Assembly: GCA_950295325.1 (NCBI GenBank)
Contig: OX485806.1
Coordinates: 53,811,169 to 53,875,168 of the forward strand
Length of the DNA stretch: 64,000 nt
Source: Polytrichum commune
Taxonomy: Eukaryota > Streptophyta > Polytrichopsida > Polytrichales > Polytrichaceae
Reading direction: 5' to 3'
A program made the translations under genes and the position numbers. Shown here piece after piece: positions 1-64,000 of the stretch (position 1 is its first letter; each line of letters starts with the position of its first letter). Under the pieces are notes generated by a model. The model did not search any database and was not told where the DNA came from. It saw nothing but the letters and a program-made list of their open reading frames with translations.

Positions 1-810
1 ATTGACAAGTGTGGCCCGGTTGGCCACATTGCACACACCATAAACCCGACGAATGTCTACCCGACTCAATTGGGGGAGGAGGTCCCGGCTGTTAACTCTT
101 GATCATCAACGACATTTGATCACTAAGGCTTTGTATTTGCTTGATCATGGCCTCTTGAAATCCCAATTGACTAGCACCCAACCTTCTCTCCACTTCCTCA
201 AGGTGAGGATCCGCTCTAGGGGCCGGTAATGCTAGAAGTGGCGCCGGTTCTCTAACCGCTAAAGGACGTGGACCCGTCTCGACCATAGCATAAGGAACTT
301 GACTCTTACACTTGACCGGTTCTCCCGTGACCACCCTAGGTCGAATGGGAATGAATTGAGGTATCAATTCATCTTCCCTTCTCCACAATCTCTCGTGATC
401 TTTATCCAAAGTCTTTATCTCTCTAGCCGCCCGCTTGGCATCCGCCAATGTGTGAGGATTTCTCTCAAGAACACCCGTGATTGTTCCCGATTTAAAGAAC
501 CCTTGAATGAAGAATTGCTTTAGTGTGTCATCGTTAAGCATGGTGCCCACAAATCATGTACACACTAAATCAAATCTCCTAATGTAAGCCGAAATCTCCT
601 CTTGCTTACATTGCTTCAATGAAGCTAATGCCCTCAAAGCCGTGCTTTGACCAACCTCCGGACTAAACTCGTTAAAAAACACCCTTTGTAATTGGTCCCA
701 TTCTCTAAAATGTCCATCGGCATGATCCCTATACCACTCATAAGTCTCATCCTCTAAAGTGGTGGGGAACCATACTAGCCAATACCCCGGATTAGTCACG
801 AGTAAACTAG
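1..810 (-). pseudogene. Ty3/gypsy gag, C-terminal part with CCHC knuckle
   Basis: This is the capsid/nucleocapsid part of a gypsy gag read leftwards. The frame continues from the piece at 1792-2254 once the solo LTR between them is disregarded. It shows a retrotransposon gag core (WFPTTLEDETYEWYRDHADG, then FFNEFSPEVGQSTALRALAS) and a charged linker. A zinc knuckle, CVQCGQPGHTCQ (Cys codons at 37-35 and 28-26, His at 13-11), is cut off by the window edge. Only in-frame stops break it (TGA at 554-556, TAA at 92-94), so it is a fairly recent pseudogene. The pol that should follow lies outside the window. Confidence 0.85.
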
Positions 811-1791
811 CTAACTGTCGCAACCCTTGCTAGCCCCCTTAACAATCTTGCCAATTTTCGTTTCTAGCAAAGGTTACGAGCGCTAACAATTCGCATTCCG
901 TCATGCTAATGGTTAGCTCCTCCTACCCCGGACCATATAGCTCATAGGAAGGAACCAACCTTCCATACTTTGCTTCGGGACTCACCCCTTAATCGTTAAC
1001 CCATTCCTAGATGTGGACTTCCATCCATGGAAGTCCAATCTCATGTTGATCATCGCGTTGCCGGAGCAACACTACAACAACCCGAACCATACTAGGCAAC
1101 TATGGCCTCACATTGGGCCAATGCCCATGGAGGCCTTGCCGTTCGGCCTCGGGTGGGTGAGGCCACACCACCTCATCCATATAAGCCTCTAGGACTCTAC
1201 GCGGGGCCCCTATCCCACCGTCAAGAAACCTCTTGTCCCTCTACCAAGAGTTGGGGCCAAGTAGACATTTTCCCTTAGCTGTAGGCCTAGAAGCTCCTAG
1301 CCGCTTCAGACCATCATAACTTCCTTGTATGAAGTCTGATGCTAACAAAGGACCACTCCATCTTCATCTGCGCTTCACGTAGATGTCGATGGACTCCTCA
1401 CTTGCCCCATTCAGACAAGTCTTAAGGATGTTATGCCTGTTTGAACCTTGGCAGTCCCGGGAATCACTCCCAGGCACTGCTGTACCAGGGCGCTGTCCCG
1501 GGACAGCGCCCCACTCAAATGGCCATAACTCCTAGCTCACACCTCCGATTGAGATGTTCTTGAGCATTCTAGAATCACCACGCCATGAGCTACGCATGGC
1601 TCGTGGCCCTACCCTTGTGCATCCTAGTCTCCGTGGGTGGGAGGCGTTCCCAACGCCCGGGGCCCTCACCCATACTAGGATCACTTGGGTACTTTCACCT
1701 ATGGCGCCACAAGTCCCGGGTGTCACTCCGGGGTACCCCTTGTGCCCATGGTGTTTTGGGCACTCTTCATGGAGAGGTGCGCGACACTAAC
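811..1791 (-). mobile_element. Solo LTR, family 1, with 5-bp target duplication CTAAC
   Basis: The 971-bp LTR itself is 816-1786, beginning TGTCGCAACCC and ending GTGCGCGACA on the + strand. It is in reverse orientation, judged from copies where a primer site follows the ...GGTTGCGACA end. CTAAC flanks it exactly at 811-815 and 1787-1791. Taking out the LTR and one CTAAC keeps the surrounding gag in frame, which confirms both ends. No internal region remains, so this is the product of LTR-LTR recombination. Confidence 0.93.
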
Positions 1792-2254
1792 CTCTCCATG
1801 TACCTCTTCATATGCCTAGAAGGATCCTCATCCTTAGTTCCATAAAATTTAGGGAGGTGGGAAGGCGTGTCCACCATTTGTAAGTTTTGTGGAACCACGA
1901 TTGGTAAGCCTCTCGGCCTAACCAATGGATCAATGGGTGGCATAGGAGGTATGGGTGGTGGATCCATCCCTCAATCCGGATCCATGGTAACCGGTGCGCT
2001 CCCTTGTAATCCCTTATCAACGTTTATCGGAATTTCTTTCCTAAGTATACAATTTTCCGATGAAGTCTCACCACTCAACTTGGAAGGAGTTGCCTCTTTC
2101 TCAAATTGAGCCTCCGATTCCAATGTATCTAACAATGATCTAATACTAGGCTCGACATTCAAACAACTTTCTAATCTAACATCAACATCGTCCACACTAA
2201 TCCTAGATGATCTCCTTCTACGTCTAGATCTTTCTAATCCTAATGTCAAGCATG
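1792..2254 (-). pseudogene. Ty3/gypsy gag, N-terminal part
   Basis: This is the upstream piece of the gag at 1-810. It has an Arg-rich stretch (ERSRRRRRSSR), an acidic region, a Pro-rich segment (MDPPPIPPMPPIDPL), and the start of the capsid domain (LPKFYGTKDEDPSRHMKRYM). One TGA (1971-1973) interrupts it. At about 2254 it abuts a family-1 LTR end in the opposite orientation, so the true N-terminus is lost. The motifs are typical of plant gypsy gag; the lineage was not assigned. Confidence 0.75.
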
Positions 2255-2366
2255 GTTTTTGGGAGCTAACCATTAGCATGGCGGAATGCGAATGGTTAGC
2301 GCTCGTAACCTTTGCTAGAATTGAAAATTGGCAAGATTGTCAAGGGGGCTAGCAAGGGTTGCGACA
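2255..2366 (+). mobile_element. 3' end of a family-1 LTR (truncated 5' LTR)
   Basis: About 110 bp match the last part of other family-1 LTRs (GGGAGCTAACC...GCTAGCAAGGG, ending TTGCGACA). A primer site follows directly, so this is the remnant of a 5' LTR. Its first 860 bp are missing and the break joins a gag read in the opposite direction. Confidence 0.85.
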
Positions 2367-2368
2367 CG

Positions 2369-2380
2369 TGGTATCAGAGC
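2369..2380 (+). other. Primer-binding site (tRNA-iMet)
   Basis: TGGTATCAGAGC lies two bases after the LTR end. This is the usual plant sequence complementary to the 3' end of initiator-Met tRNA. It fixes the sense of family-1 elements as left to right here. Confidence 0.9.
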
Positions 2381-3145
2381 AGGGTTCCAATTTTTGAGCT
2401 AGCACTTTGAGGGAGACATGGCTATCAAATGTGCAGGTTATGATGATGAGCCCGGGGTTTCCAAAAGGTTGGGATGCTCAAATTGGAACAAAGATCATGT
2501 AAAAGTTTATTTTGACCACATCATTGATTATAATGTCAATGGTGGGGATGATGGTGAATTCGGTAAGGAAATGGAGGGAGTGCTTTGAAAAAGTCTCACG
2601 CACACCTCAAAAAGCATTTGGGGCCTAGAATACCGAATGCACCCAAAACCTTGGAGGGCATGAATGTTGGATTGAAATTCCAATCAAAATGCTTGGAAGG
2701 TATTGATGTTGGAATGAATTTGGTGGAAATGAGGGGTCCGGGCCTCTTAAGGCATATATGCGCGAATTTCATACCCAAATGAATTGTACATCTTAGATGA
2801 ATGAGTTTTCTAAGAAATACATCGTTTTAGGTGGGGTTTAAAAAGCGGGTGGTGAATACCAAGTTCAAATTTTCAAAAGTTTATTGAGGTTGTGGCGGGG
2901 ATCATCAAAATTGCCATGAGCATTAACTTACAAAGGGGTTGGGGCTTGCCGATTGATAGAGCGGGCAAGCCCACCAAGATGCGGTTTGCAAAAGACCAAA
3001 CCGCATGAAGTAAAGGAGGTGGCGATGCATGTAACCTTTTAATGTGGGACATTGGATTTGTGGGACATTGGATAAGATGCATGTCATTGTGAATTTCATC
3101 TTCTTTGAAAGTCACATGATAGATGTGAGGCGCAAGCCGGTGAGC
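2381..3145 (+). mobile_element. Family-1 internal 5' region, rearranged
   Basis: This matches the start of the internal region of the complete element (from 32604), including the ATGGCTATCAAA start region at about 2418, and then parts of its protease region. Relative to that copy there is a deletion near 2928 that removes the 56-bp repeat array. Frames are broken throughout. The match stops near 3145, where the family-2 element begins, and resumes with family-1 integrase at 7251. About 2.6 kb of family-1 pol is therefore missing at this locus. Confidence 0.75.
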
Positions 3146-3511
3146 TGATGCGGAAGTCTATGAGCCCGGTGGAACGAGCAAGCTACGTGGCACTACGAGT
3201 ACTCAGACATGTTCGCATGGAGTCCGGATGACTTGCAAGGAATACCCCCGGAATTAGGACAACATCACATCGACCTCATGGACGGCTCCGCCCCTGTCAG
3301 ACAAAGGCAATACCGACTGAATCCGAAGTACTCGCTAATGGTGAAGGAGGAGATCGATAGCCTGTTGAAAGCCGGATTTATCTATCCGGTGTGCAACTCC
3401 GAATGGGTCTCCCCCATCGTCGTGGTATTCAAGAAGGTCGGAGCAGACGGAAAGGTAAAAATCCGGGTCTGCCAGGACTTCCGGAAGTTGAACGCCGCCA
3501 CCAAAAAGGAC
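3146..3511 (+). pseudogene. Ty3/gypsy reverse transcriptase, N-terminal fragment
   Basis: The frame reads MFAWSPDDLQGIPPELGQHH, then NPKYSLMVKEEIDSLLKAGF, SEWVSPIVVVFKK and IRVCQDFRKLNAATKKD. This is the classic fingers subdomain of gypsy RT. It stops just before the expected (D)PFPLP motif, where a stop and family-2 LTR-like sequence begin, so palm and catalytic residues are absent. It shares the unusual TCCGGA richness of family 2 (for example 3223-3228 and 3480-3485) and is therefore probably a piece of the family-2 internal region. Confidence 0.85.
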
Positions 3512-3515
3512 TAAT

Positions 3516-3544
3516 CATGGTCCGAACCGCTGGTTCGGACCATG
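3516..3544. repeat. Perfect 13-bp hairpin at the family-2 left end
   Basis: CATGGTCCGAACC (3516-3528), loop GCT, then its exact reverse complement (3532-3544). The right family-2 copy keeps an imperfect version near 13873-13902. Confidence 0.85.
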
Positions 3545-3932
3545 TGACGGTTGCGCCAAGACTAGCCAACGGTCCGGAAGTGGCGGTTACAACGGATTTA
3601 TGACGGTTGGGGGAAAACCGTCGGAAAACGGTTGGTAACCATTTTCCGTTAAACCAAACGGTAATAAGGGAAGAAAGAAGGAGGAAGGATAGTTAAGGGT
3701 CCCTTCCTTCTCCTTCCCACTTTTTTTTTTGTTCACGAGAGACAAATTGTTGAGAGAACGAGTGGTGAGGTTGTTTTTTTCGAGCCGCCAGCAGTTGGAT
3801 TACTGGGACTCCGTAATTTCCAGTCACCGGAAGTTGGCTTGCCGGGACTCTGTAGCAGTTGAGCGGAAGAGAAGGTACCCGGAGGAGAGAGAGTTTCCGT
3901 AATTGAGACGGAAGTTAAGAGAAGAGAGGAAA

Positions 3933-5958
3933 ATGCCGGAAACACTGGAAGAGGATTAGAGGGAACCCATCCCTATTCCGCTCAAAGCCCTAGTTCCTGC
4001 AATTCCAAGGGAGGACAAGGAGTTGCAGGAGCTAGCGGAGGATCTCCGGGTTATGGGTTGTGCGGGGTTGCTCGCCAAACCCTAGAACCTCCGGGCGGAA
4101 GATACCCTCCGAGAGTTTAAGTTTGAGAGAGGTAATCAGTGGCTAGGGACCAAGAGGAGTGATCCGGATAATTGGACTCCGGATGTTTGGAACAGGGTCT
4201 ACGGGTTCCCGAGGGGAAATGCAAAGGGATGGGCCGGACGCCGTGATGGCCTGTTCGCCAGAAAATTTAGAGGGGACGCGGATCCGAAGGACAGCTTCCA
4301 CCCCGGGAATTGCCGGAACTGGAGAGAGCGGAGGGTGTTAGAGTTCCTCCTGCCCATCCTCAACTCGGACAAGCCGAAGCGGATTAGCCTTACCATGGCT
4401 AACACCCTGTTTGGTGCTATGTTCGGAGTCCGGCTAGTGAATTGGGGTCTGATAATTCAGGAGATAGTAGGGCGGGCCCTCCCTCATATAGGCCGGAAAC
4501 CCTCCTTTCTCTCCCCCTTCATTCTGCACCTCTATCAGCATTTCGACTGCATCACAGCTGAGGAGGAGGACCTGCTGACGATGGCGGCGGACGAGGTCAC
4601 CTACAAGCTCCATCCAGAAGCTGGAGACCTCGAGACGAAGACTTCCAGCGACCCCATCATTCCGGAAGCCCCTCCCTCTTCACCCAGAAGCCCGCCACCG
4701 ACCGTCCAGAGGACAAACTCTCCTCCCCCTCACTATCATCCGGAAGTCGGACCCAGCCGGGAGACCACCTGGCGGAATGTGGATCTCTCCGCCTGGGATT
4801 TTCCGGAAAATCCCCTCAAGCGGGTTCAGGAGGGGTTGGAGGACCTCCAGAACCAATACTACCGGTTAGAACACATCGTTCGAGGAGCGAATCAGGCCCT
4901 GGACGACTGCGGACCCGGAAACATTCTCCGAGAATTGGCAAAGAGGGCGGACAGGATGGAGCTCGAACAAGCCAGGACGGAGAATGCTCACCTGACCGCG
5001 CAGGTAGCGGCCATGACTCAGGAGCTGAGTCAGAAGAGCGAAGAAATCCAAAAGTACCACGCGGAGCAGGCAGTGGTCTTCAGTCGGATCCGGGAGCTGG
5101 TGGGGCATCCGGCAGAGATCGTCAACAAGGCGCATCTCTACGACCGGATGATGAAGTCCGGAGAACCCGCTTCAGCCCGACAGACCCTTCCCCATCCTCA
5201 TGAAATACTCACGAACGTTGAAGGATCTCATGGCGGAAATCTAGAAGGTGGTTCTGCCAAGCGGAACACCCCGGAGGGTGCTCTATCCGGGTCCGCCCGG
5301 GTCACCAACCAGAACCCTCTACGAGGTGGTTGGTGAAGTCACCCTGGTCCAGAATCCGCCAACGTCTGCAGGACCCAGCCAGCAAGGAGGCAGCTTTCGG
5401 CCTGCTAGTTCCGGAAGAGCTCCGGAGAGGATGCGCTCTCCCCAGGTGAGGCGGAAGAGCACCGGGTCTGTTAGATCCGGACGAGGCCAGTCCCCTGTCC
5501 CGCGGACTTCGGATCGGTCCCGGACTCCGGACAGGGCTAGGACGCCGATAAGGCACCGGGAGGCAACTCCGAGTAGGTGTAAGGCCCTTATAACCCAAGC
5601 CTCGCCGTCGTCTCCTCCGGACTGCCAAATGGTTAGCCCATTCCCTCCGCCACCCTCAAGGGCGGCCTCCATCAGGGATCTGCGGACTGCCTCAATCTCG
5701 GGCGGGCAGAATCCGGAACAGCGCACCGGAAGCGATCCTTCACCGGTCCGGAGCATCCGGAAGGGGAGTACAGTTTCCGGAACACCGCGGACCGAGAGAA
5801 CACCAGACTCGGAGGATGAGATTGCCCCTTCTCCGAACATGAGGAGGATGCTCACGCGGTTGCAGATGGCGTCGCCGGGAGGCGGCTCATCCGCCGTCAG
5901 TGGGCTAGGCAGCCAGTCGAAGGAGGGAGCGGCTCAGAAGAAGCACCGCTCTTCTTAG
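3933..5958 (+). pseudogene. Family-2 ORF, left copy (unknown protein, broken)
   Basis: Same protein as 11425-13486 on the minus strand. It starts MPETLEED and then has TAG stops at about 3957 and 4083. A long open stretch follows from 4335 (MLEFLLPILNSDKPKRISLT), a one-base insertion in a C run near 5187 shifts the frame, and it ends in a Ser/Arg/Pro-rich tail (QKKHRSS). Regions in order: an N-terminal globular part with Trp/Gly-rich motifs (NRVYGFPRG, GWAGRRDGL), a Pro-rich linker, a probable coiled coil of about 80 residues (ELAKRADRMELEQARTENAH), and a disordered basic tail. Lesions differ from those of the other copy, so both decayed independently. The family was not recognised; a gag-like or plant-transposon-associated protein is possible. 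Confidence 0.7.
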
Positions 5959-6334
5959 GTTAGGATGATAGTTAGGCAGAAGAGGTAGGAAGATAGGACT
6001 TAGGAGTTTTTGAAGATGAGGAATAAAATTCTCCTTTGGGAGTTGTCAGCGGAAAACCCGGATCTTGATCCGGGAAATCCGGGAGAATGGGTGCAGTTAG
6101 GGTTTTCCTTCGGGGGCGGCCGCCTGGGCCGCCGCCCTCTAATTAGGGATTTTGGGCCTCTACTTAAGGCTGAATAAGGAGTTGGGGAGGGGTTCCTCCT
6201 CCATTGTTGTATTTTGATTGCTCCTACTCTAGTAAATTCCTTGGTTTCTCACTCCTTGACTTTCCTTGATTGGTTTTGTGTACGAATGATCCGAAGATCG
6301 TTAGCGGAGGAGAGAAAACATGATCCTCTTTGGA

Positions 6335-6800
6335 TGTAGTGGGAGGGAAACCTCACCGATCCGGATGATTGAATAACCTCTAGGTGGGATAGCCGCTGGG
6401 AGGATTGGGTGAGAGCTGGAAGGGATCCGGACTTACGCCAATCTGATCTTCTGAAGAGGTCCCACCGCCCTTAGACGGATCAATCCGGAAAGTGGTACGG
6501 ATCGCCCTGTTATCTCAGATTGAGTAGAATCCAAGGTAAAGGTAGCCGGATCGATCCATCGGAAGGAGAAAGGAAGGACCGGAACAGTTAGGGTTCCGGG
6601 TTGGAGGCCATCTCCGGAGTGTAGTGGGAAGGGAACCTCATTGTTCCGGAGGTCTGGGTAACGTCCAGGTGAGATAGCTGTGGGGAAGATTGGGCAAAGG
6701 ACCGGAAAGGATCCGGACTTACGCCAATCTGATCTTCCGAAGAGGTCTCATCGCCGGTGGACGAGACAATCCGGAAAGTGGTACGGGTCACCCACTTATC
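6335..6800 (+). repeat. 285-bp tandem duplication in family 2
   Basis: Two diverged units start at 6335 and 6620 (TGTAGTGGGAG / TGTAGTGGGAA). Each carries the block GGATCCGGACTTACGCCAAT and, later, CAATCCGGAAAGTGGTACGG. The right copy has the same 285-bp spacing (10691-10696 and 10976-10981), so the duplication predates both insertions. Confidence 0.8.
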
Positions 6801-7250
6801 CCGTCGAGCCAGATCTCCGGTTGGAATCCGGACTCCTCTGGTCATTGTGGTCCTAAGAAATAATTCGGATATCTCTGTGTGACCTGCCAAGACGGATTTG
6901 ATCAATCCAGATTGGTTGTGAGGGAATTTTTGGATTCTAATCTTATAAAGGACGCCTTCACCGGAAGAAACCACCTATTCTGGAGGGTAGATGTAGAGGG
7001 GTGAGTAAGCATTATAATTATGACCTAGAAATACAATCCGAAAAGGCACACTCCGGAAGAAGACAAAGAATGCCCAAAAGACCAAAAGTCCGGAAATCGG
7101 GGTACCAAATAGAAGATAAGCAGGTACGGAAAGTTCTAGACCTCCTACACTTCACAAAATCCCTGGACGATACTAGGGTCATCCGGACAAAACCGGATTA
7201 GGCACTTAAAAACGCCAATCCGGATATTTTGGTGTTCGCGTGCTCCCACA

Positions 7251-7398
7251 CAAGCCTGAACAAGTCTTGGAGATGACCAAGTTGTTGGTGGAGAAAGCCC
7301 GAAGGTGCTACGAAATGCAAGTCAATGCCGGAAGACGCGAAGTGGAGTATGAGGTGGGCCAATAAGGTGTTGTTGAATGTGGACAACTCCACCACCAA
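7251..7398 (+). pseudogene. Family-1 integrase C-terminal fragment
   Basis: Near-identical to 36537-36670 of the complete element (EQVLEMTKLLVEKARRCYE, then VNAGRREVEYEVG). It is the continuation of the family-1 remnant at 2255-3145 on the other side of family 2. It stops at about 7398 against a copia RT in the opposite sense. Confidence 0.85.
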
Positions 7399-7710
7399 TA
7401 CTCTATTAAAAAATGCCGCCTTTACGTTCATTGTAGGGATCTTTCAATCCATGGTTGCTCTGAATGCGATAATGCATGTAATGGTGATAAACTTGGTTAT
7501 GGGGACAAAAGTCTCGTTAAAAATCCCCTCCGGCCATTTGAGAATATCCATTTGCTACCAATTCCGCCTTACACCTAATAATTTCACGCAATGCATCTTT
7601 CTTGGTGTGGAACACCCATTTGCATCCTACATTCTTGCGATTCTTTAGAAGGTTAGTCAATTCCCACATATCATTGGTCATGAGCGAGCCCTACTTCTTT
7701 TGCATTGCAG
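7399..7710 (-). pseudogene. Ty1/copia reverse transcriptase, N-terminal fragment
   Basis: Minus-strand frames read WELTNLLKNRKNVGCKWVFH, then AELVANGYSQMAGGDF, NETFVPITKF and MNVKAAFFN. These are the first RT blocks of copia (W-x-L-V-x-L-P...GCKWVF...FNETF-P-V). There is a frameshift or stop after GGDF. The catalytic YVDD block would lie left of 7399 and is lost at the junction with family-1 integrase. Confidence 0.85.
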
Positions 7711-8135
7711 CCTCCTACTTGCTCACATCTTTGGATCTCAACGCTTCGTTCAAAATCAAATGATCATCCAAAAATGCCACATTGGCCCGTTCTTTACCAT
7801 ATTAAGGTAGAATGTAATTCTTCCACCATTCTCTGTGTAAGTGTTGCTCTTTTTTAGGATATTATTAATTTTTGCCTAATCTGTAAACGCGGCCGTCATC
7901 TTCCGCGGGTATTTTGATTGTTTTTTCATTTGCAACCAAATCGTTTCCTACTTGCTCCTTGCATTCTTCACCGTTATCACATGAAGATAATTTGGAAGAT
8001 TCGTCTATAACAACAACAACCATAGGGCCTTCATTTCTTCCAATTAAACGCATTTCCAAATCATTTCTAATATTTATGTTATCATTCTTGAATACTACGC
8101 CTCTACTTTCTATGATTTTTTAGTTTACAAACACA

Positions 8136-9030
8136 TTATTCTATAGGCTTAGTTATCTCAAATTTACTTAATTTTTTTTTGTGCCATTTGGCATCTAAAC
8201 ACACGCATGTGTGCAATGCAAGGCCTCCTCCTGCTCCACGCTTCTTTGGGTGTAATGGAGTCCAACACCCTCGTTGGATATTGGTTTTGTAAGTAAATCG
8301 CATTTGCCTTTGCTTCTGTCCAAAAGGATTTGTAAAGGTTTTGAGCATGAAATATATTCTTTGCCATTTCCACAATGGTGCAATTCGCAGGCTCTGCCAT
8401 TGCATTTTGTTGAGGCATATATGGGGTGGATGTTTGCTTCTCGATGCCATTATCCTTCAAAAAATGGTTGAGTTCCTTAGAAACAACCTTCTCAATATTG
8501 TTTGACCATAATGCCTTGATTTTGTGCTTCAATTACGTCATTACAAGTGCTTTCAAATCCTTCTATTTCTCAAAACACTCTCCTTTGGATTTCAATATAT
8601 ACAAGCACACATTCCTCGAAAAACCATCAATGAAGGTCACAAAATATCTTCCATCGCCCATAGCTGTGAACTTTATGGGGCCACATACGTCAGAATGCAC
8701 AATTTCCAAAGGCTTGTTCGCTCGCTTCTCCCTTGTTTGGAAACACATCTCTGTTTACACCATTTACCATATTTTGGAGCATATAAACATCTTTCATGTT
8801 CAAATGACCGAAGCAACAATGCCAAAGCTCAAGCGTGCCATCTCCCGTTGGAGGTTGTACCAAATTGTTTGCTTTGTACACCTTCACAAAATGTATTACG
8901 TACAAGTTGCCTTTGCGTGGTGCAAATCACAATGGCTTCACCGTTGCAAAATTTTATAATGCATTCGATTAGGTTGAATTGGACCTTCAAATTGTTCGAG
9001 GCAAGTTTGTTTATCGAGAGCAAATTGGCA
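8136..9030 (-). pseudogene. Ty1/copia GAG-preintegrase and integrase core
   Basis: From right to left: a pre-integrase region (LELWHCCFGHLNMKDVYMLQ), the first catalytic block (HSDVCGPIKF, then FVTFIDGFSRNVCLYILKSK), and the last block (NGIEKQTSTPYMPQQNAMAE, then ANCTIVEMAKNIF and SFWTEAKANAIYLQN). The usual Asp and Glu neighbourhoods are recognisable but spread over several frames with stops. In the usual A-E-RTTV context the residue after AE is P, then AN. 7711-8135, between this and the RT, is decayed linker. Confidence 0.85.
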
Positions 9031-9230
9031 TGTAGTTGATATGAATTTTGTAATATTACCTTTCATAATTACTTCCACAATGATGGATCTCCTTCAATGG
9101 CTTCAACAACACTATCATTACCCAAATGCACATTGCGTGGAGCGATTAACTTGATATGTGCCGAATGCGGCCCTACACAAAGTCATGTGTTTCGAGGCTT
9201 CTGAATCCATGATCCATTTGCATACATTCT

Positions 9231-9670
9231 TCAAATGTATTTTATTTCGCATGACAAATGTGCAGTCGTTATTGTCCTTCGTATTTTTGCATTTTCTCGG
9301 TCATTGTTCTTTGTTTTGTAGCAAAAATGCGCAATATGGCCCGGTTTGCCGTAATAAAAACACGATTTTGCGCGTGGGCACAAAAATAAGTTGTCGCTTT
9401 TGTTTTGTTGCAACACCATGGCGTGGACCTCACCTTGGGGGTCTTTCTCTTTGCGCTTTGATATCTCGTGCATAAAATATGCCATCATATAGTCCATTGT
9501 AAGCTCCTTCACCGGCATTGTCTCTATAGCACTGATCAAATATTTGTTCGATGCTCGCAAGTTTTCGAGCATGGTCATGACAATGTCTTCGTCATTCACA
9601 TGTACCTCCAAACAAATAAATTAATATGCGAGTGCCTTGATTTTGTTGACGTGGTCCAATAAGTCGTTGT
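9231..9670 (-). pseudogene. Ty1/copia gag with a mutated zinc knuckle
   Basis: Shows NDLLDHVNKIKALA at the right edge, then DEDIVMTMLENLRASNKYLI, typical of copia gag. The nucleocapsid knuckle CFYYGKPGHIAHFC has the second Cys of CX2CX4HX4C replaced by Tyr, so the metal site is broken. Order gag-IN-RT (right to left) confirms copia. A family-1-related LTR cuts it at 9671. Confidence 0.85.
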
Positions 9671-10055
9671 TGTCGCAACCCTTGCTAGCGTTTTTTTATC
9701 TATCTTGGTCATTTTTCAATCTAGCAAGGGTCATAGCGCTAACACTTTACATTCCACCATGCAAATGGCTAGGTCCTCATACCGCGCACCTCTTTTTTCA
9801 TAGAAAGGGAACCAACCCTCCTACGCTTGCATTCGAAACTCTTTTTTTAATCGATAACCAATGGTTAGATGTGGACTTTCATGCATGGAAGTCCAATCTT
9901 AAGTTGATCAACGCGTTTCCGGAGCAACACTACAACAACCCAAACCATATTAGACAACTATGCTTGCATGTTGGGCCAATGCCAGTGAAGGCCGTGTCGT
10001 TCGGCCTTAGGTGGGTTTGGCGGCCATATCGCCTTACCCATATAAGCTTCTAGGA
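9671..10055 (-). mobile_element. Family-1-related LTR fragment (reverse)
   Basis: Begins TGTCGCAACCCTTGCTAGCG and follows other family-1 LTRs with more divergence, including the imperfect stem around GGACTTTCATGCATGGAAGTCC-like arms (about 9870-9892). It is cut at 10055, within CATATAAGCTTCTAGGA, by the family-2 copy. The remaining ~585 bp do not resume after 14114. Confidence 0.8.
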
Positions 10056-10509
10056 TGTGGGAACACGCGAACACCAACATATCCGGATTGGCGGTTTTAA
10101 GTGCCTAATCCGGTCTGTCCGGATGACCCTAGTATCGTCCAGGGATTCTGTGAAGTGTAGGAGGTTTAGAACTCTCCGTACCTGCTTATTTCCTCTTCCT
10201 TAGCCAATTTTCCGGAAACCTTAATTTCCGGACTTTAGGTCTTTGGGGACACTCTTAGCCTTTTTCCGGAGTGTGCCTTTCCGGATGGTACCTTTAGGTC
10301 CTAATTATAATGCTCACCCACCCCTCTACGTCTACCCTCTAGAATAGGTGGTTTCTTCAGGTGAAGCCGTCCTTGATAAGATTACAATCCGGAAACTCCC
10401 TCACAACCAATCCGGATTGATCAGATCCGTCTTGGCAGGTCACACAGAGAGATCCGGATTGTTTCTTGGGACCATAGTGACCAGAGGAGTTCGGATTCCG
10501 ATCGGAGAT

Positions 10510-10981
10510 CTGACTCAACGGGATGATTGGATGACCCGTACCACTCTCCGGATTGTCCCGTCCACCGGTGATGAGACCTCTTCGGAAGATCAGGTAAGTC
10601 CGGATCCCTTCCGGACCTTTGCCTAATCTTCCCCACGGCTGTCTCACCGGGACGTTACCTTGACATCCGGAACAATGAGGATCTCTTCCTACTACACTCC
10701 GGAGGTGGCCTCCAACCCGGAACCCTTACTGATCCGGACCTTCCCTTCTCCTTCTGACGGATCTGTCCGGCTACCTCTACCTTGGAATCTACTCAATCTG
10801 AGCTAACTGGGCGATCCGTACCACCATCCGGATGGGTCCGTCTAAGGGCGGTGGGACCTCTTCAGAAGATCAGATTGGCGTAAGTCCGGACCCCTTCCGG
10901 ATCTCACCCAATCTTCCCAACGGCTATCCCACCTAGACGTTACTCAACCCACCGGATTAGTGAGGTTTCCCTCCCACTACA
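10510..10981 (-). repeat. 285-bp tandem duplication, right family-2 copy
   Basis: Counterpart of 6335-6800. The conserved ACTACA start of each unit lies at 10976-10981 and 10691-10696, exactly 285 bp apart. Confidence 0.75.
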
Positions 10982-11249
10982 CCTAGAGATGATCTACAAG
11001 GCAATAACCGGATCTGATCCGGGTCTCCTCTCTCATGTCCTATCCGGAACTCCTATCCCTCATGCTCTCTCTCTCCTCCGCTAACGATCTCCGGATCATT
11101 CACACAAACATCAATAAAGGAAAGTCAAGGAGTGAGAAGCCAAGGCATTTATTTAGAGTAGGAGTAATCACAATACAACAATGGAGAAGGAACCCTTCCC
11201 CAACTCCTTATTCAGCCTTAAGTAGAGGCCCAAAATCCCTAAACTGAGG

Positions 11250-11272
11250 GCGGCGGCCCAAGCGGCCGCCGC
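11250..11272. repeat. GC-only hairpin, family 2
   Basis: GCGGCGGCC, loop CAAGC, GGCCGCCGC: a perfect 9-bp stem of pure G+C. It sits in a conserved block that, in the element sense, precedes CTCTACTTAAGGC (left copy 6161-6173), where a promoter or RNA 5' end could lie. The left copy keeps an imperfect form at about 6110-6135. Confidence 0.7.
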
Positions 11273-11424
11273 TAAGGAAAATCCTAACTACACTCGTTCT
11301 CCCGGATTTCCCGGATCAAGATCCGGATTTCCCGTTGACACACCCAAGGGAGAATTTTATTCCTCATTTACAAAAACTCCTAAGTTCTACCTTTCTACCT
11401 CACTAATCTAGATGCCTTTCTAAG

Positions 11425-13486
11425 CTAAGAAGAGCGGTGCTTCTTCTGAGCCGATCCTTCCTTCGAATGACTGCCGAGTCCGTTGACGGCGAATGAGCCT
11501 CCACCCGGCGATGCCTTCTGGAGCCGTGTGAGCATCCTCCTCATGTTTGGAGACGGGGCAATCTCGTCCTCCGAGTCCGCTACTCCCTCGGTCCGGGGTG
11601 TCCCGGTCCTTGGTGTTCCGGAGACTGTCCCTGGGGTTCCGGAAACTGTCCCTTTCCGGATGCTCCGGACCGGAGAAGGATCGCTTCCGGTGCCCTGTTC
11701 CGGATTCCGCCCGCCCGACATCGAGGCAGTCCGCGGATCCCTGTTGGAGGCCGCTCTTGAGGGTGGCGGAGGAAAGGGGCTAACCATTTGGCAGTCCGGA
11801 GGAGACGACGGGGAGGCGTGGGCCATAGGGGCCTTGCCCCTACTCGGAGTTGCCTCTCGATCCGACGTCTGATGCCGGATCGGTGTCCTAGCCATGTCCG
11901 GAGTTCGGGACCGATCCGAGTTCCGTGGAATAGGGGACTGGCCTCTTCCGGATCTGACCGACCCGGTACTCTTCCTCCTCACCTGGGGAGAACGGACCCC
12001 TCCCGGAACTAGCCGGCCGAGAGCCTCCTCCCTGCTGGCTGGGTCCTGCAGACGTTGGCGGGTTCTGAACTAGAGCGACCTTGCCAACTACCTCGTACAG
12101 GGTTCCGGTAGGGGACCCAGGCGGACCCGGATAGAGTACCCGCCGGGGTGTTCCGCTTGGCGGAACCACCCTCTGGATTTCCGCCAGGAGGTCCTTCATC
12201 GTCCGTGAGTACTTCACGAGGATGGGAAGGATCTGCGTGGCGGAAGCAGGCTCTCCGGACTCCATCATCCGGTCGTAGAGATGCGCCTTGTTGATTATCT
12301 CTGCCGGATGCCCCACCAGCTCCCGGATCCGGCTGAAGAGCACTGCCTGCTCTGCGTGGTACTTCCGGATCTCTTCGCTCTTCTGACTAGGCTCCTGAGT
12401 CATGGCCGCTACCTGCGCGGTGAGATGGGCGTTCTCCGTCTTGGCCTGCTCCAGCTCCTTCCTGTCCGCCCTCTTTGCCAACTCTCGAAGAATATTTCCG
12501 GGCCCGCAGTCGTCCAGAGCCTGGTTCGCCCCTCGGACGATGTGTTCCATCCGGTAGTACTGGTTCTGCAGGTCCTCCATCCCTTCCTGGACCCGTTTGA
12601 AGGGATTCTCCGGAAAGTCCCAAGCGGATAGATCCACATTCCGCCATGTGGTCTCCCGGCTGGGTCCGGGTTCCGGATGATGATGAGGAAGAGGAGGAGA
12701 GAGTGGCCTCGAGATGGTGGGCGGCGGGCTCCCGGGTGAGGAGGGAGGTGCTTCCAGAATGATTGGGTCGCTGGAAGTCTCCGTCTCGAGGTCTCCGGGT
12801 TCCGGGAGTAGCTTGTAGGTGACCTCGTCCGCCGCTATCGTTAGCAGGTCCTCCTCCTCCGCCAAGATGCAGTCGAAATGCTGGTAGAGGTGCAAAATGA
12901 AGGGGGAGAGAAAGGAGGGCTTCAGGCCAATGTGGGGGAGGGCCCGCCCGACTATCTCCTGGATGATCAAACCCCAGTTCACGGGCCGGACTCCGGACAT
13001 GGCACCAAACAGGGTGTTAGCCATGGTGAGGCTAATCCGCTTCGGCTTGTCCGAATTGAGGATGGGCAGGAGAAATTCGAGTACCCTCCTCTCCCTCAGG
13101 TTCCGGCAGTTCCCGGGATGGAAGCCGTCTTTTGGATCCGCGTCCCCTCTGAACTTTCCGGCGAACAGGCCGTCACGGCGGCCTGCCCACCCCTCTGCAA
13201 TCCCCCTAGGAAACCCGTAGACCCTGTTCCAAGTATCCGGAGTCCAATTTTCTGGATCCCTCCTCTTTGTTCCTAGCCACTGATTTCCTCTCTCGAATTT
13301 GAACTCACGTAGGTTGTCTTCCGCCCTGAGGTTCCAGGGTTTGGAGAGCAATCCCGCGCAGCCCATAACCCGGAGATCTTCCGCGAGCTCTTGCAGCTCC
13401 CTATCCTCCCTCGGAATTGCAAGGGTGAGGGCTTTGAGCGGAATCGGAATGGGTTCCCGCTGATCCTCTTCCCGTGCTTCCGGCAT
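11425..13486 (-). pseudogene. Family-2 ORF, right copy (unknown protein, one frameshift)
   Basis: The ATG at 13484-13486 (MPEAREEDQREPIPIPLKAL) opens 532 codons to 11888. A frameshift near 11985, relative to the left copy, moves the frame to one running to 11425. The two frames together span about 690 codons. Residues ~85-240 form the conserved globular part (TWNRVYGFPRG, DGFHPGNCRNLRERRVLEF, ISLTMANTLFGAM, LSPFILHLYQHFDC), followed by Pro-rich residues ~245-300. A likely coiled coil follows (~330-420), then an SR-rich tail with SDREATPSRGKAP and EGSAQKKHRSS. No zinc knuckle, protease or catalytic motif is seen. The product resembles a structural or DNA/RNA-binding protein more than an enzyme, but I do not recognise the family. 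Confidence 0.65.
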
Positions 13487-14114
13487 TTTCCTCTCCTTTC
13501 TAACTTTCCGGCTTGAAAACTCTTTCCCTCTTCCGGATCCCTTTCTTCCGTCTAACTACTACAGAATCCCGGCAAGCCAACTGCCGGTGACTGAAAAAAA
13601 TGCGGGGCCCCAGCAATCCAACTGCTGGCGGCTCGAAAGGAGTACAGTCTCACCACTCGTTCTCTCAACAAATTTGTCTTTTGTGAATCAGAAAAAAAAA
13701 GTGGGGAGGAGAAGGGAGAGACCCTCAAATACCTTTCCCCTTCTTCCTTCCCCTGTTACCGTTGGGGTTAACGGAAGACGGTTGCAATCGTTTTCCGACG
13801 GTTTGCCCTTAACCGTCATAAACCCGTTGTAACCGCTACTTCCGGTCCGTTGGGTAATCTTGGCGCGTCCGTTACTTGGTCCGGACCAGCAGTTCGGACC
13901 ATGATTAAACGGTCCGCCAATCCATTTTGACGGACCGGTCATAATACTCATTTTAATTCGTTTTATCGCACTAGGCGGATTAAGAATGCCCTATTTCCTA
14001 GTACAATTAATTTAGCCTAAGGGACCCTATTATCCTCATACAAGCAGGGTAAACTACGGAAATTGAATCCGTATTTCCGTATTTCCGTCTTTCCGTCGAA
14101 TTTGGACTCCCACA

Positions 14115-15045
14115 CCGTTGATACTCCAACTATTCTTGAGCGCTTTGTTCTCACCCTCACACTAATACTTTGAGTTCTTTCTCAAAATACCTACTCTCCT
14201 CTCGTTTATCAATCACTTAAATCACAAGTACCAATTGACAACTCGTAGTTCAATTTGAGAAAAAGAAAAAAAAATGTCACATACACATTTGTGGAAAAGA
14301 TAATGTATTGCAAAAGAGCTCCGAGAGGAGAGATACAAAAGTAACTCAAGTGTTGCTGACACTCAAATTTGTAATAACTTCGTTGTGTAGAAAATGAGGT
14401 GTGATCTCCTAAAATTGCTTCCCTTATATAGTCTTTTCTATCTATTTCAAAATCTATATTAAGAATGATTGTAAACTCCACTTTCTTGGATAACTAACTA
14501 TCTCCGACATATGTAGATGATATTTAACCCAAACGGTTATAACCGTTTCACCACTCTAATGTTTGTAGTACTAAGATTTTACTATATCTTTGTCGTATTA
14601 TAATTTCTCTTTGAGAATTCAATCAATTCTTTGTGATTTGATTGATTCAATTCCGATGATTGGTATTTAGAACATACTCGTAGAATGTACTCTAGTCCTA
14701 TATTCTCCTTAATGTTTTTGTAGCTTAAGAATCTAAAATTCTTATCATAATCATGCTTCCTCAAAATCCTACATTCAATCTATATAATAACTTCATAATG
14801 CCTCTTCGTATATTAATCAAAATCATTATTGATCAAAATCCTACATTCTTGCCTATATGTTCATAATGCATCCTTGTATATTAATCAAATGTCTCCAAAA
14901 TCCTATATTCATAATGTCTCCTTTATTCTATCCAAAATCCTAATCCTCCTCCATTACTCCCTGGCGGTCCTAAAGCCGTGGGTGAAAAAAACCCCTTAGC
15001 CGCGTGTAAGTCACCTAATCCCGCGCGTAAGCCTAATCCCGTCTC
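14115..15045. other. AT-rich stretch without recognised genes
   Basis: Short frames only, with no motif on either strand. The phrase AAAATCCTA(C/T)ATTC recurs between about 14765 and 14940, suggesting a decayed short repeat. Confidence 0.5.
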
Positions 15046-15092
15046 CAAGCCCTAAGCCCTAAGCCCTAAGCTCGTGGCCTAAACCCTAACCC
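15046..15092. repeat. Degenerate telomere-like (CCCTAAG/CCCTAAC)n
   Basis: Three consecutive CCCTAAG units, then CCTAAACCCTAACCCC with an interruption. This is close to the plant telomere repeat CCCTAAA but short and impure, so it is interstitial. Confidence 0.65.
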
Positions 15093-15174
15093 CGTGGCCG
15101 AATACGAGTCGGGGACGTCGCACCATTCTCTGCAATATTCACCGAATGCTCACAGACCGCTTTCCTTCTTGCTC

Positions 15175-15360
15175 AGTTCCACTACTAACATGCTTGCTCA
15201 ATTGTGTTTGCTTCAATCGTTAACCTGTTTGCTTAGCCCTTTTTGCATCGTTCCATTATGTTGGCTTAATTGCTAGCCTGTTTGCTTAGTCCTTTTTGCA
15301 CAGTTCCATTGTGTTTGCTTCAGATGCTAGCCTGCTTGCTCAATCCTTTCTCCTTACCCG
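15175..15360. repeat. Minisatellite, 53-54-bp unit
   Basis: Units begin at 15228, 15281 and 15335 (TTTGCTTAGCCC / TTTGCTTAGTCC / CTTGCTCAATCC), with a partial unit before. Each carries GTTCCATT and GCTAGCCTG or GTTAACCTG. Reading through gives Leu/Cys-rich peptides that are probably meaningless. Confidence 0.75.
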
Positions 15361-15411
15361 AACTTCTTTGCACAAATTGCTCTCTGAATTGCTTTCTAAT
15401 GTGTATCTTAA

Positions 15412-15743
15412 CAAACTTAGTGGAAGCGTTGAGGTCTCGCCTAGATGTGTCATGTTAGGCTAGTGGAGCCTAACGAGGGAGGCCCCAAACGAGGGGCAAC
15501 CCAAGTGAGTCCCAAAGTAGGTGGGCCTAGTGTAGGTTAGGTCCTTGGAGGGGAGATCCAAGGTCGCTAATAGACCATCTAGGAACGACACCTTTGGGAC
15601 TATGCCAAATTTGAAGATGCATTGTGGGGGTCGCGCCCTAAGGTAAACACAATGCCACACCATAGAGCATGGCAACTTGAGAATTGGTGTGCCGACTACG
15701 AGTATAGTCAATGAGGGCATCGACTCCGTTTGGTGGGGGTGAG
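15412..15743 (+). mobile_element. Family-1 internal 3' end
   Basis: Matches 37594-37923 of the complete element up to the LTR, including the polypurine tract GGTGGGGGTGAG (15732-15743). It is truncated on the left at about 15412, so only the 3' tail of this element remains. Confidence 0.85.
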
Positions 15744-16717
15744 TGTCGCGCACCTCTCCATCAGCAGTGCCCGAAACACCATGGGCACAAGGGGCACCCC
15801 GGAGTGACACCCGGGACTTGTGGCGCCGTTGGTGAGAGGGCCCAAGTGATCCTAGTGTGGGTGAGGGCCCCAGGCATGGGGAACGCCTCCCCCCCACGGA
15901 GACTAGGAGGCACAAGGGTGAGGACATGAGCTATGCGTAGCTCATGGCGTGGTGATTCTAGAATGCTCAAGATTACCTCAATGAGAAGTGTGAGGTAGCA
16001 GTTATGGCCATTTGAGTGGGGCGCTGTCCCGGGACAGCGCCCTGGTACAACAGTGCCTGGGAGTGATTCCCGGGACTGTCAAGGTTCAAACAGGCATAAC
16101 TTCCTCAATACTTGCCTGAATGGGGCAAGTGAGGAGTCCATCGGCATGTACGTGAAGCGTAGATGAAGATGGATTGGTTTCTTGTTAGCATCACACATCA
16201 AAGAAGGAAGTTATGATGGTCTGAAGCTGCTAGGGGCTTCTAGGCCCAGCAACTAAGGGAAAATCTCTACTTGGCCCCAACTCTTGGTAGAGAGACAAGA
16301 GGTCGCTTGACGGTGGGCTAGGGGTCCCGCGTAGAGTCCTAGAGGCTTATATGGGTGAGGTGGTGTGGCCTCACCCACCCGAGGCCGAACGGCACGGCCT
16401 CCATGGGCGTTGGCCCAATGTGAGGCCATAGTTGCCTAGTATGTTTCGGGTTGTTGTAGTGTTGCTCCGGCAATGCGATGATCAACATAGGATTGGACTT
16501 CTATGGATGGAAGTCCACATTTGGGAATTGGTTACCGATTAAGGGGTGAATCCTGAAATTAAAGTAGGAGGGTCGATTCCCCTCCTATGAACTATATGGT
16601 CCGGGGTAGGAGGAGCTAACCATTTGCATGGCGGAATGGGAATGGTTAGTGCTCGTAACCTTTGCTAGAATTGAAAATTGGCAAGATTGTCAAGGGGGGC
16701 TAGCAAGGGTTGCGACA
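15744..16717 (+). mobile_element. Family-1 3' LTR (forward)
   Basis: 974 bp, TGTCGCGCACC...GGTTGCGACA. It follows the polypurine tract, so it is a 3' LTR. It contains the perfect 24-bp palindrome at 16019-16042 (arms GGGCGCTGTCCC). It was apparently inserted just before the ATGGCT-like start of another, reverse-oriented family-1 element. Confidence 0.92.
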
Positions 16718-16754
16718 GTCTCCCTCAAAATGCTAGCTCAAATATTGGAACCCT

Positions 16755-16766
16755 ACTTTGTAACCA
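16755..16766 (-). other. Degenerate primer-binding site (reverse)
   Basis: On the minus strand it reads TGGTTACAAAGT, the iMet primer site with point changes, two bases from the LTR that starts at 16769. The 51 bp at 16718-16768 are all that is left of the internal region between the two opposed LTRs. Confidence 0.75.
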
Positions 16767-16768
16767 AG

Positions 16769-17626
16769 TGTCGCAACCCTTGCTAGCCCCCTTAACTATC
16801 TTGCCAATTTTTGTTTCTAGCAAAGGTTTCGAACGCTAACCCTTGGCATTCCACAATGCTAATGGTTAGCTCCTCCTACCCCGAACCTTATAGTTCATAG
16901 GAGGGGAACCAACCCTCCTACTTTACTTTCGGGACTCACCCTTTAATCGGTAACCCATTCCTTCAATGTGGACTTCCATCCATAGAAGTCCAATCCCATG
17001 TTGATTATCGCGTTGCCGGAGCAGCACTACAACAACCCGAAGCATACTAGGCAACTATGGCCTCAAACTTGGGCCAATGCCCATGGAGGCTGTGCCGTTC
17101 GGCCTCAGGTGGGAGAGGCCACACCACCTCACCCATATAAGCCTCTAGGAATCTACGCGGGGCCCCTATCCCACCGTCAACCAACCTCTTGTCTCTCCAC
17201 CAAGAGTTGGGGCCAAGTAGACATTTTCCCTTAGCCGCTTGGCCTAGAAGCCCCCAGCAACTTCAGACCATCATAACTTCCTTGTATGATGTCTGGTGCA
17301 AACACGCAACCACTCCATCTTCATCTACGCTTCATGTAGATGCCGATGCAATCCTCACCTGCCCCATTCAGGCAAGTATTCACAAAGTTATGCCTGCTTG
17401 AACCTTGGCAGTCCCGGGAATCACTCCCAGGCACTGCTGTACCAGGGCGCTGACCCGGGACAACGCCCCACTCAAATAGCCATAACTCTTAGCTCACACC
17501 TCCGATTGAGGTGATCTTGAGCATTTTAGAATCATCACGCCATGGGCTACGCATAGCTGATGGCCTTACCCTTGTGCGTCCTAGTCTTCGTGGGTGGGAG
17601 GCGTTCCCAACGCCCGGGGCCCTCAA
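16769..17626 (-). mobile_element. Family-1 5' LTR (reverse), truncated
   Basis: Reverse copy starting TGTCGCAACCC. Similarity is lost at 17626 inside GGGCCCTCA(CCC), about 115 bp before the expected end. With 15744-16717 it makes a large inverted repeat with a 51-bp spacer. Confidence 0.9.
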
Positions 17627-20199
17627 CCGGTGTCTATGTTCTTGACAAACCTATATATTACATAAGTTTTTCTAATGTTTGTACTCCACATTTAGACAAA
17701 TTTTCCTTTCATAATATGATGCATTCAATGGTCCAATTTATCGTTTTTCTTTGGACCCAATATGTAGTAAGTATTGAGTCCATACTTAGTATTGAATGCT
17801 TTTAAATTCCCTTCAAAATCTCCGACATACATCGGTACCATCATTTGTCTGAAATGTAAATCATAAAAAATATACTTTGTAATTGCAATAATACCTAACT
17901 TTATTAGTCAACCCTGGCATACATTTCCACAAAGTATCTTTGTCTTTGTTCCACAATTAAGTAAAGATGATGGCTTGTAATTGTTTGGATAAGTCTTTGA
18001 TTCTCCTCTCAAGTTCTGATTGGTATGTGAAGCTAGTCCAGAAAATATTTTCACACTTGATCAATATACATTTGGCTCATACATATCATTAAGTCAAGAA
18101 ATTTGTTGGTTCTAATTCATTCTCCCACTTTGTTGGATTCTTTGATGTAATTGGGATATTCCCATGGCCAACTTAGTATTTTATTTTCTTGATTAGTTGA
18201 TTTGATTTTGTCTATTTGTTTGTTGTTAATGTTCCACTTTTATTTGTTACTCATTGAAGGTTTTTTTTGCCGTTTTCTACAATATATAAAGTCGGGACTC
18301 TCCTATATCCACTTGGTAAAATCCCCCTTAAATTTCAATCCCATCAATTATTCCAAAGTATCTTGTATCTCTCGGTTGTCTTCCATATGTATCCCTTTAC
18401 TTGTATTTTTTACTATTAAAGTGCATTATTTCCTAATGTACAAAATCTCCATTTGGTAGATATGTTGTTGCAGTTATGCAATTTTTTGGCATGATTTCTC
18501 AACATGCTTGGTTTTTGCGTTCGCTAAGAACCTTTGTTTTTGTTCTTTTCACTTAGATTACTAGGGCATACTAATGGCAATAAATCCCCAGCATGGTTGC
18601 CAAAATGATGAACATTGTGGGTAGATCTCTTACAAAATAATTAGGTTAACTCACAATGTAATATCATGTAAATTGATAATCGCTTGAGAGATACCGTGTC
18701 TCATTAATGTGCTCAGTCAAAAATCATTGTTTCAAATGTTAATTTCTCTTTCTCCTTATGATTTGAAGATCTTGGAGTTTAAAAGATCTCAATCTTAATT
18801 ATATCCACTCTCAATGTAAGGCTCATTAATCGTAAGACAATTAAGATGGAGGTAGCTTTTAAAGGTGTATTAATATCTTAAAGTTCCATCCATAATTTTC
18901 AAAACCAAATTATGTCAATTAATATCGTTCATTTCTAATGACAAGAGAACTCTCCAAAAGCTTTAATTAACTTCCTTGCAGGTCAAATTTATAATAATCT
19001 CTTAATATCTATGATATATAAATACTTCAACATCCAATCATTCATACATATACTTGTGTCAATTATATATATATAAGGTACGTTATATAACATAATATCA
19101 AGTCACTTCCTTGATTAATTAAAAGATTGATGATAATTGAATGTCAATGTTTTAAATACGAATGCATGATCTTGTGTTTTCTCCTCTTTAAACTCACGTA
19201 TTATTACTATAATTCTTAGTGTTTCAAAAATACATATGACATGTTAACCCACATTGAAATAATTGTTAATAAAATATTTATCGTACTTAATTGTATATTG
19301 TCATAAACCATCTCATTAATAATTTACTTTTGTTGTTTGTATACAAAATACAAACTATACTTATTTTTAATAAAAGAAATAGAATTAGATATTCTTTTTT
19401 AGGAATTCAATCTTGAGTGTTTATTAATTAGAATACTAATAATTTTGATATAAATTCTTTCAGGTAATTGATGAAAATTAATGCTTGATTTGAAGTAATT
19501 TTATTTTTGAAAGTTCTATTAATTTTCAAAAAAATTGAACGCTTTAATTTCATTTCTATATGATTTTTCTAGGTTTTTGTTAAAAATTGGCTATTTTTCC
19601 TTCAAATGTCAATTCATTTAGCTCTCATGATATCCAACAACTTACAAAGGATTGAAAGAAAATAGTTATTACTTCTTGAGTGTGAACCCCCACAATGGTC
19701 GACCACTGCGCGGGTTTATTTTTAGTTAGGATTCTAGCATTAAAAGTTATAATTAATAGATAATTAGGGAAAAATTAGTTCATTCAACATTTAGCCCCAA
19801 TCAAAGGAAGGTGAATTATCAAGGACTTCGGGCCTTCACCCATGAAGGGGAAAAAACTAGTTAACGTAGGGTTAATCAAAAGAAAAATTAATTAGTGATA
19901 AAAACAAGCTTAGAGGTTAAGTTAGGAGAGCCTAATTGAGCAAGGATTAGTTTATTAGTTAGTGTGGGCTACGCAAAACAAATGGAGGTGTTCGGCATAA
20001 GAAACCAAAATTGGCATGAAGATCTTTTGAAGAAAAAAACACAATACAAGGGACTACTTGCCCCCTTGTCAACTATAGCGCAAAAGATTAAAAAAAAATT
20101 GAAGGATTCTTGTCAAAGCCACCTCCACAACCAAGAAAACCCTGGAGGCCAAATTTTACGGGATAAGTTCAAAAATGGATTCGGTGGCGGAAAGGTCCA
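17627..20199. other. AT-rich stretch, nothing firm
   Basis: High A+T, short frames, no recognised domain on either strand. From about 19681 (TGTGAACCCCCACAATGG) the sequence may already be the upstream part of family-3 copy A, but the match to other copies is weak there. A short (AT)n run lies near 19064. Confidence 0.4.
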
Positions 20200-21800
20200 A
20201 TCCTTTTGAGAGAGAATTTAAATACCTCCTCCCCCCACATTGCAAAGACTCTCTTCCCAGATATTTAGACAAAACCCTATTTCCGTGTAATTAAGCAAAA
20301 CAAATTCTCTATTTTTTCACTTCCTTGTAGTAAAGCTTAAGGAAGCCTTCTCCCGACATTTTCTTAGTTATAATGTATGTTTGTTAACATACAATTTTTT
20401 TTCTTTAATAATAGGTTGAAATTTATGTTTTAAATGTTAAAATATTGTAGACCTTAGCAATTGATGATAATAATGCTTAATATGCTATCTTATATCAAAT
20501 GTTTATAATTTTCCTCTTGTGAAGTTTTTTTGTAGCTATCCATAGCCGTTTTTTGTTTGTAAATTGGTTGAAGGAGCAAGTACTTATGAATTTTCAAAGT
20601 TGGAGTACAAAATATAATGTTCATTCGGGCAGCGGTTGTTGGATCAGACTTGATGGCCTGAGAAGAACTTCAATCCATAATATTATATTCTACCAAATAA
20701 TCTCTTTATCTTATTTTCTAGGGCCTTTCTGAACGTATGATTTGATCAAATATTGAATTAGATATAAATTTTCAAAGACTGGATACATAGTTTGGGCATT
20801 TCTAGTTGATTGTTTGCGTAAGAGTGAGGTTGGATCCATCTTGGCTTACCTTCATGAGCTCAAATTTTTCTTTGATAGATTTTTTTTTAGTTTCCAATGG
20901 TATATGATAAGCCTTAATCTGAGAAATAATGAAGTCTTAAAATTGGAGGTTAGATAGGTGGAGGTGAAAAAAATGATTGAATGGATATTATGCTTCCAAG
21001 TCTCGTAACTTTTGTAATTATTATCCAATTGGAGTGTTTTTGATACTTAGTAGCTATGATTATTAGAAATTTCTTGTGTGTGGTGAAGTCGGATTAATTA
21101 CCAACACGGCCTCTATGCACATTGTTGGTAGAAAAATGAGGTTAATGATCCACGAATCTACTATTGTGTTGTTGGCCCCATAAATTGGAAATTATGGCCC
21201 CAATTCATGAAAATTATGCAACATGTTGAATCTACAAGTCGTCCATCATCATGATCCCAATAAATTATATTTATCGGCCCATCCAATGTAACATCCAATG
21301 TAACATCCAATGATGCCTAATGCACGAATGTAGTAAAATAGGATGTGTGAACAAAATTAATTAAGTAAGAAAAAAATTTGTATAAAGGGTCGGATTTAGG
21401 CAAAGTTCCCCCTGCTTAGGAAATATAAACACAACCAAATTAAGAAATAGGAATGCATTGAATGGTCAATCAAATCGTCGCTCTTCCGTCCACTAAGTTA
21501 GGGATGGTATGAGTCACACCCGGTTGGTGTGTACCAAAACCATCTCAATTCATAAATTAGGATTGCCTTGGTTTCAATAGATCGTAGGTCTAGGTTCGTA
21601 GGTCTAGGTTCAAACCAGATATGAAAATGATTAGTGGGTTTGAGAGCAATAATTTTAAAAACCAATGCCCAACCTCTGGATGTACTGCAACGCAAATTCA
21701 ATCCTTCTAAAATCTAAACACTCACCTTATACACCTACCATCCGGGTTTGGCTTGGGCATCTGCGAGTGTAGGCCACCCTCACCAAATGACATGTGTGGC
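20200..21800 (+). repeat. Family-3 repeat, copy A
   Basis: Matches copy C (58470-55540, reverse) over about 1.5 kb, for example GTGTGTACCAAAACCATCTC near 21530 and GAACCTAGACCTACGA on the other strand. It shares shorter blocks with B and D (GTGTGGTGAAG(C/T)CGG near 21080; CATCCGGGTTTGGCTTGG at 21740). TTTAAATACCTCC at 20217 resembles a plant TATA region. The arrangement suggests an LTR-like unit, but termini are not fixed. Confidence 0.6.
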
Positions 21801-22960
21801 ATTTTTAGGCTCCTTTGAAGGGGGTTGGCCCAAAAGCGCTACATTGAGTATAAAAAAATTATATTTGTATTTAGAAGAATGCCTCGAAAAAAATGAGATA
21901 CAAAATAATACTAGCTTTGTTGAACATTCAATCTCAAGATAATTTCGTCGCTATAGAAAGATGTGCATTTTTGAAAAATACCTCCCTGTATAGAGTATTT
22001 TAATTTCACCAAAATCTATGTTCAAATTGGTATTCATTTTTTTCTCACTATAAATCTAATATTCCTATATGAGAGTTTTTGCCAAACAGTTAAAACCGTT
22101 AAGCCTTTTGGATGTTTATAATCTTAAATTTCTACTTTCGTCTTTACCTTGGCTACATCCTCCAAAATTTGTATAAGTATACTTTCACCAATACACATCA
22201 CTAACATAAATGATAGTTATCAATCCTCAAGGTATAGGTGAGGTGGTTTCAAACTTAATACACTTGGCAAAAAATCTTCATTTGTATATTAATCACTAGT
22301 CGTATATTGTATTTCTTCTATGGCCTATATTATCCTCATAAGTTGTTCTTCCAATCAATGGCACATGTAATCCTAGTCTTCCTTGTATATTTATGATCTC
22401 TATCATTAAAGTCATTGCCTAACCTACCTCCATAGATTTGCCCTCTTCAAATATAATTTATTAAATGTATTTTCGTGTTTCATATGTAGGCCATTTCATT
22501 TTGAGTTCATTGTTCTATCTCTAGCTTAATATGAGTTTGTTTGTTGTATTCACCACTTCCAATTATTTCCATGAGAGAAAGTGAAGGTTATTTGGGAAGA
22601 AATTTGGCTTGGAGATTTCTACCCTAGATTTTAAAAATAAACTTGATGTTCATATGAGAATACATGTGAATGAAACATGATGCAAAGTGATCACGTGGTG
22701 TACGGCATGGTACATCATTCATGGTGTGTCTAAAGTGGTGCATGCCAAAAAAAACACCGGTCTCGTAACTGTCGTGGCCCGGGTTTTCCTGATTTCTCAA
22801 TCAACCTTGTTGTTAGGTTAAAAGAATAGTACGGACGTAGAAAAGAGGATAGGTAGAGTAATTGGTAGGCATATTGTTAGGTGAGTTCTTTAGAAGAGAG
22901 AAGAAAAACAAAAATCCTTAAACTAGTTAAAAACGCCAAATTAAGTTAGCCTTAAGAATC
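21801..22960. other. No recognised feature
   Basis: AT-rich sequence without convincing coding frames. TGTCGTGGCCCGGG near 22769 could be an LTR start of an unidentified element reaching to about 24130; no matching end was found. Confidence 0.35.
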
Positions 22961-23018
22961 CCCCTTTGGGTGGAAACCCTATGGCGGAAATGGGGGAAAG
23001 AGAAAAATGAGGGGAATC

Positions 23019-23032
23019 GGGGGGGGGGGGGG
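23019..23032 (+). repeat. Poly-G tract (14 G)
   Basis: An uninterrupted run of 14 G within a G-rich stretch, 22980-23060. It could form G-quadruplex structures and is prone to length errors in assembly. Confidence 0.9.
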
Positions 23033-23226
23033 AAAGATCGGGACGGAGGGGGTTTTGGTTTTCCCCGAGGGTATCAGGGAAGGCGGCAAGGTTTAGTACT
23101 TCCCTCCCCCTTGAGGAGGGTTTCCCATTCTCTCACCCCTTCAGCGAGTTAGGAGAGTTTGGCGAGTTTAGAAGAGAGGCAGCTTATGAGAGGAAAACGG
23201 CAGCATGGCGGAGAGAGGTAGCTTGA

Positions 23227-23712
23227 CAGAGGAAAGCGACAACCTGGGAGAAGGGGTATGTGGTGGAAATTCAGGGAGCCGCGGTAGGAGGTGGAAACCA
23301 ATTGATGGAAGAAGAGGATCAGGTGGAAGACATCACGGTGCTCACGGCCCCACCTGTTTCCGCCACTGAGGTAGTGGTTCCCAATGCCACTCCGGTTTCC
23401 TCCACTGTTGGGAAGGAAACCCTGGATGGCTGCCACGTGGTAGAGGTGACACCACCTAGCCTGCCGATGACCTTCCATGTGGTTTCTAGGGCACCGCTGG
23501 CACCACCACTTGCGCCGGAATTCACGCCGGGCGGCCCGTTGGCAACCCCACGTGCGCCGGATTTTGCAGAGATAGGGGACCGCGTGGGAGTGATTCTCGC
23601 GCCGAATGCTCACGATGTGCAAGTGGCATAGCCACGTGCTCCATTTTTGGCAATGGTCAGGGCGAACCGCAACGAAAGGCGGAAGAAGGAGAAGGAGAAG
23701 GCTAAATTGAAG
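23227..23712 (+). pseudogene. Unknown Pro/Val/Ala-rich ORF with basic tail
   Basis: An open frame from about 23227, with first ATG at 23305 (MEEEDQVEDITVLTAPPVSA), runs to a TAG at 23629-23631. It then stays open in the same frame for 26 more codons from an ATG at 23653, giving a very basic end (NERRKKEKEKAKLKKRKDRE). The body is low-complexity with repeated xAPxAPxF motifs (LATPRAPDFAE, APLAPPLAPEF). GC content is higher than in neighbouring DNA. No family recognised; possibly the end of a gag-like ORF of an unidentified LTR element. Confidence 0.4.
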
Positions 23713-24112
23713 AAGCGGAAGGATAGGGAATAAATCTTAGTTAGATTCCATTTTGGGTTGTTTTGGGCAAGTAGTTAGGTGGCCCTGAGTTGTGTGCTTT
23801 GTCATTTTTCTTTGTTTAGGCTCCGATTTCTTAATGAAGAGGATTGTCAGGACTGCCACGTGGCCCCTGATTTTCATCACGAGTCCAGTGGCGTGGCACA
23901 TGGGTGTTTGTTAGGTTTAAAAGGGAGAAAAGTTTGGTGTTTCTCTCACCATTTTGTAATGCATGTGTTCTTTCATTTAATTCAGGCCTTATGTTTACTC
24001 CGCCTTTGGTTTGAATTAAATCTTGAGTCCATGAGCAAAACAAATGGTCCCTCCTTCACCTACTTGAGGTTTTCAATTTTTCCACCTTTCCCTATCATTG
24101 TGTAGGTTACCT

Positions 24113-24147
24113 AAATCCTAAACCCTAAACCCTACTCTAATACCACG
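24113..24147 (-). other. Telomere-like motif plus primer-site-like sequence outside an LTR
   Basis: CCTAAATCCTAAACCCTAAACCC-like telomeric units, then ACTCTAATACCA (24134-24145; minus strand TGGTATTAGAGT). This is the same primer-site context found at 40065-40076, two bases from the LTR at 24148. A primer site here is on the wrong side of what the internal sequence shows to be a 3' LTR. Confidence 0.65.
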
Positions 24148-25101
24148 TATCGCAACCCTTGTTCGTTCCCTTAACAATCTTGCCAATTTTTGTTTCTAGC
24201 AAAGGTTACGAGCGCTAACCCATCGCATTCCGCCATGCTAATGCTTAACTCCTCCTACCCGGGACCTTATAGTTCAAAGGAGGGAATCAACCCTCTTACT
24301 TTGCTTTCGGGATTCACCCCTTAATCGGTAACCCATTCCTAGATGTGGACTTCCATCCATGGAAGTCCAATCCCATGTTGATCATCGCATTGCCGGAGCA
24401 ACACTACAACAACCCGAACCATACTAGGCAACTATTGCCTCACAATGGGCCAAAGCCCATGGAAGCCGTGCCGTTCGGCCTCGGGTGGGTGAGGCCACAC
24501 CACCTCACCCATATAAGCCTCTAGGACTCTACGTGGGGCCCCTACCCCACCGTCACGAAACCTTTTGTCTCTCTACCAAGAGTTGGGGCCAAGTAGATAT
24601 TTTCCCTTAGCCGCTAGGCCTAGTAGCCCCCAATAGCTTCAGACCATCATAACTTCCTTGTATGATGTCTGATACAAACACAAAACCACTCCATCTTCAT
24701 CTACGCTTCACGTCGATGCCGATGGACTCCTCACTTGCCCCAATCCGAGCAAGTCTTGGGGAAGTTATGCCTGCTTGAGCCTTGGCAATCCCGGGAATCA
24801 CTCCCAAGCACTGTTGTACCAAGGCGCAGTCCCGGGACAGCGCCCCACTCAAATGCCCATAACTCCTAGCTCACACCTCCGATTAAGGAGATCTTGAGCG
24901 TTCTAGAATCACCACGCCATGAGCTATGCATTGTTTCTGGCCTTACCCTCATGCCTCCTAGTCTCCGTGGGTGGGAGGCGTTCCCAACGCACGGGGCCCT
25001 CACCCACACTAGGATCACTTGGGCCACTCTCACCAACGGCGCCACAAGTCCCGGGTGTCACTCCGTGGTCCCCCTTGTGCCCATGGTTTTTCGGGCACTC
25101 C
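24148..25101 (-). mobile_element. Family-1 3' LTR (reverse) of the outer nested element
   Basis: Starts TATCGCAACCC, with G changed to A in the terminal TG, as does 40079. The two match almost base for base for about 680 bp, so they are the LTR pair of one element. At 25101 a small deletion removes about 20 bp of LTR end and ~14 bp of adjacent internal sequence. Confidence 0.88.
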
Positions 25102-26952
25102 AAACGGAGTCGATGCCCTCATTGACTATACTCGTAGTCGGCACATCAATTCTCAAGTTGCCATCCTCTATGATGCCGCATTGTGTTTACCTTAGGGCGC
25201 GACCCCCACAATGCATTTTCAAACGTATAGTTCCAAAGGTGTTGTTCTTAGGTGGTCCGTTAGCAACCTTGGATCTCTCCTCCAAGCACTTAACCTACAC
25301 TAGATCCAACTACTTTGGGAGTCACTTGGGTTGCCCCTCCTTTGAGGCATCCCCGTTAGGCTCCACTAGCCTAACATGACACATCTAGGCGAGACCTCAA
25401 CGCTTCCACTAAGTTCTCTCGGTTGCAATTCCGAGATGGCTTTCCATTGTTAAGCCACGCCTCGATCGCACAGGGGTGATGCCAAGTCCCGCCCGACTTG
25501 GTTCCCACATTGCTCTTTCCAGACATGGGTTCATGACTCCCATGCACCAACTCTCGTTAGCTCGCGGGTAGCATTTTTATAAGCACGCGCCATCACATTG
25601 TCCTCGCCCGGACAAACCCACGGCTAAGAGGTTTCTTGGTTTTATCCAAGGCCCCTCTAAGCCATGGCCCCTAATTACTCGGCTTACCCAACCTAGTTTG
25701 GCATGTCTATTCCCCCTCTTCCACTAACCAAGCACAAGTACAAGACTAGGACCTCATCTCATACTTTTCTCTTTGCACCACTAAAGTTTGGATTTTATTC
25801 CCTTAAGCCAAAGAACAAGTTCATGTTGTGGAGTAATTAGCCTCGAAGCTAAGTGTGCTACTAGCGTGTCTCCCCCATGAAAGGAAATTGATGTCCTTAT
25901 CAATGCCTACGCTTCATTTTATTGGAATGTCTAGCCTTAGTTTCTTCAAAGTGTTTTAACAATTCCTTGTCGTTCACCATGTCTCTTGCCGCCATCCAAG
26001 CGGTTTCTTTCTCATGGTATCCTCACCATTTCACAAAGTAGTCCTTTGTACATTTTCTTTCCTTTTCGCTTGGGCTTTCTACACTTGAGGATGCCCTCCT
26101 ACCTCAAGTTCCAAATGATGTCCACAAGGTCGGGACGTGGCCTAATCACTTGCTTGTGATCGGGCCACAAGGTGCTATCTTTAAATGGCTTTAGGAATGA
26201 GACATGAAATGTCGGATGCACTTTGATCTCGGGCGGTAATTCCAACTTATAGGGATCCTTGAACACTTGTTCCACAATGGAAAATGGAGCTCCAATTTTG
26301 GACATGAACTTTGGAGTGAGGCCTTCCGGCTAAGTGAAGTTGTTTACATTCAACAACACCTTTTGGCCCACCTCATACTCCACTTCGCGTCTTCCGGCAT
26401 TGACTTGCACTTCGTAGCACCTTCAAGCTTTCTCTACCAACAACTTGGTCATCTCCAAGACTTGTTTTTTCTCTTTGGCCAAGTCCTCACCATCTTGGTT
26501 TAACTCTAGATTAAGAGTTAGATTAACCCTTGTGCCCCCTCGAGAGCTAGGTTAAAAGGTTGGAGTGCATGCACTCCATAAGCCACCATGAAAGACCACC
26601 CCTTGGTAGCCAAGTGCGTGGCTACATTGCAATTACACTCCGCTCGACCCACATAGTCCGCCCAATCTCCTTGGTCCGCCCCCACCAAGTTCTTCAAGTA
26701 TTGCTTCAAGACTCCATTCACACGCTCCGCTTTCCCATCCATTTGGGAATGCAAGGTTGTGCTAAACTTTAGTTTCATTCCGACCTCCTTAGAGGAATGC
26801 ATTGAAAATGCACTTGTGAACTTTGGATCTTGATCCGCCACAATCACTCTTGGCAACCCGTGGTGCCTCAACCATCCTTTGAGAAAAGGCTATGCGGTCT
26901 CCAACGCGGTGGCGGTTCCCACAATCAGCACCATGTGTGCCAACTTGGCAAA
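25102..26952 (-). pseudogene. Family-1 pol 3' part: integrase and chromodomain (outer element)
   Basis: Reverse copy of 36180-37910 of the complete element. It contains the integrase core (LPRVIVADQDPKFTSAFSMH, with the E in GKAERVNGVLKQYL), a GPY-like C-terminal region (LELPPEIKVHPTFHVSFLKP), and a decayed chromodomain at about 25925-26110 (GILKCRKPKRKGKK, then HEKETAWMAARDMVN in another frame). Several frames and stops. The integrase core is split by the solo LTR at 26958; it resumes at 27780. Confidence 0.85.
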
Positions 26953-27784
26953 CCGCTCGTCGCGCACCTCTCCATGAGGAGTGCCCGAAACACCAGGGGC
27001 ACAAGGGGGATCCTAGAGTGACACCCGGGACTTGTGGCGCCGTTGGTGAGAGGGCCCAAGTGATCCTAGTGTGGCTGAGGGCCCCGTGCGTTGGGAACAG
27101 CGCCCTGGTACAGCAGTGCCTGGGAATGGTTCCCAGGATTGCCAAGGTTCAAATAGGCATAACTTCGTTAATACTTGCCTGAATGGGGCCAGTGAGGAGT
27201 CCATCGGCATCTACGTGAAGCATAGATGAAGATGGGTAGGTCGTTTATTAATATTAGACATCATACAAGGAAGTTATGATGGTCTGAAGCTGCTCAAGGC
27301 TTCTAGGCCCAACTGCTAAGTTAAAATCTCTTCTTGGCCCCAACTCTTGGTAGAGAGACAAGAGGTTTCTTGATGGTGGGTAAAGGGCCCCGCATAGAGT
27401 CCTAGAGGCTTATATGGGTGAGGTGGTGTGGCCTCACCCACCCGAGGCCGAACGGCACGTCCTCCATGGGCATTGGCCCATTGTGAGGCCATAGTTGCCT
27501 AGTATGGTTCGGGTTGTTGTAGTGTTGCTCCGGCAACGCGATGATCAACATAGGATTGGACTTCCATGGATGGAAATCCACATCAAAGAAATGGGTTATC
27601 AATTAAGGGGTGAGTCCCAAAAGCATAGTAGGAGGGTTGGTTCCCTCCTATGAACTATAAGGTCTGGGGTAGGAGGAGCTAACCATTAGCATGGCGGTAT
27701 GCGAAGGGTTAGCGCTCGTAACCTTTGCTAGAATTGAAAATTGGCAAGATTGTTAAGGGGGCTAACAAGGGTTGCGACACCGCT
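26953..27784 (+). mobile_element. Solo LTR, family 1, target duplication CCGCT
   Basis: LTR 26958-27779 (822 bp), flanked by CCGCT at 26953-26957 and 27780-27784. Its first base is mutated (CGTCGCGC), and about 150 bp are deleted between GTTGGGAAC and AGCGCCCTGG. It lies inside the integrase of the reverse family-1 element. Confidence 0.92.
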
Positions 27785-30202
27785 CTACCATCAACAAGAT
27801 GGCATCATACCCATGTGACTCCAGCAAACTTGTGATCAAGTCCATGCACATACTTTGTCATGAGCCCGGCAGGTTAGGCAACGGTTGCAAGAAACCGCCT
27901 TGCTATTGGTAAGAGGCTCGGTTCACTTGGCACTTCATTCACGCCTTCATAAAGTGGGTTATTTGTTCCTTTATGCACCGCCAATGGTACCTCCTTGACA
28001 CCATTCTATGGCGGTTTTGTCTTTCTCCTCTATGGCCGGCAATAGGACTATCATTTTCCTTCCGAACCGATAGCCTCAACGTGCCTTGTGGCACATATAC
28101 CCAACTTTGCTTGCACTTGAACAATCCGTCCAACAACTTAAACTCTTTGAGCACCTTGCTCTTGCGAAGCTAACCTAGAAGTTTTTGTGCTTTGGGGTTG
28201 TTAATTTACCCCTCCTGTATCTTGCATCACAAGTTTCCTTCACCGGCACACATTAGCCACAAGGTTTGGATGGTTCTCATTGCTTGGAACTCTTCCGGTC
28301 TACTTAGCGCATCCGGCACCACATTTCCACGGTCTGGTTTATGGATCAAATCCACCTTCATAAGCGCCAAACTATCATGCCACCGCAATGACTTGGCGCT
28401 CAGTTGCGCTTGTATGTCAAAATTCTCTTAGGATACATTGTCTATGTAGACCTTTGCTTTATGCGACCCCAAATAGTGTCGCCACATCTTCAAGCAATGC
28501 ACTACGGCAAAGAAGTTCTTTGTCATGAGTTGGTTGTCTTCTTTGACAACAATCAAGCTTCATGCTCCCATATGCAATGGCCATCCATCTTACATCAACA
28601 ATCCGCCATTGTCAAAGTCATTCACCCCCGTATGCACCTCAAAATGATTGTCAAGGTCCGCGAACTTCAGTACGGGTGGCGAAGAGAATTTGGTCTTAAG
28701 CTCCCCAAAGACTCGTCACAAACATCATCCCACTCTTGGGATAGCCATTTCTTCCACAAGTCGCACAAGGTGGGACAACCATCGAGCTTCATGCTCTCAT
28801 ATATAATGGCCATCCATCTTGCATCAACATCCGCCAATGGCAAAGACACTCGCCCCTGTATGCACCTCAAAAGGTTTGTCAAACTCCGCGAACTTCAGCA
28901 CGGGCGGCGAAAAGAACTTGGTCTTAAGCTTCCCAAAGACTTGGTGGCAAGGCTCATCCCACTCTTGGGATAACCATTTCTTGTACAAACCGGACAAGGT
29001 TGGACAACCATGAAGCTTAATGCTTTCATATGCAATGGTCATCCATCTCGGATCAACATCCGCCAATGATAAAGTCCTTCGCCTTCATGTGCACCTAAAA
29101 ATGCTTATGAAAACCCATAAATTTAGCCACATCTTGTGAAGAGAACTTGCTCTTAAGCTCCCCAAAGGCTTGGTGACAAGGCTCATCCCACTCTTGGGAT
29201 AGCCATTTTCTTGAATAAGTTGAATAAGGTCCTAGCAACCTTCAAAAACTCTCGAATGAAGTGATGGTAGTAGTTGGCTAGGCCATCAAATGACCTATTA
29301 AGCCCTTTTTGAATCAAGGGCAACTTGTCCTTTTGGATTGCCTTGACATTCTTCATGTTCGTCCACCAACTTCCTTTGTTACCACCTACCTCAAGAACTC
29401 AATCTCTCGTTGAGCAAAGTCATTTTTCACTCCTTGGCGGTAACTTTTTGGGCAACACATTGGTGAATACATCCTTGTATCTCACCAACGTTCCACCAAT
29501 GCAGTTGGGGGAGGCCCATCTTTCCTAGCCTCCCGATACGTTCATTGGAGTTGTTCCAATTGAACCACGACCATTATGTTTTCTATTTTTCATTTGGTCC
29601 ATTAAGACCAAATTCAACTTGGGTCCTCCTACCATAGGAGTCCTTGTCAAATTTGAACTTCAATTCTTTGTCATTATGACACATCATAATGCACCGCAAG
29701 CAAACCGGCTTGCACCTGACATCTATGATGTGAGTTTCAAAGAAGACGACCTTAACAATGACATGCATTTCATCTATTTCACATGGTGTGAAATTTTGAC
29801 AAAAATCCAATGTCCCACATTGAAAGGTTACATGCATCACCGCCTTCTTTGTCTCATGCGGTTCGCCCTTTCCAAACCGCACCTTGGTGGACTGCATGCT
29901 CTATCAATCGGCAAGCCCCAACCCCTTTGTAAGTTTTGGGCTCAAGAAGAAATGGTAGCCTTTTGTCAACCCATGAGACATTTCTCCCATTCTTCTGAGC
30001 CTCAAGGTACAAAATATTTGGCTTCGGCTTAAGGCTACTAGCCTTGGCCACAAAGCCATCGTCCAACATTCGGTCCGCGGCCCAAGTATTATTTGGCTTG
30101 ATACCTATCTCCCCTCAACGTCCATTGTTGTATGGCCCTGCCAAATTTCTTCTCGGGGTCATCGGCTTTAATGCTCGTGGCAATTTTGATGATCCCCGCC
30201 AC
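27785..30202 (-). pseudogene. Family-1 pol 5' part (outer element): integrase start, RNase H, 229-bp array, protease
   Basis: Right to left in sense: protease region (29583-30070; LYLEAQKNGR...VSWVDK and HVTFQCGTLDFCQNF), RT remnant lacking the palm (29260-29560), 229-bp units (about 28560-29260), RNase H (28390-28560), and integrase zinc/linker and first part of the core. It is the same order, with the same RT deletion, as the complete element at 31617-38896. Confidence 0.82.
28560..29260 (-). repeat. 229-bp tandem array, outer element (about 3 units)
   Basis: The marker GATAGCCATTTCTT / GATAACCATTTCTT recurs about 229 bp apart near 28740, 28970 and 29200. This is the same unit as at 34421-35337, so the array is an old family trait. 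Confidence 0.85.
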
Positions 30203-31611
30203 AACTTTGTCAGCCACAAACCCCCACCCCTGTGCGTCGTAGTCCGGGTGAGAGCTAGTGGCTCACATGTCCTTGCTTGATGTCAGTCAACCCTTGGACT
30301 TGAGCTTCAGTTACTCCAATAACAGGAATATTGAACACACAATTTTTTATTCAAAGAGCATGAAGTGACAAGTATTTAGAAATACTTGACTCATCCTCAG
30401 TAGGCATCACACCCACTCACATGCTTCTACCTACAACAGTGAAATGATCAACAACCCTAAACTATTTCATAATGGCCTTCAGGCAACACCTCATTACTCC
30501 ATTGGTAGCTCATGCTCACTAGGCATTCCATCCACTCACCTAATCGGCAATTAGCTCAATCATTAATTACTGCCACACACTAAAATCACTAAATTCTACA
30601 CTAATAAAGACGTGAAGGCTAGTATGTGTCACTTGAATCACTTCCTGGTTACCTTCGACCCTTCCCCGGTTCGGCAATAAATCCTCCTCTTCTCATTCGG
30701 TGATAGCCTTGGTCTACTACACCCAACACCTCCAACTGCCAGTAATACCAAACCTGGCAAGTCTCGGCAAGCTGCACAATAAGGCAGGGCCCTTCAGCTG
30801 TCATTCACAGTAGGTGTATGCACTTCGAACCTAGTCATAGCTGCCCAACATTGTCTCTGGACTAAGCCTCATCAAGAGTTCAGCCTGTAATGCTCGGCCC
30901 ACATCTCCTCCCAGTAGGGACGCGGCTAGTTGAATGAACCCGAACGCCACCATCTCGGCCTGCATTGACTGCCCTGACCTTCCCTTTGGGCCAACATTAC
31001 TTCAGACTCAGCCGACCTTCACGAGCTTCTCAGTTCATCCTTATGTCCACACGACGCAAGGGCAACCGCCCACCTCAGTGACCTTGTAACAATGATTTCT
31101 CCTCAGTAGCTTGAATGCACACCTTCGAGTTTGTGGGTGCCAGGCACAACAACTACCCTGCTCCACCTGTCGTCTCTGTCCTAGAGATTTCACGGCATTC
31201 ACGTGCTACCTTCTCAAGTCTTTCTGCAATCAGCCCTTGCTCTGAACCCTCTGCAACCGCTTCCTTAACTGTTCTGAATCTACCCACATAATTCCCAGGG
31301 TCGCTCCTCCTTCCGGCAATTCCGATTTCCTCATGAACGTTTCGGCTCGACTTTGCTTCACTCGGAGATGCCACAAGGCAAGCTTGGGATGTGTAGTTCA
31401 GGTGCATTTCCATGTCTGAACTGGCCTTACTCACACTCAGTTCAAGAGTTCAGTAATTGCAATGACTTACTGAAGTTTTTTTGACGGTTGGCAGTAATGA
31501 TGCCATGCTGAGATTCTTCGCCCTTCCGTAGTCTCTGAAGCCTTGAGCTCCATTCCAGCAGCTCGGCCATGGCCATTCAGAATCCCTCCTCGTAGGAGAT
31601 TCTCTCTCCCT
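30203..31611 (-). mobile_element. Family X LTR, left half (split by the complete family-1 element)
   Basis: Starts TGTCAGCCACAAACCCCC at 30208 after target site AACTT (30203-30207). A second copy starts at 62590 and matches over the first few hundred bases (CGTCGTAGTCCGGGTGAGAG). On the minus strand GAATAAAAAATTGTGTGTTC near the end looks like a poly-A signal, so sense is probably minus. With 38902-39552 it totals about 2,060 bp. Frames inside (such as 31434-31153 -) are not recognisable. Confidence 0.7.
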
Positions 31612-31616
31612 CAGAC

Positions 31617-32589
31617 TGTCGCGCACCTCTCCATAAGGAGTGCCCGAAACACCATGGGCACAAGGGGGACCCCGGAGTGACACCCGGGACTTGTGGCGCC
31701 GTTGGTGAGAGGGCCCAAGTGATCCTAGTGTGGGTGAGGGCCCCGGGCGTTGGGAACGCCTCCCACCCACAAAGACTAGGAGGCATGAGGGTGAGGCCAT
31801 GAGCTATGCGTAGCTCATGGCGTGGTGATTCTAGAATGCTCAAGATCACCTCAATCGGAGGTGTGAGCTAGGAGTTATGGCCATTTGAGTGGGGTGCTGT
31901 CCCGGGACAGCGCCCTGGTACAGCAGTGCCTGGGAGTGATTCCCGGGACTGCCAAGGTTCAAACAGGCATAACTTCCTCAAGCCTTGCCCGAATGGGGCA
32001 AGCAAGGAGTCCATCGGCATCTACGTGAAGCGTAGATGAGGATGGAGTGGTTGGTTGTTATGATCAGACATCATACAAGGAAGTTATGATGGTCTGAAGC
32101 TGCTGGGGGGGTTCTAGGCCCAGCAGCTAAGGGAAAATGTCCACTTGGCCCCAACTCTTGGTAGAGAGACAAGAGGTTGGTTGGCGGTGGGGTAGGGGCT
32201 CCGTGTAGAGTCCTAGAGGCTTATATGGGTGAGGCGGTGTGGCCTCACCCACCCGAGGCCGAACGGCACGGCCTCCATGGGCATTGGCCCATTGTGAGGT
32301 CATAGTTGCCTAGTATGGTTCGGGTTGTTGTAGTGTTGCTCCGGCAACGCGATGATCAACATAGGATTGGACTTCCATGGATGGAAGTCCACATTGGGGA
32401 AATGGGTTACCGATTAAGGGGTGAGTCCCGAAAGCAAAGTAGGAGGGTTGGTTCCCTCCTATGAACTATTGGTCCGGGGTAAGAGGAGCTATCCATTAGC
32501 ATGGCGGAATGCGAAGGGTTAGCGCTCGTAACCTTTGCTAGAAACGAAAATTGGCAAGATTATTAAGGGACCTAGCAAGGGTTGCGACA
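31617..32589 (+). mobile_element. 5' LTR of the complete family-1 element (hairpin chain)
   Basis: TGTCGCGCACC...GGTTGCGACA. CTTATATGGG at about 32220-32229 is a plausible TATA region. At least twelve perfect stems of 6-10 bp with short loops follow one another: 31746-31760, 31797-31820, 31847-31863, 31896-31911, 31984-32002, 32018-32038, 32098-32128, 32227-32250, 32255-32275, 32277-32292, 32369-32390 and 32440-32461. More stems have one bulge or wobble (32064-32097, 32151-32180). Confidence 0.93.
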
Positions 32590-32591
32590 CT

Positions 32592-32603
32592 TGGTATCAG
32601 AGC
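32592..32603 (+). other. Primer-binding site (tRNA-iMet)
   Basis: TGGTATCAGAGC, two bases after the 5' LTR. An intact plant initiator-Met site, compatible with recent reverse transcription. Confidence 0.93.
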
Positions 32604-32640
32604 AGGGTTCCAATATTTGAGCTAGCACTTTGAGGGAGAC

Positions 32641-33267
32641 ATGGCTATCAAACCTGAGGGTTATTATGGTGAGCCGGGGTTTCCAAAAGGTTGTGAGGCT
32701 CAAATTGGAACAAGGATCATGTGCAAGTGGAATTTGACCATACCATTGGTTCAAATGACAATGGTGGGCATGAGGGTGGATTTGGTAAGGAAAATGGAGG
32801 AGTGCTTTGAAAAGGGCTCCCGCAAACCTCAAAAAACATTTGGGGCCTAGAATACCGAAAGCACCCAAAACCTTGGAGGGCATTAATGTTGGATTGAAAT
32901 TCCAATTCGAAATGCTTGGAAGGTATTGATGTTGGAATGAATTTGGTGCTAATGAGGCACCCGGGGCCTCTTAAGGCCTATGTGCGCTATTCAAACGCAC
33001 AAATGAAGGATACACCTAAAACGGACGAGCTTTCTAAGAAATGTATCCTTTTAGGTGGGGTTTTAAAAGCGGGTGGTGGATGCCTTGTTTAAGTCCCCAA
33101 GGCTTCTTGAGGACACGGTGGGGACCATCAAGTTTGCAAGAGCATTGAAGCCAATGGTCCCAAAGAGAAGTTCGACGGCGCATCACCACAAGTGGCTTTA
33201 GCCAAAGTAGGTCCCAAAGAAATGAGTGCAAATTGTTTGGTCCATTTTACTTAGGCAAAACATGTTG
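32641..33267 (+). pseudogene. Family-1 internal 5' coding remnant (gag position)
   Basis: The first ATG (MAIKPEGYYGEPGFPKGCEA) runs about 69 codons to a stop. Other frames give KDTPKTDELSKKCILLGGVL. It occupies the gag position, but no capsid motif or zinc knuckle is visible, so gag may be lost or replaced. Confidence 0.5.
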
Positions 33268-33580
33268 GTGCCGCGGACGGAATGTTGAAAGGTGGCTTTA
33301 TGCTTCCAAAGCAAATCATACTTGTGCCACGGACGGAATGTTGGGAGGTGGGTTTGTCCTACCAAGGCAATTCATGTTCGTGCCGCGGACGGAGTGTGGG
33401 AAGGTGGCTTTGTACTACCAAGGCAAAACATGTTTGTTTTGCGGACAAATTATTAGAAATTGGTTTTGTGGCACCAAACCAATTTGTCCCGCGGACGAAA
33501 TGTTTAAAGTTGGCTTTGCGGACCAAGCCAAGCCAAGTTGCCGAGGACCAAATGTTGGACGATGGCTTTGTGGCCAAGGC
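33268..33580 (+). repeat. 56-bp minisatellite in family-1 internal region
   Basis: Units start at 33268, 33324, 33380 and 33436 with exactly 56-bp spacing (GTGCCGCGGACGGAATG core, later copies diverged), then fade towards 33580. The unit length is not divisible by three, so the reading frame changes with each unit. Confidence 0.88.
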
Positions 33581-34060
33581 TAGTAGCTTTAAGCCGAGGC
33601 CAAGTATTTTGTACCTTGAGGCTCAAATAAATGGGAGGTTTGTCTCATGGGTTGACAAAGAGTTAAGGCATTCTTTTATGACCCCAAAGCTCACAAGGGA
33701 GTTGGGGTTTGCCGATTGGTAGAGTGGTGAAGCCCACCAAGGTGCGGTTTGGAAAGGGCGAACCGCATGAGACAAAGGAGGCCGCGATGCATGTAACCTT
33801 TCAATGTGGGACATTGGAATTTTGTCAAAATTTCACACCATGTGAAATAGATGAAATGCATGTCATTGTGAAGGCCGCCTTCTTTGAAACTCACATGATA
33901 GATGTGAGGTGCAAGCCGGTGTGCTTGCGGTGCATTATGATGTGTCATAATGGCAAAGAATTGAAGTTCAAATTAACAATGACTCCTATGGTAGGAGGAC
34001 CTAAGTTGAATTTGGTCTTAATGGACCGAATAAAAATAAAAATAAAACATAATAGTCATG
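33581..34060 (+). pseudogene. Family-1 aspartic protease region, inactive
   Basis: Reads ILYLEAQINGRFVSWVDKEL, RHSFMTPKLTRELGF, then HVTFQCGTLEFCQNFTPCEI and FFETHMIDVRCKPVCLR. The layout is that of gypsy retropepsin, but the expected D-T/S-G active-site triad reads D-K-E. A stop after GFADW and further frame changes follow. Confidence 0.7.
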
Positions 34061-34420
34061 GTTCAATTGGAGCAACTCCAAGGAACGTATGGGGAGGCTA
34101 GGAAAGATGGGCCTCCCCCAAACAACATTGGTGTGATGTTGGTGAAATACAAGGATGTATTCACCAATGTGTTGCCCAAAAAAAAAATTACCGCCAAGAA
34201 GTGAAAAATCACTTTGCTCAACAAGAGATTGAGCTCTTGAGGTATGTGGTGATAAATGAAGTTGGTGGACGAACATGAAGAATGTCAAGGCAATCCAAAA
34301 AGAGAATTGGCCCTTGATTCAAAAGGGCTTAGGTCATTTGTTGGCCTAGCCAATTAGTACCACAACTTCATTCGAGAGTTTTCTAAGGTTGCTAGGACCT
34401 TATTCAACTTATTGAGGAAA
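34061..34420 (+). pseudogene. RT remnant with the catalytic core deleted
   Basis: VMLVKYKDVFTNVLPK (before RT) is followed within ~60 bp by sequence equivalent to EFLRYVVTKE and KVKAIQK..LIQKGL (connection), then RSFVGLANYYHNFIREFSKV (frame changes). Fingers and palm with YxDD, about 150-200 residues, are absent. The reverse copy at 29260-29560 has the same gap, so the deletion is inherited. Confidence 0.8.
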
Positions 34421-35337
34421 ATGGCTATCCCAAGAGTGGGATGAGCCTTGTCACCAAGCCTTTGGGGGGCTCAAAAACAAGTTCTCTTCGCCGCCCGTGC
34501 TTAAGTTCGCGGACTTTGACAAACCTTTTGAGGTGCATACGGGGGCGAGTGACTTTAGCATTGGCGGATGTTGAGGCAAAATGGATGGCCATTGCATATA
34601 AGAGCATGAATCTCGATGGTTGTCCGACCTTGTCCAACTTATGCAAGAAATGGCTATCCCAAAAGTGGGACGAGCTTTGCCACCAAGTCTTTAAGGAGCT
34701 TAAGACCAAGTTTTCTTCGCCGCCCGTGCTCAAGTTTGCGAAATTTGACAAACCTTTTGAGGTGCATACGGGGGCGAGTAACTTTACCATTGGCGGATGT
34801 TGATCCAAGATGGATGCCCATTGCATATGGGAGCATTAAGCTTAAAGGTTGTCAAACCTTGTGCGACTTGTGAAAGAAATGGCTATCCCAAGAGTGGGAT
34901 GAGCCTTGCCACCAAGTCTTTGAGAAGCTTAAGAGCAAGTTCTCTTCGCCGCCCGTGCTCAAGTTCGCGGAGTTTGACAAACCTTTTGAGGTGCATACGG
35001 GGGCGAGTGACTTTACCATTGGCGGATGTTGAGGCAAGATGGATGGCCATGGCATATGAGAGCATGAAGCTCGATGGTTGTCCCACCTTGTGCGACTTGT
35101 GGAAGAAATGGCTATCCCAAGAGTGGGATGATGTTTGTCACGAGTCTTTGGGGAGCTTAACACCAAGTTCTCTTCGCCGCCTGTGCTCAAGTTCGCGGAG
35201 TTTGACAAACCTTTCGAGGTGCATACGGGGGTGAGTGCCTTTGCCAATGGTGGATTATGTGTAAGATGGATGGCCATTGCATATGGGAGCATAAAGCTCG
35301 ATGGTTGTCAAAGAAGACAACCAACTCATGACAAAGA
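34421..35337 (+). repeat. 229-bp tandem array of RT-connection/RNase H sequence (4 units)
   Basis: ATGGCTATCCCAA starts at 34421, 34650, 34879 and 35108, exactly 229 bp apart. Each unit encodes, in its own frame, KWLSQEWDE..CHQVF..LK, then FSSPPVLKFAEFDKPFEVHT and a WMAIAYESMKLDGC-like end. This is the end of RT and start of RNase H. 229 is not a multiple of three. Confidence 0.93.
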
Positions 35338-35640
35338 ACTTCTTTGCCGTAGTGCATTGCTTGAAGATGTGGCGACATTATATGGGGTCGCACAAAGCAA
35401 AGGTCTACATGGACAATGTGTCCTAAAAGTATTTTGACATACAAGCGTAAGTGAACGCCAAGTCATTGCGGTGGCATGATAGTTTGGCGCTTATAAAGGT
35501 GGATTTGATCCACAAACCGGACCGTGGAAATGTGGTGCCGGATGCGCGAAGTAGACCGGAAGAGTTCCAAGCAATGAGAACCATCCAAACCTTGTGGCTA
35601 ATGTGTGCCGGCAAAGGAAACTTGTGATGCAAGATACGGG
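35310..35640 (+). pseudogene. Family-1 RNase H remnant
   Basis: Frames read KNFFAVVHCLKMWRHYMGSH, KVYMDNVS, then WHDSLALIKVDLIHKPDRGN and VVPDARS, matching the second half of gypsy RNase H (ELLAVV..LK.WRHYL, TDN, KPG..N..ADALSR). A stop interrupts it. Confidence 0.75.
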
Positions 35641-36870
35641 AGGGGTAAATTAACTACCCCAAAGCACAAAAGCTTTTAGGTGAGCTTCGCAAGAGCAAGG
35701 TGCTCAAAGATGTTAAGGTGGTGAACGGATTGTTCAAGTGCAAGCAAAGTTGGGTGTATGTGCCACAAGGCAAGTTGAGGCTATCGGTTTGGAAGGAAGA
35801 ATATGATAGTCCTATTGCCTGCCATATCAAAAAGCCGCCATAGAATGGTGTCATGAGGGTACCATTGGTGGTGCATAAAGGAAGATATAGCCGACTTTGT
35901 GAAGGCTTGAATCAAAGTGCCAAGTGAACCGAGCCTCTTACCAAAAGCAAGGCGGCTTCTTGCAACCGTTGCGTATCCCGTTGGCGCCATGGCATGGTAT
36001 GTGCATGGACTTGATCACAAGTTTGCCGGAGTCACATGGGTATGATGCCATCTTGTTGATGGTAGAGCGGTTTGCCAAGTGGGCACACATGGTGCCGATT
36101 GTGGGAACCGCCACCGCGTTGGAGACCGCATAGCCTTTTCTCAAAGGATGGTTGAGGCACCACGGGTTGCCAAGAGTGATTGTGTGGGATCAAGATCCAA
36201 AGTTCACAAGTGCATTTTCAATGCATTTCTCTAAGGAGGTCGGAATGAAACTAAGGTTTAGCACAACCTTGCATTCCCAAATGAATGGGAAATCGGAGCG
36301 TGTGAATGGAATCTTGAAGCAATACTTGAGGAACTTGGTGGGGGCGGACCAAGGAGATTGGGCGGACTATGTGGGTCGAGCGGAGTGTAATTGCAATGTA
36401 GCCACGCACTTGGCTACCAAGGGGTGGTCTTTGGTGGTGGCTTATGGAGTGGATGCGCTCCAACCTATTAACCTAGCTCTCGAGGGGGCACATTCAACAC
36501 TAGAGTTCAACCAAGATGGTGAGGACTTGGCCAAGAAGCGTGAACAAGTCTTGGAGATGACCAAGTTGTTGGTGGAGAAAGCCCGAAGGTGCTACGGAGT
36601 GCAAGTCAATGCCGGAAGACGCGAAGTGGAGAATGAGGTGGGCCAAAAGGCGTTGTTGAATGTGAACAACTTCACTTAGCCGGAAGGCCTCACTCCAAAG
36701 TTCATGTCCAAAATTGGAGCTTCGTTTCCCATTGTGGAACAAGTGGTCAAGGACATATATAAGTTGGAATTACCGCCGGAGATCAAAGTGCATCCGACAT
36801 TTCATGTCTGATTACGAAAGTCATTTTAGGACGACACCTTGTGGCCCGATCACAAGCAAGTGATTAGGCC
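35640..36870 (+). pseudogene. Family-1 integrase, one stop in the core
   Basis: A zinc-binding region remnant (35900-35960, QGGFLQPL where CxxC is expected), then the catalytic core. The first Asp is in MCMDLITSLPESHGYDAILL, the second in WDQDPKFTSAF, and the Glu in KSERVNGILKQYLRNLVGAD, so all three DDE residues remain. A TAG near 36131 separates the first Asp from the rest. The C-terminal region has LELPPEIKVHPTFHV. It is the best preserved domain of the element. Confidence 0.85.
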
Positions 36871-36904
36871 ACCTCCCGACGTTGTGGACATCATTTGGAA
36901 CATG

Positions 36905-37110
36905 AGGTAAGAGGGCATCCTCAAGTGTAGGAAGCCCAAGTGAAAAGGAAAGAAAAAGTACAAAGGAATACTTGGTGAAATGGTGAGGATACCATGAGAA
37001 AGAAACCGCTTGGGTGGCGGCAAGAGACATGGTCAACACCAATGAATTGGTGAAGCACTTTGAAGAAACTAAGGCTAGACATTCCAATAAAAAGAAGCGT
37101 AGGCATTGAT
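36905..37110 (+). pseudogene. Chromodomain remnant
   Basis: GILKCRKPK in one frame, then YLVKW-stop-GYHEKETAW and ARDMVNTNELVKHFEETKA. This is the chromodomain layout (YLVKW.GY...E.TWE...L...ELL..F) found at the C-terminus of chromovirus integrases, so family 1 descends from a chromovirus. 37110-37911 is noncoding 3' internal sequence. Confidence 0.75.
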
Positions 37111-37911
37111 GAGGACATCAATCTCCTTTAGTGGGGGAGAGACTCTAGTAGCAAACATAGCTTCGAGGTTAATTCCTCCACAACATGCACTTGTTCTTTG
37201 GCTTGAGGGAATAAAGTCCAAACTTTAGTGGTGCAAAGAGAAAAGTATGAGATGAGGTCCTAGTCTTGTACTTGTGTTTGGTTAATGGAAGAGGGGGAAT
37301 AGACATGCCAAACTAGGTTGGGTAAGCCGAGTAATTGGGGGCCATGGCTTGGAGGGGCCTTGGATAAAACCAAGAAACTTCTTAGTTGTGGGCTTGTCCG
37401 GGCGGGGACAAGGTGATGGCGCGTGCTCATAAAAGTGCTACCCGCGAGCTAACGAGAGTTGGCGCATGGGAGTCATGAACCCATGTCTCGAAAGAGCAAA
37501 GTGGGAACCGAGTCGGGCGGGACTTGGCATCACCCCCGTGCGATCGAGGCGTGGCTTAACAATGGAAAGCCATCTCGGAGTTGCAACCGAGACAACTTAG
37601 TGGAAGCGTTGAGGTCTCGCCTAGATGTGTCACGTTAGGCTAGTGGAGCCTAACGGGGGAGGCCCCAAAGGAGGGGCAACCCAAGTGAGTCCCAAAGTAG
37701 GTGGGTCTAGTATAGGTTAGGTCCTTGGATGAGAGATCCAAGGTCGCTAACGGACCACCTAGGAACGACACCTTTGGGACCATGCCAAATTTGAAGATGC
37801 ATTGTGGGGGTCGCGCCCTAAGGTAAACACAATGCCGCACCATAGAGGATGGCAACTTGAGAATTGGTGTGCCGACTACGAGTATAGTCGATGAGGGCAT
37901 CGACTCCGTTT

Positions 37912-37923
37912 GGTGGGGGTGAG
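37912..37923 (+). other. Polypurine tract
   Basis: GGTGGGGGTGAG, mostly purine, directly before the 3' LTR. The expected primer for plus-strand DNA synthesis; also present at 15732-15743. Confidence 0.75.
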
Positions 37924-38896
37924 TGTCGCGCACCTCTCCATAAGGAGTGCCCGAAACACCATGGGCACAAGGGGGACCCCGGAGTGACACCCGGGACTTG
38001 TGGCGCCGTTGGTGAGAGGGCCCAAGTGATCCTAGTGTGGGTGAGGGCCCCGGGCGTTGGGAACGCCTCCCACCCACAAAGACTAGGAGGCATGAGGGTG
38101 AGGCCATGAGCTATGCGTAGCTCATGGCGTGGTGATTCTAGAATGCTCAAGATCACCTCAATCGGAGGTGTGAGCTAGGAGTTATGGCCATTTGAGTGGG
38201 GTGCTGTCCCGGGACAGCGCCCTGGTACAGCAGTGCCTGGGAGTGATTCCCGGGACTGCCAAGGTTCAAACAGGCATAACTTCCTCAAGCCTTGCCCGAA
38301 TGGGGCAAGCAAGGAGTCCATCGGCATCTACGTGAAGCGTAGATGAGGATGGAGTGGTTGGTTGTTATGATCAGACATCATACAAGGAAGTTATGATGGT
38401 CTGAAGCTGCTGGGGGGGTTCTAGGCCCAGCAGCTAAGGGAAAATGTCCACTTGGCCCCAACTCTTGGTAGAGAGACAAGAGGTTGGTTGGCGGTGGGGT
38501 AGGGGCTCCGTGTAGAGTCCTAGAGGCTTATATGGGTGAGGCGGTGTGGCCTCACCCACCCGAGGCCGAACGGCACGGCCTCCATGGGCATTGGCCCATT
38601 GTGAGGTCATAGTTGCCTAGTATGGTTCGGGTTGTTGTAGTGTTGCTCCGGCAACGCGATGATCAACATAGGATTGGACTTCCATGGATGGAAGTCCACA
38701 TTGGGGAAATGGGTTACCGATTAAGGGGTGAGTCCCGAAAGCAAAGTAGGAGGGTTGGTTCCCTCCTATGAACTATTGGTCCGGGGTAAGAGGAGCTATC
38801 CATTAGCATGGCGGAATGCGAAGGGTTAGCGCTCGTAACCTTTGCTAGAAACGAAAATTGGCAAGATTATTAAGGGACCTAGCAAGGGTTGCGACA
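37924..38896 (+). mobile_element. 3' LTR of the complete family-1 element
   Basis: 973 bp and identical by eye to the 5' LTR at 31617-32589. Followed by the CAGAC target duplication. Confidence 0.95.
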
Positions 38897-38901
38897 CAGA
38901 C

Positions 38902-39557
38902 TCTTGCTGGACCAACTTCTCCTCCCATCTTCCCTGCTCGATGATATACCTTGTCACCCACTACTGCTCGGCGCAATCCACAAGAATTCTGGCAGCGCTT
39001 CGTCGCCCAGCTGCATTCCTTCGCCTCTACCACCATCATCCTCCATCCCCAATAAAAACAGACCGGGGGATTCACTCCCCTCAGTTCGATGATTCCAAGC
39101 ACTCCCCTTCGACCAAACAGGGTTCTGCACCCGTCCTCCTATCCACACTTCGCCGGGGTGCCTCCCTCTTGCGAGACTCTCTTCGAACCGAAACAAGGGA
39201 CCCCCCCCCTTTCCCAGATCCGGGAATTCAGTGCCTTACCCAACCGTGGTAACGACCTCACTCCTTCAATGAACCCATTCAAGGCCTTAAACAAACGCCC
39301 ACGCACCTAGAAACAACTACTTGTTTTACACTCAAGCCCCACCTAAGCCTTAACAACCATCTACGAATCATAATTTTAACCACACAAGCCTCGATTCCTA
39401 GTAACACCGATTCAATTCTTTAACCTCACTCTAATCTAAACATAAAAGCTTCACTCTTTATATCTTTTTGAATGACTGAATAAATACCAAAGCGTAAGTT
39501 CTAATGGTTTTTTGGGATTGATAACACATGTGGGCACCAATTTGGGCTCACAAACCT
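38902..39557 (-). mobile_element. Family X LTR, right half
   Basis: Continuation of 30208-31611 after the nested element. It ends TTTGGGCTCACA at 39552 and is followed by AACCT (39553-39557), one base different from AACTT on the left. On both sides reverse family-1 internal sequence resumes, which fixes the ends. The outermost bases are imperfect inverted repeats (TGTCAGCCAC / TGTGAGCCCA). Confidence 0.7.
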
Positions 39558-40064
39558 CAATAAACTCTGGAAATTTGAACATGGTATTCACCACCCGCCT
39601 TTGAAACCCAACCTAAAATGATGAATTTCTTACAAAGCTTGTCCATTTTAGGTGTATCCTTCATTTAGGCATTTGAATAGCACACATAGGCCTTAAGAGG
39701 CCCCGGGTGCCTCATTCGCACCAAGTTCATTCCAACATCATCACATTCTAAGCACTTTACAATGGAATTTCAATCCAACATTCCTACCTTCCAAGCTTTC
39801 GGGTGCATTCGGTATTTTAGCCCCCGAATATTTTTCGAGGTTTCCGGGAGCCCTTTCAAAAGACTCCTCCATTTTCCTTACCGAATCCACCCTCATGCCC
39901 ACCATTGTCATTAGCACCAATGGTATGGTCAAACTCCACTTGCACATGATCCTTGTTCCAATTTGAGCTTCACAACCTTTTGGAAACCCCGGGCTCACCA
40001 TCGTAACCCGCAATTTTTTACAGCCATGTCTCCCTCAAAGTGCTAGCTCAAATACTGGAAACCT
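39558..40064 (-). mobile_element. Family-1 internal 5' region of the outer element
   Basis: Reverse counterpart of 32604-33080, including MRVDSVRKMEESFERAPGN, followed by the primer-site context. It completes the order LTR-primer site-5' region-(family X)-pol of the outer element. Confidence 0.8.
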
Positions 40065-40076
40065 ACTCTGATACCA
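40065..40076 (-). other. Primer-binding site (reverse)
   Basis: Minus strand TGGTATCAGAGT, two bases from the LTR start at 40079. It marks 40079-42859 as the 5' LTR of the outer element. Confidence 0.88.
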
Positions 40077-40078
40077 CG

Positions 40079-42859
40079 TATCGCAACCCTTGTTCGTTCC
40101 CTTAACAATCTTGCCAATTTTTGTTTCTAGCAAAGGTTACGAGCGCTAACCCATCGCATTCCGCCATGCTAATGCTTAACTCCTCCTACCCGGGACCTTA
40201 TAGTTCAAAGGAGGGAATCAACCCTCTTACTTTGCTTTCGGGATTCACCCCTTAATCGGTAACCCATTCCTAGATGTGGACTTCCATCCATGGAAGTCCA
40301 ATCCCATGTTGATCATCGCATTGCCGGAGCAACACTACAACAACCCGAACCATACTAGGCAACTATTGCCTCACAATGGGCCAAAGCCCATGGAAGCCGT
40401 GCCGTTCGGCCTCGGGTGGGTGAGGCCACACCACCTCACCCATATAAGCCTCTAGGACTCTACGTGGGGCCCCTACCCCACCGTCACGAAACCTTTTGTC
40501 TCTCTACCAAGAGTTGGGGCCAAGTAGATATTTTCCCTTAGCCGCTAGGCCTAGTAGCCCCCAATAGCTTCAGACCATCATAACTTCCTTGTATGATGTC
40601 TGATACAAACACGAAACCACTCCATCTTCATCTACGCTTCACGTCGATGATGATGGACTCCTCATTTGCCCCAATCCGAGCAAGTCTTGGGGAAGTTATG
40701 CCTGTTTGAACCTTGGCAATCCCGGGAATCATTCCCAGGCACTGCTGTACCAGGGTGCAGTCTGTCGCGCACCTCTCCATGAGGAGTGCCCGCAACACCA
40801 TGGGCACAAGGGGGACCCCGGAGTGACACCCGGGACTTGTGGCGCCATTGGTGAGAGGGCCCAAGTATTCTTAGTGTGGGTGAGGGCCCCGGGCGTTGAG
40901 AACGCCTCTCACCCACGGGGACTAAGAGTCATGAGGGTAAGGCCATAAGTTATGAGTAGCTTATGGCGGTGGAATTCTAGAATGCTAAGGAACACCTCAA
41001 TCGGAGGTGCTAGCTAGGAGATATGGCCATTTGAGTGGGGCGCTGTCCCGGGACAGCACCCTGGGACAGTGACCTGGGAGTGGTGCCCGGGACTGCCAAG
41101 GTTTGAAGAGCCATAACTTCCTCAATACTTGCCCAAATGAGGCAAGTGATGGGTCCATCGGTATCTATGCAAAGCGTAGGTGACGATAGAGTGGTCTCTT
41201 GAGATCATCCAACATCATATGTAGAAGTTATGGTGGTCTGAAGCTGCTGGGGGGGTTCTAGCCCCAGCGGCTAAGGGAAAATGTCCACTTGGCCCCAACC
41301 CTTGTAGAGAGACAAAAGGATACTTGATGGTGGGGTAGGGGCCCCGCCCAGAGTCCTAGAGGCTTATATGGGTGAGGCGACTTAGCCGACCGACCCCCAG
41401 AGCACACTTGGCAATGTGCTCCGGGTAGTTGTAGTGTTGTTTTGGCAACACGATGATCAACTCAAGAGTGGACTTCCATGGATAGAAGTCCACCTTAGCC
41501 ATGGGCTACCTACTAAGGGGAGAGTCCCGAATGCATGTGTAGGAGGGTTTGGTGACCAAGCCATGAGCTTGAAGGTCCGCGGTTTTGGGAGCTAACCATG
41601 CATGTGCGTGGGATGTGCAGGTTAGCGCTCGTGGCACTTGCTAGGTGGGAAAGGCGGTCAAGCTAAGTGAAGGAAAACTAGCAAGGGTTGTGACACCCAG
41701 GACTTGTGGTGCCATTGGTGAGAGGGCCCAAGTACTCTTAGGGTGGGTGAGGGCCCCGGGCATTGAGAACGCCTCTCACACACGGGGACTAAGAGTCATG
41801 AGGGTAAGGCCATAAGTGTTGAGTAGCTTATGGCGGTGGAATTCTAGAATGCTAAGGAACACCTCAATCGGAGGTGCAAGCTAGGAGATATGGCCATTTG
41901 AGTGGGGCGCTGTTCCGGGACAGCACCCTGGGACAGCAGTGACCTGGGAGTGGTGCCCGGGACTGCCAAGGTTTGAAGAGCCATAACTTCCTCAATACTT
42001 GCCCAAATGAGGCAAGTGAGGGGTCCATCGGTATCTATGCAAAGCGTAGGTGACGATAGAGTGGTCTCTTGAGATCATCCAACATCATATGTAGAAGTTA
42101 TGGTGGTCTGAAGCTGCTGGGGGGGTTCTAGCCCCAGCGGCTAAGGGAAAATGTCCACTTGGCCCCAACCCTTGTAGAGAGACAAAAGGATACTTGATGG
42201 TGGGGTAGGGGCCCCGCCCAGAGTCCTAGAGGCTTATATGGGTGAGGCGACTTAGCCGACCGACCCCCAGAGCACACTTGGCAATGTGCTCCGGGTAGTT
42301 GTAGTGTTGTTTTGGCAACACGATGATCAACTCAAGAGTGGACTTCCATGGATAGAAGTCCACCTTAGCCATGGGCTACCTACTAAGGGGAGAGTCCCGA
42401 ATGCATGTGTAGGAGGGTTTGGTGACCAAGCCATGAGCTTGAAGGCCCGCGGTTTTGGGAGCTAACCATGCATGTGCGTGGAATGTGCAGGTTAGCGCTC
42501 GTGCCACTTGCTAGGTTGGAAAGGCGGTCAAGCTAAGTGAAGGAAAACTAGCAAGGGTTGCGACACAGTCCCAGGACAGCGCCCCATTCAAATGGCCATA
42601 ACTCCTAGCTCACACCTCCGATTAAGGTGATCTTAAGCGTTCTAGAATCACCAAGCCATGAGCTACGCATTGCTCTTGGCCTTACCCTCATGCCTCCTAG
42701 TCTGCGTGGGTGGGAGGCGTTCCCAACGCATGGGGCCCTCACCCACACTAGGATCACTTGGGCCCTCTCACCAACGACATTACAAGTCCCGGGTGTCACT
42801 CCGGGGTCCCCGTTGTGCCCATGGTGTTTCGGGCACTCCTCATGGAGAGGTGCGCGACA
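40079..42859 (-). mobile_element. Family-1 5' LTR (reverse) of the outer element, split by an LTR dimer
   Basis: Pieces 40079-40757 and 42571-42859 form one LTR interrupted at CAGTC. It matches 24148-25101. It ends GTGCGCGACA at 42859 within an older forward LTR. Flanks (CCACG left of 24148, AAGAG right of 42859) do not match, so the original target site has been rearranged on one side. Confidence 0.85.
40758..42570 (+). mobile_element. Tandem LTR dimer, divergent family-1 subfamily, target duplication CAGTC
   Basis: A first LTR at 40763-41695 (ending GGTTGTGACA) runs straight into a second lacking its first ~62 bp (41691-42565). The join is at TGACACCC, which occurs at the LTR end and about 60 bp inside it. 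CAGTC flanks the whole at 40758-40762 and 42566-42570. The halves differ at only a few bases. No internal sequence remains. Confidence 0.9.
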
Positions 42860-43571
42860 AAGAGTCACGAGGTTAAAACCATGAGTTATGTGTGCTTATG
42901 GCATGTGAATTTATAATGCTCAAGAATACCTCAATCGGAGGTGTGATCTAGGAGATGTGGCAATTTGAGTGGGGTGCTATCCTGGGATAGCATTTTGGTA
43001 CAAAAGTTGCTAGGGAGTGGCTCCTAGGATTGCCAAGGTCCAGGGATAATCTTAGGAAATTATGTTGTTTTGAAGTTGTTGGGGGCTTCCATCCCCAACA
43101 GCTAAGGGAAAATGTCTAGTTGGCCCCAACTCCTTGTAGAGAGACAAAAGGTTTCTTGACGGTGGGGTAGGGGCCCTACCAAAAGTCCTTGAGACTTATA
43201 TGGGTGAGGCGGTGTGGCCGCTAAACCCACGCGATGCCGAATGACACGGCATCCACGGGCATTGGCCCAACATGGGGATATAGTTGCCTAGTATGGTTTG
43301 GATTGTTGTAATGTTTCTCCAGCAACATGAGGATCAACTAAATATTAGACTTCCATGGATGGAAGTTTACATCTTACCAATGGTTATTGATTAAGCGGTG
43401 AGTCTCAAATGCAAAAGTAGGAGGGTTGGTCCCCTCTTATGGACTAAAACGTTTGTGGGATGGGTAGCTAACCATTTGCATGGTGGAATGCTTAGGGTTA
43501 GCGCTCATGACCCTTGCTAGAATTGAAAAAATGACAAATTTAGTTAAGCGGAGCTAGCGAGGGTTGCGACA
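42860..43571 (+). mobile_element. Older family-1 LTR, 3' three-quarters
   Basis: Forward LTR sequence beginning in the AAGAGTCA(T/C)GAGG region and ending GGTTGCGACA at 43571, with many substitutions. Its first ~180 bp are missing; the outer nested element joins it at 42859/42860. Confidence 0.82.
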
Positions 43572-46300
43572 GATGGGGTGCTCAACCTTTGTGTGGAAAT
43601 TGTTGTTTCAATTTCTTTGATCACCCTCATCACGTATTCCTTGATCGATTGGATTATATAAAGATATGGTAACCTGTATGAGTGACGTTCTCATAGCCAT
43701 GTGTATTGTTGTACAACTTCATAACAAATGGTTATGTCCTCTGAAATGAGAGTTTTCAGTACTTGGTTGAATGTGATGTGCTGGGATTTCACTAGTTCCT
43801 TGATATGATGGGAGATGGTGTTTGGGTAAAGCTTCTAGGTTGGTAACTTGTACAATGGCATGTGGTTGTAGTATGTTAAGTGGTGGTGACTGATCACGGG
43901 TAGATCACTCCATTGTCAAGTTGAACACCACGTGCGACCAAAAAACATTTTCTTCTGGTAAGTTGCACCAACAAAATGGGTCAAAATTTTATCAAATGTT
44001 TTTTCATGAGTAGATATACACAGTATCTATGACATAGTCAAAAGTGGTAACTAAATTTGATGATTTGTGTTTTTCATAAAACATACCATATCTAACTAGA
44101 ATGACACAGAATTGAACTAAAACAATTACTAAAAAAATAAAGATGACTAAAAATTTCAAAAAAATGTACAAAAGATACTATCAATGGTTATGTATATGTA
44201 GAAAAAATATCATAAATTTTAAAATTATATATGGCATGTAATATAGGGATAGCAAACTTTGTCCGCACGTGGTGTCAACTTGACAATGAAGTGACCTCCC
44301 CGTGTGACTAATGAAGCGTAGGGTATGAAGCACAAATCGTCCTGCATAAAAAGGCGGTGGCCCTATCACATATTAAATTGCCTATTAATAGGTTCACCGC
44401 CTTTTTAATTTCATATGTGGCCCATATGAGTGCAATTGTATCTCTTGCCGTAGTGATAGCCATTGCCCATATCTATTCAAACTAGGGTTTGGACAAGGCA
44501 ATGCCTGGCTTAAGGAATGGTACCTGGTCCATCAACAAATTAATCCCCTTTAGGTCATGGTAGTATTGCATTATGATTATGAAAAGGGGAATATTGGTGG
44601 TTAGTTATTCGTAGATAGTAGCCCTTGGCATTGTGCATGTCCTAGGAATATCCGTTGGAATGAGGGCTATTTCTTCAAAGTTGTGAGGGCTTTAATCTCT
44701 CCATGGTTACATGGAATTCATCGCGCTTATGCGTAATATACATGAATCTTTGTTGTAGTTTTGTGATTTCCCATTATTGGACCTTTGTAAGGTTTAATGC
44801 CCTTTTGATCATGGAGTAAAGTCCAAATGTGTTTTGTTTGTGCATTGTTGCCACTCGCATGTGGTATTCTTTTTTTGATCTGGGTGTATCAGCGTTGGTA
44901 TTGTGTGTTATTAAGTGGCAGGTACAAAGCTTTTCCTTAATGGCAACAATGATTTGGGCCTTGTCTTGATGCCAAGCTTATAGGGTTGTAAACTACTATT
45001 GGGTGGCTATCAACTCTGATTTTGTGCGTTCCAGGTTTTGATTTTGCTCGCTCATCACTTCAGTCATGTGGTCATATTTTTCCTTTTGAACTCTCTTAGC
45101 CGCAATGAGAGCAACAAATGTCTCCTCTAATGTGGATGACTAGTCATGGAATTCAATCACCATCGCAATCAACTGTTCATAATCCTCAACGACTGTGGCT
45201 TATTTTTGGGTGAGCTTTTTGACCTCTATGTATTACAATGTTTTTTTGATTTTGTGTTCATTGGATGTTAGAGGTTATTTCAACCTCATCTCTTAATTGT
45301 AGTGACAAATGGCCTCAACCTGTATCTTTTGAAATTTGTCATCCATTCTCTTGAAGAAATTCAATCCTATTTTACTTGTGAATATGGGTAATTACTACTT
45401 TAATCTACAGTGAATAAAATAAATATGGTTGATCATGGTTGATGTGTTGTCTGCTACTTGCCAGTTTTTAGCAAATTTGACTACCCAACGTAATACTTCT
45501 TTGGAATGAACATGCTTTATATCTTGCGAATTCTGGACAAAGCTTTTGATAGGTTGCAAAACAAAATCTCGGTGGTTTGGGGTGACTCGGACAATGTTCT
45601 CCAATTAGCCCGTTCTTGACTTTTCCCCCGATTTTCATTTTTGAGGTGGCGGGGCTCTTTCCATCATTGTTAGCCCTGCAATGGTGTCAAAACCTGCATT
45701 TTTTTTTCTTGATTGCCTAAGAATTCTGCCTTATCTATGATCAATGTGACTTGAGGTCAGATGATTGTTTAGATGACCTTGGCCCTATCTTGTTGATGTC
45801 GGTGTAAGGTGATTATCTCAACTTTGAGCTCATAAAAAAACTCTAGGGACCAACCTACTTCTTGCCCATTAGTGCTACTAGCATTTGTTTAGCAAAGTGG
45901 ATGGTAATGCTATACTAGTTTGTGGTGTTAAGACAAAAAAAAATGAGCTAAGAAGCCTCAAAGGCATTTACGAACATGCAATTTGGCAATCTTTTACTTT
46001 CACCATATTATGTCTTTTTGTATTGCTCTAAGAAAAAAAATCATTCATATAACTCCCATTTCTCTCCTTCAGCTTCTCTCTTTGGTGTTAATTGAAATAT
46101 TTTGGGAAACAAATCTCTCCAATTTTCAAAGAACAAATGTAGTGTTTCACCTTTAAGGGTGACCTTCAAGGTGTTTTATTGTAGAGTGTAGATTGTTTCA
46201 ACATTTTGGCGACCATGTTGGAAACCTTGCCACATGGACATTACACATACCTAAATTAGAGTATTTAATTACAAATATAAGATATTGGGACAATTTGGAT
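43572..46300. other. Decayed DNA, no firm assignment
   Basis: AT-rich with short frames. A minus-strand stretch near 46080-46250 (LKVTLKGETLHLFFENWRDL) looks faintly gag-like. No motif is strong enough to call. Confidence 0.4.
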
Positions 46301-46369
46301 GACAAGATGAAAGAGGGCACTTTAATTGCGATTGTTTTGCAACCAATAACATGTTCCGAGGTTTTGTAG

Positions 46370-48250
46370 GCCAACATACCCTACATTCTTTCCATAGTTG
46401 ATTTATGCAGGAGGATTGTGGGCCACAAATAGGGTCTTTTTGTAACTTGGGAAATCATCTCATCCGTTGAGAGGTGTGGGTTCCTTTGCTTGTGAATCTT
46501 TGTCAACCATTCAATTCTCTTATCTTGTAAGATTCAAAGCTTATCGTTTCCATTTGCTAATCTCCGTCTTAATTCACCTTTTTTTAACAAGTAATTGGGG
46601 ATTTCATCTTTTAACACACTTAATTCTTTGTGGAAATCAAAATTGCTTCGTTCCATTGGATATTTGAGGTGTTGCATGATTGGTTCTTTCCAATCATGTG
46701 TCTCTTATTTCTATAAGATGATGGCCCCATAATCCATTTTTTTGAGCCTTATCAAGGTTCTAGGCTTGCAAGCATTGCATTTATTTGTTAACCACTCCAC
46801 ATTTGAAGGTATGGTTGGCCACCGGTAAGGGCCTTTGTTTACTTGAGTGAATATTTTTTCTTTAGTTAGGTGAGGTTCCTCATGCTCATGTACCTTTTTC
46901 ACCCAATCATGTGCATTCTCTTGTGTTATACACATTTTGATTTCTTCATTTGGTAATCTATATTTCAAACCATCTTCAACTAAGAAATAAATCTTGGTAT
47001 CAATGCTAAGTAGCCCTAATTCTTCATGTATGTCATATGGTCCAATTTTTCAATATTTTTAATTTTTGGGTAATTAAGAGTCTCCAATCTGGTATTTGTA
47101 TTGTTTCTTGTGAAAAACATTTGTGACTTTCCTCTGGTTTACTCTCCATAATTTTATTTTATTTTGTAGATTTTGCAATGTTGGAGGTAGTTGCATACAT
47201 CATTTTTCCATGTTGGCCACCAATGTGTTTTTGAGGCCACTGCCTTCCAAGTTTCTATAGTTGCCAAGTGGGGTTTGTTTTTTTCATGAATGTTGGTTAA
47301 GCACATGGATACTTGATCCTTTGAGATGCATACCCATTTATTTTGTTTCCTTTGTGGATTCGTTGTGAAGTATTGTTGGTGAATATAAAATACTAGTGGC
47401 TATGTTCGACAAATTTTTGGTTTTTTTTGGTTTTTTTTTGGTTAAATAATTTTCTACATGTCAAATATTCTATGTAAGGTCGTTTCCAATCTTTGGTAAC
47501 TCCTTCTATTAGGTCATCCATGTATGGGGGTGGTTGTTTTTGCTTGTCTTTTAAATTTCTATTTTGGTTATTCCAAATTGAACATTCCAAGTTGTATAAA
47601 TATTTCACATTTCCACAACTTGTGAGCCACCGATATGGTCCACACATAACTAGTTGCCAATTCACTTCCATGCTAAGATGTTTTCCGATTGATGTCACAT
47701 GTAATCCTTACATGTATTTGTGGACTTCACGTCCTACAATACATATTTTAATCTCTTCATTTGACAATATTTTTTTGGGTTTCCCTTCTTCAATAAAATA
47801 TTCTTTACTTTGTTGGGCAATGGATTTCTTTTGTCTTTATGAGATATTGGGTCCCACCAAACATCCATGGGTAAGACATTCCACCAATGAATTCCTTTAA
47901 TCATTGTATTGGCTTCAGTGGGTTGTGATGGTGTTGTAGATTATGTTGCAAGGAGTTTTTTGAAAATTCTTACAACATTTGGGGCAATCATAAATGAGGT
48001 CATTTTGTACATTGGCTAACCTGATAGTAGGCCACCATCGATTTCTTTTCAAAACTCAATCCCAGGTTTGGTTGATGGCTACGTGTTTCTGTTCATAAAT
48101 GTGCTTCTTTTGTATCCATTGCTTATTTGAAAGTCTGTAATACATATTTTGGTCATTCCATTCTTCTCAAGTTTTTAAAGATTTCCTCCCTCTAATATTT
48201 ATTTTTGGTTTCTTGTATTATTTATCTTTGCTCTCTTTGAATACCAATTC
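46370..48250 (-). pseudogene. Five-fold repeat of a gypsy integrase zinc-binding (HHCC) module
   Basis: Downstream of RNase H in sense, the (W)WPT landmark of the integrase N-terminal domain occurs near 48033, 47627, 47216, 46819 and 46421, 397-411 bp apart. Module 1: HIYEQKH...RWWPTI...CPKC. Module 2: HVTSIGKHLS...GPYRWLT...LEC. Module 3: HLATIETWK...HWWPTW...CNYLQHC. Module 4: VHEHEEPHL...GPYRWPT...CNAC. Module 5: IHKQRNPHLS...RPYLWPTIL. Several are preceded by the usual linker (DWKRPYIEYL, DWKEPIMQHL, LKYRLPNEEIKMCI). Stops occur between and within modules. No integrase catalytic core was found after them. Confidence 0.78.
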
Positions 48251-48399
48251 TTAGTCTACCGTGGACAATGTACTTAACAAAAGATGTTCTCCAATCTCCC
48301 ATTGTTTCCTTGTAAGGCACCATTTCCCTCAAGGAATTGGGGTTAGTAAGGTCTACCTCCTTAGGTAGGTTTTTTTTTTTTCACCGCATTCGGTCTTCA

Positions 48400-49165
48400 T
48401 ATATGTTTTGAGGCAAAACTGCTCCAATGGCTATGTTGGATGCGTCAAAGTGTATGTGGAACTTCATCATCTTGTTGGGGGTAATTAATATGGATGTGGT
48501 AATCAAATTTTTTTTCACCTCTTTGAATGCTTGTTGGCAAGATTGGTTTCAGTTATATTTTTCTCCTATCTTTAATAATAAGTACAAGGGTCTAATAATT
48601 TCAGCATACATTCATATAAATTTACGGTAGTATGTAGTTTGTCCTAGGAAACTCCGGAATCCCCGTACTATGGTTGGCAAGGGTAATCCTCTTATAATTT
48701 CCACATTTTTAGGGTCCACCAACAAACCTTCTTTGCAAACCACTTGCCTCAGGAGTTTCCTTGAATTGACGCAAAAATAACGTTTTTTTTGGGTTCAAGC
48801 ATACTCCATTTTTGCAACATTTGAGGAGGCATTTCTCTAGATGTTCGATATGGTCCTCTTTGTTTCCATATACAAGGAGAGGCATTTCTCTTTCGAAAGT
48901 GGTTGGTGCACACATCATACCAAAACATTCCTCGGTATGCAAATGCTTTGTACTCGGTAATGAAATAATTCTTTAACTCATTTTCTATTGCGATCATAAT
49001 TTGGTTATATCTGCTATACCCATCAATCAAGGTATACATCTCGTGACCAGATGTTGCTTCTAAAAATGATTATGTAAAAGTTAGAGGAAAAAAATCGATA
49101 CGAGCTTTAACCTTTTGCATTCCACCATATGTAAGATTAACTCCCCATACACTAAATCTCCTTAG
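48400..49165 (-). pseudogene. Ty3/gypsy reverse transcriptase and RNase H start
   Basis: Reads FFPLTF and FLEATSGHEMYTLIDGYSRY, then NQIMIAIENELKNYFITEYK, VYGNKEDHIEHLEKCLLKCC and GVCLNPKKTLF, then GFRSFLGQTTYYRKFI and LITTSILITPNKMMKFHIHF plus DASNIAIGAVL. These are gypsy RT palm, thumb and RNase H start. The F-x-DD block is damaged by frameshifts. Family-3 copy B adjoins it on the right; gag/protease of probably the same element lie beyond, at 53380-54610. Confidence 0.85.
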
Positions 49166-49194
49166 CTCATAAATGGGGGACCGTATGGTGTTTT

Positions 49195-49353
49195 TGAGCA
49201 CCCCCCTCCGAAGGAGCTTAAAAAAACCGCACAAGCCCTTTGGTGTAGGTGGTCTGCCTTAGCAGGTGTCCAAGCCAAACCCGGATGTTATGATATTTCA
49301 TGAGTGCTTCGGTTTATGGAAGGAATTGGTAATCGCATCCTATTCTTGCGATA
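49195..49353 (-). repeat. Family-3 repeat, copy B, left piece
   Basis: Shares CATCCGGGTTTGGCTTGG (minus strand) and neighbouring blocks with copy A at 21740-21800, and its end matches D beyond 61990. It is separated from the rest of copy B by the LTR at 49354. Confidence 0.65.
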
Positions 49354-50231
49354 TGTCTCGCACCTCTCCATGAGGAGTGCCCAAAACACCATGGACACAA
49401 GGGGGACCCCGGAGTGACACCCGGGACTTGTGGCGCCATTGGTGAGAGGGCCCAAGTAATCCAAGTGTGGGTGAGGGCCCCGGGCGTTGGGAACGCCTAC
49501 CACCCACGGAAATTATGAGTCATGAGGGTAAGGCCATGAGCTATGCATAGCTTAGGGCGTAGCTCATGATATGCAAATTCTAGAATTATCAAAAACACCT
49601 CAATCAGAGGTATGAGCTAGGAGATATGGCAATTTGAGTGGGGAGCTATCTCATAACAACGCCCTGGTACAACAGTGGCCTGGGAGTGGCTCCCGGGACT
49701 GCCAAGGTTTGAACATGCATAACTTCCTAAATACTTGCTCAAATGGGGCAATTGAGAGGTCCATCGGCATTTACATCAAACGTAGATGACAATGAAGTGG
49801 TAGAGAGACAAAATGTTTCTTGACGGTGGTGTAGGGGCCCTACCAAAAGTCCTAGAGGCTTATATGGATGACGTAATGTGGCCTCACCCACCCAAGGCCG
49901 AACGACATGGCCTTCATGGGCATTGGCCCAATATGAGCACATAGTTGCCTAGTATGATTTGGGTTGTTATAGTGTTGCTTTGGCAACGCGATGATCAACA
50001 TAAGACTGGATTTCCATGAATGTAAGTCTACATCTAAGAATTAGTTATTAATTAAGGGGTGAGTCCCGAAAGCAAAGTAGGAGGGTTGGTTCCCCTTTTA
50101 TGAACTATAAGGTCCGGGGTAGGAGGAACTAATCATTAGCATGGCGGAATGCGAAGGGTTAGCAATCATGACCCTTGCTAGAATTGAAAATTTATTAAAA
50201 TTAGTTAAGGGGGCTAGCAAGGGTTGCGATA
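49354..50231 (+). mobile_element. Solo LTR, old family-1 copy, degenerate target duplication
   Basis: TGTCTCGCACC...GGTTGCGATA, about 878 bp with an internal deletion near 49798. Flanks are CGATA (49349-49353) and CGGTA (50232-50236). The related uninterrupted sequence in copy D (61985-62000) confirms the ends. Confidence 0.85.
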
Positions 50232-52650
50232 CGGTAGGTTGTATTTAGATCTTAAGTACCTCAGGTGATTATCTAAGCTACATTAATTTTTCTAATGTAA
50301 TGCCTAATCTATCCTAGTCTATACGCAGACGCACCAACTTTGGGATCAAGGCAACCTAAACCTAATGAATAAAATAACCTAGCCTTCACCTTATATGTAT
50401 GGCTTTTAGTTATTTTTTGTTCAAATTGACAAAATAAGGAATGAACTTGTTTAATTAATTGGGCCACATCTAATTCGTTACATCTTATGAATTAAAATCT
50501 CTAAACAGGGGGACCGTAATTAAATTCCACTCTCTCAACCTTCTTTTTTAGTTTATGATTGATTAAACAAAGCCTATATTATTAAGTTCATAGATTTTGG
50601 CACCACCACCTACATGTTTGGTGCACACCCTAACCCGAACCCTTTAAGGAGTTGTGTGGGTCTCTTGAAGGTTGATTAATATGGACACCCTCCGATCTTT
50701 GGTGCCGGAGAGGGTAGTAGCAATCCTCTGAATTAAGTTTCCACCTGGTTTTGGCCCACGGGAGTAATACAAATTTTTTTGGTTGTTAATTAGTTTAACA
50801 CGGTCTGGCCACAAAATTTTAACTTAATGGGATCGGGGAATAAGGCAACATGTGCGTTCAACTTGTACTACAATTTTCAAGGCTTGGACCCATCAATTCC
50901 AACCCTTGGGGCCAACAACATGATGGTTGTTTTTTGGATCATTACTCTCACGTTACTATCTACAACACGCAGAGTGATCATGCTGGAGATCAACCCGACT
51001 TCACCACACACGGACAAGCTATGAACAAAAAAACTATTACCACTACACTTGACCGAAAGGCTCCACACATATGGGACTTAGAATCCCCCTTGGCGGCTAG
51101 ATGGGTGCTAACCCCCTAACATTTTTTGGATAGTTGGGTTGGGTTAGGGTTTACCTTTGCCACACTCTCTTTATTCTTAAATTAAAGAGTGTAGGCTTAA
51201 AGAATTTATTGGTTGATTCCCATCTTGACTTGGTGATGGTTGGTGCAAAACCCTGACTTCAATTCTCGGCCATACACGACACCTACTCGTTCTTTTCAAC
51301 CTTAAAAGGACAAATATTTTCTTGATTGGATGGATGCAAAGTCTACACACCCTTCAAATATCCAACATTGAATTAGTTGTGAAAACAACTTAGTGGATGG
51401 GTATCCGATTGGCGATAGGCCATCTTTTACCTAGATCTTCATTTATTCATTATTCATTTTTTTACTTATTTATTCATTTATTGGGCAATAAAAAATATGT
51501 TGAGAAAAATGCAACTTAAATATTCAATGGTTTTGGAAAGCCGGTCTTGGCGACTTTAAACCTATAGAAAAATTTCCACTTAAGTATCCACAATTTTTGT
51601 CTACAAGCCTCAAATGAAATAACTTTTTATTTTTTGAAAAACTAACAACAAGTCTATAATTCCTCAAAAATGAAAGCAACTATATATTTCATCTTTAAAA
51701 TATGAGCTTATAAAATTAGTGCTTATAAATTGGAAGGTAATTGAGATACTTTCATTTAAACATTCAAAACTTCTACTCACTAATTCTAATTTCAAAAAAC
51801 AAAGATTTATTGGAAAATTAACTTTAATGACAAAAAAAAATTTACTCAAAATTTCATAATTAAATTCTAAATTGTGCATCCACGATATTTGACTGAAAAT
51901 GGTACAGAACCTTAGGGTTGTGTTTAAAAATACACTACCTTATTCACAATAATTCTAACTACAAGAATATGGCTTACACCCACAATGAAAGATGAAGAGA
52001 GATGTTATTTTTTTTATAAAGGGGAAGAAGTTTTGCTCTTCTTAACCTGAATTGTATGGTTTTTGCCGTGCAGAATGATATGATAATTGTAATGGGTAGA
52101 ATGGATTTTTATCTCCCTCTCATTAAATGATGGGAAGAATCCCTTAGTGATGAATTAAGGAGGTAACGCCACCTCCCAACCCACTTGCCTTAGCCCTAAT
52201 AAAGGCTTTGTCAATCACATTTGAATTTGGGTCTGCAATTATTCTAGTTGGCAAATTCTTTATGCACGTGGTTGTCACCTTTCTTTTCTTTTCTTTAGCC
52301 GCTTCCGGAATTTTTTTTGCTGCCGCCGCTTGATTTTTGTCAATGAAATGCTTGCTTGAATTGGTTCTTTCTAATTTAACCTATCTATTTACTATCTCAT
52401 TTCTTAATATTTTTTATTCGGATAAAGGGCATTTCTTTTTTACCCCTTTGGATCCTAATTCCCTAGTTGTTTAAGATTCTTACCCCAAGGATAAATCACA
52501 CATCACCAATCTCATAGGATTCTATCTTTCAAAGCCATCTTAATGTAAATGGTTTTTGGTTAATTTTTCCTACCAATAATTTAATATTTTTGCTTAAAAC
52601 CCTCAATTTTGAGCCTCCTTGCCATTGGAGGCAAATTTGACGCTCACATA
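50232..52650 (-). repeat. Family-3 repeat, copy B, main part
   Basis: Reverse counterpart of D (61985 down to about 59520). Matches include GACGCACCAAC, ACATGTTTGGTGCACACCCTAA near 50612, GTTTAACACGGTCTGGCCAC near 50796, and AAAGGGCATTTCTTTTTTACCCC near 52424. AACATTCAAAAC near 51760 corresponds to the 178-bp units of D. No intact frame. Confidence 0.72.
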
Positions 52651-52654
52651 TGTG

Positions 52655-52722
52655 TAGAAATAATGCTCGTAACACTTGGTAGAATTGAGTAACAAGTTAA
52701 GGGAAGCTAGTAAAGGTCAAGA
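52655..52722 (+). mobile_element. Relic of a family-1 LTR 3' end
   Basis: AATGCTCGTAACACTTGGTAGAATTGA-like sequence and AAGGGAAGCTAGTAAAGGTC parallel the last 65 bp of family-1 LTRs with many changes. An old fragment next to family-3 copy B. Confidence 0.5.
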
Positions 52723-52739
52723 TATATACAGTGGTATTC

Positions 52740-54610
52740 ATTTCATGTTTTTGTACATAAATGCAATTCCGTCCTTGAATTGTTCTAAAAAATGATTTAT
52801 TTTTGCTTCATATTAATTCAAGTCTTTAGTTATTTTGACCAGCTTAGGATTTTTAGGAGTTCTTAAGTTCAAACCTTTCACTGGGTCTTCATTTTCAACA
52901 ATCCATCCCACTTTTTTTTTTCTTGGAATTGCCTCTAAGGCAGAGATCTTGTCCATTGGTATATCGCCGTCTTTAACTGTATAAAATTGGTTGGGATATA
53001 CAGGTTTTTCTTCCAAAGTTTTTTTTTTTTTTTTTTTTTTTTGGTTGGCTTGTTATCCTTGGTTGATTCTTCTCTTGTTCACCTGTTTCCACTCTAGGTT
53101 TTCTTAGTTTCTTTGAGGTATCAACCCCTACCGTGTTGCAACTTGGTCTTCGTAACTTCTTCAAGCTTTTTAAATAAATAAAACTCCCATAGGTAATAAT
53201 TTTGGAAATGCTTCATAGATTATTGTCTTTTCTTCATTGAATAGTCCCATTTTCCAATCATAATCTTTCCAATTTGAAGGTATTTTTGCGAGTGGTAGTG
53301 CATGGGTTCTTTGGGTGTCTATTTCTAACGTATTTACCCCTTGTCTTAATGCTTATTTGTTGAAGGTCTAGTCATGCTAAGCTTGAGTTTCTTTCAACAT
53401 GGTCTTTCTAATAATAAAGAATATTTGTCCTCAGTAATTACCATGTCTATGATGGTCAGTGTTGTCTGAATCACGATTTTGCCTACATCAAGTTTCACAG
53501 CTCGCATGATTCCTTTGGGCATGACCTTCTTTGGTCAACCATTATTATAAAAAATGGTGTGGTTTCTATCTCAACTACCTCCTCAATATGTTTGTGATGA
53601 TGTTCACTTTTGATCCACCATTGATTAATGCATTTGGTACTCATTCAATCTTCTCAATTACTGATACATGGGCATTTCTTCATCAAATGTTTTTGTTGTA
53701 ACTTGATATGTGTGTATTGGTTCCTTTAATTTTTTTCCTGATTGGTAAGGGCAACCATTTCCTATTTCTTGCAATAAGAGGCCATTTCTGGTAGTTGTCC
53801 TATTGAAATGTTTTTCTTTTTGTGGTTCATCACATTCTTTAAAATTTTGTTTACCCTTGCGTGGATCTTTGTTGGGACACTTCTTTTCTCAAGGCTCCAG
53901 GTTATGGGCTCTTCTATTTTTTTCCTCCCATCTTTTGGGTACCAAGGTGTGAAGTCTAGTGTGCATAGAACTTCGCTTTCTTCCTCCTATATTTTTTTAT
54001 TTGATTATACACCTCTCAGTGGATTTTTTTGTCTACTTTCCATTCGTCATTGTGGGTTCCTATCGACCTTTCTTCAATCATTTTATCCTCATCGTTGTGT
54101 TCATCTTGCTCGAATACGTATTATGTCATCAGAGTTTTTTTCTCCCTTTCTATTCTAGTGGTCCTCTTGCTCCTCAAAGTTGCCACTACTCAAATCATCT
54201 TCATCATCATTGTCCTGACTTCCGTTATTTTTTTTGCCTTGATCAGTTATAGCCTGCTGGGCACTTGTCATTACATACACAATAAGGGACACTACATTAG
54301 CTCCCATGGCTTGTTTTGTGTTCCTAAATGCATTCAATTCCTGTTGATGTTTAATAAAATGCAAATATTCTGACTTCATGTGGTTTTTTTATGACAATAA
54401 AAACACTTGTTAGGGTTGCCTTCTCATTGAAATCCGTTAGTGTACTCAGTTATCAACGTTGTATTCATCAAGCTCTTGGTATATTCATACTTATCATAGT
54501 TGATAGGTTTTTTTGAACCTCCTCGGTAGGAATATCCATCTTCCCTTTGGTAATTTTGGCTCTTGTAGGGGTAATATCTTTCCTTTCTAGAAGCATCTTT
54601 GAAGCAGAGC
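52740..54610 (-). pseudogene. Ty3/gypsy gag end and aspartic protease
   Basis: From right: a Tyr/Gly-rich gag tail (RKERYYPYKSQNYQRE, GYSYRGGSKK), a damaged zinc knuckle (CFYCHKKTT), and an acidic/Gln-rich spacer. A retropepsin region follows (about 53690-53380): NALINGGSKVNIITN in place of DSGSxVN, then KGIMRAVKLDVGKIVIQTT and IDMVITEDKYSLLLERPCLK. Then a Lys-rich linker. The active Asp reads Asn, so the protease is dead. Same strand and logical order as the RT at 49165-48400. Confidence 0.72.
53019..53042 (+). repeat. Poly-T run (24)
   Basis: 24 consecutive T; on the minus strand it gives a Lys run in the gypsy linker. Length is likely variable. Confidence 0.9.
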
Positions 54611-54611
54611 C

Positions 54612-54735
54612 CTACATTGGGTGCCCATACCCATGCCCACCCATGCCCATGGGTTTTGGGTGGGCATGGGTGCGATATTATTGTTCATGGGTGGGCATGG
54701 GTTCCATATTATTGTTCATGGATGAGCATGGGCTA
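54612..54735. repeat. GGGTGGGCATGGG-type minisatellite, block 1
   Basis: Alternating CCCATGCCCA and its complement GGGTGGGCATGGG, with TATTATTGTTCATGG spacers repeated twice. Both strand orientations occur, so it can fold on itself. Confidence 0.8.
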
Positions 54736-55179
54736 AAGCAAAGCATATTGGAAGGGATCATTGAATGAGCTATCATTCAATGCTTTCGAGGGTAAGAGCA
54801 CCGAATTACCTTCACCCAATAAGGTGAGTCCATCCTTTAGTGTGTCTTCTTCTTGTTCTCCTCCTCCTCCTTCTTGAGTGTGTCCCTAGGCTCCTAAGAA
54901 TCCTTGGTCTATTTTTTGTCATTTTTTTGTGCTTCTACTTTTCCCATCCTACCTAAAACCCAGTCCTGCCAAAAAGATTCCAAAACTCAAGAAAGAGAGG
55001 ATGTTGTAAAGTGGTAGGGAGTGAGAGGAGAAAATGTAGGGAATACGCTAACCAAGAAACGCTACGGGCTGAAGCCAACAATAGTGAACAACTTTTTATT
55101 TGTCCGATCCAACCAAGACTTGGTGTAGGCGGATAATACACATTACACAATTTTTGGATACATGGTCGCAATTTGAATA

Positions 55180-55285
55180 GCATGCATGGGCATGGGTGGG
55201 CATGGATGCGCACATGTCATGCTATGGGTGGACATGGGTGGGCATAGGTTGTTGCTGGTGGGCATGGTCTGGGTATGGGTGCAAA
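55180..55285. repeat. GGGTGGGCATGGG-type minisatellite, block 2
   Basis: Repeated GGGCATGGGTGGGCAT / GGACATGGGTGGGCAT, the same motif as block 1 about 450 bp away. The G-rich strand has several GGG runs. Confidence 0.8.
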
Positions 55286-55539
55286 TTTAACGGAAAATGT
55301 TGGGCTCTACTTTGTAGTTGTCATTGGGCCTATAATATGGCCGTTTATCTTTGAAAACATATTGTGGCCGGTGAGGGCTTCCCGCCTCCCGTCAGTATTG
55401 CCCTCCATATATGAGGATTTTTCTTCTATTCTAAAATCAAGCCTTGGTTCCAACCTAACTATTCCTTCATTCATTTCTCAAATAAGGGTTTGTGGCTATT
55501 TTGGGCCATTTCCTTCCGATAAAGCCTAAAAATCCCACA

Positions 55540-58470
55540 TAAGCCATTCGGTGAGGGTGGCATGCACTTGCAGGTGCCCAAGCTAAACCCATATGGTAGA
55601 TGTATATGATTAGTTGGAGGGGGTTGAATTTGCGTTGTAATACCTCTAGAGGTTGGGCATTAGTTTTTAATATTGTGGCTCCAAAACCCATTAATTTTTT
55701 TCATACCTAATTTGAACCTAGACCTACGACCTAGTCTAAGTGTTGCGCACCTCTCCATGAGGAGTGCCCGAAACACCATGGGCACGAGGGGGACCCCAGA
55801 GTGACACCCGGGACTTGTGGCGCCGTTGGTGAGAGGGCCCAAGTGATCCTAGTGTGGGCGAGGGCCCCGGGCGTTGGGAACGCCTCCCACCCACGGAGAC
55901 TAGGAGGCACAAGGGTAAGGCCATGAGCTATGCGTAGGTTATGGTGTGAAGATTCTACAATGCTCAAGAAGACCTCAATCGGAGGTGTGAGCTAGGAGTT
56001 ATGGCAATTTGAGTGGGGCGTTGTCCCGGGACAGCGCCCTGGTACAGCAGTGCCTGGGAGTGATTCCCGGGACTGCCAAGGTTCAAACAGGCATAACTCC
56101 CCCACGACTTGCACGAATGAAGCAAGTGAGGAGTCCATTGGCATCTACGTGAAGCCTAGATGAAGATGGAGTGGTCGCGCGTTAGCATCAGACATCATAC
56201 AAGGAAGTTATGATGGTCTGAAGGTGCTAGGGGCTTCTAGGCCCAGCAACTAAAGGAAAATGTCTACTTGGCCCCAACTCTTGGTGGAGAGACAAGAGGT
56301 TGGTTGACGGTGGGGTAGGGGCCCCGCGTAGAGTCCTAGAGGCTTATATGGGTGAGGTGGTGTGGCCTCACCCACCCGAGGCCGAACGGCACGGCCTCCA
56401 TGGGCTTTGGCCCATTGTGAGGCCATAGTTGCCTAGTATGATTCGGGTTGTTGTAGTGTTGCTCCGGCAAGGCGATGATCAACATAAGATGGGACTTCCA
56501 TGGATGGAAGTGCACATCTAAGGATTGGTTACCAATTAAGGGGGTGAGTCCCAAAAGCAAAGTAGGAGGGTTGGTTCCCTCCTATGAACTATAAGGTCCG
56601 GGGTAGGAGGAGCTAACCATTAGCATGGTGGAATGCGAATGGTTAGCGCTTGTAACCTTTGCTAGAATTGAAATTTGGCAAGATTGTTAAAGGGGGCTAG
56701 CAAGGGTTGCGACACTAAGTGTAGACGCACCAACCTTGGAACCAAGGCAATCCTAATTCATGAATTGAGATGGTTCTGGTACACACCAACTGAGTGTGAT
56801 TCATACCACCCCTAACTCAATGGACGGAAGAGCGATGGTTTGATTGACCGTTTGATGCGTTGCTATTTTCTTAATTATAGTGTTTAGATTTTCTAAGCGG
56901 GGGGACTTGTTTTAAGTCCCAACCTTTTTATAAAAAAATTCTTAGTTAATTTATTTTATTCATATATCCTATTTTATTACATTTATGCATTAATCATCAC
57001 CCTTTACCTCGCTGGTGCACCCCTTAGCTCAAAATCTTCTAGGGTCTCGTGCAAGTCCTTTGAAGGTCGCATAACAACTCAAACCCTTTGGACTTCAACG
57101 GTCTGAAAGTGGTATCACCTTACCAAGTTAGGTTCCAGTTTTGGGTTTTGTTGCCAACAAATATTTATAAGAATTTTGGTGGTTTATTTCTTGTTGAGTG
57201 TGTTATATTGGATGGACCATGACACACAACTTAATGGGACCAAGGTGACGAGCAGCCTAAAAGTTCAACTTGCTGCAAAATCATCATGAATTGGAACTAT
57301 ATTTCCCAATTTATGGGCCCACAATACAACACTAGATTTATGGGTCAATAACCCCATTTTTTCACCAACAACATATATGGTGGCCATGTTAATGATTAAT
57401 ATGACTTTACCACATATAATCTTATTGAACAATCAAAGGGAGTACCACAAAACATACCAATGGCCTCAAGGATAATAAGGTTAGATACACCCTTGGCGGT
57501 CAAGCTGTTGATCTACTTGACTTTACAAAATAGGTGAATGGATTTAGGTATGCACACTTTGGCCGCGCTCCCTCCAATCCTAAATTGAAAGCTAGGATTA
57601 TTTGGCTTACTTAAATGCTATTTATTTGGTTTGGCTTAATGTAGGCCAAGTTGTTGCCTCTTTATTTTGCTCCCAATCCTTAAAATTTGCTTCAAGCATT
57701 TCCCCTGATCCTTCAACAGACGTTCTCAGTTCATGTTTCGCTTCCCGAGAGTTGACCTCATCTCCTTCTTTGTAGTTAATTTAATTATGAAATTTGGGTT
57801 ATTTAATGGTTAAAATATCATTTTTTTACACTATAATTCTAGCATAACTATAATTAATCCACTAATACATGTCATTAGCTTTTAAAACCTAAAAATCCAC
57901 TCCAATCGGATAAGATTGACAAAAATTATGAGGTTTGGAACCACAATGTCCATTCAAACACTCTTTCCACCTCCACCTATCTAACCTCTAACTTCAAGAA
58001 TTCATAACAAATTCATTATTACTTGAATTGGGGCATGACATACACCTTACGAAACAAACAAAAATAGCTATTAAAGAAAATTTTTAGCTCATTGAATTTT
58101 TTTTCAAGCTAGCACCTCCGATCAAGCAACCGCTTCCTGAATGAATTTTATACTTTGTTTTCTAAATTTGGAAATTTATAACTTACTTTTTCAACCAAAT
58201 TACAAGCAGTAAACAACTATAAATAACTACATAAAATTCTACAAACAAAAATGATAAATGTTGATTTAAGATGATAAACTGAGCATTTATGTCCTAAGCT
58301 GCCAAGGTCTATGATACCTCAATTCTTAAAACATGAACTCTAACCTATTGAAGAAAAACAGAAGGAAATTTTATGTATTAACAAAGATACATTCTAACTA
58401 AGAGAATATTAGAAGAATGTTTCTTCAAGCCTACTACAAAGAAATGAAACGACAAAGAAAGGGTAAGAAT
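55540..58470 (-). repeat. Family-3 repeat, copy C (split by a solo LTR)
   Basis: Pieces 55540-55740 and 56715-58470 align in reverse with copy A (21800-20320): GAACCTAGACCTACGACCTA, GTACACACCAACTGAGTGTG and CCACCTCCACCTATCTAACC are shared. The LTR at 55741 separates them cleanly. Confidence 0.75.
55736..56719 (+). mobile_element. Solo LTR, family 1, target duplication CTAAG
   Basis: LTR 55741-56714 (974 bp, TGTTGCGCACC...GGTTGCGACA). CTAAG occurs at 55736-55740 and 56715-56719. Inserted in family-3 copy C. Confidence 0.94.
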
Positions 58471-58660
58471 GAAACAATCAAAAAACAAAGGGCGACCAAC
58501 TTGCTTTGTTTTTATTCCATCACTTTAGTCTTTGTCCTATGTGTGAGTCAACTGTAGAGCATGGACTCCAACAATATTTGTTTGTGGTCGAAGAAATTAT
58601 CTTGAGCTGAATATATATAAGGACGCAAACCCAATATGAATGTAGAAACGCATGAACACA

Positions 58661-59168
58661 ATGGGAGAGGAGAGAGACATGTTTGCTGGCCTAGGATGGG
58701 AGAAGGACATTAGAAGTCTAGGAGATCTTCAAGTTCCCTTTCATCCATCGCCGGAACATGACATAAGTGTTGGAAATCGATATAGTGATGACTACGAGTT
58801 GACTCCATTTTTGCAGTCCACACAAACATGAAGATGGACGGTGCAAGAGGAGCAGAAAAAATATGCAAAAAATGCTAAGAGGCAAGCGGATGTGCTAGAG
58901 AATGACGCCACAAGGTACATGAATGGTGAGGCAAATCATGCTGTCGATCGAGTCGAAAGAGGAGGTCAAGGTTGTAGGCGAATCTTCTAGGCCTTTGTCG
59001 TTTCGTGAGAGGATGAAAAAATTATCACCGCATGGTTATCCATTGAAGGACCAGATGAAGGATAAAACGGTATCCTATGTTGATTTGCTTCGACCGGGTC
59101 CACCTCTATCAAGAACGACCGATAAAATGAAATCCCAAACATCTAGGATGTTGGCAAACCGGAAGTAG
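58661..59168 (+). pseudogene. Unknown ORF with one stop and one frameshift
   Basis: MGEERDMFAGLGWEKDIRSL...DDYELTPFLQSTQT, then TGA. The same frame continues (VQEEQKKYAKNAKRQADVLE), and after a shift near 58925 it goes on as ESKEEVKVVGESSRPLSFRE, GYPLKDQMKDKTVSYVDLLR, ending in a basic tail MLANRK. About 165 residues in all, charged, with no recognised domain. The codon-like composition stands out from the AT-rich surroundings. Position just before family-3 copy D may mean it belongs to that or another element. Confidence 0.45.
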
Positions 59169-59439
59169 AGTTCATGAAAAGAAAAGACATGTTAGGTTGA
59201 ACATGTAGTGTTCAATGGTGAGAGAAACAGATGGCATAGTTGATTATTGTAATGCAAAATTTTGAAGGGAATAAAAAAAATCCATGAATTTATATTTATT
59301 ATAAAAAACGATTGTAAGTACACATGTGGTGTTGAAATGACATCATCCATTAAGGCACAATGTAATACTAAGCCAAGAGAAAATCTAGGAAGTACAATGT
59401 CTCAAGAGGAAATCTAAGAAGTACAATTGAGGTGTTTTA

Positions 59440-62060
59440 GCAAAATCATTAGATTAGTAATAGGGAAATTTAGCAAAAAAAAACCATTTAGATTAAGGTA
59501 GGTTGGCTAGGAATGTTTTACCCTTGGGGTAAAATTTTTGGGCAAGTAGAACTTAGAAACCGAAGGGGTAAATAGGAAATGCCCTTTATCCGAATTGGCA
59601 GCGTGAAAGTAGTGGACTAGTTAGTAGGTAGGTTAAGTTAGGAACAACCAAATCAAGCAAGCAAAAGTCATGCGGCGGCAAAATAAGGGTAATTCCAAAA
59701 GCGGCCAAGAAATAAAAGAAAGTGACAACTATGAGAGTAAGGGATTTTGCCAACTTAGGAAAAGGGGCCTTGTTGCCACCCTTGCCAACCAAAAATGAAT
59801 TTCAAACGGAAATGGAAAAAACCTTTCTAAGAGCTTAAGCAAGTGGGGTGTGAGGTGGCATCCCTCCCCCCCTTTTGACCACCGAGGACTTGGTTGCCAC
59901 TGTTCAAAGAACATGACCCCTCGGTGAATGGAAGGGAGAAGGGGCCCAACCCTTCATTTGAAGGATGATAAAAACCCCATCTTCCCCTTTCAATCATCTC
60001 TCCGAATTTTTATTTAGCACGGTGAAGCCCTCTAGAATTTTAGTTAGAAAGAGGAAACATCCTTATTCATTCGATATAGTCATAAGTTAGAATTATTGTA
60101 GTTAGAATTCTTGAGAGAAGGTAGTGTGTTTTTGAACACACCCCTAAGTAGCTGTGCCACTTTCAAGCGAGTGTAGTAGACACAAAAATTAAAATGTAGC
60201 CCTTTATGTAAGCTTTCTAAAAAGCCTAAAATTGTAAGAATAAGAATTAGAGAGCAGAAATTATGAGTGTTTGAATGTAGGTGTTTCAACTGCCTTTTAA
60301 ATTACAAGCGCTGAATTTGCAAGCGCATAACTAAAAAAAAAGTCATTAAGTTGCTTTGGTATTTAATTTTGTTATAGGTCTTGTTCTTAGTTTTTTAGAA
60401 TGTGTAAGCATGTTAGAATTTAATTTGATGTGTGAAAGTTATGACTGTTTTAACAAAGATGTTTTAGCTACCTCTGAAACTATAAGTACTGATTTTGCAA
60501 GTGCATAATTCAGACAAAAATAATTTAATTGCTTTGATATTTCAACATGTTATGGTTCTTATTGTTAGCTTTCTAGAAAGTATAATATTGTCACAATTGA
60601 ATTTAAGGATTGAGAGTTATGAATGTTTGAATGAAGATATCGCAACAACCTCTTAAAATATAAAAGCTCACTTTGTAAGCTCATTCCCGCAAGAGAAAGC
60701 ATGCAATTGTTTTGATATTTGGAGAATTTTTAGATCTAATTTTAAGGTTTCTAGGAAGTCTAAGCTTGGTGGAATCTAAGGTATTCAACAAAAATTATAG
60801 ATGTTTGAATGAAGGTATCCTAGTTGCTTCTTGAATTCTTAGAGCTGACTTTGTAAGCTTATATCTTTAAGAAGATCCATGCAGTTTCTTTGAGAATTTG
60901 TTGAGTTATAGTTCTTGTTGTTAGCTTCCCAGATTACTAACAATTGTTCCAATAGAAGTTTGTGAGCAAAAATTGTAGCCGTTTAAGCAAAGGGATGTTT
61001 GTTGCCTTACGAGAAGAGGTTCGTCCATCCAAGGTTGGCCGGTATGAGTTGGTGTTAGGGCGGCCGAGCGTTGGAGTAGGGGTTCCGCATCAACCATCAC
61101 CAAGCCAAGATGAGAGTCAATTGGTAAGTATGTTAATCCTACACCCTTTAATTTAGAAAAGAAGGGAGCGCGACAAAGGTAAATTCTCACCCCAACCTAA
61201 CTATCCATGTAAGACTAGGGGGGCATCACCTACCTAGCCGCCGAAGGGGATTCCAACTCCCATGTGTGCGGAGCCTCTTGGTTAAGTGTTGTGGTAGTAG
61301 GTTTCCATTCATAGCTCGTTCGTGTGTGGTGAAGCCGGGCTAATCACCGGCATGACCACTCTGTATGTTTGTAGGTGGTAAGGTGGGAGTAATGACACAC
61401 GAAATCACCATCATGTTGTTGGCCCCAAGGGTTGGAGGTGATGGCTCTAATCCTTGAAGATTGTGCAACAGGTTGAACACACATGTTGCCTTATTCTCCA
61501 GTCCCATCAAGTTGAATTTTTGTGGTCAAACCGTGTTAAACTAATTAATAACCAACACAATTCGTACGACCCCCGTGGACAAAAAACCAACCGGAAACTT
61601 AACTTGGAGGATTGAGACTACCCCTTCGATGGCAAAGATCGGAGGGTGTAAGGCAAAAACCTTGAAGGGTTTGGGTTAGGGCGTGCACCAAACATGTAAG
61701 TGGTGTTGCCATAAATTATGAACTTAGTAATATAGGATTTGTTCAATCAACCATAAACTAAGAATGAAGGTTGAGAAGGTGGGACTTAATTAAGGTCCCC
61801 CATTTAGAGAATTTAATATAAAAGAAGTAAAGAATTAGAGGTGGCCCAAGGTAAATGGTAAGGTTATTTCATCCATTAGGGTTAGGTTGCCTTGATTCCA
61901 AGGCTGGTGCGTCTGTGCGTAGACTAGGATAGAGTAGACATTTGGTTAGGAAACTTGATAATTATCCTAGGTACTTAAAATCTAGGCACAACTTATCAGA
62001 AGGATACGACGCAATTATCAAATTCCTCCACAAACACAAAACACCCATTAAGCTTGGGCT
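59440..62060 (+). repeat. Family-3 repeat, copy D
   Basis: Counterpart of copy B. ATGCCCTTTATCCGAAT lies at 59578; GATGATAAAAACCCC near 59967 resembles a promoter region, followed by the 178-bp units and then the conserved 3' part (GTGTGGTGAAGCCGGGCTAA near 61324, GGTGCGTC near 61908). The match to B continues about 60-70 bp past 61990, into the adjacent ORF. Confidence 0.7.
60100..61010 (+). repeat. 178-bp tandem array (five units) in family-3 copy D
   Basis: The landmark TTATGA(G/A)TGTTTGAATG and its variants lie at 60261, 60439, 60617, 60795 and 60973, exactly 178 bp apart each time. Other shared blocks are AAGCTCA(C)TTTGTAAGC and TTGTTAGCTT(T/C)C. Units are diverged in sequence but not in length. 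Confidence 0.92.
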
Positions 62061-62589
62061 GCTTAGAAGTAGGGTAAGAGTCTGGATTGGGTGGAACGTC
62101 CACACCAATGGGGTCAAGTGGAGGAGCAAATGTGTTAAAGATGCAAGTTGGAGTGATGCGTTCTTTTAGGGGGAGTCGAAAGCTGGCATTTTCAAGTTTA
62201 ATGATCTCTAGATGAGTGAGGCTAGTGCCAATTTTGACAGGCCACACGGGCAAGATTGGAGGTCTTTCTTGGTCACGTGAGAATTTGTCGACCCACTTGC
62301 GCCAAGAACTCTTAACACAACGCTCAATATCGTCTGGACAAATGAAGAACTTCTCAACTTTAGGTGTTGTGAATTTGTAATAGTTCCAAACTCCAAGGTA
62401 TGCCGGGGCCGGGGTGCTCTTGCCGTCGGTGACGATTTTAGCAATACATTTATTCTTGGTGACTGCAAGCTTAGCCCAACATGCCTTGAAGGAATTATAA
62501 GGAACGCGAGCAATATGCCAAAGTTTCTCGTCCACTTTGGATTCTTGTACAACAATGACGTGAAGAAAATCAAGATCGATAGGGGGTGG
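61996..62589 (-). CDS. Unknown stop-free ORF next to family-3 copy D (N-terminus cut)
   Basis: About 197 codons without a stop, beginning (TPPPID)LDFLHVIVVQES after the family X insertion at 62590 and ending FVEEFDNCVVSF. It includes WHIARVPYNSFKACWAKLAV, YYKFTTPKVEKFFICPDDIE, KSSWRKWVDKFSRDQERPPI and PLDPIGVDVPPNPDS. Soluble, with no membrane segment or catalytic motif I recognise. Related decayed sequence sits at the matching place in family-3 copies A-C, so it probably belongs to that family. The apparent upstream start (MHVSHG...) is family X sequence, not its own. Confidence 0.5.
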   Translation of the reverse strand, partial: PPPIDLDFLHVIVVQESKVDEKLWHIARVPYNSFKACWAKLAVTKNKCIAKIVTDGKSTPAPAYLGVWNYYKFTTPKVEKFFICPDDIERCVKSSWRKWVDKFSRDQERPPILPVWPVKIGTSLTHLEIIKLENASFRLPLKERITPTCIFNTFAPPLDPIGVDVPPNPDSYPTSKQPKLNGCFVFVEEFDNCVVSF

Positions 62590-64000
62590 TGTGCAGCCAT
62601 AAACCCCCATCCTTATGCGTCGTAGTCCGGGTGAGAGCCCATGGCTCACATGCAATTACTTGACCTCTTTGGCCTTGGAATCCACTCCCAATACTCCCAC
62701 AACCTCAGTGTTGAACACACAGATCTTTTATTCCAAAGCACGATGTAACAAGTATTTAAGAATACTCTACACCCTCTTATTCAGTGGCACACCCACTGCC
62801 AAACCTCTAACAAACAATACTGAGTAACTAAATAACCTAAAAGATTTTCCAATGGTCTTGGAGCAACACCAATCACACATTTGGGTGCCCTTCCATTAGC
62901 CCAACTAGCTAATTAATCAAAATCACACGACTAACTTTCAACTTTTAGCAACTACTACCGCCCTTGTTCACACTGTTGCCATGAGGGGGAGTGTACATAG
63001 TCTCAACGAAATACCATGCCCAATAACTACCCTGCGTTGGACCTGGACCAGCCGACTGCAATCAGAAGCCTTGGTTGTTGTGGCCACTTGGCCGATCTTG
63101 TGACCCCCTGGACTGCTACCTTCCCTTAGCTGCTAGAGTCTGCCCTTCGGAGACGCTCCGCTACTAACTTGGAATCCACGAGCCCCTTGACCAACGTTGT
63201 GCTAACTGAGAGCAAGGAATGCCTCTCCTCATACCTCACTGTGTTGGTTCGACCGAAGTGCCTGATCAGCTCGAACTGAAATAGCCTAGCACCTCTAGGA
63301 TCTTGCATCTCCCACTGCCACTCGGTCAATGAAAATGAAGGAATTTGTGGTTGTTCGATCACTGAAATTCATTACGCATCTCAGGCAGCTGCAGTGAAGA
63401 AATGCCTACTTCAACCGCCTTCCTCTGTTATGCTCGGAATTACTTCGACTTCCTTTGGTTTCTAATTCAGCAGATGTCGACTCCTCCTTCACTGCAAACT
63501 ATCAACCTTGTCAAAATGCCTTATCTCCAACCCAAGTCAAATGTTCCGGCGGTCAATGCGGCTCAACCTATATAGGCCAAAGCTCGCCTCTCTGCCCGTA
63601 GCTTGTGGATCTCCTTCACTTATTGTTGGTTGCCCTCGTCTTTACCCCATGGCAGTCTTCACTGTGCACCATGGCCTAAGTCATTACCGAATCCACCTCG
63701 CTGCTGCGGTAACATTTCCTCGACAGACTGCCCTTCGGTGGCTGCAATTGAGATTCATCTGTCGCCGCCGCCCTGTTTCTTTGAATTCCCCTGCCCATTC
63801 CTCTGGATTCACAGTCCATTCACTAATACAAAGCCACCAGCCTCAACTCCAGAGAGCTCGCATTGTCAGAGCTTAACGAGGCTTCCAATTTTCCTAGTGC
63901 TTCCGCGCCCATATCCACCTTCTCACCTCCTCCTGCCGTCTGTTGTTTTGGCGCCTCCTCTCTCTGAATGAGAACCAACACCAGTGCACTCCAGACCTTT
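62590..64000 (-). mobile_element. Family X LTR, second copy, running off the window
   Basis: Starts TGTGCAGCCATAAACCCCC, as at 30208. It has the same CGTCGTAGTCCGGGTGAGAG block and, on the minus strand, GGAATAAAAGATCTGTGTG (poly-A-like). 1,411 bp are inside the window; similarity beyond the first few hundred bp is patchy. Frames inside (for example 63508-63876 +) are not recognised. Confidence 0.65.
63567..63576 (-). promoter_or_regulatory. Possible TATA box of family X
   Basis: CCTATATAGG, palindromic, in a GC-richer setting about 0.9 kb upstream (in minus sense) of the poly-A-like site near 62730. Position would suit an LTR promoter. Weak evidence. Confidence 0.35.

What the first reader, a model, noticed from the sequence alone, without database searches (positions are those of the whole stretch)
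31617..32589. Family-1 LTR is a near-continuous chain of hairpins
In 973 bp I find at least twelve perfect stems of 6-10 bp with loops of at most 11 bp, laid end to end, plus about five with one bulge or wobble. Examples: CCATGAGCTA/TAGCTCATGG (31797-31820), CATCTACG/CGTAGATG (32018-32038), AGCTGCTGGG/CCCAGCAGCT (32098-32128), GGGTGAGGC/GCCTCACCC (32227-32250), GGACTTCCAT/ATGGAAGTCC (32369-32390). Random sequence would give about 0.01 stems of 10 bp with such loops; here there are three. I know of no LTR described as built this way. The RNA would be a string of stem-loops, which might serve packaging, dimerisation, protection, or feeding of small-RNA pathways (inference).
Basis: seen in the sequence. 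Interest (0 to 1): 0.9.

Follow-up and report, generated by a model that had tools for sequence, protein, structure and literature searches.

The report
Hairpin-packed LTR of a young retrotransposon
The ends of a recently inserted, probably helper-dependent jumping gene are packed with short DNA/RNA hairpins far beyond chance; some older relatives share many of them, which suggests the folding is useful to the element, although what it does has not been shown.

Summary
Observation confirmed. The 973-bp LTR holds 17 perfect stems of >=6 bp with loops of 3-11 nt; dinucleotide shuffles average 1.9 and 0 of 1000 reach 17. Fold z-score -11.7 (+) and -14.0 (-). 'Near-continuous' is too strong: perfect hairpins cover 333 of 973 nt. 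The LTR belongs to a complete 7280-bp element (31617-38896) with identical LTRs, CAGAC target-site duplication, tRNA-iMet-type PBS and Ty3-type but broken RNase H and integrase: young and probably non-autonomous. Stems are in excess in the internal region too. The hairpins predate this copy: two of four diverged subfamilies keep more stems than neutral mutation predicts, and the young copy spares stems (3/216 vs 35/755 changes, p 0.017) while seven older family-1 copies do not. Compensatory change is only modestly in excess, and G-U gains equal A-C gains, so sense RNA is not proven to be the selected molecule. Palindrome-clustered LTRs are known from maize Sireviruses (Copia), so this is a new variant of a known kind: other superfamily, unrelated stems, extending along the element. 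The genome-wide copy test could not be run: the genome search did not complete.

The parts
31612..31616 (.). target-site duplication CAGAC, left
   Evidence: CAGAC at 31612-31616 and 38897-38901
31617..32589 (+). 5' LTR, 973 bp, TGTCGC...GCGACA, 17 perfect stems >=6 bp
31796..31821 (+). hairpin, 11-bp stem, loop TGCG; one G-C to A-T double change in c40763/c41690
31892..31915 (+). hairpin around CCGG; in the family-1 majority LTR a 24-nt perfect palindrome; in this copy 6 bp perfect, 12 bp with G-U (31890-31917)
32018..32038 (+). hairpin, 8-bp stem, loop TGAAG
32098..32128 (+). hairpin, 10-bp stem, 11-nt loop
32222..32228 (+). TATATGG, likely TATA box (role inferred) in a stretch conserved in most aligned copies; the U3/R border would lie near 32250 (inferred)
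32226..32251 (+). hairpin, 10-bp stem, overlapping the end of the TATA-like box
32255..32275 (+). hairpin, 7-bp stem; double changes G-C to A-T (c49354, c9671m) and G-C to T-A (c42856)
32368..32391 (+). hairpin, 10-bp stem, loop TGGA
32440..32461 (+). hairpin, 8-bp stem
32526..32587 (+). long U5 stem, 16 pairs (2 G-U), 30-nt loop, ending at the LTR end just before the PBS; 14-16 pairs in the 12 of 14 copies without gaps there (this one included)
32592..32603 (+). primer binding site TGGTATCAGAGC (tRNA-iMet type; match recalled)
33401..34200 (+). hairpin-rich internal stretch: 15 stems >=6 bp, 1.99 expected
34396..35309 (+). 229-bp tandem repeat, 4 copies, in the RNase H region (PF17919)
36134..36679 (+). 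integrase fragment (no Pfam hit of its own); of 63 relatives some carry PF00665, PF17921 or chromodomain PF00385
36701..37923 (+). hairpin-rich 3' internal stretch: 12 stems >=6 bp, 2.04 expected
37924..38896 (+). 3' LTR, 973/973 identical to the 5' LTR
38897..38901 (.). target-site duplication CAGAC, right
40763..42565 (+). diverged-subfamily LTR pair (TSD CAGTC) inserted beside the CCGG centre of the largest palindrome of an older family-1 LTR

Best explanation
This is a recently inserted, probably helper-dependent Ty3/chromovirus-type LTR retrotransposon whose nucleic acid, the LTRs above all, is folded into many short, mutually unrelated hairpins kept by selection in the lineages that move and lost by neutral decay once a copy is fixed. 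Most likely the selected thing is compact self-folding of the element's own transcript and cDNA: the U5 stem next to the PBS positions the primer site, and the other stem-loops keep R-U5-leader and U3 folded as short local helices that aid packaging by a helper's Gag and avoid long duplexes. SHOWN: hairpin excess, its extension into the internal region, identical LTRs with TSD, broken pol, homologous hairpins in other copies, stem sparing in the young copy and in some diverged copies. INFERRED: that selection is the cause, that RNA rather than double-stranded DNA is selected, helper dependence, priming role, packaging and avoidance of long duplex.
For: 17 stems vs 1.9; z -11.7 and -14.0. In 200-nt blocks the energy excess over shuffles on the sense strand is 24.5% in this LTR, 18.1-20.4% in three other LTRs or LTR pairs and 14.8% in the internal region, against 2.7-6.0% in three other stretches of the window. 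Young copy: 3/216 stem vs 35/755 other changes, p 0.017; the 7 other family-1 copies tested p 0.20-0.89. c40763 keeps 10 stems, neutral simulation 3.4 (0/400); c41690 7 vs 2.8 (7/400); c42856 5 vs 2.1 (22/400). Loops vary more than stems in c40763 (23/91 vs 23/216). Double changes to Watson-Crick pairs 9 vs 4.9 (22/500); both-side changes at 9 pairs vs 5.7 (34/500), covariation score 15/500. The 15 arms share no motif, which fits structure better than one repeated binding site. U5 stem keeps 14-16 of 16 pairs in 12 of 14 copies, 2 having gaps there.
Against: G-U gains do not exceed A-C gains (63 vs 56; 45 vs 47) and the antisense strand deviates more from its shuffles, so nothing marks the sense RNA as the selected molecule. 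c49354 and c9671m do not keep significantly more stems than neutral (254/400, 147/400); stem sparing is not significant in c42856 (p 0.149) and c49354 (p 0.523). Against whole-LTR neutral simulation, compensatory pairs are not in excess in c40763 (1 vs 1.68), c41690 (1 vs 2.00), c49354 (1 vs 1.57) or c9671m (1 vs 1.20), and only weakly in c42856 (4 vs 1.93, 57/400); within stems only c42856 stands out (5 vs 1.66, 5/500). Another repeat family of the window shows 8.8-9.2% energy excess, close to the older element's internal 9.7%, so part of the internal signal may be general to repeats here. The copies are few and mostly decayed, the dozen tests are uncorrected, and the sparing in diverged copies could partly come from neutral decay of a still more hairpin-rich ancestor.
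Confidence: 0.4

Rival explanations
1. Double-stranded palindromes: the stems are dyad-symmetric protein-binding sites of the LTR promoter, as proposed for Sirevirus LTRs; folding is a by-product.
For: Perfect Watson-Crick pairing is kept better than chance within stems (1042 vs 1031.3 of 1195 cells, 9/500) while G-U is not favoured; strand symmetry; [quoted passage not shown]
Against: Stems are equally dense in U3 (11 vs 1.31) and in R-U5 (4 vs 0.48), and lie in the leader and 3' internal region, away from a promoter (U3/R border inferred); the 15 arms share no motif, longest common word 4; no Sirevirus-type palindrome in the window.
Confidence: 0.25
2. Mutational origin: template switching during reverse transcription or replication keeps copying one arm onto the other, so inverted repeats are homogenised without benefit to the element.
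For: Template switching homogenises short inverted repeats (PMC8604942, passages); it would explain Watson-Crick-only upkeep, strand symmetry and the spread along the element, and the excess in stretches of another repeat family (37 stems vs 10.6 at 10060-15700, 36 vs 16.0 at 2400-9600).
Against: The same paper reports spacer inversion as a second mark; 0 of 133 loop cells (13 loops; self-complementary, 3-nt and length-changed loops left out) are inverted or closer to the inverted loop. Stem density varies inside one element (8.4x in U3, 2.5x in the RNase H tandem). Spacer inversion needs intermolecular switching, so arm copying alone is not excluded.
Confidence: 0.2
3. Silencing substrate: the folded LTR transcripts are seen by the host as miRNA-like precursors and turned into small RNAs; the hairpins persist because another function needs them.
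For: 58 of 87 sense 110-nt windows of the LTR fold below -40 kcal/mol, against 30 of 523 in the internal region and 0 of 290 in another stretch; in maize such regions match more small RNAs (PMC10760457, passages).
Against: Perfect stems are at most 11 bp, shorter than a Dicer-like product (inference); no small-RNA data; it gives a consequence rather than a reason for upkeep.
Confidence: 0.1
4. Chance or composition.
For: The LTR is G-rich (327 G of 973).
Against: 0 of 1000 dinucleotide shuffles reach the count; homologous hairpins in several subfamilies.
Confidence: 0.01

Closest known systems
Sirevirus (Ty1/Copia) LTRs of maize with clustered palindromes (Bousios 2016, not held; known here from passages of PMC10760457)
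   Same: LTR retrotransposon whose LTR has many palindromes and strong predicted local structure
   Different: Copia, not Ty3; the most abundant Copia palindrome there, CACCGGACNNNGTCCGGTG (42.9% of RLC structured regions), is absent here even with 3 mismatches; here the 15 stems are unrelated and the excess continues into the internal region
Ty3/Gypsy (RLG) elements of maize (PMC10760457, passages)
   Same: same superfamily as the pol remnants here
   Different: reported as generally lacking an obvious peak of miRNA-like structure; here the LTR is a clear peak
Large retrotransposon derivatives (LARDs) and other non-autonomous LTR elements (recalled)
   Same: moved recently without an intact pol; structured non-coding sequence
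   Different: this one keeps recognisable pol remnants, and the structure is strongest in the LTR
Genome-scale ordered RNA structure of some RNA viruses (recalled)
   Same: many short stem-loops along the molecule, seen as energy excess over shuffles
   Different: strand-symmetric here and in a retrotransposon; no function tested
U5-leader stem next to the PBS in retroviruses and Ty elements (recalled)
   Same: U5 stem abutting the PBS
   Different: not shown to act in priming here

Membership tests
LTR retrotransposon | two near-identical LTRs, TG...CA ends, 5-bp TSD, PBS | tested here: met
   973/973 identity, CAGAC twice, TGTCGC...GCGACA and TGGTATCAGAGC (tRNA match recalled)
Ty3/Gypsy chromovirus | RT-RNaseH before integrase, with a chromodomain | tested here: inconclusive
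   PF17919 RNase H at 34.4-35.4 kb before an integrase fragment at 36.1 kb (order as Ty3 mark recalled); no RT and no chromodomain found in 7 of the 8 + strand ORFs >=80 aa listed; 9 of 63 integrase relatives carry PF00385
Autonomous element | intact gag-pol | tested here: not met
   the longest + strand stop-to-stop ORF overlapping the internal region is 181 aa
Sirevirus | Copia pol | tested here: not met
   RNase H lies before the integrase, the Ty3 order (order recalled)
Sirevirus | CACCGGACNNNGTCCGGTG palindrome | tested here: not met
   0 matches in the window with up to 3 mismatches
Palindrome-rich structured LTR (general kind) | hairpin excess over shuffled sequence, strongest in the LTR | tested here: met
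Conserved structured RNA | covariation beyond controls | tested here: inconclusive
   9 both-side pairs vs 5.7 (34/500); 3-5 in six slid controls; 14 copies only
Conserved structured RNA | known Rfam family | tested here: not met
   0 matches at gathering score in the window
Small-RNA precursor | small RNAs map to stems | not testable with these tools
   no small-RNA data

The most novel reading that the evidence does not exclude
A non-autonomous Ty3-type retrotransposon that keeps little coding capacity but, along its whole length and most of all in its LTRs, maintains an ordered chain of unrelated short stem-loops by selection at the active-lineage stage: a retrotransposon counterpart of genome-scale ordered RNA structure, by which it parasitises a helper's Gag and stays under the length that triggers dsRNA silencing.
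Probability: 0.25. Interest if true: 0.75.

Novelty: new variant of a known kind. Interest (0 to 1): 0.5.

Why it matters
Hairpin-rich LTRs were described for Copia Sireviruses, where they coincide with small RNAs, while Ty3 elements of maize were reported to lack an obvious peak (PMC10760457, passages). A Ty3-type family with unrelated, homologously placed hairpins allows a test of whether structure itself, rather than one repeated binding motif, is kept in LTRs. Young and decayed copies of one family side by side separate selection on moving elements from decay after insertion.

Tried and rejected
Chance: rejected by shuffles. Known RNA family: none at gathering score. One repeated palindromic motif: not supported. 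Loop inversion by template switching: none in 133 loop cells. Sense-strand wobble signature: looked for and not found. Relatives in viral contigs: two LTR patterns gave 0; the integrase profile matched 3 stretches, none a relative. Two-copy comparison of the internal region is mixed: with stems defined in the young copy, stem divergence is above the rest in 2 of 5 segments and below it in 3; with stems defined in the older copy it is below in 5 of 5, partly an effect of that definition, so I do not rest on it. Literature: 8 answered searches about LTR palindromes, LTR structure, ordered RNA structure and plant LTR folding and one on template switching. No listed title or abstract start described a Ty3 LTR built this way, but searches listed only 15 of 174 and 15 of 47 papers, and most subscription papers are not held. 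Papers seen as passages: PMC10760457, PMC5738225 (not used), PMC6911290, PMC8604942; no paper was read whole.

Full report
OBSERVATION. The LTR at 31617-32589 contains 17 perfect stems of at least 6 bp with loops of 3-11 nt; 1000 dinucleotide shuffles average 1.90 and none reaches 17. For stems of at least 10 bp it is 4 against 0.007. Fifteen of the 17 remain after dropping two that overlap a better stem. Hairpins including loops cover 333 of 973 nt, so 'near-continuous' is too strong for perfect stems. The whole LTR folds at z -11.7 (+) and -14.0 (-), 20 shuffles each.

WHAT IT IS. The LTR has an identical partner at 37924-38896 (973/973). CAGAC flanks the pair at 31612-31616 and 38897-38901. 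TGGTATCAGAGC, a tRNA-iMet-type primer site (recalled), starts two bases after the 5' LTR. So 31617-38896 is a complete, recent insertion of 7280 bp. Its internal region has RNase H of family PF17919 and an integrase fragment without a Pfam hit of its own whose 63 listed relatives include 6 with integrase PF00665 and 9 with chromodomain PF00385. The longest + strand stop-to-stop ORF overlapping the internal region is 181 aa, and part of the RNase H region is a 4-copy 229-bp tandem. No RT or gag domain was found in 7 of the 8 + strand ORFs >=80 aa. A young copy with broken pol was probably moved by a helper (inference). The nearest integrase relative, 96% identical over 80% of the query, stands for 25 member sequences and shares departures from two more intact relatives, which suggests the degenerate pol itself has spread (inference).

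HOW FAR IT EXTENDS. Stems of >=6 bp against expectation: U3 11 vs 1.31, R-U5 4 vs 0.48, 32590-33400 5 vs 1.89, 33401-34200 15 vs 1.99, 34201-34418 4 vs 0.60, RNase H tandem 4 vs 1.58, 35261-36700 11 vs 2.69, 36701-37923 12 vs 2.04 (U3/R border assumed near 32245 from the TATA-like box at 32222). Four other stretches of the window lie at 1.28-1.50 times expectation; 2400-9600 and 10060-15700, which hold mostly another repeat family and some family-1 internal sequence, lie at 2.25 and 3.48 times. Energy excess over shuffles in 200-nt blocks: this LTR 24.5% (+) and 37.8% (-), three other LTRs or LTR pairs 18.1-20.4%, internal region 14.8% and 20.3%, an older element's internal region 9.7%, the other repeat family 8.8 and 9.2%, three other stretches 2.7-6.0%. 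The LTR is thus the peak of an element-wide property, part of which may be general to repeats here.

CONSERVATION. Fourteen LTR copies or pieces from the window were aligned. With stems defined on a majority LTR that leaves the tested copy out (the near-duplicates c41690 and c40081m were not tested), the young copy c31617 has 3/216 changes in stems and 35/755 elsewhere (one-sided p 0.017). The seven other family-1 copies show no difference (p 0.20 to 0.89). Of the diverged copies, c40763 (24/218 vs 142/707, p 0.001) and c9671m (10/82 vs 66/296, p 0.027) spare stems; c42856 (p 0.149) and c49354 (p 0.523) do not significantly. The 12 tests are uncorrected. Of this copy's hairpins that each diverged copy covers, a perfect stem of >=5 bp sits at the same centre in 8 of 15 (c40763), 7 of 13 (c42856), 6 of 14 (c49354) and 2 of 6 (c9671m). 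Neutral simulations from c31617 with each copy's own substitutions: c40763 10 stems vs 3.4 (0/400), c41690 7 vs 2.8 (7/400), c42856 5 vs 2.1 (22/400), c49354 4 vs 4.3 (254/400), c9671m 2 vs 1.3 (147/400); the other eight copies range from 18/400 to 380/400. c40763 and c41690 belong to one insertion and are not independent. In c40763 loops differ at 23/91 and stems at 23/216 positions; in c42856 the two rates are alike (12/70 and 30/179).

COMPENSATION. Double changes giving Watson-Crick pairs number 9 against 4.9 with stem substitutions shuffled within stems (22/500; 12 copies, two near-duplicates dropped); c42856 alone gives 5 vs 1.66 (5/500), no other copy is unusual. Against neutral simulation over the whole LTR there is no excess in the other diverged copies and a weak one in c42856 (4 vs 1.93, 57/400). 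The pair counter on 117 pairs and 14 rows gives 9 pairs changed on both sides vs 5.7 (34/500), 11 cells vs 6.5 (20/500), further pair types 42 vs 40.2 (119/500), covariation score 0.058 vs 0.052 (15/500); six slid controls give 3-5 pairs. This is suggestive, not strong. G-U and A-C changes are balanced (63 vs 56; 45 vs 47), so no strand is singled out.

U5 STEM. 32526-32541 pairs with 32572-32587 (16 pairs, 2 G-U), ending two bases before the LTR's end, next to the primer site. The 12 copies without gaps there keep 14-16 pairs; 2 of 14 have gaps. It resembles U5-leader stems of retroelements (recalled).

MECHANISM. The best reading is folding kept by selection in moving lineages and lost after insertion. 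RNA-level action, packaging by a helper and avoidance of long duplex are inferred. The rivals are double-stranded palindromes as promoter sites and arm homogenisation by template switching. Against the first: spread beyond the promoter and no shared motif among the 15 arms (longest common word 4; shuffled maxima average 5.3). Against the second: 0 of 133 loop cells inverted, a mark reported for that process (PMC8604942, passages); copying of arms alone is not excluded.

KNOWN WORK. Passages of PMC10760457 state that Sirevirus LTRs have palindrome clusters with strong structure and excess small RNAs, that the most abundant Copia motif is CACCGGACNNNGTCCGGTG, and that Ty3 elements generally lack an obvious structural peak. 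That motif is absent from the window. The finding is therefore a new variant of a known kind.

NESTING. The diverged element at 40763-42565 (TSD CAGTC) sits beside the CCGG centre of the largest palindrome of an older family-1 LTR. One case proves nothing; PMC6911290 reports only a slight preference of plant LTR elements for palindromes (passages).

Noticed in passing
3223-13885: TCCGGA occurs 72 times in the window against 12.2 expected, 68 of them between 3.2 and 13.9 kb, mostly in a second, inverted-duplicated repeat family that also has a moderate stem excess, its long reading frames included.
   Followed up: partly
11888-13555 (-) and 4086-5336 (+): Long stop-to-stop frames (555 and 416 aa) of the second repeat family with no Pfam match above cut-off; the first has 104 listed relatives, up to 88% identical, without domain or informative name.
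   Followed up: partly
40763-42565: Two diverged-subfamily LTRs joined head to tail with no internal region; the second lacks its first 60 nt and the joint shares GTGACA, suggesting a microhomology deletion.
   Followed up: partly
24150-42859 (-): An older family-1 element on the minus strand appears interrupted by the young element at 31617, by another family-1 LTR at 26959-27779 and by the 40763 element: family-1 and relatives inserting in family-1.
   Followed up: partly
33253-33469: A 56-bp tandem repeat (about 3-4 copies) in the internal region of the young element.
   Followed up: no
34396-35309: A 229-bp unit repeated 4 times within the RNase H region; the older copy at 28.5-29.2 kb also matches several units, so it may be fixed in the non-autonomous lineage.
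   Followed up: no
3516-3544: A 13-bp perfect stem with a 3-nt loop, the longest listed in the window.
   Followed up: no
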